Below are positions 1 to 36,610 of a DNA stretch of 36,610 nt, piece by piece. Each line of letters starts with the position of its first letter. Positions within the stretch are counted from its first letter, which is position 1. This DNA comes from Pseudomonadota bacterium (GTDB taxonomy: Bacteria > Pseudomonadota > Alphaproteobacteria > Micavibrionales > UBA2020): contig JAJZFS010000057.1 of NCBI GenBank assembly GCA_021805245.1, positions 1 through 36,610 on the forward strand, in the 5' to 3' direction. The notes below the pieces were generated by a model. It was given only the letters and a program-made list of their open reading frames with translations, did not search any database and was not told the DNA's origin. The position numbers were made by a program, and so were the translations under genes.

Positions 1-873
1 AGTGCGTGGTCTTTGCGCGTGGCGTGGGAGAGAAACAGCCTCGCGGCCGGGTTGAACGAGAAAACCGACGGGCATAACCAGCCTTATCCCGGCGCAAGCT
101 CGCTCATCGGGAGTTACGCGCAGCAGTACAACGATTATCTCAATATCTTTTGCGATCCGCACGGGAACGGCGGGCAGAACTACTGTCTCAATTCGGCAAC
201 CCTGAGTCCCCCTCTTTATAATGCCGACGTCGAACCCGTCAAATATATCTACAACAATCTGACGATTCCGATGGATAGCGCGGATAATGCCAGTCAAGGA
301 CAGGATGTGGCGACGGCCGTCAATGACATTATCAACAACATGGTCGGCATACCGGCGGAATCAACCATGACGCCGGGGGCGCTGGCCAGCGTCGCGGGGC
401 GTGAAGAGTGGATAGAGCGACGCTCTTATCTGGCACGCTATGCGGCGATCCGCTCGATCCCCGATCTGATCGCCTCATGGAGGATACCGGGCAGCGGCAG
501 CCAGCTGGGTCAAGAGATACATGACATGCGGACAAATACGACTTTCATAAAGAATGCGCCCGGTAACTACAATGGCCCGTCGTCGATGATGGGCGGTTTT
601 ACCTCACAGGACCCGAGTTACAGGGAAATCATGCATGCGGTTTCGATTGACCAGTTCAACACCGGACAGTTCGCGTTGGGGATGATGACCAACGAGAACA
701 GGCTGCAAATGGAAAAACTGAACTTGAGCGCGTTTTACCTGATGCAGTTGAGGGACTATTACAAATTGCTGGAGAGGACGGCACTGACGCTGGCGGTGCA
801 GGTCTCGATCCGTGACGAGCAGAAGATGAACTTGCTGTATCATGTTTTTGAAGCCGCGCCGATACAGAAATAA
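1..873 (+). CDS. Secreted-protein paralogue 1, C-terminal part (5' end outside window)
   Basis: The reading frame is open to base 1, so the true start and any signal peptide lie outside the window. The visible part is about 290 residues. It shares a pattern with the next two genes: an FCDP...C segment (two Cys about 12 residues apart), an ADVEP motif, an ERRSYLARYAAI block, and near the C-terminus a YREIMHA...F block followed by a long charged helix with an LxxxxLLERTAL-type end. These matches are seen directly and make the three genes tandem paralogues. I do not recognise the family with certainty. Their place 5.5 kb upstream of a Dot/Icm block and the C-terminal helix pattern recall IcmX/TraW-type periplasmic proteins, but that is a guess. 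The next gene follows after 12 bases, so they are probably one operon. Confidence 0.8.
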   Translation, partial: SAWSLRVAWERNSLAAGLNEKTDGHNQPYPGASSLIGSYAQQYNDYLNIFCDPHGNGGQNYCLNSATLSPPLYNADVEPVKYIYNNLTIPMDSADNASQGQDVATAVNDIINNMVGIPAESTMTPGALASVAGREEWIERRSYLARYAAIRSIPDLIASWRIPGSGSQLGQEIHDMRTNTTFIKNAPGNYNGPSSMMGGFTSQDPSYREIMHAVSIDQFNTGQFALGMMTNENRLQMEKLNLSAFYLMQLRDYYKLLERTALTLAVQVSIRDEQKMNLLYHVFEAAPIQK

Positions 874-885
874 GGGAACGGGCAA

Positions 886-2559
886 ATGAAGGCAACGGGA
901 CATATTCGTTTTTCCACCGCAGGGCTGCGTTTCGCGGCTGCGGCCGGATGCCTTGTTTTCGCCCTGACGGCTTTTCCGCTGCGCGGGTTCGCGCAGTGCG
1001 AGCAGCCACCCGCGGCGCAGACGGAAGCAAATACGGTGGCCAGCAACGAGACAAATGATATTACGGGCACCCTCATACCTGATGTTGAGAAAGCCTGGAG
1101 TACCGATGTGTTGCAATTGAGCACAACGCTGGGGAGTGAAAACAAAACAAGCTATGCCGGGATCCTGGCTCGTATGAACAAATTCTGGACCGACTGGTTT
1201 ACTGCCTGGCAGAACATGGCAGCGCAGCTTAATGCCTCTACGGATGACGAGACCCGGCAGTTGTCGAGTTTTAAAGACGCCAGCAATGCGCTGGCGGCGT
1301 CGCGCGACGAAGGCGAGCAAAGGGTCAAGGCCCAGAAGCTTTACCAGCCGACCGGCCAAGCCTGCCTTTTCGATTCGACGAATAAAGACCTGCCCAACAG
1401 CCAGCAAGTCACCAATGCGTTGGAAGACGCATACGAGTGGGACTTCGTGCAATTGGGCAACAATGAAAAAGTGTACACAGGCGCAAATCCCAACATACCC
1501 GCCTCTAACGGGAACGGAACTTATTCCCCGCAGGATTCGACCGCGCAATACGGCCCTGCGGAGGAGCAAAGCCGCCGCTGGTACAATTACGCCAATATAT
1601 TCTGCGATTACAGGGCGGAGAACGGCAATGCCGGTTGCGCGAGCCACCTGCCGGGCACTTATCCGCTTAAGGTGGGCTATACGCCGACGTTAACCGACAA
1701 TACAAAACCGCCGTATGCCGTTTTGAACCCCCTGTCCCCGACGCTGAACGACCCGCATTTGCTCGCATACTCCAACATGGATGTCGAGCCGACGCTGCTG
1801 TTGTTTTCCCAGTATACGGTCGACATGTACAACATAACCGAGCTGACGGCCATCGACCAGATGATGTTTAATATTACGGGGTACAGGATTCCGATGCCGA
1901 TGCTCACCACCGCCATGAGCGCTTTGCCCGGCATGGAGGAAACATTAAAGCGCCGCCGGTATATCGCGCAGATGTCTACCGTCAACGCGTTGCTCTATTC
2001 TCTGATCGCCGACCGTGCGCCCGGTCCGGGCGTCGGCTGTGCGACCGCGACTTGCGCCGGCGGCGGTAGTCCGCCCAGTGCAAACGCGCAGGCGATCTAT
2101 GCGCTGCGGACGAAGGAGTATGGAGCGACGCCGAATGCCGCCACGGACACAGCTATCCAGACTGCGGCGAGTTGCGCCTGGTGGAATGTTGCGTGCTGGA
2201 TCTCGAAGGGATGGTCTATTTTTTGGAACGGGTCGGTCAATACGCAGTTCGCTAATTCACAGGCGCAAACGCCGCCGCAGTATTTTATGGAAGCTTCCAT
2301 CACGCCGAGCAAGCGCGAAGTCCGCCAGGCTATCATCGAGCAACTGTGGGATCCCAATTATTACAAGGATCTTTACAACCACCCGTCGACCATCTTGCAG
2401 AAGGACGTGTATCTGAAAGCTTACAGTCTGAAACTCCTCTATGAGATGATCGAAAGGCAGGAGAGAATATCGGACGTTTACGCCGTGGAGACGGCCAATC
2501 TGCTGGCGCGTGTCAAGAGCACGTTGAAACCCATGGTCACCAGCGTGCCGGTTCAATAG
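886..2559 (+). CDS. Secreted-protein paralogue 2, unknown function
   Basis: A 557-residue protein with an N-terminal hydrophobic signal (about residues 14-36) ending in GFAQC; the mature protein would start with Gln-Cys-Glu, as in paralogue 3. The body has a helical N-terminal half, an LYQPTGQACLFDS segment, an FCDYRAENGNAGC segment, an MDVEP motif, an RRRYIAQMSTVNAL block, and a C-terminal region with WDPNYYKDLY and a long helix. Conserved Cys pairs suggest disulfides and thus an extracytoplasmic location. It is longer than its neighbours because of Gly/Pro/Thr-rich insertions around the middle and a Cys/Trp-rich patch (ASCAWWNVACW). The start has a purine-rich ribosome site (AAGGGAACGGG) just upstream. 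Function is unknown; an accessory role in the nearby type IVB system is possible. Confidence 0.85.
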   Translation: MKATGHIRFSTAGLRFAAAAGCLVFALTAFPLRGFAQCEQPPAAQTEANTVASNETNDITGTLIPDVEKAWSTDVLQLSTTLGSENKTSYAGILARMNKFWTDWFTAWQNMAAQLNASTDDETRQLSSFKDASNALAASRDEGEQRVKAQKLYQPTGQACLFDSTNKDLPNSQQVTNALEDAYEWDFVQLGNNEKVYTGANPNIPASNGNGTYSPQDSTAQYGPAEEQSRRWYNYANIFCDYRAENGNAGCASHLPGTYPLKVGYTPTLTDNTKPPYAVLNPLSPTLNDPHLLAYSNMDVEPTLLLFSQYTVDMYNITELTAIDQMMFNITGYRIPMPMLTTAMSALPGMEETLKRRRYIAQMSTVNALLYSLIADRAPGPGVGCATATCAGGGSPPSANAQAIYALRTKEYGATPNAATDTAIQTAASCAWWNVACWISKGWSIFWNGSVNTQFANSQAQTPPQYFMEASITPSKREVRQAIIEQLWDPNYYKDLYNHPSTILQKDVYLKAYSLKLLYEMIERQERISDVYAVETANLLARVKSTLKPMVTSVPVQ

Positions 2560-2568
2560 GGGAAGAGC

Positions 2569-3912
2569 ATGGAAAAGGACAGTCTGCGAAAAAAAACTGC
2601 ACTCCTCCGCCTTTCGCGGCAGGCGGCGCTGTTTTTTGCCGTGGCTTTATTCATGTTTGCTCCGAAACAGGCCGCGGCGCAATGCGAGATAGCGTCGGAT
2701 GCGAATCAGGCGATGAACCAGCTCGTCAGCCAGGATATCAACAATATGAACCTGTTCATCCAGCAGGAGGCGAACCCTCAAAATCAGGGGGCTAGCGGCA
2801 CGCCGGGCGGTTTTCTCGATAACATTTTTATCTCCATGTTCGGCCTGGATCCGACCGATCACGGTTTGGTGCAGTATTACACCAGCTATTACAAAGCCGT
2901 CGAAAAGGCGGTCAGTGACTGGGTAACGGCATTATATCCGGATCTTCAGAGTATGACGATGGAGCTGCATGTTGCGCACGTCGACCAGACACAAATGCTG
3001 GGCCAGCTGATGGACGCACAGGGGGCGGCGGCCGAAGAGACGGATATACAAAGGCTTGATGTGGAGGCGCATCGCCGTTATCAGCCGTCGAGACTGGCCT
3101 GCGATCTTGATTCGACAGGCCCCGGCCTGACGCGCGCCTATCAGATCGCGCGCGCTTTTAACCGCGGTCTGGCGCAGGACGACGATAATATCCTTGCGAA
3201 TGCCAAAGGCTCGTTTTCGGCAAACGGCCGTAACGAAGATCTGGCCTACATATGGAGTCAGTATGTGCAGAATTTCTGCGATCCGACAATGGGGGATCAG
3301 GGCTGCGCGGCAGCGGGGCCACTCGCGGACAAGCAAAGGAACATCGGCGCCTTGCTGTGGGGGCCGCAGCAGACAATCGACCCGACCAACAAGCAAAATA
3401 TCCTTATCATGCAATCTGCGCTCCGTTACATCGTCGACCCGCTGGTATCCGACCCGTTGACAAAGAGGGTTTCCGAGACGCCGGCCGGTCACACGCAGAT
3501 TCTTCTGCGGCACTCGCAACTGGCTTACGTCAACGACATTTACAACGTGTTGGGAATAATGCTGAGCGAGCGCCTCGGCGGCAGCGGCATTGACGTTTCG
3601 GGAATGGAAACGCCGGCCGGCGTTTCGACGGTCGATACCACGCCTGAAGGAACGGCGGGGGCGAGCTACAGTGAAATTATGCAGGCGATGACGCGTGACC
3701 GGTTCGAGGATCCCTATTACATGATGCGGATGATTGGTGATAAGTCGCAGGTTCAGCGCGAACAGCTGACATTGGACGCTTTGAAGCTGGAAACCATGAA
3801 CGATACCTTCCACAGGATGGAAGACAGGCTGTTTTTGGAGTCAGCCGAATACGCGCAGGATCTGAACCACGCGCTCCCCAAATCTGCGCCGAAATATACG
3901 CCTATGAAATAG
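2569..3912 (+). CDS. Secreted-protein paralogue 3, unknown function
   Basis: A 447-residue protein with a signal peptide (hydrophobic stretch about residues 18-37, ending AAAQC), so the mature end is again Gln-Cys-Glu. It carries the same ordered blocks as its two upstream neighbours: RRYQPSRLACDLDS, an FCDPTMGDQGC segment, an LRHSQLAYVNDI block, then YSEIMQAMTRDRF...PYYM and a terminal helix rich in Leu, Met and Glu. The Shine-Dalgarno-like GGGGAAGAG lies directly before the ATG, 9 bases after the previous stop. It is the last gene of the run; an AT-rich gap follows. No enzymatic motif is visible. A periplasmic or surface structural role is the most I would infer. Confidence 0.85.
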   Translation: MEKDSLRKKTALLRLSRQAALFFAVALFMFAPKQAAAQCEIASDANQAMNQLVSQDINNMNLFIQQEANPQNQGASGTPGGFLDNIFISMFGLDPTDHGLVQYYTSYYKAVEKAVSDWVTALYPDLQSMTMELHVAHVDQTQMLGQLMDAQGAAAEETDIQRLDVEAHRRYQPSRLACDLDSTGPGLTRAYQIARAFNRGLAQDDDNILANAKGSFSANGRNEDLAYIWSQYVQNFCDPTMGDQGCAAAGPLADKQRNIGALLWGPQQTIDPTNKQNILIMQSALRYIVDPLVSDPLTKRVSETPAGHTQILLRHSQLAYVNDIYNVLGIMLSERLGGSGIDVSGMETPAGVSTVDTTPEGTAGASYSEIMQAMTRDRFEDPYYMMRMIGDKSQVQREQLTLDALKLETMNDTFHRMEDRLFLESAEYAQDLNHALPKSAPKYTPMK

Positions 3913-4148
3913 CGGTTGTTTTTCGGCTACGTATTTTCCAGATATATAATCCGTCTGCGCACATGACGAATCGTACGATTTCGGATGAGATACCATATGT
4001 TATTTTATAACCTTATGAAATATAAAACTGTTTTATAATATGTTGTTTTATATGGAGTTTATATTTTTCTGTCTAAAACGCGCTCGACAACAAAAAAGCC
4101 GCCCCTTACTGTCCCTCTTACACATAAGTACAAAAAAGGTGCGAACCT
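3913..4148. promoter_or_regulatory. AT-rich intergenic region with palindrome and direct repeat
   Basis: This 236-base gap is much more AT-rich than the flanking genes. It contains a perfect 12-base palindrome, AATCGTACGATT (3969-3980), and two copies of ATATGTT(A/G)TTTTATA (3995-4009 and 4038-4052), 43 bases apart, matching at 14 of 15 positions. No clear terminator for the upstream operon and no convincing -35/-10 pair for the downstream gene were found. The repeats could be regulator sites, or simply low-complexity DNA. Confidence 0.35.
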
Positions 4149-4397
4149 ATGCGGCTTTCCTGGTCGAACCAGAAGGATATTGCAGCGGCGCTGGTGACGG
4201 CTCATCCGGAGTGTGACCGTCTTTCCCTTTCTCATGAAAGCCTTTTGGATCTTATTGTGTCGCTTCCCGATTTTGAAGACGCCGCCGTGCCACCGCAGCC
4301 GGAATGCCTTGACCATATTCTCTGGACGTGGATGCGCCTGGCGGATAGCGGCGGCGATGTAAACGGCGGTGAACCGCAAGAGCGGTGTGGCACATGA
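4149..4397 (+). CDS. iscX: IscX-like Fe-S assembly adaptor
   Basis: An 82-residue acidic protein. The N-terminus (MRLSWSNQKDIAAALVTAHP) fits the IscX family pattern of a W-(S/T)-x-x-x-x-I-A-x-A-L start, followed by a central LPDFED segment and a C-terminal helix ILWTWMRLAD, corresponding to LxDFxD and ILxxWLxE in known IscX. In characterised bacteria IscX binds the cysteine desulfurase IscS and iron and modulates Fe-S cluster assembly. Here no isc genes are adjacent, and the C-terminus is about 15 residues longer than usual. The stop codon overlaps the start of the next gene (ATGA, 4394-4397), indicating translational coupling with an RNase J-like protein, an unexpected partner. Family assignment is from memory of the motif. 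Confidence 0.7.
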   Translation: MRLSWSNQKDIAAALVTAHPECDRLSLSHESLLDLIVSLPDFEDAAVPPQPECLDHILWTWMRLADSGGDVNGGEPQERCGT

Positions 4398-5983
4398 GCT
4401 CCTTGCAGTGGCACATTCTCGGCGGTAACAACAAGCACAATATCGGCGCCAATTCAGGCCTCTGCGTTTACGAATATGAAGATGAAAAAGGCAAGACATG
4501 CCGCAAGGTGCTGCTGTTCGATGCCGGCGTTTTGCAGGGCGACAAGAACAAACCTGAATATCCATCTCTGGCGCAATCGGATACCATCCTGCCGGATTAC
4601 GCACGGTTCCTTTATAAAGCGGACGATCCCTCCCACAAGCCCGAGATGCCGATCGATTCCATTTTTCTGACGCACAACCATTCGGATCATTCCGGCGCTT
4701 TGCCGATGTTGATTCTGATGGGCTATAAGCTGCCGAAAATATATGCAACGCCCTATACCGCGCGCCGTTTGCAGCAGGATCTCAGCAACGAGGGAATCGA
4801 CCCCGCCGAGTGGCCGAAGATTTATACCATCGCGCCCGGCAAGGACATTCAGGAAGGCCCCGTCGACGTAAAAGCTTTCTGGGTCAGCCATTCGACGCCA
4901 CAGTCCGTGGGTTTCTTCATCGATACGCCGGACGGAACGATTTTGCACACCGGCGACTTTAAACTGGACCAGTCGGTGCTGTGGGGGCCGGCTTTCAACG
5001 AACAGCAATTCAAGCGCGTGGTCTCGAAGCCTGTCGACCTTTTACTGCTCGACTCGACGGGCGCGAACAAAGACGTGAACGCCGTAACGGAGCACGACAT
5101 GCGCGAGGCGCTGCACGATGTGATCGCCGAGAATCCCGGCAAGCGTATCGTTGTCGCGCTGATGAGCGGTTACGAAGAAAATTTGGCGTCCGTGGCGCAG
5201 GTCGCGGCCGAGGAAAAACGCACGCTGTGGGTGGCGGGCGCGGCGCATGAACAATCTTTGGCGGCCTTGCGCGATACCGGTCTTACGATGTCGGACCAGC
5301 TCGGCGTCAAGGTGGATGTACGTATTCTGGGGTCGCGCCGTACCGCGCGGGATCTCGCGCAGAAGGCGCCGCAAGATTCGGTCGTCGTCGTGACGGGCTC
5401 GCAGGGGCATGCGAACGCGGCTCTGACACGCGCGGCGGAAGGGCGTCATAACGCTCTTTCTCTCGATCCCGCCAAGGATGTCATTTTGTTCTGCGCGCCG
5501 ACCATGCCAGGTCAGGTCGGCCAGCGCAACAAACTTCTGGCGACGCTGAAGAGTAAAGGCTTTACGGTGCTGACCAACAATGACCTGCCGCTTTATCCGC
5601 CGAGCCACGCGCGTCTGCCGGAGATCATCGAGATGGTGAAGCTGGCCGATCCGAAACATGTCTTGCCCATTCACGGTTCGCGCCTGCTGCGCAAGGCCTG
5701 CGCCGAGGCGGTCGAGAAAATGGGGCGGAAAGCCGTGCAGGCCGATAACGGAGATGTCATCAAGGTTTCGCACCGCACGTCAAAATCCATCTCCCCCGAG
5801 ACAAAGGGGCGGGCACCGATGATCGGTCTCAAGACGCTGCAGGGGACGAACTGGAGTGACCGTTATTACATTCAGGTTTCCGCACCGGAAAAGAAAATTC
5901 CGGCAAAAGCCGGACAAAAAAACGCCAAGCAGCCCGCCAACGCCAATAAGCAGCCCCGGCCGCGCATTTTCAAAATCGATTAG
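4394..5983 (+). CDS. RNase J-like metallo-beta-lactamase-fold hydrolase
   Basis: A 529-residue protein of the metallo-beta-lactamase fold with the RNase J/beta-CASP layout. The metal motif HNHSDHSG (about residues 95-102) supplies the HxHxDH ligands; FWVSHST and LHTGDFKLD give later ligands; a beta-CASP-like segment spans roughly residues 220-400; and a PIHGSRLLRKAC segment near residue 430 carries the C-terminal His. The family comprises 5'-3' exo- and endoribonucleases of RNA processing and decay. The N-terminus (LGGNNKHNIGANS) differs from the usual LGGxGEIGxN of RNase J, and the C-terminal tail is Lys/Pro/Asn-rich, so this may be a diverged paralogue. The ATG at 4394 is chosen because it overlaps the upstream stop. 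Its own stop overlaps that of the convergent flgL. Confidence 0.8.
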   Translation: MSSLQWHILGGNNKHNIGANSGLCVYEYEDEKGKTCRKVLLFDAGVLQGDKNKPEYPSLAQSDTILPDYARFLYKADDPSHKPEMPIDSIFLTHNHSDHSGALPMLILMGYKLPKIYATPYTARRLQQDLSNEGIDPAEWPKIYTIAPGKDIQEGPVDVKAFWVSHSTPQSVGFFIDTPDGTILHTGDFKLDQSVLWGPAFNEQQFKRVVSKPVDLLLLDSTGANKDVNAVTEHDMREALHDVIAENPGKRIVVALMSGYEENLASVAQVAAEEKRTLWVAGAAHEQSLAALRDTGLTMSDQLGVKVDVRILGSRRTARDLAQKAPQDSVVVVTGSQGHANAALTRAAEGRHNALSLDPAKDVILFCAPTMPGQVGQRNKLLATLKSKGFTVLTNNDLPLYPPSHARLPEIIEMVKLADPKHVLPIHGSRLLRKACAEAVEKMGRKAVQADNGDVIKVSHRTSKSISPETKGRAPMIGLKTLQGTNWSDRYYIQVSAPEKKIPAKAGQKNAKQPANANKQPRPRIFKID

Positions 5984-6996
5984 AACGTCAGGTAATTGAC
6001 CAGCGACAGTTTGCTGACGAGGTTCGTCACCTGATAGGATGACGTGAGCTGCGTCTGCAGCGCCTGCATCTCGGTGATCGCTTTCGTCGTGTCGGCGCCG
6101 GTAAAGGTCGAAAGCTGGTTTTGCACGATCGTCAGGTCGGATGCGTTCTGATCTTTGATGGCCTTGACTTGCGCGAACTTGCCCGCCAGTGTTTGCGTTG
6201 TGGTGCTGATCTCGTTCACGCCCTTCTGGGCGGTCGTCAGGGCGTAGTTCATGAGGTTTTGAAAGTCGGGCCCCGTCGCGGTATTCGTCGCGCCGGGATA
6301 GGGCGTGTTGGCGACGAGTGCGAGCGCGCGGATCAGGTCCTGAAATCCCGCGCCGTCGCCTTTCACCGTATAGTCGACGTTGGTATTGGCGTCGACTTGC
6401 GTCGTCACATTGCCGGACGTTGCCAGGCTGGCCGAAAGGCCGAGGTTTGTGGCGGAGAAGCCGTTGATTGTCGTCGTCAGCGCCGACGTATTGCCGGTGG
6501 CGAGCCAGTTCTGGATCTGGGTGTTGAAGTTGGAGTTCATAATATTGCTGCCGGCGTAGGGCGGCTGCGACGAGCTGGAGCCGGCGAAGAGATATTGACC
6601 GTCGATGTTTTGGTTCATCATGTCCTGCAGCGTTTGCAGCCCTTGACTGGCGATCTGCTGGATGTTGGCGGCGTTGACGGGGCTGTTTTGCAATTGGGTC
6701 TGGATGGCGGCGACGAGGTTGTTGCCAACGGTGGTCATTTGCTGGAGCGCGCTGTTCATCATTGTCATCTTGTTCGAGACGTTGTCGATGTTGGCCTGAT
6801 ACCCCTGTATCAGCGGTTGCTGGCCGTTGAGATCCAGAACCGGCTTCACGTTGTTGCCGAGGCCGCTGTAGTCGGGGGAGAGCTGCCCTGTCGTTACTTG
6901 CTGCGACAAGTCGTTCAGTTGTTGGCGCAGCTCGGTCAGATTCGCCGACTGGGCCGTTGTCTGTCCCATCAGGGATACGCTGTTTGTCGTTGTCAT
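5980..6996 (-). CDS. flgL: Flagellar hook-associated protein 3 (FlgL)
   Basis: A 338-residue flagellin-superfamily protein. The N-terminal helix region (about 15-100) has the L-x-x-L-x-x-Q-x-x-T-G-Q pattern typical of FlgL (LNDLSQQVTTGQ), and the C-terminal helix contains ITEMQALQTQLTSSYQVT, the conserved coiled-coil partner. The middle is Asn/Thr/Ser-rich, and QYLFAGSSSSQPP matches the FlgL GxYLFAGxxxxxxPF motif. The protein forms the junction between hook-associated FlgK and the filament. It follows flgK by 33 bases with a good ribosome site (AAAGGAGA), so the two form an operon. The product is exported by the flagellar type III apparatus and therefore has no signal peptide. Confidence 0.92.
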   Translation of the reverse strand: MTTTNSVSLMGQTTAQSANLTELRQQLNDLSQQVTTGQLSPDYSGLGNNVKPVLDLNGQQPLIQGYQANIDNVSNKMTMMNSALQQMTTVGNNLVAAIQTQLQNSPVNAANIQQIASQGLQTLQDMMNQNIDGQYLFAGSSSSQPPYAGSNIMNSNFNTQIQNWLATGNTSALTTTINGFSATNLGLSASLATSGNVTTQVDANTNVDYTVKGDGAGFQDLIRALALVANTPYPGATNTATGPDFQNLMNYALTTAQKGVNEISTTTQTLAGKFAQVKAIKDQNASDLTIVQNQLSTFTGADTTKAITEMQALQTQLTSSYQVTNLVSKLSLVNYLTF

Positions 6997-7029
6997 GTTC
7001 TGTCTCCTTTAAGGAATCGTTGTAACCCT

Positions 7030-9117
7030 TTATGGCATGGTTTGGAGCAGGTCGTTAAAGAGCGTCTGCGTTGCGGTGATGACCTTGGCGGCGGCGGAGT
7101 AGGCGGATTGCACCTGGACCAAGGTGGTCATCTCCTGGTCGATATTCACGCCGGAGGTGTTCTGGTTGCGCGTCGTGAGCGTTGTCAGATAGGCTTGCTG
7201 GTTTTGTCCTTGCGTCTTGTTGAGATTGGCCGCCTCGCTCTGGTCGGAAATAGCGCTGCTGAGGTAGCCTTGCAGCGTGCTGTTGGAGAGCAGGCCTGTC
7301 GAGAGGTTTCCGGCCGGTCCGACGTTGCTCTGCCGGAAACTGGAGAAGGCGACGTTGACTGTGGCGACGCCCATTGCGGCGAGCGGTCCGCCGTTGGTGT
7401 CGAAGACGGTCAGCGCGCCGCCGTACGTCGGCGTCATGACAAGGTACCCGCTGCCGTTCAGGGAAGCGGTCATGCCGGAAATGGCGTTGAGTTTGGCCAG
7501 CAGTGTCGTCGACGTGTCTGCTGGCGTAATGGAGATGGTGGCCGGCGGCTGCGTGCCGACTTGCACGCTGAACGTCGGGTTGGGCATCGGCGTCGTTCCG
7601 GCGGGCAGGCCGAGGGCGGAGACGATGTTATTCCCGCCGTCCGTCAGCGTGACATCGCCTGCGTAATTGAGGGCGAGGTTGCCGGTCCCGTTGATGGCGG
7701 CGACGGTGCTGCCGAAGGCCGTGTTGATCTTCGAGACGACGGAGGCCGCCGTGTCCGTGTTGTTGACGGTGATGGTTTGCGGCGCGCCCGCGCCGAGCTG
7801 GATGGTGAAGGTGGCGGGAAACGCCGTGACGCCCGGCATCGTGCTGAGGTCGGGCGCATAGGCGGCGACATTGACCGTGCCGACGACGTTGTTGTTGGTG
7901 GTGAGGCCGAGCATCGTTTCCAGCGGCATGGCACCGGAAATATTGGCTGTACCCGTGGCCTGCTGGTACTGGTAATTGCCGAAGGCGTACATATTGATGC
8001 GGTTGATGACTTCGTTCGACCCTGCGGGCTGTGCAGGGCCGGTGGTCCCCTTCTGGATCAGGGAGGGATCGTTGACGATGGCGGTGTTGACTTGTATCAG
8101 CGTGGAGAAGCCGACGTAGGCCGGTGCCGCCGGCGCCGCCGTGTCTGGGGGGACTTTGCCGTTGGCATCGGTGAAAAGCGCAAGGCCTTCGTCGTTGAAG
8201 CGGGTGGCGAGCTTTTGTGAGAACTCGTCGAGCTGTGCCTGATATTGCGGGACGACCTGATCGCGCATGTTCAGGAGTCCGCCGAGCTGGCCGCCGAGGT
8301 TGCTTTGGGCGATGTCCGGTCCTGTGGGGCTGCCGACGGTGATACCGCTCAAACCGCCGCCGGGATAGTAGGACGTCGGCAGCATGTTGCTTTGGTGGAA
8401 GTAGAGCGTCTGCGCCGTTGCATTCGCCAGCATCTGTCCTTGCGGCGTGGCGACGTTGATCATCTGGCCTTGCTGTGACGTCGTAATCTGCATGTATTTC
8501 GAAAGATCGTTGATGGCGGCGTCGCGCTGGTCTTTCAGATCGGCGGTGCTTTGGTTTTCAGCCGAAAGAGTGGCAATCTGCGTATTCAGCGTGGCGATAT
8601 TGGTTATATCCTGATTGGCCTGCGCGAGAGCGGCGGCGATGTCGCTTTCCGATTGCGTGCGCAGGCTGTTCAGCAGGTTCGAGTATTGATTGATCTGCGA
8701 AGCCGTTTGCTGCGCATCCGTCAGCGTCTGGCTCAGCAGGGTCGTATCGTTGGGCGATTGCGACAATTGCGAGAATGAACTGGCAAGCTGCGTCAATTGG
8801 TCGTTGAGCGATGTGCCGCCGGTGGGCGAACCCTGAAAATCCTGAATTTTCTGAAAGTAGCTTTGTTGAACGGTGGTGTAATTCGTGACCGTTGTTTGCT
8901 GGTTGACGTCGCCGATAAGAGCCTTATTGACGGCCCGTGTCAGGTCTCCGGACATGGCGCCGACAGATTGGCCGTTAACGATTTCCGTTTCGGCCGGCAA
9001 AATTTTCCGCGTATAGCCGGGCGTGGAGGCGTTCGCCACGTTGTTTGATATGGTATCGATCTGCTGCTGGGCGACTTGCAGCCCTGATAATGCAGCATTT
9101 AATGCAATGGATGTCAT
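7030..9117 (-). CDS. flgK: Flagellar hook-associated protein 1 (FlgK)
   Basis: A 695-residue protein with the hallmark N-terminus of the rod/hook/HAP family: ALSGLQVAQQQIDTISNNVA followed by NASTPGYTRK (about residues 9-38). The C-terminus has the matching helix VNIDQEMTTLVQVQSAYSAAAKVITATQTLFNDLL. The variable middle is Thr/Ala/Gly-rich and contains two flagellin_IN-like blocks (FTIQLGAGAPQTITVNNTDT near 437 and FSVQVGTQPPATISITPADT near 517), which look like an internal duplication. It caps the hook below FlgL. The start is supported by GGAG about 8 bases upstream. A sigma-54-type promoter lies at 9181-9196. Confidence 0.95.
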   Translation of the reverse strand: MTSIALNAALSGLQVAQQQIDTISNNVANASTPGYTRKILPAETEIVNGQSVGAMSGDLTRAVNKALIGDVNQQTTVTNYTTVQQSYFQKIQDFQGSPTGGTSLNDQLTQLASSFSQLSQSPNDTTLLSQTLTDAQQTASQINQYSNLLNSLRTQSESDIAAALAQANQDITNIATLNTQIATLSAENQSTADLKDQRDAAINDLSKYMQITTSQQGQMINVATPQGQMLANATAQTLYFHQSNMLPTSYYPGGGLSGITVGSPTGPDIAQSNLGGQLGGLLNMRDQVVPQYQAQLDEFSQKLATRFNDEGLALFTDANGKVPPDTAAPAAPAYVGFSTLIQVNTAIVNDPSLIQKGTTGPAQPAGSNEVINRINMYAFGNYQYQQATGTANISGAMPLETMLGLTTNNNVVGTVNVAAYAPDLSTMPGVTAFPATFTIQLGAGAPQTITVNNTDTAASVVSKINTAFGSTVAAINGTGNLALNYAGDVTLTDGGNNIVSALGLPAGTTPMPNPTFSVQVGTQPPATISITPADTSTTLLAKLNAISGMTASLNGSGYLVMTPTYGGALTVFDTNGGPLAAMGVATVNVAFSSFRQSNVGPAGNLSTGLLSNSTLQGYLSSAISDQSEAANLNKTQGQNQQAYLTTLTTRNQNTSGVNIDQEMTTLVQVQSAYSAAAKVITATQTLFNDLLQTMP

Positions 9118-9360
9118 AATTCAAACTCCAGGTTTGTTTTCTGCCGCCGCCGACAAAAAACACTTTTCCTCTGTTTATTAAGCAAGAGGCGTGCCAAGGC
9201 TGGTTGTATTTATGGTATTTATAGGTTCTTGACTTTCTTTATATGTAATAGTGAAGTGCAGGTTGCTTAAAAAATAAGTCTTCGTAGACAGTTAGGACTA
9301 GACGTTGTTAACAAAGGGTGGCTATCCTGACAGTCTGTGATAACGGGGGATTCTGAGACG
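9118..9360. promoter_or_regulatory. Divergent control region between flgK and dotI
   Basis: This 243-base gap separates the flagellar operon (minus) from the Dot/Icm block (plus). Besides the sigma-54 site it has a perfect 10-base palindrome, TTGTTAACAA (9305-9314), about 47 bases before the dotI ATG. A TTGACT at about 9228 has no good -10 at 17 bases. The plus-strand promoter for the secretion genes must lie here, but I cannot place it with confidence. Confidence 0.35.
9181..9196 (-). promoter_or_regulatory. Sigma-54 (RpoN) promoter of flgKL
   Basis: On the minus strand the sequence reads TGGCACGCCTCTTGCT, a complete match to the -24/-12 consensus TGGCACG-N4-TTGCW. Transcription would begin about 12 bases downstream of the -12 GC, giving a leader of roughly 50 bases before the flgK ATG. 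RpoN control of late hook-filament genes is established in several flagellated alphaproteobacteria such as Caulobacter. An activator of the FlbD/NtrC type would be required; none is encoded here. Confidence 0.85.
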
Positions 9361-10476
9361 ATGTCTGATATTGTGCCTAATACGGGGGCTGATATTACCA
9401 ACGAGCCGATAAAAAGAGCGGATGATGATGCTGTAAATGCCGGCACGCCACCAAGCGCGCCGCCAGCAGATATGTATGCGGGTATGCCGCAAAACGAGAT
9501 GCCTTACGCGCCGCCACCAGAACCTGCACCGCCCGTTGCACCACCAGTAGAGCCCGTTGCACCACCAGTAGATATGTATGCGGGGATACCGCAAAACGAG
9601 ATGCCGCCGCCGATGCCCGCGCCACCTGCTGCGCCTCCTCCGCCGCCCGCTGCCCCGCTGCGGGCATCTCATGCCGCACCGCCGCCGAAGATGCCGCAGC
9701 CTGAGTCTTTCGAAGGGGAAGAACCGCCGGTGGAACCGGTGGCGCCTCCCGTGAAAAAACCCGGCCGTGCCGCTGGCAAAGACGCCAAAGGCGCCAAAGA
9801 TGCCAAGGCTGCAAAAGCCGCGCCGCAGGAAGAAGATACCACCGGCGGACCGTTGATGACGGTTTTGGTGCGTAATGAATTTTATCGTGACGGTTTCCGC
9901 AATATGATGTGGCTCGCCGTTATCGAGGCCGTTGTCATCGCAGGCTTGCTTGTGACGTTCATTTCTTTTATGAACACGACAAAAGCGCAGGATCATTATT
10001 TCGCGACAACGGCGGACGGACGCATCATACAGCTCGTGCCGCTGGGGCGTCCCAACATGAATACCTCTGCTCTTCTGTCATGGGCGGCGCAAGCCGGAAC
10101 GGCGGTTATGACGTTCGGCTTCGACGATTACCAGCGGCGTTTGCAGCAGTCGTCACGCTTTTTCACGCGCCATGGCTGGCAAACTTTCGCCAGCGCCTTG
10201 CAGTCCGCACGCATCATAGAATCCATCACGGCGTTGAATCAGGTTGTCTCCGCCGTGCCGCGCAGCGCGCCAATCCTGACGCAGGAAGGTATTTACAACG
10301 GAAAATTCAGGTGGATCGTGCAATTGCCTTTGACCGTCACATACCAATCGGGGACGAGTACCCGTACGGACAATATGAACGTTACGCTCGTTATTGACCG
10401 CGTGCCGTCGCTGGAGAATCCAAGTGGCGTCGGTATCGATCAGTGGATTGCAACAACCAACGGTTCTGGCGGTTAA
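9361..10476 (+). CDS. dotI: DotI/IcmL-type inner-membrane protein of type IVB secretion
   Basis: A 371-residue protein with three parts: a proline-rich cytoplasmic N-terminus (about 29-135), one membrane helix (about 183-204, AVIEAVVIAGLLVTFISF), and a periplasmic DotI/IcmL domain with the family pattern LVPLGRPNMNTSALLSWA, FDDYQRRLQQSSRFFTRHGW and GVGIDQWIA. In Legionella DotI is about 212 residues and forms a VirB8-like inner-membrane complex with DotJ; here the extra length is the proline-rich N-terminus. That extension has a repeat DMYAG(M/I)PQNEMP and a run of Lys/Ala before the helix. An upstream GTG at 9337 would add eight residues; the ATG is preferred because the next residues resemble a normal start. 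It is the first gene of the block visible here. Confidence 0.85.
   Translation: MSDIVPNTGADITNEPIKRADDDAVNAGTPPSAPPADMYAGMPQNEMPYAPPPEPAPPVAPPVEPVAPPVDMYAGIPQNEMPPPMPAPPAAPPPPPAAPLRASHAAPPPKMPQPESFEGEEPPVEPVAPPVKKPGRAAGKDAKGAKDAKAAKAAPQEEDTTGGPLMTVLVRNEFYRDGFRNMMWLAVIEAVVIAGLLVTFISFMNTTKAQDHYFATTADGRIIQLVPLGRPNMNTSALLSWAAQAGTAVMTFGFDDYQRRLQQSSRFFTRHGWQTFASALQSARIIESITALNQVVSAVPRSAPILTQEGIYNGKFRWIVQLPLTVTYQSGTSTRTDNMNVTLVIDRVPSLENPSGVGIDQWIATTNGSGG
9469..9605 (+). repeat. Repeats inside the dotI proline-rich region
   Basis: A 35-base unit encoding DMYAG(M/I)PQNEMP occurs at 9469-9503 and 9571-9605 with two mismatches. Between the two copies lies a tandem 21-base unit, CCCGTTGCACCACCAGTAGA plus one variable base, at 9532-9552 and 9553-9573, encoding PVAPPVE/PVAPPVD. 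The near identity at DNA level points to recent duplication. Confidence 0.85.
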
Positions 10477-10485
10477 TTGTGCAGT

Positions 10486-11121
10486 ATGGATACTAAACAG
10501 CTATCTTCAAAAACATCTGCTCTGATCTTGGGGCAAAGCGAGGATTACCGCAGCGGCGCGGTAATCATGATGCGCATTGTCGGTTTCGAGACCTTGGCCA
10601 TTCTTGCGCTGACGATGCTGCTGGGTTTCGTGATCATGACGCAGAAAAATCATGACCGCTATTTCGCGGCTATGGGCACTGGCAGATACTTGGAAATGCA
10701 AGCTATGTCTTATCCGAATATGAGCAGGACCGCAGTCTCCGACTGGGTCGCGGAAGCGGCTAGCGAGGTTATGACATTCGGATTTAACGACGTTGACCAG
10801 CGGTTTGCCGTTTCGCGTCGTAATTTTACGCCTGACGGATGGGAGAGTTTTCGTAAGGCTCTAACAAAAAGCAGCGTATTGACGAATATGATGCAGTTGC
10901 AGCAGATGATCACCTCTGTTCCTGCGGGCGTGCCGACCTTAAGTCAGGTGGGGCTGATCGATGGGCATTATAGTTGGGTGTTTGATATGCCATTGCTGGT
11001 CACCTTTCGTGCCGGTGGGGTTCACCGGACAATCATGGCTCATGTGCACGTTGTTGTGGATAAAGTATCGCCGGAGGACAATCCCAGGGGGCTGGGTATT
11101 AGTTCCTGGTATATTAGCTGA
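10486..11121 (+). CDS. dotJ: Second DotI-family protein (DotJ/IcmM position)
   Basis: A 211-residue paralogue of the preceding protein without the proline-rich extension: a short cytoplasmic N-terminus, one membrane helix (about 30-50), then a periplasmic domain matching it block by block (MSYPNMSRTAVSDWVAEA, FNDVDQRFAVSRRNFTPDGW, NPRGLGISSWYIS). Legionella also has two related proteins, DotI and the shorter DotJ, in a heteromeric inner-membrane complex; in Legionella dotJ/icmM precedes dotI, whereas here the short copy is second. Unlike Legionella DotJ, which is little more than the membrane anchor, this copy keeps the whole periplasmic domain, so it may be a second DotI. A TTG at 10477 is an alternative start. 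Confidence 0.75.
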   Translation: MDTKQLSSKTSALILGQSEDYRSGAVIMMRIVGFETLAILALTMLLGFVIMTQKNHDRYFAAMGTGRYLEMQAMSYPNMSRTAVSDWVAEAASEVMTFGFNDVDQRFAVSRRNFTPDGWESFRKALTKSSVLTNMMQLQQMITSVPAGVPTLSQVGLIDGHYSWVFDMPLLVTFRAGGVHRTIMAHVHVVVDKVSPEDNPRGLGISSWYIS

Positions 11122-11251
11122 TAAAAAATCGTATATTTTTTCTTGGGGGGCAGGTATAAATGGAAAGTAAGAAAAAGGCGGGGCTTATACACCCGCTTGT
11201 CGGAATAAATCGTCCGTCCGGACGAGGGAACCTCCTTGAAAGGGGAGCTGG
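11122..11251. other. Intergenic leader of dotH with small hairpins
   Basis: This 130-base gap contains a GCGGG/CCCGC stem with a nine-base loop (about 11178-11196) and a 10-base palindrome CGTCCGGACG. Neither is followed by a T run, so they are not terminators. A strong ribosome site (AAAGGGGAG) precedes dotH. The gap may hold an internal promoter or an mRNA structure controlling dotH. Confidence 0.3.
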
Positions 11252-12325
11252 ATGAAACGTCTACTTTTGGGCCTGTCTTTCGTTGTGCTGCTCAGCATGG
11301 GTTGTTCTGTAGCGTTTGCGCAGGGCGAGAACCATTTTAATCAGGAATTGCAGGCCTTTCAGAATAAGAACAGCGGCTCGGGTAATAGTGACGCCAGCGC
11401 GCCGCCTTCTCCGCTGGGGCCTGCCGGAAATCTTCCGCTGTCCAAGCCTGCGCCGGCAACGGCCAATGCACTGGGTATGCCGAGTGTGCAGACACCAAGC
11501 CAGTTGGCCGCTGAGGAAGCCGCCGCGAGAGAAAAAATGAAGCAGCAGACATTTGATACCGCGATACATTCGCTTCTGCCGATGGATCCGGACCAGATCC
11601 GCGAGTTGCTCCAGATTTTTGAGAAGAGCCGCAAGGCTTCCGAAGATCCTATTGCGGTGCCTGTTCCCAAGGTGGTTCTCGAAACCGTTTCTCTGGCGCC
11701 GGATCAGGTGCCGCTTGTCATTCACACGTCTCCCGAGCGCGTCACGACATTGAGTATTCTTGATTCAAGCGGTGAGCCATGGCCGATCCGCGATGTCAGT
11801 TGGGCTGGGAAATTCTCCATTGTGTCACCGGGGTCGGGTGGCAGCATTGTGCGTATCACGCCGATGACCGCGCATACCATGGGCAACCTGTCCATCCGGT
11901 TGCTGGGTCTGACGACGCCCGTTACCTTTACGCTGGACACCGGCATGAAAGAAGTCGACTACAGATTCGATGCACGTATTCCCAAGCACGGCCCGCTGGC
12001 CAAGCCTGATCTCATCGTCAACGACGGATTGAAGGCATCTGTCGGCGGGGATGACAACCTTGTACAGTTCATGGACGGAACGCCGCCAAGCGGCGCGGCA
12101 AAACTTGAGGTCGACGGCACAGACGGGCGCACGGCCGCCTGGAGCCTGTCGAACCAGATATATTTACGCACGCCGTTAACGCTGCTTTCTCCCGGGTGGA
12201 GCTCCAGCGTCACTTCCGCCGACGGAACGAACGTATATGTGCTTAATAACACGCCTGTCGTGCTCCTCTCTGATGGAGGGAAGATGGTGCGTGCCCATAT
12301 TGTCGCTACCGAGGATATGCCATGA
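11252..12325 (+). CDS. dotH: DotH/IcmK outer-membrane core protein
   Basis: A 357-residue exported protein with a signal peptide (about 1-23, ending AFAQ). An Asn/Ser/Pro-rich linker follows. The DotH family domain begins with LLPMDPDQIRELLQIFEKS (about 109-127), where Legionella IcmK has a very similar L(x)P(x)xPEQI motif. The C-terminal half is beta-rich with LSILDSSGEPWPI, an all-beta pattern like VirB9/TraN proteins. DotH with DotC and DotD builds the outer-membrane ring that contacts DotG. Its stop overlaps the dotG start (ATGA at 12322-12325), so translation is coupled. Lipoproteins DotC and DotD, needed in Legionella to place DotH, are not in this window. Confidence 0.88.
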   Translation: MKRLLLGLSFVVLLSMGCSVAFAQGENHFNQELQAFQNKNSGSGNSDASAPPSPLGPAGNLPLSKPAPATANALGMPSVQTPSQLAAEEAAAREKMKQQTFDTAIHSLLPMDPDQIRELLQIFEKSRKASEDPIAVPVPKVVLETVSLAPDQVPLVIHTSPERVTTLSILDSSGEPWPIRDVSWAGKFSIVSPGSGGSIVRITPMTAHTMGNLSIRLLGLTTPVTFTLDTGMKEVDYRFDARIPKHGPLAKPDLIVNDGLKASVGGDDNLVQFMDGTPPSGAAKLEVDGTDGRTAAWSLSNQIYLRTPLTLLSPGWSSSVTSADGTNVYVLNNTPVVLLSDGGKMVRAHIVATEDMP

Positions 12326-13647
12326 TAGATGATGATTTAGACGCACCGGAAGATTTTGAACAAGACGCCGCCGCCGAGAAGCCCTCTCTGCGCGAGATAT
12401 GGGATAGTAACCCTGTTCTGAAGCTTGTCGCTATTGTGCTGGTTGTGGTCGTGCTTTTGGGAGCGTATCTGATTTTCTCTCCGAAAGAGAGTACCGGATC
12501 CAAAACCGTCATTGGTATGGTCGGATCCCAGACCAAGCAGATTCCCGGTACAAAAATCGTCGACCCTGCTTACCGCAAGGCTCTTGAAGAAGAGAACAAG
12601 AAGAAAGAGCAAGAGGCTCGTCAGACGGGCGGCAGCGCCATGCCGGTACCCATCGCCATTTCAAGAGGCACCGGCTTGCAGATCCCGCAAATTCCGCAGG
12701 CGCCTCAGTCTGACGTTTTGGCGGAATGGAGGCGTGTGGCCAATGAGGAACAGATGAAGGCCGCGCAGAACAAGATTCAGGCGGAAAGCGCGCCGCCGCC
12801 GCCGACGGTTCCGATGGTCAAAGCGATTCGTCCGGTGCAGGTGGTTAAGGTCAACACGAAGGAAGCGCAGCTGATAGCCCAGCAAATGAGGGTTATTCTT
12901 CACGCGCAGCAGCCTTTTGCGGCGCAGGTCGTAAACGTCACGGCTGCAAAATCTCGCTACGAACAAATGCTGCAGAAGGAAAAAGAGGACCAGAGCAAAC
13001 AAGCTGCGCAGGGGACGGGATCCTCGTCCGGCACGGGCGGAGCGGCTTCCGGAGGGGGGGCTTCCGGCGCTTCCGGCACTGGCGCTTCCGGCAAGGTCAT
13101 TATTGCAGCGGGCTCTGTCAACTATGCGCAGTTGCTTACCAAGATCGACTCTGATGTTCCGGGGCCCGTTCTAGCGCAGGTTCTGTCCGGGCCGTTTTCC
13201 GGCGCGCGCATGATCGGCTCGGTTCAAAAGGAAAAGGACTTCGTAGTTATCAAGTTCAATACTGTGGTGAAAGATACCGTCAGCTACAGGATCAAGGCCG
13301 TTGCGGTTGACCAAAACACGACGCTGGCGGGCATGGCGACGTCCGTGAACCATCACTATGTTGAGAAGTTCGTGCTCCCGGCGGCCGCAGCGTTCCTGAC
13401 GGGGTATAGCGCCGCTTTGGCGCAGCCGGCGCAGCAACAAACGGCGACAGCCGGCGGCGGCGTGACGGCGACGCAATCACAGTCGTCAACGAAGCAGAGT
13501 ATGTTCCAGGGCTTGCAGGTCGCCTCGCAGTCTGTGAGCGGCGCGCTCAATACGATGGCGCAAGAGCCAACGACGATTATTGTCGCCAAGGGAACGACCA
13601 TGGGTATTTTTTATACGCAGACAGTGACGACAAAGGACGCGCAGTAA
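12322..13647 (+). CDS. dotG: DotG/IcmE, VirB10-like core channel protein
   Basis: A 441-residue protein: acidic cytoplasmic N-terminus, one membrane helix (about 32-52), a charged and Pro-rich periplasmic stretch, a Gly/Ser/Ala linker (about 232-257) and a C-terminal VirB10/TrbI-like domain from about 263 that starts with AGSVNYAQLLTKIDSDVPGP and includes GARMIGSVQKEKDFVVIKF. The DotG signature is this C-terminal domain. Legionella DotG has more than 1000 residues because of a long run of pentapeptide-like repeats between helix and domain; that region is absent here, as in plasmid TraO-type homologues. DotG spans the envelope and joins inner- and outer-membrane parts. Confidence 0.9.
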   Translation: MIDDDLDAPEDFEQDAAAEKPSLREIWDSNPVLKLVAIVLVVVVLLGAYLIFSPKESTGSKTVIGMVGSQTKQIPGTKIVDPAYRKALEEENKKKEQEARQTGGSAMPVPIAISRGTGLQIPQIPQAPQSDVLAEWRRVANEEQMKAAQNKIQAESAPPPPTVPMVKAIRPVQVVKVNTKEAQLIAQQMRVILHAQQPFAAQVVNVTAAKSRYEQMLQKEKEDQSKQAAQGTGSSSGTGGAASGGGASGASGTGASGKVIIAAGSVNYAQLLTKIDSDVPGPVLAQVLSGPFSGARMIGSVQKEKDFVVIKFNTVVKDTVSYRIKAVAVDQNTTLAGMATSVNHHYVEKFVLPAAAAFLTGYSAALAQPAQQQTATAGGGVTATQSQSSTKQSMFQGLQVASQSVSGALNTMAQEPTTIIVAKGTTMGIFYTQTVTTKDAQ

Positions 13648-14823
13648 ATGAATGATGATATCGATGTAGAGGATTTCGACGATCAGGGCGCGCCTGCCGA
13701 TTTAGAAGACGGCGACGTGACGGAACAGCCGGCACCGAAGCGTGGCGGCGGCGCACTGCTCAAGATCGTGATTCTCTTTGTCGTTATTGCGGGCGGTGTG
13801 GGTGCCTATCTTAACTTTAAAAATAATCCCCTGTTGCACCGTATTCTGGCACAGCATGGTATTGGGCTGCCGGGGCTGAAAGTGGTGGATCAGCATCATG
13901 CGATGCCCCCCCTTCATCCTATGGCCCCTGTCGCCGCGCATGTGGAAAAAATAGCGCCACTTGCGCCGTCCGGAAATTCTCTGCCTGTCGTGCATGAGCC
14001 GACGCCGTCATCGGCGGCGTTGTCGCCGCCTGCATTGGGGGCGCCGGTGACGCCTGCGCCAATAGCAACGGCACCCGCACCTATAGCAACGGCGCCGTCG
14101 CCGATTTCAGGCGCACCGCCGTCGCCGTTCTCCATTCCGTCGCAACAGCCCGCTGCGGCTTCTCAGAAAAGCAGTGGAAACACGGCGTCGTTGCAGATGC
14201 CTGCCCCGATGGGTATGCCCACGCCTGAGGATGATCATGCCAAGAATAACGCTCCGGCCATGCCGACTATCCCTGTTCCTGCCGTGAACAAGATAGACGT
14301 CGCGCCGGTGCAGGATACGCACACCAAAATGCCCCCGCCGCCGTCTGCCATGCCTGACATGATGACGGCACCGGCCCCGGATGAACAGGCACCGGCCGAG
14401 CAGGCTTCTGTGCAGCCGTCTCATCAGACTGCCGACGCCAATGATGATTCTGCTGAAGTACAGAAGCTCAAGAGAAAAATAAAGCTTCTAGAAAACACGA
14501 TAAAGCAGCTTCAGCAGGCACCGGTTGTCCCGCATCATGGAGCGCATAGAACGTTGCACCATCGTGTCGTGCACAATAACCAGCATGTAGTACATCATCA
14601 TTATCATCATGAAGTGCGCCGCCATCAGCCCGTTGCAAAATCAACTTGGGTTCTGAAAGCGGCCCAGCCGGGTGTTGCCTGGATTTCGCACAGGGGATCC
14701 AAGGTTCTGCATAAGGTTCAACCCGGGGATACGCTGCGGGGCATCGGAGAGGTTGAATTCATTGTCCACGATTCATCAGGTCATTGGGTCGTTGTCGGGA
14801 CAAAGGGCAGAATCAGCCAATAG
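13648..14823 (+). CDS. dotF: DotF/IcmG-like inner-membrane protein
   Basis: A 391-residue protein starting directly after the dotG stop. It has an acidic N-terminus, a membrane helix (about 38-56), a long Pro/Ala/Met-rich region, a short coiled coil (about 270-290, KLKRKIKLLENTIKQLQQ), a striking histidine-rich stretch (about 296-328, with about 15 His) and a C-terminal globular domain (about 330-391) with GVAWISHRGSKVLHKVQPGD and WVVVGTKGRISQ. Its position between dotG and dotE, bitopic topology and coiled coil match DotF/IcmG (TraP on IncI plasmids). Sequence similarity outside the C-terminal domain is not something I can judge, so position weighs heavily. In Legionella DotF associates with DotG and has been linked to substrate contact. 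Confidence 0.75.
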   Translation: MNDDIDVEDFDDQGAPADLEDGDVTEQPAPKRGGGALLKIVILFVVIAGGVGAYLNFKNNPLLHRILAQHGIGLPGLKVVDQHHAMPPLHPMAPVAAHVEKIAPLAPSGNSLPVVHEPTPSSAALSPPALGAPVTPAPIATAPAPIATAPSPISGAPPSPFSIPSQQPAAASQKSSGNTASLQMPAPMGMPTPEDDHAKNNAPAMPTIPVPAVNKIDVAPVQDTHTKMPPPPSAMPDMMTAPAPDEQAPAEQASVQPSHQTADANDDSAEVQKLKRKIKLLENTIKQLQQAPVVPHHGAHRTLHHRVVHNNQHVVHHHYHHEVRRHQPVAKSTWVLKAAQPGVAWISHRGSKVLHKVQPGDTLRGIGEVEFIVHDSSGHWVVVGTKGRISQ

Positions 14824-15025
14824 TCGTCATTTTAAGGGAAATTAGCCTTTAATTATATCTATCTTGCCAAGGGTAGATTTCATCTATTTTTATAAATAAA
14901 ATCAATATTTTATATAATTTCCCGTTATTTTATTTCTTTATGAAATTTGCTCGTTTATCAAAAAAATGTTCTAATAGAAGTATGTCTGGGGTTGTGCGCG
15001 TAGACTTGGAATACGGGGGTATTTT
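14824..15025. promoter_or_regulatory. Intergenic region with candidate promoter for dotE
   Basis: In this AT-rich 202-base gap, TTGCTC (14947-14952) and TCTAAT (14970-14975) are separated by 17 bases, a plausible sigma-70 pair (4/6 and 5/6 matches). A GGGGG stretch lies about 7 bases before the dotE ATG. A weak AAGG/CCTT inverted repeat after dotF is too short to call a terminator. Confidence 0.45.
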
Positions 15026-15946
15026 ATGGCTCGCTATCTAAAAAGAGTTTCTGGGCTTTCTCTCGTTGTGCTGCTCGCTTCGACGGCACCTGCCTTTGCT
15101 GCTCCGGCGGCTGGTACTGCGGGTGCGATATTGGCGTCGATCACAACTTCCGTTACCAACCTGCCCAACATCTTCTCTGCCGCAGCTTACATACTTGGTT
15201 TATTGTTTGCCATGACGGGTGTTTTCAAGTTCAAGGACCATGTCGACAACCCGCAGCAAACCCCCATTAGTGCCGGCGTTAAGCGCATGATCGCCGGGGG
15301 GATGTTGTTTGCGACACCATTCATGGCAGCGGCCGTGCAGGGAACGCTTGATGGCGGCGGCGGCACGGCCATAGGCGGTGCGCACGTACACGGTTCCGCC
15401 GGTCTTACCGGCATGGATTTGATGATCACGCAGTTTATCGGGAATATCGCCGCGCCAGCCATTATTCTTCTGGAAGCGTTTGCCTATATCGGCGCAATCG
15501 CTCTTTTAATTGTCGGCATTATCCGTCTGACGAAGACGGCACAGGAAGGGCCGCGCGGACCTGCCGGTCTCGGCACGCTTATGACTTTCATAGCCTCCGG
15601 CGCGCTGTTTTCCTTTAGCGACATGGCGGGTATTTTTTCCAATAGTTTGTTCGGAACGTCGACGGTGGCCACTTTTTCGAGCATCAGCACAACGGTCATT
15701 ACCGCCGCCGATGCCGCCCAGGTCGAGCCCGTCATTGATTCCGTCATGGTCTTTGTCATGATCGTCGGGCTCATTGCGTTTGTCCGCGGGCTATTCGTGT
15801 TGAAGTCCTTTGCAGACGGCAACACGCAGACGTCTCTGGCCCAGGCGCTGACGTTCCTGATCGGAGGTACGATGGCGATTAACCTCGGCCAGCTTATCAA
15901 CTTTCTGGAGAAGACCGTCGGCGTAACCGGCCTTACATTTAGCTAG
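15026..15946 (+). CDS. dotE: DotE/IcmC-family membrane protein, three-module form
   Basis: A 306-residue polytopic protein with a signal-like N-terminus (1-25, ending AFAA). It contains three helix-loop-helix modules: helices near 50-67 and 88-105 around FKFKDHVDNPQQTP; near 149-166 and 181-197 around RLTKTAQEGPRGPAG; near 240-259 and 281-300 around LFVLKSFADGNTQTS. The first module closely resembles the neighbouring DotP protein; the last two resemble IcmC/DotE (IAFVRGLFVLKSF, FLIGGTMAINLGQLINFLEKT). Legionella IcmC has about 194 residues and two modules, so this protein appears to be enlarged by a DotP-like unit. DotE, DotP and IcmV are related small inner-membrane proteins whose mechanistic role is unclear. 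Confidence 0.82.
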   Translation: MARYLKRVSGLSLVVLLASTAPAFAAPAAGTAGAILASITTSVTNLPNIFSAAAYILGLLFAMTGVFKFKDHVDNPQQTPISAGVKRMIAGGMLFATPFMAAAVQGTLDGGGGTAIGGAHVHGSAGLTGMDLMITQFIGNIAAPAIILLEAFAYIGAIALLIVGIIRLTKTAQEGPRGPAGLGTLMTFIASGALFSFSDMAGIFSNSLFGTSTVATFSSISTTVITAADAAQVEPVIDSVMVFVMIVGLIAFVRGLFVLKSFADGNTQTSLAQALTFLIGGTMAINLGQLINFLEKTVGVTGLTFS

Positions 15947-15963
15947 AGATAAGATATAAATTG

Positions 15964-15972
15964 TGCTATAAT
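15964..15972 (+). promoter_or_regulatory. Extended -10 promoter upstream of dotP
   Basis: TGCTATAAT is a perfect extended -10 element (TGnTATAAT). No good -35 lies 16-18 bases upstream, which the extended element may offset. Transcription would start near 15979, giving a leader of about 75 bases before the dotP ATG at 16055. Confidence 0.6.
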
Positions 15973-15997
15973 GATATAGAAGTATTGCTTGAGGGGA

Positions 15998-16017
15998 ACT
16001 ACGACTGGACTACGACT
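15998..16017 (+). repeat. 9-base direct repeat in the dotP leader
   Basis: ACTACGACT occurs twice (15998-16006 and 16009-16017) separated by GG, a period of 11 bases, close to one helical turn. It lies about 20-40 bases after the predicted start site, where a bound repressor would block transcription or where the transcript could be bound. Confidence 0.7.
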
Positions 16018-16054
16018 TTTAACTTAGTGTGTAAACCAACAGGGAGAGTAAAAT

Positions 16055-16459
16055 ATGAAAAGAGATAAATTCGTTCACAAGCTGGCGGCGGCGCTGACAG
16101 TGGGGGTTCTCATCGGAGAGAGCTCAACAGCGATGGCAGCCGGCGGTGGCGCAGTGAACTTTACGGACGTCACGAAAAACATCGTCACCAGTTCGTCAAC
16201 TCTGCCGAACCTGATTTCAACGGTTGCCTATGTCGGCGGCATTGGTCTTGGCGTTGCCGGCGTCTACAAACTGAAGCAACACGTGGACAACCCCGGCCAG
16301 ACGCCTATGAAGGATGGCTTGGTTCGTCTTGGTGCCGGTGGCGCTCTGCTGGCGTTGCCGTATCTGACCGCGGCGATGACGGGTACGATTAATAACGCCT
16401 CCACCAACACTGCTGCCATTTCGTCGTTCAACGGCGTTGGCACTTTAGGCGCCGGGTAA
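16055..16459 (+). CDS. dotP: DotP/IcmD-type small membrane protein
   Basis: A 134-residue protein with a signal-like N-terminus (1-28, ending AMAA), then a helix-loop-helix module: LPNLISTVAYVGGIGLGVAG, the loop YKLKQHVDNPGQTP, and a second helix GAGGALLALPYLTAAM. Length and the loop K(F/L)KxHxDNPxQ match IcmD/DotP of Legionella (about 132 residues). The first module of DotE upstream is nearly the same in pattern. The AGGGAGAG ribosome site is good. It has its own promoter candidate and a 108-base leader, so its expression may be set separately from dotE; a high copy number of such a small subunit would fit. Confidence 0.88.
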   Translation: MKRDKFVHKLAAALTVGVLIGESSTAMAAGGGAVNFTDVTKNIVTSSSTLPNLISTVAYVGGIGLGVAGVYKLKQHVDNPGQTPMKDGLVRLGAGGALLALPYLTAAMTGTINNASTNTAAISSFNGVGTLGAG

Positions 16460-16464
16460 AAAGC

Positions 16465-17162
16465 TTGGCTTATCTAAGATTGACGCCCGGCATTGGTTAC
16501 TTGTCCGATGCCGGGCGCATTCTTTCTCAGGATGCGCAAAGACCGCCGGAAGATCTGCGAACGCGGGTGTTTGCCAGAGATGACAATACCTGCCGTTATT
16601 GCGGTTTCCAGGCGAAGAAATATCAGGAATTGAATTTTACCGGGCAGAGCGACGCGCCGCTGAAGGCGGATGACTATGCGACCGCCTGATTTTTTGCTAT
16701 CAGTGTTTCCATCTGGAGAAGATAGATCACATGCAGTCAGGCGCCGTCATCTGGCTGCCGGAGATAGGGCAGGCTCTGCTGCATCACGTTTGCAGGGCGA
16801 TTTACGTTGCGCGCATTTCCCGCGGGCCCATGGCGGATGCGGCGCGCGATGCCATGGAAGCGTTACTGGCGCGCAAGGAAGAAGCCGTAAAACGCCTCGG
16901 CACGGACAGCCCGAAAATTTTATCGACCGTACTGCAGGATTTTCTCGAATCCAAAGAATATAAGCTGCGTATGAACAAACTGAAGGGGTTTCGCATCCTG
17001 CCGCTGGACCGCCGCATTATCAAAGAGGGCGAACTTGAGTTCAATCAGTTTCCGCAAGTACTGGCATTCTGGCGTTCCAAGGACGGTCCTTTTGGAGATT
17101 TTCCGCCACGCAAATGGGGTGAGCTGTTTTACGAGGTACGCAACCTGAAAGCCAAAGCATAA
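16465..17162 (+). CDS. dotN: DotN/IcmJ zinc-binding coupling-complex protein, split by a frameshift
   Basis: Two frames together give one IcmJ-like protein of about 232 residues. The first (16465-16689, TTG start) ends TGA after an HNH-like segment RVFARDDNTCRYCGFQAKKYQE. The second runs in the -1 frame: read back from ATG 16731 it gives IFCYQCFHLEKIDHMQSG, then IWLPEIGQALLHHVCRAIY. Adding one base after the TG at 16687-16688 (for example TGC ATT) joins them as YATACIFCYQCFH, restoring the second Cys-x-x-Cys pair. In Legionella DotN is a zinc protein that bridges DotL with the DotM/IcmS/IcmW adaptors. The break lies next to a run of six T, so a sequencing or assembly error is as likely as a real mutation. 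No -1 slippery heptamer precedes the stop. Confidence 0.85.
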
Positions 17163-17229
17163 TACGCTTTGGAATAAATAAGTTGTATGCGTCCCGTATT
17201 TAATGTCTACCGATTAGTAGCAAAACGGC

Positions 17230-17235
17230 TATAAT
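17230..17235 (+). promoter_or_regulatory. Candidate -10 element upstream of dotO
   Basis: TATAAT lies in the 118-base gap before dotO, about 45 bases from the ATG. It sits inside the nine-base string GCTATAATG, which also occurs at the dotP promoter. No convincing -35 is visible. Confidence 0.45.
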
Positions 17236-17280
17236 GTTCCGTGGTATTGTACTGTTTCTTGAATTCGGGGTTTCGGGATT

Positions 17281-20200
17281 ATGGCTATTCTGGATAAAAT
17301 ACTCAGTCCTTTCGTCAGGGCTCTTCGCCAGCCGGTGGAAGCTTTTATCCGTCTTGAAACATCCGATGACGACATGTCGTTTGCATCGGCTGACGGCTCT
17401 TTAATGACCCTGGTGCGTATTGACGGCGCGCGGCAGATTATCGGTGACTCTGAATATAAAAAGATTCTGGATGACTGCGTTGTCAAGCTGGGTGCGCGCT
17501 TTGACCGGCCGGGCCACGCGCTGCAAATTTATTTCGTGCGTGCGCCCGAGCGTATCGACGAGGAAATCAAAATGCTGCTGCGCCCCAATCGCGAGGCGGC
17601 GCGCAACATCGGGCTCGAGATTGATGATATTTTTGACGAGCGGGGCAAAAACCTGGGCCGCTACGTTGCGCATGAGGAGATTTATTTCGTTTTGTGGACG
17701 CGGCCGGTCATCTTGACCAAGGCCGATTTCGCGCGGGAAAAGGAACGTGCCCGCAAGCGGAAATGGGTTGTCGCGCCGAACGCGCAATATCCGTTTGCAG
17801 CGGTCGAAGCCTTGCGCACGCGGCATAAAAGCTTCATCAACGCCATTCTGCCCGCGCTACAGGAAATGGGGATACAGGCCGCTGCGATCGACGTGCACGA
17901 GGCCCTGCGCATCATCCGCATCAACCTGTTTCAGGGCAGCGCCGACAGCAACTGGAAGGCTTGCCTGCCGGGGGATACCATTCCGCCGCGCGCGCAGGAA
18001 CACAAGCGGGACGTATCGGAACTGTTGTGGCCGAGCCTGCCGCAGCAGTTGGCGACCGTCTCGGGGCGCGTTATTAACGACCACACAATCGAGATGGGAC
18101 GCCATGTCTGGAGCGGCGTCGATATGGTGCTGGGGCCGCAGGATCCGTTGCCGTTTCCGGCGCTGCTCAGCCGTCTGGCCGAAAACCGCACGCCGTTTCG
18201 CATGTCCATTCTTCTCGAGGGCGGCGGCGTCCAGGGCATGGCGATGCAGTCCTTCCTCTCGTCCATTTTGTCCGTGACCAATCCCGAGAACAAGCAGATC
18301 AAGGATTCTCTTGAGGGGCTGTCCGCTCTGGCGCGCAACGAACCCGTCGTGAAACTGCGTGTTTCTTTCGCGACATGGGCGCCGAAAGGCAATCTCGATC
18401 TTCTGGAAGACCGGACTTCGGAACTGATGCAGGCTGTAGAAAGCTGGGGCTATTGCCAGGTATCGCAGTTGTCCGGAGATCCGATGGATTGCGTCATGTC
18501 GTCCGCGCTCGGCATCTCCGTCGCGTCGACCGCGCCGCCCGGCATCGCGCCGCTCTACGAGGTCATGAAGCTTCTGCCGTGGCAGCGCGCGTCAAGCCCG
18601 TTTGAAAAAGGATCGATCCTGTTCCGGACGACGGACGGGCGGATATGGCCTTACCAGACAGGCACGAACGTCACGACGACCTGGTTTGATCTTGTTATGG
18701 CCCAGCCTGGCGGCGGCAAGTCCGTTTTGATGAATACGCTGAACCTCGGCACATGCCTGACGGCGGGGATCTCGAAGCTGCCATTCGTGGCCGTTATCGA
18801 TATCGGCCCGTCGTCCGCGGGGCTGATCTCGCTGATCCGCGACGCGCTCCCGCCAAACCGGCGCAGCGAAGTGGCGGCGCACGCCTTGCAGATGACGCAG
18901 CAGTACGCCATCAATCCTTTCGATACCAAGCTGGGTATGCGTTATCCGCAGGTGACGGAGCGCAGCTTTCTGATCGAACTTCTGACCCTGCTGTGCACGC
19001 CGCCCGGCCAGGTCGACCCGTACGACGGTATTTCGCAACTGGCGGGGATGGTTGTGGACGAAATGTTCCGCTGGCGGGACGATTCCGTCGCCAACGCCGA
19101 GCCGCGGCCCTATCTGCCGCGTGTGGACAACACGGTGGACGAAGCGCTGCGCGAACACGGCATCGCGATACAGACGGGCGCTTATTGGTGGGACGTTGTC
19201 GATTTTCTTTTCGACAAAGGGCTTTTTTACGAGGCGGAACTGGCGCAACGCTACGCCGTGCCGACGCTGGGTGATGCCGTGGCGGCGGCACGACGGCCGC
19301 AGATCCAGAACCTGCTGGATAAAACTTCCATCGGGGCGAGTGCGGAAACGGTCATTCACGCCTTCGAGCGTATGATTACGTCTTCGGTGCGCGAATTCCC
19401 GATCCTGTCGTCGGTGACGCGCTTCTCTCTGGCGGGTGTGCGTCTCTGCGCGCTCGATCTGGCCGACGTGGCACCGCAAGGTGATGCGACGGCGGACCGT
19501 CAGACAGCCATCATGTACATGATGGGGCGCCATGCGCTGGTGACGCCGTGGTGGATTAACGAGGAAGCGCTGGCGCAGATGGCGCCGAAGTACCGCGTCT
19601 TTCACGGGGGACGTCTGCAGGATTTTGCTGAAACGCCGAAGCGCCTGTGCTACGACGAATTCCACCGTACCAGTAAATCAAAATCAGTGCGGAACCAGCT
19701 GGTGCGTGACGTGCGTGAGGGACGTAAACGCGGAATTCAGATCATTCTCGCATCGCAAATGCTGCAGGATTTCGACGATGACATGGTCGATCTCGCAACA
19801 GGCGTCTGGATTTTGGGTGCGGCCATCTCGGATGGTGCGGTCGAGGCCACGCAGGAACGGTTCGGCCTGACCGATACCGCGCGCTGGATCATGCGGCACA
19901 AGCTGACCGGCCCGAAAGCCGGCGGTGCGCCGTTGCTGCTGGTGCTGGGCACGACGGAAGGGCGTTGTGAACAACACCTCATCAATACGCTCGGCCCCGT
20001 CGAGCTTTGGGCGTTTTCGACGTCGGTTGAAGACGTGCTGGTCCGTACCAAGCTTTATGCGCGCCTGGGCGCGGGACAGGCGCGGCGGTTGCTGGCGGCG
20101 AACTTCCCTGGCGGGTCGGCGCGGAGCGAAATCCGTCGCCGCGTTGTGCTGTTGTCCGAAAAGGGCGATGTCGCAAATGCGACCGTGAGCGCGGTCATTG

Positions 20201-20331
20201 ACAGGATTGTCGAGGAAATGGTCAGTTCCACCAAGGTCAGCCTTGAAGAACTGCAAAAGCAGGATGCAGCGAAAAAGAAAGCTCCAAATGCGAACAAGCC
20301 GCCGCCGACGTCTGCCGGCGCCGCGTCTTAA
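17281..20331 (+). CDS. dotO: DotO/IcmB ATPase, VirB4-like
   Basis: A 1016-residue protein, the usual size for DotO. The N-terminal half carries the family pattern (MSFASADGSLMTLVRIDGA) and acts in docking; the C-terminal half is a RecA-like ATPase with Walker A AQPGGGKSVLMNT (about 474-486), a Walker B-like RLCYDEFHRT (about 787-796), and arginine-rich VRDVREGRKRGIQIILASQM typical of VirB4/TraU proteins. DotO is a cytoplasmic hexameric ATPase at the base of the type IVB channel where it assembles with DotB. It is the last gene of the block; its TAA overlaps the end of a decayed convergent gene. The Lys/Pro-rich tail (last 30 residues) looks flexible. Confidence 0.95.
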   Translation: MAILDKILSPFVRALRQPVEAFIRLETSDDDMSFASADGSLMTLVRIDGARQIIGDSEYKKILDDCVVKLGARFDRPGHALQIYFVRAPERIDEEIKMLLRPNREAARNIGLEIDDIFDERGKNLGRYVAHEEIYFVLWTRPVILTKADFAREKERARKRKWVVAPNAQYPFAAVEALRTRHKSFINAILPALQEMGIQAAAIDVHEALRIIRINLFQGSADSNWKACLPGDTIPPRAQEHKRDVSELLWPSLPQQLATVSGRVINDHTIEMGRHVWSGVDMVLGPQDPLPFPALLSRLAENRTPFRMSILLEGGGVQGMAMQSFLSSILSVTNPENKQIKDSLEGLSALARNEPVVKLRVSFATWAPKGNLDLLEDRTSELMQAVESWGYCQVSQLSGDPMDCVMSSALGISVASTAPPGIAPLYEVMKLLPWQRASSPFEKGSILFRTTDGRIWPYQTGTNVTTTWFDLVMAQPGGGKSVLMNTLNLGTCLTAGISKLPFVAVIDIGPSSAGLISLIRDALPPNRRSEVAAHALQMTQQYAINPFDTKLGMRYPQVTERSFLIELLTLLCTPPGQVDPYDGISQLAGMVVDEMFRWRDDSVANAEPRPYLPRVDNTVDEALREHGIAIQTGAYWWDVVDFLFDKGLFYEAELAQRYAVPTLGDAVAAARRPQIQNLLDKTSIGASAETVIHAFERMITSSVREFPILSSVTRFSLAGVRLCALDLADVAPQGDATADRQTAIMYMMGRHALVTPWWINEEALAQMAPKYRVFHGGRLQDFAETPKRLCYDEFHRTSKSKSVRNQLVRDVREGRKRGIQIILASQMLQDFDDDMVDLATGVWILGAAISDGAVEATQERFGLTDTARWIMRHKLTGPKAGGAPLLLVLGTTEGRCEQHLINTLGPVELWAFSTSVEDVLVRTKLYARLGAGQARRLLAANFPGGSARSEIRRRVVLLSEKGDVANATVSAVIDRIVEEMVSSTKVSLEELQKQDAAKKKAPNANKPPPTSAGAAS

Positions 20332-20881
20332 AGGATGCCGGCCTTTTTGAAATTTTGCGGCAGTTGAACAGGTTCGTGCGCCGCCGCTTTCGGCAGGCGC
20401 AGCGACAAGGTCTTGAGACTGCCGCCGATCTTTTCAAATTCGGAAGTATTGAGCTTGATGACGGGAACGCCTGTTTTTTTGATGGCCGCCGCCGTTTCCG
20501 CACTGTTGACGAGAGCAGCCGCCGCGCCGCGTTCGCAATACGGTACGACGATTTTATCGAAGGAGAGAAAAGCGAAGTTTCGCGACAGCTCCTCGCGGAT
20601 CAGCAGCATCTTTTGCCCGAGATAGGCGGCAGTGTGCAGCCGGACGGCGCTTTCGCGGCATTGCCGATAAGGCGGGCCTGCGGTCGCGCAGGATCCGCCG
20701 GAAGGGTCACCACATCGACGCCGCACTGGCGCAGCGCATCGGCGTATTTTCTGTGCTGGCTGGCGGCGCGCGCGGCAGCGGGAACGCCAAGCGTGGCAGC
20801 GGCGGCAAGGCCGCTGCCGGGAAGACGGACGAGGGCGCGGGCGATACGGTCGAACATTTCGATGACAGCCATGTGAAACAC
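20328..20881 (-). pseudogene. Decayed dimethylarginine dimethylaminohydrolase-like gene
   Basis: Two frames give the two ends of a DDAH/arginine-deiminase-superfamily protein. The N-terminal piece (20881 down to about 20675) has ALVRLPGSGLAAA, SQHRKYADALRQCGVDVVTL and PADPARP, matching the DDAH start. The C-terminal piece, in another frame (about 20654 to 20328), has HTAAYLGQKMLL, VPVIKLNTSEFEKIGGSLKT and LSLRLP, matching the family end (TSEFxKLDGGLSCLSLRF in known members). Only about 20 bases lie between, where roughly 90 codons with catalytic residues would be expected, so an internal deletion and loss of frame have occurred. In intact form the enzyme hydrolyses methylated arginine to citrulline. 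Family call is from motif memory. Confidence 0.65.
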
Positions 20882-21078
20882 TTCTTCTTAGTGAGGGGAA
20901 GAGGATGGGCGCGGTTTTTTTATTAAATAAGGGGCATCACGTTTTTTATTGAATTTCCAGAGAGATATGCGTATTTTCCGGCTGAGGCATAGCTCAATAT
21001 GCACGGTTTAGTTGACGCAGATCATTTTTGGATGTAGAAAAAAAGCAATTTCCCTCAGCCGCCGACCGGAAGAAAATC
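20882..21078. other. Intergenic region, nothing certain
   Basis: A 197-base gap between the decayed gene and the permease. It holds T-rich runs (about 20921 and 20943) but no stem to make a terminator, and no promoter pair that I would defend. Confidence 0.4.
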
Positions 21079-21906
21079 ATGCACCATGTGGCAGTCTCGC
21101 ATATCGACCTTTTTTTGGTCCTGCTCGGTGTGGGCGCGGTTGGCGGTTTTCTCTCCGGCTTGCTGGGCATCGGCGGCGGAATTGTGTTTGTTCCAGCGCT
21201 TTATTTTACGCTGCAGGCCTTTTTCCCGGGGCCTTACCACCTGATGCACGTTGCCGTGGCGACGTCTCTCTCCATGGTGATGGCGGCCAGCGCATCGTCG
21301 GCCTACTGGCAGAACAAGCGCGGCGCAGTCGATTTCGACCTGATCAGAATCTGGGCGTTTCCGAATATATGCGGCGTCATTGCGGGCACGATTTTGGCTT
21401 CGTACGTCAATAGCGCGTTTCTCAAGGATTTCTTTTCCATCATCATGGCCCTGATCGCCATTTACATCGTTACGGCGAAAGACGCGGCGGAAGACGCGCT
21501 GCCTCGTCCGCACCGCATTTCAAGGAACATGCAAAGGGTGCTCGCGGGGGCTATCGGAACAGTGGCTTCGATGCTCGGCATCGGCGGCGCCATACTTAAC
21601 ATTCCGCTGATGAATTATATCGGTTTGCCGATCCGTAAATCGGTCGGCACCGGCAGCGCGCTGGCCGTCATCATTTCCTTACCGGGCGTCATCGGTTATA
21701 TCCTGATCGGCCTTTATAAGGCGCCGATGCTGCCGCCTTATTGCCTCGGTTACGTGAACTGGATGGCGTTGGCCTGCATCCTGCCGATATCGATGCTGTT
21801 TTCGCCGATCGGCGTTCATTTGTCCCACAAAGTTCCGCGTCAAGTCTTGCGCGGAATCTTCGCGATGGTGCTGCTTATCGTATCGTGGCGGATGTTTACG
21901 ACTTAA
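21079..21906 (+). CDS. TauE/SafE-family membrane permease
   Basis: A 275-residue polytopic protein with about eight hydrophobic segments. Two related halves each carry the family motif: GGFLSGLLGIGGGIVFVPAL (about 22-41) and SMLGIGGAILNIPLMNYIGL (about 170-189). Members export or import sulfur-containing anions such as sulfite, taurine breakdown products or sulfoacetate; the substrate here is unknown. I chose ATG 21079 because GGAAG lies 7 bases upstream; a TTG at 21028 would add 17 polar residues. The heme A synthase gene follows after 12 bases, so the two are probably co-transcribed. Confidence 0.85.
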   Translation: MHHVAVSHIDLFLVLLGVGAVGGFLSGLLGIGGGIVFVPALYFTLQAFFPGPYHLMHVAVATSLSMVMAASASSAYWQNKRGAVDFDLIRIWAFPNICGVIAGTILASYVNSAFLKDFFSIIMALIAIYIVTAKDAAEDALPRPHRISRNMQRVLAGAIGTVASMLGIGGAILNIPLMNYIGLPIRKSVGTGSALAVIISLPGVIGYILIGLYKAPMLPPYCLGYVNWMALACILPISMLFSPIGVHLSHKVPRQVLRGIFAMVLLIVSWRMFTT

Positions 21907-21918
21907 GAGGGAAGGCGC

Positions 21919-22968
21919 ATGCAGAAACCGGAACCTACAGTCGCACGCTGGCTTTTCTTCTGCGCCACTTTTGTCTTTTTTATCGCCGTTGTCGGCGCGA
22001 TTACCCGCCTGACCGAGTCCGGCCTCTCCATCGTCCAATGGCAGCCTATTATGGGGGTTATTCCGCCGTTGAACCATGCCGCCTGGCTGCATGAGTTCAA
22101 ACTTTACAAGACAAGCCCGCAATATAGGGACTACAACGCAGGCATGAGCCTTGCCGCTTTCAAGCACATCTTCTTCTGGGAGTGGTTTCACCGTCTGATC
22201 GATAGGTTGTTGGGCTTTATTTATGCCGTTCCGCTGCTCTGGTTCTGGAAGCGCGGAAAGATTTCCAGCGAACTGAAGAAGCCGCTTCTCGGAATTCTTG
22301 TTCTGGGCGGGATGCAGGGTCTGCTCGGCTGGTATATGGTCAAGAGCGGACTCGTGCATCGCCCATCCGTCAGCCATTACCGTCTCGCGGCGCATTTCAT
22401 GCTGGCGGTGTTGATTTACTGTTGTTTTATCCGTGCCGGATGCCTCTTCGGCGCGGCGCGGGAAGCAGGCTCGGAAACGCTCTCCCGCTTGCGCAATCTC
22501 GCGCGTCTCGCCGTCGGCGCTGTCGCGGTGACGATGACATGGGGCGCGTTCACGGCGGGCCTGCGCGCAGGGCTGCTCTATGACGACAGTTTCCCTTACA
22601 TGGGCCAGCATTTGTGGCCGGGCGAAATGTTCTTCCACAAGCCGTGGTGGATCAATTTTTTCAACAATCCGGCGGCGGTGCAATTCACCCACCGCGCGAT
22701 GGCAGTTACGACATTCTCTATCCTGTTGATATTAGTGGCCTGGGGCATCAAGCTGAAGCCGCCGCCGCGCCTCAAAAGGGTACTGGCCGGTATCGCGATT
22801 ATGGCTTTTGTTCAGGTCGGATTAGGTGTTAGTATTCTGCTGACTCATGTCAATATCATTGTCGCCGTGTCGCATCAGGCGGGTGCATTAACGATTTTGG
22901 CGCTGCTGATGTTTCTGTTGCATAATATCCCCTACACGGAAGGAGTTAAGAACCATGCCTCTACATGA
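21919..22968 (+). CDS. ctaA: Heme A synthase, Cox15/CtaA family
   Basis: A 349-residue membrane protein with eight likely helices. Family landmarks: ITRLTESGLSIVQWQPIMGV (about 31-50), EWFHRLIDRLLGF with the first haem-ligand His (about 90), RPSVSHYRLAAHFMLA (about 150-165), QFTHRAMAV (about 257) and SHQAGAL (about 325). The length and the GLxI-W-P motif indicate the alphaproteobacterial/mitochondrial Cox15 type. The enzyme oxidises heme O to heme A for aa3-type cytochrome oxidase. A purine-rich site (GAGGGAAGG) precedes the ATG. The next gene begins inside its last codons, a 14-base overlap. Confidence 0.95.
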   Translation: MQKPEPTVARWLFFCATFVFFIAVVGAITRLTESGLSIVQWQPIMGVIPPLNHAAWLHEFKLYKTSPQYRDYNAGMSLAAFKHIFFWEWFHRLIDRLLGFIYAVPLLWFWKRGKISSELKKPLLGILVLGGMQGLLGWYMVKSGLVHRPSVSHYRLAAHFMLAVLIYCCFIRAGCLFGAAREAGSETLSRLRNLARLAVGAVAVTMTWGAFTAGLRAGLLYDDSFPYMGQHLWPGEMFFHKPWWINFFNNPAAVQFTHRAMAVTTFSILLILVAWGIKLKPPPRLKRVLAGIAIMAFVQVGLGVSILLTHVNIIVAVSHQAGALTILALLMFLLHNIPYTEGVKNHAST

Positions 22969-23176
22969 ACTGCTTTTTAATCCGGACTATCACTACCATA
23001 TCGCCCGCTATTACCTTTATGCGGTGCTGATGGCCGTGCCGCTGGCGCGCCTTTTTATCCGTGCCGGATTCAAGCCTTATTGGGTCGGCCTGCTCGTCGT
23101 GCCGGATGTGGGTCTGCTGCTGTGCGTTCTGAGTCTGGCGTTGCAAAAATGGACAGAAAGGGGAGCCGTAGCATGA
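22955..23176 (+). CDS. Small membrane protein A downstream of ctaA
   Basis: A 73-residue protein with two hydrophobic helices. The C-terminal half reads FKPYWVGLLVVPDVGLLLCV then LALQKW, a pattern common in small uncharacterised proteobacterial membrane proteins (Gly/Arg-x-x-P-W/Y, Pro-x-V-x-x-L, Lys/Arg-Trp). It starts 14 bases before the ctaA stop with a GGAG ribosome site, and its own stop overlaps the next start. The next protein has the same pattern, so they are tandem paralogues. Function unknown; a link to cytochrome oxidase assembly is suggested only by position. Confidence 0.75.
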   Translation: MPLHELLFNPDYHYHIARYYLYAVLMAVPLARLFIRAGFKPYWVGLLVVPDVGLLLCVLSLALQKWTERGAVA

Positions 23177-23409
23177 TGCAAGTTCTCGGGTTGCCCGTGT
23201 GGGGCCAGTTTTTGCTGGAAGGCATTTTGCTGTTTGTGGAGATTTCCGCTGCCGCCGTGGTGCTGACACGCGTGCGCCGCAACCCCTATTTCGCCTTCCT
23301 GATCATCATTCCCTACGTGCAGATTCTCGCGATCTGGTATCTGGCTTTCTCCAAATGGCCGAAAAAAACGGAAGATAATACGGCATCCACGCCCGCCATC
23401 GCATCATAA
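23173..23409 (+). CDS. Small membrane protein B downstream of ctaA
   Basis: A 78-residue protein with two hydrophobic helices (about 8-30 and 40-62). Its second half, RRNPYFAFLIIIPYVQILAI then YLAFSKWP, aligns with the preceding protein, followed by a polar tail. The ATG overlaps the upstream TGA (ATGA), indicating coupled translation and perhaps a heterodimer. No function is known to me. Confidence 0.75.
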   Translation: MMQVLGLPVWGQFLLEGILLFVEISAAAVVLTRVRRNPYFAFLIIIPYVQILAIWYLAFSKWPKKTEDNTASTPAIAS

Positions 23410-23448
23410 AATTAATTTATCTATTTGATTTATATAATATTTATTAAT

Positions 23449-23477
23449 TTGACAGGAGTGGCGTCTTGAATTAACAT
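23449..23477 (+). promoter_or_regulatory. Candidate sigma-70 promoter
   Basis: TTGACA (23449-23454, 6/6) and TAACAT (23472-23477, 4/6) are separated by 17 bases, about 56 bases before the start of the gene at 23534. The upstream 40 bases are AT-rich, like an UP element. Confidence 0.6.
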
Positions 23478-23533
23478 AATCTAAATTTAAGATGATTCGG
23501 CAGGGGAATGTCCGAATCCATGAGGAGGGAGCT

Positions 23534-23767
23534 ATGTTTTCAAGATTATGGGGATCAGAAAAGCGGGTTGAAGAAGCGCTGGCGCAAACCACGACGAGTG
23601 TGAACTTATCCCCAGATACGCCTCAGCTCACTAATGCACCGGCCAACAGCAACGATGCGTTAGCGCCCGTTATCGCCAAATCACGCCTGTGGATCGAGGA
23701 CTGGAGCGAAAAGGACGAGGCCCGTCTGCGCGACCCCGACATCACGTTCGGGTTGAGCTGGAGCTGA
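23534..23767 (+). CDS. Small soluble hypothetical protein
   Basis: A 77-residue acidic protein without signal or membrane segment. It is Thr/Asn/Pro-rich in the middle and ends in SRLWIEDWSEKDEARLRDPD. GAGGAGGGAG lies before the ATG, a very strong ribosome site, and a good promoter precedes it, so it is probably a real and well-expressed gene. I recognise no family. Confidence 0.6.
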   Translation: MFSRLWGSEKRVEEALAQTTTSVNLSPDTPQLTNAPANSNDALAPVIAKSRLWIEDWSEKDEARLRDPDITFGLSWS

Positions 23768-23820
23768 GGCCTGCGCCTGTCAGGGTAGGATTCCTCCCGA
23801 AAAACTGCTAAAACCTTTCC

Positions 23821-24132
23821 ATGAGTTTTTTTGAAAAAATGGCCGCAACGGACCTGCCCAAGGTCGAGGAAGCCGAGGTCAAGCTTGACCTCTCCGGCAT
23901 GGAAAAGCCTGACGCGCTTGCCAAGCTCGATGCTGTCGTGACCTATTGCAAAAAGAGCTGGGCGAAATCCCTCTATGTGAGTTTCGATCCGGCGCGCCCC
24001 GGCGCGGGCGAGACGCTGTTTCAGCCGATCGCGCGCTATTTCAAGATCGAGAAGTTCAACGGCTACGTCAGCCATGTCATCCCGATGATGACCGAGGAGA
24101 AGGGCGGCCTGTTCGTCGTGTTCAAGATATGA
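23821..24132 (+). CDS. Hypothetical protein coupled to cysS
   Basis: A 103-residue soluble alpha/beta-looking protein: MSFFEKMAATDLPKVEEAEV at the start and YVSHVIPMMTEEKGGLFVVF at the end. No family was recognised. Its TGA overlaps the cysS start (ATGA at 24129-24132), so the pair are co-translated. No catalytic motif is evident; one Cys (CKKSW) is not in a pair. Confidence 0.7.
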   Translation: MSFFEKMAATDLPKVEEAEVKLDLSGMEKPDALAKLDAVVTYCKKSWAKSLYVSFDPARPGAGETLFQPIARYFKIEKFNGYVSHVIPMMTEEKGGLFVVFKI

Positions 24133-25496
24133 CTGTTTTCCTTCACAACACCCTGACCCGCAAGAAGGAAGAGTTCAAGCCGATCGATCCGAAGAAGGTG
24201 CGCGTCTATTTCTGCGGCCCGACGGTCTATAATTATGCCCATATCGGCAATGCGCGCGCCGCTGTGGCCTTCAACCTGCTGGCGAAAGTCTTGCGCTACG
24301 CTTACGGGCAAAAGCATGTGAATTATGTAAGTAACCTCACCGATATAGACGACAAGATCATCACCGCATCGCAGCAGACGGGTGAAGACATCAGTGTAAT
24401 CACGAAAAAATATGCGGAAATTTATAATGAAGACATGGCGGCGCTCGGCGTGGAAAAACCCGATGCCCAGCCGCGCGCGACGGGATATATTCCGCAGATG
24501 CTGGCGATGATCGACAAGCTGGTGAAATCCGGCCATGCCTATGCAGCCGAAGGGCATGTGCTGTTCAGCGTGCCGTCGTTCCCCGATTATGGCTGCCTGT
24601 CGCGCCGCAACCGCGATGACATGATCGCCGGCGCGCGCGTTGAAGTCGCGCCGTATAAAAAAGACCCCGCCGATTTTGTGCTGTGGAAGCCGTCCACGGA
24701 CAATCAGCCGGGCTGGGACAGCCCTTACGGCCGCGGGCGTCCGGGCTGGCATCTCGAATGCTCGGCGATGAACGAGGTGCTCAACGGAAACCATTTTGAC
24801 ATCCACGCCGGTGGCGAGGACCTGATTTTTCCGCACCATGAAAACGAGATCGCGCAGAGCGTCTGCGCCCATGGCGGCGAAGCCTACGTCAACTACTGGA
24901 TGCATAACGGCTGGCTGATGGTCGAGGGGCAGAAGATGTCCAAATCGCTTGGCAACGTCATCCTTGTTCACGATTTGCTCGAACGCGTGTCGGGAGAGGT
25001 TATACGCTTCGCCCTGCTGAGCACCCATTACCGCCAGCCGTTCGACTGGACGGAGGATCTGCTGCAACAGTCCAAGCGCACGCTTGACCGCTATTACGGT
25101 CTGCTGCGCAATGTGAGGGATATAAAGCCCGTTGATCTGGATGCCCCGCTCACAGTGGTGGAGGCGTTGGAAGATGATCTGAATACGCCGAAGGCTTTCG
25201 CCGAACTGGCCGTGGTCGCCAGGATGCTCTCGACTGCTGCAACGGAGGAAGAAAAAGCAGAAGCCAAGGGCGCGCTGCTCGCTGCCGGTAAGCTGATGGG
25301 ATTTTTGCAGCAGGATGCGGCGGCGTGGTTTCAGGACGGTAGCGATGTCATGGATATCCAGAGCCTGATCGACGCCCGCGATGTGGCGAAAAAAAACAAG
25401 GACTACAAAAAAGCGGATGCCATCCGCGCAGATCTTGAGAAGAATGGCGTGATCCTCGAGGATACGCCGCAAGGAACGAGGTGGAAAAGAAAATGA
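24129..25496 (+). CDS. cysS: Cysteinyl-tRNA synthetase
   Basis: A 455-residue class I aminoacyl-tRNA synthetase. The HIGH-type motif is HIGNAR (about 38-43), preceded by the zinc ligand in [20 protein letters not shown] carries the second zinc Cys (about 210), and HHENE the further His ligand. The KMSKS motif is KMSKSLGNV (about 269-277). The length is normal. The C-terminal helical domain ends with [11 protein letters not shown], the usual CysRS tail. It charges tRNA-Cys with cysteine in the cytoplasm. The stop overlaps the next start (ATGA at 25493-25496). Confidence 0.97.
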
Positions 25497-25705
25497 CAAA
25501 GACAAAGAAAAACGAACATCCTGAAATACTTTTGGTGCCGGAAAACGAACATAGCATCTGCTGCAACGGTGGCGGCGGCGCGCTCGGTCATCCGAAGGTT
25601 TATTATACGTTCGACGGCGGGGACGAGGTCGTCTGCGGCTATTGCGACCGCCTGTTCACCAAAAAGAAGGTCGAAGGCGCGAAGCCGTGGAAGAGCGTGG
25701 CGTGA
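25493..25705 (+). CDS. CHCC zinc-finger protein (NDUFS6-like)
   Basis: A 70-residue protein. The motif is ICCNGGGGALGHPKVYY followed by VVCGYCDRLF, which is the Cys...His...Cys-x-x-Cys zinc site of the zf-CHCC family. Mitochondrial relatives (NDUFS6) sit in complex I; bacterial relatives are short stand-alone proteins, common in alphaproteobacteria. It starts inside the cysS stop and ends inside the next start (GTGA, 25702-25705). A GTG at 25481 would add four residues. Confidence 0.85.
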   Translation: MTKTKKNEHPEILLVPENEHSICCNGGGGALGHPKVYYTFDGGDEVVCGYCDRLFTKKKVEGAKPWKSVA

Positions 25706-26163
25706 CGGAGTGCGATACCGGCGGCGCGGCGGACGACGACGCGCTGTTGCAAATCTATAACCGCGATCTCATGGCTCTGTCGGCGGAAGTCGCCCAGCCG
25801 AAATCCCTCCCGTGCGCGGATGCAAAAGCGACGGCAGTCAGCGCCGTTTGCGGCAGCGAGGTGACGGTTGAACTCACGTTCGACGGCGAAAAAATCGCCG
25901 CCTTCGGCTATACAGTCGAAGCCTGCTCTCTTACAAAAGCTGTCGTTGCCATCATGTCGCATGCCGCCATCGGCAAAGGGCGGACAGAGATCGCGCGCGC
26001 CAGCGCGCAATTGCGCGCGATGATGGAAGAGGGCGGACCCGTTCCCGGCGGCGACTGGGCTGCTTTGAAAATTCTTGCGCCGATCATCGGGTATAAATCG
26101 CGGCACGACACGGTCATGCTGCCGTTCGTGGCGGTTGAAAAGGCTTTCGCGGAAAAAGAATAA
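25702..26163 (+). CDS. NifU/IscU-N-like iron-sulfur scaffold protein
   Basis: A 153-residue protein. The pattern AVCGSEVTVELTFDGEKIAA then YTVEACSLTKAVVAIM corresponds to the two Cys regions of the IscU/NifU N-terminal scaffold (CGD...V...I...GC...S). The third Cys of canonical IscU is absent; the C-terminus reads SRHDTVMLPFVAVEKAF, typical of a diverged alphaproteobacterial group. It may carry or transfer Fe-S clusters, but the lost third Cys and the Gly-to-Glu change before the second Cys make canonical scaffold activity doubtful. The start is GTG 25702, overlapping the upstream stop, with GGAAGAG six bases before it. Confidence 0.75.
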   Translation: MTECDTGGAADDDALLQIYNRDLMALSAEVAQPKSLPCADAKATAVSAVCGSEVTVELTFDGEKIAAFGYTVEACSLTKAVVAIMSHAAIGKGRTEIARASAQLRAMMEEGGPVPGGDWAALKILAPIIGYKSRHDTVMLPFVAVEKAFAEKE

Positions 26164-26173
26164 AGGACTTTTC

Positions 26174-27097
26174 TCAGAAGTTCGCCGACAGAGTGGGCGC
26201 GAGGGAATTGCGCTTCATCGCCGCATATTTTTCCAGCCCCATCATCATTTTTTGAGCAATCAGCTCCGGCGGCATGGCCTTTCTGGCCGTGCCCGCCGGA
26301 GCCTCTTGCGTGTGAAGGACGATGGTGGAGGCAGCGCCCTTCGGTTGAAGAGTCGGCGGTGCAGTAGAGGGAGACGCCGGCCCTTCTTCATTTGTCCCCG
26401 GTATTGCGGATGGGGGGGACAATGAATCAGGAGGTTGAGAGGAAACGGTATTCGATGCGACTTGAACGCCGGATTGCGCGGGCGTTTTGTTCTGTGCGAC
26501 GGCGGCGGCAGGCGTGTTCCACCAAATGATGTCGCTTGCGGCGCTTTGCCCGCCGATGGCGGCGGGAGAAATATTTTGCATGTTTTGCGCGACCATGACC
26601 TGCGCGCCGGATTGCGCGGCGCGTTGTCCGGTCAGGTCGGCGATGACGGTTTGGCCAATGCTCTGGCCGGTTTCTTCCTTATAGGCGATATTGGCAGCGG
26701 CAACCGCGCCGCCGATCGGGCCGCCGTAAAGCGAGTCGCCGATAAATTCCGCCTCGGGGCTGATCTGGTCTCCGGTGAGATGGCGGTAGATGGCGCTGAC
26801 GATGGGGATATGCTGCAGCGGATTGATGATGTCGAAAATATCTTTGAGGAATCCGGTAAAAGTCAGATGCACGCTCCCCGTCGATGCGGTCCGCGTTATC
26901 GTCGGTGCCGGGGTCGCTGCGGCAGAATTTTCCGCCGGCGCGCCGGAAGCGGCGTTAGGTGCCGGCATATTGAGGATACGCTGGAACGCCGCTGCGTCGG
27001 CAGCGGCGCCTTGGCCTATGCCGCTTGTTCTTTGGTTAACAAGGGGATAGGTGGAAATACCTGGCCTGATGGCGATGTCCGGGTAGGTATTGACCAT
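26174..27097 (-). CDS. Ala/Pro/Ser-rich hypothetical protein
   Basis: A 307-residue protein without signal peptide. Low-complexity Ala/Pro/Thr regions (about 45-75 and 175-265) flank an ordered core (about 80-140) with FLKDIFDIINPLQHIPIVSA and LTGDQISPEAEFIGDSLYGG and an amphipathic glycine-rich stretch GPIGGAVAAANIAYKEETGQ. The C-terminus is helical (PPELIAQKMMMGLEKYAAMK). I recognise no family. ATG 27097 is chosen over a TTG at 27133; AGGAG lies 13 bases upstream, a longish spacing. Its 3' end almost touches the preceding convergent gene. Confidence 0.65.
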   Translation of the reverse strand: MVNTYPDIAIRPGISTYPLVNQRTSGIGQGAAADAAAFQRILNMPAPNAASGAPAENSAAATPAPTITRTASTGSVHLTFTGFLKDIFDIINPLQHIPIVSAIYRHLTGDQISPEAEFIGDSLYGGPIGGAVAAANIAYKEETGQSIGQTVIADLTGQRAAQSGAQVMVAQNMQNISPAAIGGQSAASDIIWWNTPAAAVAQNKTPAQSGVQVASNTVSSQPPDSLSPPSAIPGTNEEGPASPSTAPPTLQPKGAASTIVLHTQEAPAGTARKAMPPELIAQKMMMGLEKYAAMKRNSLAPTLSANF

Positions 27098-27174
27098 ATT
27101 TTTTACAGCACTCCTTATCAGGGTACTGTGCAAGCGCTGTGCCAGAAGTGATGAACAAATTGTTAATGCTATTT

Positions 27175-27183
27175 TGATATAAT
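27175..27183 (+). promoter_or_regulatory. Extended -10 promoter
   Basis: TGATATAAT is a perfect extended -10 element, 24 bases before the ATG of the gene at 27207. The region is a divergent gap between two poorly known genes. Confidence 0.55.
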
Positions 27184-27206
27184 GTTTATGAATCAGGGAG
27201 GAAACA

Positions 27207-27623
27207 ATGGTTGGTTTTGGTTATACGGCGGCACATAGCGGGAAGTCGGATAAGGACAAAGACAAGGACGGCGATAAAAGGGAGAAGCACGGCATGGGTC
27301 GTGCTGTCGCCGGTTCCGGCAGCAAGACTTCTATGAAGGAGAGCGAAAAGGATAAGCAGGAGCGCGCCGAGGCCGAGAAGACCTTCCAGAAGCGTAAGGC
27401 GGAAGAAGACAAAGCACGCGAACAGCGCGCGCGGGAAGAGCAGGCGCGGTCGCAAAAAGTCCTTGAAGAACAAAAGCGGCAGGAGCAGATGGCTCATGAA
27501 GAGCGCAAGCGGCAGGAGCAGTTTGCCTATGAAGAGCGTAAGCGGCAGGAGCAGCGCCATCTTGAAGAAAAACAGCGTGAACAACGGGCTTTTGAAGAAA
27601 GGCAGCGCCGCGAACAGCAATAA
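27207..27623 (+). CDS. Highly charged coiled-coil protein
   Basis: A 138-residue protein rich in Lys, Glu, Arg and Gln. The N-terminus has a KDKDKDGDK stretch; from about residue 45 to the end it is a continuous charged helix with a heptad-like repeat (EERKRQEQ(M/F)AxEERKRQEQ...). No hydrophobic core is visible, so it may be a single long alpha-helix rather than a dimer. GGGAGGAAAC precedes the ATG. Function unknown; matches to other charged helices would be non-specific. Confidence 0.65.
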   Translation: MVGFGYTAAHSGKSDKDKDKDGDKREKHGMGRAVAGSGSKTSMKESEKDKQERAEAEKTFQKRKAEEDKAREQRAREEQARSQKVLEEQKRQEQMAHEERKRQEQFAYEERKRQEQRHLEEKQREQRAFEERQRREQQ

Positions 27624-27650
27624 ACCTGAGCCGTTTCGCAGTCTGGAATT

Positions 27651-27974
27651 TCAATTTTTCCGGTAGCGGCAGGACGTACAGCGTACGACTTCGTCATCTT
27701 TCGTTTCATAGAACATGATGAAGCCGCGCGCGACGGAGGCATCGAGGTGTTCTTTCTTCAGGGATTTGAGAAGAACCTGCTTGCCTTTGGTGCGGATGAT
27801 GATGTCATGCGGGTCGTCGGGGCTGATCGTGAAGCAGATTTCGCCGCCGTCGTTAAAGTCATCGATCAAAGGCAGGAGGATCGTCAGACCGGTGCGCAAG
27901 GCAAACAGGGACTCATATTGCGTGACCGTTTCGACCGCCGCGCCCGAGGTCGTTCCTGCCGTCCGATTCGACAT
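27651..27974 (-). CDS. Hypothetical protein with C-terminal Cys-x-x-Cys
   Basis: A 107-residue soluble protein, with an ordered middle (LFALRTGLTILLPLIDDFND, GEICFTISPDDPHDIIIRTK) and a C-terminal VVRCTSCRYRKN, where Cys-x-x-Cys could bind a metal. GTGGAGG lies five bases before the ATG. It is divergent from the regulator at 28048 with a 73-base gap. Family unknown. Confidence 0.65.
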   Translation of the reverse strand: MSNRTAGTTSGAAVETVTQYESLFALRTGLTILLPLIDDFNDGGEICFTISPDDPHDIIIRTKGKQVLLKSLKKEHLDASVARGFIMFYETKDDEVVRCTSCRYRKN

Positions 27975-28035
27975 ATATCCTCCACTTTCCTGATATAGAT
28001 TCTAACAGAGACTGTCTTAATAAATCATTGTGGAA

Positions 28036-28041
28036 TATAAT
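28036..28041 (+). promoter_or_regulatory. -10 element very close to a start codon
   Basis: TATAAT lies six bases before ATG 28048, so transcription would start at or next to the A of the ATG. That would give a leaderless mRNA. The -35 region is weak. Confidence 0.4.
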
Positions 28042-28047
28042 AAGTTC

Positions 28048-28626
28048 ATGACAGAAATGAAAAAAATCCTTTTGCTGCAAGTCCCCGTTCCGGTCAAAGA
28101 GGCCTTGCGCGAGCAGCTCGGCGCAGCGGGCTTCGAGGTCGTTTGCGGCGACATGGCGGAAGGAGCCGATGCGGATATTGTGATTGCCAATGGCGCTGTC
28201 GCCATCCCGGGACGTCCCGTGTTGTCCTTGTCTTTCGCGCAAAAACACCGGCTAGGCGCGCTGCTGCGCCAGATTGGGCGGATGGTCGCGGAGCCGGTGC
28301 TTTATATGGAGGATATTCCTGTCGGCGGCCTGCTTTTCAAACCCCGTGAAAAAGTATTGGCGCGCGCAGCGGGGGAAGACATTTCACTGACCGACCGCGA
28401 AGTGGACATTCTCGCTTTTCTGGCACGTCATGCCGCGGCGCCAGTCAGCCGTGACGCCTTGTTGAAGAACGTCTGGCGTTACGGCGATGGGGTGGATACC
28501 CATACGCTTGAAACGCACATTTACAGGCTGCGCCAGAAGATCGAGGAGTCCGCCGAGGCGCCGCGCCTCCTTTTGACGGAAGCGGGCGGTTACCGGCTGC
28601 ATTTGGAGGTGCGGGAACGGCGATAA
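28048..28626 (+). CDS. Response-regulator-like protein with OmpR/PhoB DNA-binding domain
   Basis: A 192-residue protein. The C-terminal domain (about 100-190) is a winged helix of the OmpR/PhoB type: LTDREVDILAFLARH, DALLKNVWRYGDGVDTHTLE and IYRLRQKIEESAE...LLTEAGGYRL. The N-terminal half (about 5-90) follows a short alpha/beta layout like a receiver (KKILLLQVPVPVKEALREQL...GFEVV) but the acidic pocket is reduced and no phosphoacceptor Asp-x-x-hydrophobic-P segment is clear, so control by phosphorylation is doubtful. ATG 28048 may be leaderless; ATG 28057 and GTG 28030 are alternatives. No kinase is adjacent. Confidence 0.8.
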   Translation: MTEMKKILLLQVPVPVKEALREQLGAAGFEVVCGDMAEGADADIVIANGAVAIPGRPVLSLSFAQKHRLGALLRQIGRMVAEPVLYMEDIPVGGLLFKPREKVLARAAGEDISLTDREVDILAFLARHAAAPVSRDALLKNVWRYGDGVDTHTLETHIYRLRQKIEESAEAPRLLLTEAGGYRLHLEVRERR

Positions 28627-28631
28627 GAGGT

Positions 28632-28952
28632 TCAGAGCCGCGCAGCGGCGTCCTGAATGGCGTCGAGGATGGGTTGTTCGTCGCGAATGGGGATGCTGGT
28701 GACACCGCCCCGCTGCAGCTTGTCGAGTGCGGCGAGGACAGCGGCATTCAGTTCGACGTTTTCCTGCTTCAGCAGGACCCGGACGGCGTCGAGCGAAAAA
28801 AACGTATCGTCATGGCTTTCTTCGGCGCGCTGTTCTTCTTGGTGCCTGTTGCCGTGTTTCTCGCGGTGTTTTTCATCATCCGGCTTGCTGACGATATCCC
28901 CTTTCGGCAAGAGCGGATTGACAAAACGGTTGACCTTGGAAAGTTCGTCCAT
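28632..28952 (-). CDS. Hypothetical charged protein
   Basis: A 106-residue protein with a very polar N-terminal half (KPDDEKHREKHGNRHQEEQR) and a helical C-terminal half (LDAVRVLLKQENVELNAAVL, QPILDAIQDAAARL). No signal or membrane helix. It begins 11 bases after the stop of the secreted protein at 28964, so they are probably co-transcribed. It ends five bases from the end of the convergent regulator. Family unknown. Confidence 0.6.
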   Translation of the reverse strand: MDELSKVNRFVNPLLPKGDIVSKPDDEKHREKHGNRHQEEQRAEESHDDTFFSLDAVRVLLKQENVELNAAVLAALDKLQRGGVTSIPIRDEQPILDAIQDAAARL

Positions 28953-28963
28953 TCCCCGCGCCT

Positions 28964-29698
28964 TTATTGATAAAGGTTCAGCAGGTTTTGGTTCGTCTTG
29001 TTTTTATCCGAGCTGTCGTTATGCCACAGGAGCGTTTGGTTATCGCCGGAGAAGAGCATCATCTTGCCGATATCGCTGGCGATGGGCCAGTATTGACTCC
29101 CTCCGATAGAGACTGGATGTAGGGAGGCCGTGACCGGCTTTAAATAGAGGACCATTGGCAACGTTCCGTCTTTACTGTTCGAAACCGCTTGTTCAATCGC
29201 TCCGACAGTTGTGGCATCGTTGATGGCCAGAAACTGTTTGTCAGTGATTCCCTGCGGCACGATGGCGTAGAACTTTCCTTCATATTGTGCGGGAAAGAAA
29301 GTAAAGCGCGTGAAATTTGATATGAAGAACCCATGGTTGGTGGTGTCGTAGGCGGAAAGTTTCACTTGTGTTTTTACAACCAGAGGGGCGGTGATGTCGA
29401 GCGTGTAGTAGGTGTTTCGCAGTTCGCTCACTCTCTTCTTTTCGATGGCCCCTTGTTCGAACGGGGTGGCGGCTTGATACTCTTGTGTCCGCTCCACCCA
29501 GCCGCTGAAATCCGGTTCTTTTCCGGTCAGGCGTCCGAAGACCATGGCGATGGTGGGGCCGTCGCTAATCATGGGTTCGTTCATTACCTGTATCCCCATG
29601 GAGAGGCCGGATTCATCCTGCGCGCGGGCGCGGGAAGACGACAGGCAGGATACGCCGCAGAAAAGCACTAAAATCATAATACGAATTATTTTTTTCAT
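28964..29698 (-). CDS. Secreted hypothetical protein
   Basis: A 244-residue protein with a signal peptide (about 1-27, MKKIIRIMILVLFCG... ending ARAQD, an Ala-x-Ala site). The mature part starts ESGLSMGIQVMNEPMISDGP and contains FGRLTGKEPDFSGWVERTQE, an N-terminal helical region, then a beta-rich part (YYTLDITAPLVVKTQVKLSA, FYAIVPQGITDKQFL) and ends in KTNQNLLNLYQ. Periplasmic location is likely. No family recognised. GTG 29710 is a less likely start. A palindrome at 29726-29740 overlaps its putative -10. Confidence 0.7.
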   Translation of the reverse strand: MKKIIRIMILVLFCGVSCLSSSRARAQDESGLSMGIQVMNEPMISDGPTIAMVFGRLTGKEPDFSGWVERTQEYQAATPFEQGAIEKKRVSELRNTYYTLDITAPLVVKTQVKLSAYDTTNHGFFISNFTRFTFFPAQYEGKFYAIVPQGITDKQFLAINDATTVGAIEQAVSNSKDGTLPMVLYLKPVTASLHPVSIGGSQYWPIASDIGKMMLFSGDNQTLLWHNDSSDKNKTNQNLLNLYQ

Positions 29699-29725
29699 CC
29701 GAATGTCCACTTTTTCAACATATCA

Positions 29726-29740
29726 ATGATATTATATCAT
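29726..29740. promoter_or_regulatory. 15-base palindrome between divergent genes
   Basis: ATGATAT-T-ATATCAT is a perfect 7-1-7 inverted repeat. On the minus strand it contains TATAAT, placed about 32 bases before the ATG at 29698, so a bound protein would cover the likely -10 of that gene. Being AT-rich, the palindrome could also be chance. Confidence 0.45.
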
Positions 29741-29777
29741 AATCTTTAACAATTCGTCAGACGGAGATGCTGCCGAC

Positions 29778-30296
29778 ATGAAAAAAGGACGGGATTCAGG
29801 TAATAAAAACGAGAATGAACAGGCCTTATGGGACACCGTCACCCGCAGCGTCAAGCCCTACAAACCTTCGAAGCCGTCAGCGGCGCCGGCGGGGAAGTCT
29901 ATCCGGAAAATAAAACCTGCCCGTGCCGAAGCGAATCTGCCCTCGCCCGTCAAAATCCAGGAAAAAACTGATGCAAAAGGCTTTGATCGTTCTACGGAAA
30001 CAAAGCTGAAACGCGGGCAACTGCCTCTGGAGGGGCGGATTGATTTGCATGGCATGACGCAAACAGAGGCTTTTGCGGCGTTATCCTCCTTTATCCGGAC
30101 AGCCGTGGCGCAAAAGAAGAGGACCGTACTGGTGATTACCGGCAAAGGGCGCAGGTTCGAGGGCGTATTGCGCCAAAAACTGCCGCAATGGCTGGCGGAG
30201 CCGGAAATGGCGCGCCATGTGGTCGCCGTGACCCCCGCGCAGCCGAAGGACGGAGGATCCGGCGCTTTTTATCTGCGCCTGAGTAAGCCTAAATAA
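29778..30296 (+). CDS. Smr-domain protein
   Basis: A 172-residue protein with a basic, disordered N-terminus (1-80) and a C-terminal Smr domain (about 85-170): RIDLHGMTQTEAFAALSSFI carries the LDLHG-type motif, then VLVITGKGRRFEGVLRQKLP carries the TGKG motif, and GSGAFYLRLSK ends the fold. Smr domains act as nicking endonucleases on DNA or RNA; in bacteria this short form is common and poorly understood, and some cut mRNA at stalled ribosomes. It is separate from MutS here. It is divergent from the secreted protein upstream. Confidence 0.88.
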   Translation: MKKGRDSGNKNENEQALWDTVTRSVKPYKPSKPSAAPAGKSIRKIKPARAEANLPSPVKIQEKTDAKGFDRSTETKLKRGQLPLEGRIDLHGMTQTEAFAALSSFIRTAVAQKKRTVLVITGKGRRFEGVLRQKLPQWLAEPEMARHVVAVTPAQPKDGGSGAFYLRLSKPK

Positions 30297-30443
30297 CCTT
30301 ATACGGGCGACCGCGGGGGATTAACCCTTACATTAAAAATTTGTAATCCTGCCGTGAAAGAGGGGTGACTCATACTACGGTAAGCTGAAAGTATGGCTGC
30401 TTGATGCAGCTGCCCGCGATACAGAAAAACAAGGAGATACCTC

Positions 30444-30776
30444 ATGAAAATAACAAAAATTCTCACGGCTGTTGCCGTGATCGCCACATTGTCGGCCACT
30501 CCCGCTATGGCGCAAACATCCGCTGCACCAGCCGCTGCACCAGCCGCTGCACCAGCCGCTGCACCAGCCGCTGCTCCGGCAACGTCCGCGGCCAACGGCA
30601 AATCGACGCAGAAATTCCAGGAATACAAGGAAAAGACGCTTAACCGTTTGGCAAAACGCGCTGACGAGATACAGAAAAAGCAAGCCTGCGTGACGGCGGC
30701 GAACACGCCGAAGGAACTGCATGCCTGCTTCCCCAAATGGCATGGGCGCCATGAAGAACGCGGAGAGCGTAAATAA
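30444..30776 (+). CDS. Small exported protein with Ala-Ala-Pro-Ala repeat
   Basis: A 110-residue protein with a clear signal peptide (1-23, cleavage after AMA). The mature N-terminus has four perfect copies of a 12-base unit giving AAPA repeats, then a charged helical region KFQEYKEKTLNRLAKRADEI, and two Cys (QACVTAANTPKELHACF) that could form a disulfide, then a basic His-rich tail. The Cys/Pro pattern loosely recalls PsiF-type small periplasmic proteins, but I would not assign it. GGAGAT precedes the ATG. The gene ends at a strong terminator. Confidence 0.75.
   Translation: MKITKILTAVAVIATLSATPAMAQTSAAPAAAPAAAPAAAPAAAPATSAANGKSTQKFQEYKEKTLNRLAKRADEIQKKQACVTAANTPKELHACFPKWHGRHEERGERK
30522..30569 (+). 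repeat. Tandem 12-base repeat, four perfect copies
   Basis: GCTGCACCAGCC occurs four times in a row with no mismatch, followed by a diverged copy. It encodes Ala-Ala-Pro-Ala and keeps frame when copies are gained or lost, so length variation among strains is likely. Confidence 0.95.
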
Positions 30777-30800
30777 TATATCTCTGCAATAAGAGATCAA

Positions 30801-30838
30801 AAAAAGCATCCGGTTCCCAAAGGAGCCGGATGCTTTTT
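30801..30838. terminator. Strong bidirectional rho-independent terminator
   Basis: A 17-base-pair stem (30801-30817 with 30822-30838), with a single T-G wobble and the loop CAAA, is bounded by A5 on the left and T5 on the right. It serves both the plus-strand gene ending at 30776 and the convergent minus-strand gene ending at 30856. Confidence 0.97.
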
Positions 30839-30855
30839 CTTTGTACTTTTACCCG

Positions 30856-31548
30856 TTATTTAGAAAACAGGCCTTTCAGCGCGCCGCCGGCCTTTTGCAT
30901 GGCACCGCTGACAGGCACCGAGGACAGGCCGGATTTCATCACCATGGTGGAGGAGACGGCGAGGACGCGGCTCATGATGTCCTGCGCGACCTGAGCTGTG
31001 GTGGCGGGCCTGCTTTTGCTGCCGATGTTCGTCATGATGATTTCCGGCAGGGGAACGGACTTGCCGCGGCCGGCGACAGCGGGAATGACCGAGGCGTGGA
31101 GGATTTTCAGTTGTTCGATCACGACCCGGACATTGCTCCTGCCGCTGCTTGCGCTTGTGCCCGAGGATGCGGCGGATTTGATGTTATTTTGCAGGACGCT
31201 GAAGTTTGTGCCCTTGGGGCCGATCTCGTAAGCCACGGTCAGTCCGTCGACGGTGATGTCTTTCAGGACGACGACCTTTCTGGAAATATCGCCGAGCGCG
31301 ACGGAGATAGATTTTGTCTTGAGAATCTCCGGACTTGTAAAGCCCGGCGGGTTGGCGATGGAAAGACCGTCGATGGAGCCCTTTTTGCCAGCGAGGGAAA
31401 TGTTGACCGCGCCGACCGTGACTTTGGTGCCGAGCGTTTGCGTGCCTGCTTGTTCAATGGCCAGTTTGACGGCGCCGCCCAGGTGCGTCACCAGGACGAT
31501 TCCGCCGATGGCAAGAATTACAACGATGATGGCGATGATTTTTTTCAT
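30856..31548 (-). CDS. AsmA-like membrane-anchored protein
   Basis: A 230-residue protein with one N-terminal membrane helix (about 3-22) and a periplasmic beta-rich domain. The stretch TVGAVNISLAGKKGSIDGLS followed by IANPPGFTSPEILKTKSISV and VVVLKDITVDGL is the AsmA/DUF748-like pattern of membrane proteins linked to lipid transport and outer-membrane upkeep. It is much shorter than typical AsmA (over 600), so it is a mini form. GGAG lies six bases before ATG 31548; ATG 31560 is an alternative. The FTR1 operon on the same strand ends 70 bases upstream. Confidence 0.78.
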   Translation of the reverse strand: MKKIIAIIVVILAIGGIVLVTHLGGAVKLAIEQAGTQTLGTKVTVGAVNISLAGKKGSIDGLSIANPPGFTSPEILKTKSISVALGDISRKVVVLKDITVDGLTVAYEIGPKGTNFSVLQNNIKSAASSGTSASSGRSNVRVVIEQLKILHASVIPAVAGRGKSVPLPEIIMTNIGSKSRPATTAQVAQDIMSRVLAVSSTMVMKSGLSSVPVSGAMQKAGGALKGLFSK

Positions 31549-31618
31549 GAATGTCTCCATTGTTAACCGAGGAGACATTAGCAGAGTTCGCACCCCTGAA
31601 AAACATCTTTTACCAAGT

Positions 31619-32443
31619 CTACGCCGTTTTCCGGGCGGGAGCGGTTTTGCCAAAAAGCCGCATCAGGATATAAATCACCGCAAGCGTTGCAGCATAGACA
31701 ATAAGTTGTAGTCCGTTCGGCTTATCCGTATAGCCGATCAGTGTGTGCAGGGCCTGTCCCAGAATGCTATGCTGGGATAAAAGAGCCGATGTGTTCCAGA
31801 TGCTGCGGGTCAGGATGGTCACCACCTGCGCCTGCTGTAAAAAGGCGACGGCCTGTGCCGCCATCCCCGCCGCCAGCAGCGCGAGAAGCATGCCCGTGAC
31901 CTTGAAAAGATGTCGCGTCGGGATGCGCAAAAGGCCGAGATAGAGCAGCGCCGCCGTGGCGCCGCCGAGCGCAACCCCGCTCGCACCGCCGATAAACATG
32001 GAGGCCGCGCCGTGCCCGCCCGCAAGCGAGATGCCGTAAAGGAAAAGCACGACTTCCGATCCCTCGCGCAGGACCGACACGCCGACGACGACGGCCAGCG
32101 CCAGGAACGAGCATTTCCCCGCGACGACATCCGCGCCAACGGCCTTCATTTTCGCCGCCATTTCGCGGCCGTGACGCGACATCCAGACGTTGTGGCCGAT
32201 CAGCATGATGACGGCGAGGGAGAGGACGGCGGCGCTGAAAACCTCCTGTCCCATACCCGCCAGCGCGTGGCTGATTTCGTGCGTGAAGACGGCGACGAGG
32301 CTGGCGCCGAGAACGCCGCCGAGAATCCCCGCGCTTACCCAGAAGCCGCGTCCGGCGATGCCCTTCGTCGCGGCAAGAACGATGCCGATGACGAGCCCGG
32401 CTTCCATTGTTTCGCGGAAAACGATAACGAGCGCTGCCAGCAT
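31619..32443 (-). CDS. FTR1-family iron permease
   Basis: A 274-residue polytopic protein with about seven helices. It carries two Arg-Glu-x-x-Glu iron-binding motifs: FRETMEAGLVIG (about 9-20) and VLREGSEVVLFLYG (about 120-133), the hallmark of FTR1/EfeU. Such permeases move iron across the inner membrane, usually with a partner that binds or oxidises it. Start ATG 32443, with GAAGGAAC close upstream. It is the last of three genes: cupredoxin-like, envelope protein, permease, all under the Fur box at 33555. The EfeO/EfeB peroxidase partners of E. coli-type systems are not present here. Confidence 0.92.
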   Translation of the reverse strand: MLAALVIVFRETMEAGLVIGIVLAATKGIAGRGFWVSAGILGGVLGASLVAVFTHEISHALAGMGQEVFSAAVLSLAVIMLIGHNVWMSRHGREMAAKMKAVGADVVAGKCSFLALAVVVGVSVLREGSEVVLFLYGISLAGGHGAASMFIGGASGVALGGATAALLYLGLLRIPTRHLFKVTGMLLALLAAGMAAQAVAFLQQAQVVTILTRSIWNTSALLSQHSILGQALHTLIGYTDKPNGLQLIVYAATLAVIYILMRLFGKTAPARKTA

Positions 32444-32459
32444 GGGTTGGTGTTCCTTC

Positions 32460-33203
32460 TCAAATATGCATTTCGTATTCGATCTGCAGCCGTGCCGCGC
32501 TCTGCGCGGCGGCGGAACTGACACCGAAAAGATAAGCCGTTTCGTAATGGATATGCCCGAATAGGCGGCCGTAAAGCGCGGGGCCGACGTAATGCTGCTG
32601 TGCGCTGAAATGCCGTAGTGTGCCATCCTGTCCGAGATCGCTCTGGATTTCAAAGCCGGGCTGGAATTTCTCGTTTTCTCGGTAGCGCGTGCTCCAGAGA
32701 AAGAGATTGTCAGGCCCGCCTGCCGCGTGCGGCCCGACGCTTTGTTCAAACCCGATGTTGGCGACACTGGTAAAGCGGCCGATGTCTTTTTGTAAAAGCA
32801 GCTTGACTTCAAGTGTATCGGCGTCGCCGCTATGCGCCGCTTTGGTGAAGGCAACCAGCAGGCCGGAATCGAGCCAGTATTTGCCTTGCGGGAAAAACTG
32901 GAAACGGTTTGCCCATTCGTAACCGGTGAGCCGTGGGTCGCTTTGCGTGGCGTCTTTGCCGAAACCGGTGTTCACTTCCGTTTCCCAGTGGTTGTTGACG
33001 CCGTATTCCATGACCAGTTCGTGCGTTTGTGTGTTATTTTTCGCTGCCTGATTGTCGAATGTGCGGCTGCCGTTGTATTCGAAGGCAAGCTCGTGAGGTT
33101 CGACGTTCGGTGAATAGATTTCATCGAGCGCGAAGGCAGGCAGGCTCATGATCGTCAGGTACAGAACGGTGAAGAGGCATATGGGGAGGACAAAGCGCAT
33201 CAT
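32460..33203 (-). CDS. Putative outer-membrane or periplasmic protein of the FTR1 operon
   Basis: A 247-residue exported protein with a signal peptide (about 1-25, ending AFA). The mature part is beta-strand-rich, with alternating polar and aromatic residues (HELAFEYNGSRTFDNQ, HELVMEYGVNNHWETEVNTG, EWANRFQFFPQGKYWLDSGL) and an end at YEMHI. This fits an outer-membrane barrel of the transporter/porin type. Its ATGATG start overlaps the upstream TGA. Found between a cupredoxin-like protein and FTR1, it is presumably part of the iron-uptake route, perhaps an outer-membrane entry or an anchoring part. Family not named with certainty. Confidence 0.75.
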   Translation of the reverse strand: MMRFVLPICLFTVLYLTIMSLPAFALDEIYSPNVEPHELAFEYNGSRTFDNQAAKNNTQTHELVMEYGVNNHWETEVNTGFGKDATQSDPRLTGYEWANRFQFFPQGKYWLDSGLLVAFTKAAHSGDADTLEVKLLLQKDIGRFTSVANIGFEQSVGPHAAGGPDNLFLWSTRYRENEKFQPGFEIQSDLGQDGTLRHFSAQQHYVGPALYGRLFGHIHYETAYLFGVSSAAAQSAARLQIEYEMHI

Positions 33204-33532
33204 TTTACCGTTATTTTTCCGGTCATCTTCCGGTTGAAGTCGTTGAAGTAATTATAAACGCCGGGATCAAGCGGCCCGAGGTACACGGTAATGAAATCGT
33301 GTGCGGCGACAACCTGCTCGCGGTCAAGATCGGAGCTTTCGAATTCTGCGGGTACGGCGGTTTCATTTTTGATGATCAGTTTTATTTTCGCGTTGGCGGG
33401 CAGCGCGAGCGTGGGCGGAGAGAATTTTCCATCCTTCAAAACGAGCGTGTAGTGATCCGGCGCGCTTGCATGCGCGGCAACGGGCGCCGAGAGCAGAAGG
33501 GCGAGAGCAAACAAAGAGAATCGATTGCGCAT
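33200..33532 (-). CDS. Cupredoxin-like periplasmic protein of the FTR1 operon
   Basis: A 110-residue protein with a signal peptide (about 1-22). The mature domain has the cupredoxin fold pattern found in EfeO-type and FTR1-linked proteins: GKFSPPTLALPANAKIKLII, NETAVPAEFESSDLDREQVV and LDPGVYNYFNDFNRKMTGKI. The positions usually taken by copper ligands in true cupredoxins (Cys and His around the FxDFH segment) are Asn here, so type 1 copper is unlikely; a role as iron-binding or docking protein is more plausible. ATG 33532 is chosen because AAGGA lies eight bases upstream; an ATG-less extension to 33553 is weak. Confidence 0.85.
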   Translation of the reverse strand: MRNRFSLFALALLLSAPVAAHASAPDHYTLVLKDGKFSPPTLALPANAKIKLIIKNETAVPAEFESSDLDREQVVAAHDFITVYLGPLDPGVYNYFNDFNRKMTGKITVK

Positions 33533-33554
33533 GGTAATGGTCCTTTTTTGCAAT

Positions 33555-33569
33555 TGATAATCATTCTCA
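33555..33569. promoter_or_regulatory. Fur box upstream of the iron operon
   Basis: TGATAATCATTCTCA matches the 7-1-7 Fur consensus TGATAAT-N-ATTATCA at all but one position. It lies 23 bases before the cupredoxin-like start and covers the likely -10, the right place for iron-dependent repression. The divergent fur-family gene starts 109 bases to the right, so autoregulation is possible. Confidence 0.85.
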
Positions 33570-33590
33570 TTTTAGGTATGATTAAGTCAA
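33563..33590 (-). promoter_or_regulatory. Promoter of the iron operon, overlapped by the Fur box
   Basis: On the minus strand TTGACT (33590-33585) and GAGAAT (33568-33563) are 16 bases apart (5/6 and 4/6 matches). The -10 lies inside the Fur box. Confidence 0.55.
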
Positions 33591-33677
33591 GTAGAGATTT
33601 CGTGGATACGGGCTAAAAATAAGTCTATATACTGAAATCATCCGTTTAAATTATTGTCATATTCAAGGAATACAAGG

Positions 33678-34100
33678 ATGCCGTCACGTCTGGAGCAACG
33701 CTGTGCTGAAAAAGGCCTGAAAATGACCAGCCAGCGCCGCACCATCGCACGCGTTTTGTCTGAATCAGACGATCATCCGGATGTCGAACTGCTCTATCAG
33801 CGCACGCAGAAAGCCGACCCGAAAATAGGCATGGCGACGGTTTATCGTACAGTCAGGCTGTTCGAAGAGGCGGGCGTTATCGACAAGCATGACTTCGGCG
33901 ACGGCCGTGCGCGCTACGAGGAAACGGGCGAAGACCATCACGACCACCTTATCGACATGAAAACCGGACGCGTGATCGAGTTCACCAACGAAGAGATAGA
34001 AAAGCTGCAGCATGCGGTCGCGGAAAAACTCGGCTATGAACTCATCGGCCACAGACTGGAACTGTACTGCTTACCTCTTAAGAAAAATTCTGAAAAATAA
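33678..34100 (+). CDS. fur: Fur-family iron-responsive repressor
   Basis: A 140-residue protein. The winged helix has GLKMTSQRRTIARVLSES (about 15-32) and the recognition segment IGMATVYRTVRLFEEAGVI (about 52-70). The metal-site region is EDHHDHLIDMKTGRVIEF (about 92-109) and the C-terminal half ends HRLELYCLP. The structural zinc Cys-x-x-Cys pairs are missing, as in most alphaproteobacterial Fur/Mur proteins. It may respond to iron or manganese; the Fur box next door favours iron. Start ATG 33678 has AAGGA nearby; a TTG at 33654 is possible. It is divergent from the FTR1 operon, a logical regulator for it. Confidence 0.92.
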   Translation: MPSRLEQRCAEKGLKMTSQRRTIARVLSESDDHPDVELLYQRTQKADPKIGMATVYRTVRLFEEAGVIDKHDFGDGRARYEETGEDHHDHLIDMKTGRVIEFTNEEIEKLQHAVAEKLGYELIGHRLELYCLPLKKNSEK

Positions 34101-34195
34101 CAATTTCATTTGTGCGAGATAGGCATTGAAGTGTGCCTGAAAACTGCTATTGTTCATAAAAATAAAATTCTATTTCAATTAAGGTTCAGGCCACG

Positions 34196-35026
34196 ATGGG
34201 CAAGTCCGCCGCCGCCAAACAACCCGAGACTGAAGCACAGCGGCACCAAAAGCAGATGCGCGTGCTCAGAGCGGTCTCCGCCATCAATGCCGTCATGTTC
34301 GTGGTTGAAAGCGCATCGGGTTATTTTGCGCACTCGACGGCCATGGTTTCCGACAGTCTGGATATGCTGAGCGATGCTCTCGGCGCGGGCACGAGCGTGC
34401 TGGTGGGCAAAAGTGGTCCGCGCAAGCAGGCGTGGGTCGCGCTGGCCAAGGCGGGCGTGTCCGCAATGCTCGGTCTCGGCGTTCTGGCAACGGCGGGGTT
34501 TTTGTTTTTTAATCCCGTTATGCCGGTCGCGGCGGCCATGGGCGTGATCGGCGGCATGGCGCTGGCGGCCAACGCGACATGCGCCGCGCTGCTGTTTCGT
34601 TACCGCAAAGACAGCCTTAATTTAAGCGCGACCTGGAAATGTACGCGGAACGACATCATTTCGAACGTCGGCGTTTTAGGCGCGGCAGCTTTGAGCCATG
34701 TTCTTTTATCGCCGCTGCCGGATATCGCCGTCGGCGTTTTGGTGTCCGGCCTGTTCGTCAAATCCTCCATCAGTATCGCGGCTGAATCGATCGGTGTTTT
34801 GCGCGCAACCGGCCAGAAGAAGCAGGACAAAAAGGCCCAAGCAGCGTCGCCATCCGCGTCCGCGCCGCAGCCCGCACCGAAACAAGCGTGCCAGCTCCAA
34901 AAAGCTTTGTGGAGAATTTTCAACCGCAAGGCTGCTGTCGAAGTCGCAGTGCCGCAGGAAGAAAAAGCGCCAGCTATTCCTGTTCCGGCGAAGGTTGCTA
35001 CCCCTGTAGCCAGCAAAGCGGCTTAA
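34196..35026 (+). CDS. Cation diffusion facilitator-like membrane protein
   Basis: A 276-residue protein with about five or six membrane helices in the first 200 residues. The motif FAHSTAMVSDSLDMLSDALG (about 43-62) is the CDF signature helix with Asp residues, and SLNLSATWKCTRNDIISNVG (about 140-159) is the matching later helix with Asn/Asp metal-site residues. CDF proteins export divalent cations such as Zn, Fe, Mn or Co. The cytoplasmic C-terminal metal-binding domain of typical CDFs is replaced by a Lys/Ala/Pro/Gln-rich tail (about 205-276). Next to fur and FTR1, an iron or manganese role is conceivable. Confidence 0.82.
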   Translation: MGKSAAAKQPETEAQRHQKQMRVLRAVSAINAVMFVVESASGYFAHSTAMVSDSLDMLSDALGAGTSVLVGKSGPRKQAWVALAKAGVSAMLGLGVLATAGFLFFNPVMPVAAAMGVIGGMALAANATCAALLFRYRKDSLNLSATWKCTRNDIISNVGVLGAAALSHVLLSPLPDIAVGVLVSGLFVKSSISIAAESIGVLRATGQKKQDKKAQAASPSASAPQPAPKQACQLQKALWRIFNRKAAVEVAVPQEEKAPAIPVPAKVATPVASKAA

Positions 35027-35035
35027 GGGTTTCTC

Positions 35036-36523
<1,488 letters not shown>

Positions 36524-36538
36524 TTTTCTTTTCCTTTT

Positions 36539-36610
36539 TTATTCCCACTCGATCGTTCCGGGCGGTTTGGAGGTGATGTCGTAGACGACGCGGTTGATGC
36601 CGCGTACTTC
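36539..36610 (-). CDS. guaA: GMP synthase, C-terminal end only
   Basis: The last 23 codons of a gene entering from the right edge read EVRGINRVVYDITSKPPGTI then EWE and stop. This is the near-invariant C-terminus of glutamine-hydrolysing GMP synthase, in the dimerisation domain. It converts XMP to GMP, the step after guaB. The rest lies outside the window. Confidence 0.97.
   Translation of the reverse strand, partial: EVRGINRVVYDITSKPPGTIEWE

Follow-up and report, generated by a model that had tools for sequence, protein, structure and literature searches.

Five divergent icmX-like genes kept one of each in two families of Micavibrio-like bacteria

The 36,610-nucleotide stretch of DNA analyzed here (the window), contig C99 in a draft genome totalling 2.25 Mb, opens with three tandem genes. 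We identify their products as IcmX/TraW proteins, VirB5-type subunits of a type IVB secretion system (T4BSS), and propose that they belong to a set of five divergent, non-redundant IcmX proteins used jointly by one machine, a reading to which we give a probability of roughly 0.8. Their membership in IcmX/TraW is well supported. The novelty lies in copy number and not in the component, as five icmX genes are kept one of each across two families of Micavibrio-like bacteria. In known systems IcmX, TraW and VirB5 are counterparts and form a pentamer, and DotA, the VirB6 counterpart, is also pentameric (PMC12624023; PMC12857230; PMC12981334).

Pairwise BLASTP among the three window proteins gave E = 8e-9, 3e-14 and 6e-9 at 23-27% identity and, together with a family HMM, bears out the paralogy claimed in an earlier note that had described three tandem paralogues. 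The coordinates of that note are also right, but its count needs revision. A second contig, C19 (locus L041), terminates within gene 1, and the sequence at its end coincides with that of the window beginning at about base 15. Read in reverse, C19 carries the end of dotC, dotB, icmT, a TcpQ-domain protein and p1, complete at 504 aa, together with the 5' half of p2. The earlier note had asked about further copies upstream of base 1; one is present there, and the tandem copies number four (p1 to p4), spanning C19 and the window downstream of dotD-dotC-dotB-icmT. A fifth copy, X, is longer (686 aa) and lies on contig C84, unlinked to the tandem array.

L041 2-796 (-), contig C19: 5' half of p2, from the overlap of C19 and the window
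1-873 (+), 5' end open: icmX-like paralogue p2 (gene 1), C-terminal 290 aa; family HMM E = 3.6e-63, start overlapped by the end of C19
886-2559 (+): icmX-like paralogue p3 (gene 2), 557 aa, putative signal peptide, mature start QCE; HMM E = 5e-124, AF2 model
2569-3912 (+): icmX-like paralogue p4 (gene 3), 447 aa, putative signal peptide, mature start QCE; HMM E = 9.8e-156, AF2 model
L044 6826-8886 (+), contig C84: copy X, found with the family HMM

Between icmT and p1 lies a putatively secreted 342-aa protein with a TcpQ domain (PF10671, E = 6.9e-14; L041 2422-3450, - strand), and a promoter and terminator scan 3' of p4 found nothing beyond chance. The N-terminus of copy X is extended by a Cys-rich region of about 300 aa, and the total length of X varies widely among relatives, mostly from 640 to 1207 aa. 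Pfam and PDB searches with this extension returned no match, leaving a by-eye impression of a lysozyme-like N-terminal region without backing from either. The extension may have a separate role.

The icmX array shares a cluster with dotC-dotB-icmT and with the dotI, dotH, dotG and dotO genes of the window; DotA is also encoded in the genome.

9337-10476 (+): DotI/IcmL; NF038072 E = 4e-59, over the cut-off
10477-11121 (+): second DotI/IcmL-like protein; PF11393 E = 2.4e-36
11252-12325 (+): DotH/IcmK; PF12293 E = 1.3e-73
12322-13647 (+): DotG/IcmE; NF033900 E = 9e-43
13648-14823 (+): DotF/IcmG-like, weak; NF038218 E = 1.7e-4
15026-15946 (+): TraQ-like/DUF6750 protein; NF033883 E = 1.1e-9, PF20535
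16055-16459 (+): DUF6750-like (TraR/IcmD-type), weak; PF20535 E = 0.008
16731-17162 (+): IcmJ/DotN-like, weak; NF038221 E = 1.1e-4
17281-20331 (+): DotO/TraU ATPase; tblastn against plasmids

The tblastn search with DotO/TraU matched 3,762 plasmid records, and the full-length matches were 23-45% identical and annotated TraU where named. Of the two tandem DotI/IcmL genes (window 9337-11121), the first has an N-terminal extension that is long and rich in proline. flgL- and flgK-like genes lie on the opposite strand between the icmX array and dotI-dotH-dotG (window 5980-9117, - strand) and also occur near the cluster in another genome of the order, G052 (L042 10669-14024).

Pfam and NCBIfam scans of the single window proteins gave no useful match, and PDB searches by sequence gave no true match for the family or for TraW. 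Profile comparisons reached further. Scanning 47 family members against NCBIfam detected TraW in four (best E = 1.9e-6), and when the NCBIfam TraW model (NF033888) was run against the whole genomes of 55 relatives its matches were mostly ORFs of the icmX-like family; no icmX-like member reached the model's cut-off, and the sequences are about 13% identical to TraW. In the other direction, the family HMM was run on nine plasmid T4BSS loci comprising 328 ORFs and recovered all five annotated TraW proteins (E = 1.8e-11, 2e-9, 1.1e-7, 6.7e-6 and 0.0012), as well as four unannotated TraW-like ORFs, with the best other ORF at E = 0.049. TraW-like ORFs among the HMM matches include those of Methylorubrum (5.4e-18), a Stenotrophomonas plasmid and a Desulfosarcina plasmid; on a plasmid of Desulfosarcina ovata, two TraW-like genes lie in tandem, both annotated as hypothetical (L070 22919-24073 and 24171-25175, + strand). 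Alignments to TraW cover most of the conserved domain, including the TraW motif SxREFE, with which the YxEIM..F motif of the earlier note aligns, and hhalign of the family against TraW gave a probability of 94 (E = 1.4e-7, 268 columns).

The plasmid relatives of the family sit in T4BSS operons. TraW of IncI1/IncL/M-type T4BSS plasmids (NF033888) resembles the window proteins in its conserved domain, its N-terminal hydrophobic leader and its T4BSS operon partners. It differs in being a single copy placed after dotO/traU and before traX-traY, whereas here four tandem copies follow icmT and one is unlinked.

Fold comparison pointed the same way. AF2 models of p4 (mean pLDDT 72, 37 sequences) and p3 (mean pLDDT 70, 34 sequences), both of middling confidence, agreed on their best PDB match, chain AP1 of 9ngy, an in situ structure of the Legionella DotA-IcmX protochannel. 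The p4 model reached Z 13.1 across 252 residues (next 8.0) and the p3 model Z 12.4 across 244 residues (next 6.4), the structural alignment showing about 13% identity. Foldseek with the p4 model likewise placed 9ngy_AP1 first with probability 1.00, at an E-value of only 0.013. A DotA query identified DotA in 9ngy as chain FP1 (1048 aa; 10 chains over two entries), and we therefore took AP1 to be IcmX. Since helical bundles can score Z 13 without kinship, we count the fold jointly with the sequence evidence. Together they back the suggestion of the earlier note that these genes encode an IcmX/TraW-like part of the type IVB machine; its further description of a lineage-specific family of no recognised function and a candidate undescribed component gives way to a known component, IcmX/TraW/VirB5. 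The type IVA counterparts VirB5, TrwJ and CagL (PMC12624023; PMC12857230) lie beyond the reach of the sequence and fold tools used, with CagL appearing weakly in the structural match list (Z 3.9).

The five copies are only 19-27% identical to one another and share a set of positions that includes, in gene 3 numbering, C39, C178, Y232, G242, C246, T269, G307, R335 and S366. Judged by eye, without a signal-peptide program, the N-termini of p3 and p4 consist of a hydrophobic stretch followed by AxA-QCE, and p1 is similar. The Gln-Cys-Glu mature start reported earlier holds for the two genes for which it was named (...GFAQCE and ...AAAQCE) and is missing from the other three copies. Most of the motif blocks described as shared by all three window genes are clear in two of them, with DVEP missing from gene 3, RYQP from gene 1 and YxEIM from gene 2, and "Cys-rich" overstates gene 3, which has 4 cysteines.

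We examined the history of the five genes in all genomes available to the analysis from two families, the window's own GTDB family (f1, 18 genomes) and a second GTDB family (f5, 7 genomes), merging by hand pieces split across contig ends before counting copies. Exactly five icmX copies, of which four form a tandem array and one lies apart, were found in 16 of 18 f1 genomes and 6 of 7 f5 genomes (22/25 overall). Two of the exceptions are draft assemblies broken into fragments (G002 and G027); the third, G008, has no array and also no dotB, so that an assembly gap or loss of the whole cluster looks likelier than selective loss of icmX. In a maximum-likelihood tree of 70 f1 and f5 proteins, p1, p2, p3, p4 and X formed five clades (UFBoot 99-100, SH-aLRT 95-100), each holding members of both families, and gene order was the same in both. 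The clade labels required 4 changes on the tree, the minimum possible, compared with 42.8 in shuffles, and no clade contained a second copy from any of the genomes placed on the tree. Because each clade includes both families, the tree places the origin of the five orthologous icmX lineages before the two families split. The source genome has one dotH, one dotB and one dotA ORF, and we conclude from these single copies that the five icmX genes serve one machine.

Across the order, a profile built from p4 orthologues matched 124 of 142 genomes, with Micavibrio sp. among the named loci. The earlier note had named frequent homologues in genomes without Dot/Icm as counting against its proposal, and this pattern was not observed: nearly all matched genomes of the order have DotA, which was found in 51 of the 55 genomes searched. 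Copy numbers elsewhere differ from those in f1 and f5. In a sister family, f3, two to five icmX genes lie in one array, usually with a long last member, and independent duplications have arisen that are genus-specific (G019, G050). In one f3 genome (G051), apparent selective loss of icmX was set aside, as dotB and dotH were also not found at the thresholds used. All f3 genomes examined have three tandem dotA/TraY genes, roughly orthologous as D1-D3 (for example L113 2756-11208, - strand), and the DotA ring of this family may therefore be heteromeric. Family f2 has one dotA and, where found, two icmX-like genes; f7 has one dotA and, where found, one icmX-like gene. DotA has duplicated separately in f5 and in one f1 genus. 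We considered matched copy numbers of icmX and dotA and rejected the idea, since the number of dotA genes ranges from one to four where there are five icmX, and the number of icmX genes from two to five where there are three dotA.

G052 and G085, two genomes from a single genus that each consist of one 2.5 Mb contig and probably belong to Micavibrio aeruginosavorus, both match the icmX profile, and G052 carries two icmX genes, DotH and three DotA. The presence of icmX genes in these two complete genomes, if they are of that species, stands in contrast to the genome paper of M. aeruginosavorus ARL-13, in which no type IV secretion system was reported (PMC3189940).

How might five IcmX proteins be used? 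By analogy with Legionella, an IcmX pentamer would sit atop pentameric inner-membrane DotA to form a closed central periplasmic channel, and on activation this DotA-IcmX channel would rearrange to span the envelope. In Legionella, whose IcmX is an exported Dot/Icm protein, as is predicted for the proteins described here, the literature attributes the pentamer to one protein; here there are five genes. We infer that the five products occupy this channel position and that all five are used at the same time, p1 to p4 and X acting as specialized subunits of one machine. Such joint use is favored by the strictness with which one copy of each is retained, by the conserved positions that the copies share and by the presence of a single set of core genes. 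The simplest arrangement would be a heteropentamer with one of each product, the alternative being a set of specialized tips. Five genes and a five-subunit ring make the heteropentamer the neatest reading, in which the ring would be obligate, one of each, and would have arisen from a homopentamer through gene duplications that preceded the split of the families. We hold it tentatively, at well under even odds, because f3 departs from five and dotA numbers vary independently.

The paralogues might instead each assemble their own homopentamer, giving five tips that either replace one another or stack on a common DotA base, for instance to serve different targets or stages. The low identity among the copies suits this arrangement, as do the tip position of VirB5 proteins in related systems (PMC12857230) and the variable copy number of f3, whose own duplications in some genera are what a repertoire predicts. 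The f1 and f5 genomes look unlike a repertoire selected for variety, with one of each copy, five in 22 of 25 and no second copy within a clade among the genomes on the tree, and we regard separate tips as possible but doubtful.

We think it unlikely that a single copy, such as X or p4, is the true IcmX and that the others are derived secreted accessory proteins (adhesins, pore parts or substrates). Lengths and N-termini do differ greatly, X is unlinked and bears its large extension, and in Legionella, too, some of the IcmX is released, as a shortened form, into the medium (PMC12981334). Against this, all five copies retain one common domain in which certain Cys, Gly and Arg positions are invariant, p3 and p4 fit the IcmX fold about equally, and the four tandem copies all lie beside the core genes dotB and icmT. 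A family of secreted surface proteins unrelated to the T4BSS and merely nearby would account for the absence of Pfam matches and of PDB matches by sequence, but it is contradicted by the TraW homology, the IcmX fold and the gene order adjoining dotB-icmT, and we consider it very improbable.

The proposed joint use of five IcmX proteins by one machine has a partial parallel in Rickettsiales, where multiple divergent VirB6 paralogues (rvhB6) provide several copies of a stalk component in one type IV secretion system. That case concerns VirB6 and not VirB5, and a type IVA system and not a type IVB one. The structure of the DotA-IcmX protochannel was released only in 2025, and the channel is believed to control the passage of effectors. 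With five strictly conserved icmX genes instead of a single one, this lineage offers a natural experiment in turning a homopentameric channel into an asymmetric one. If the heteropentamer is correct, it would give a type IVB secretion machine an asymmetric gate with five positions. The T4BSS genes indicated in Micavibrio-like predators would make this secretion system a candidate machine for acting on prey.
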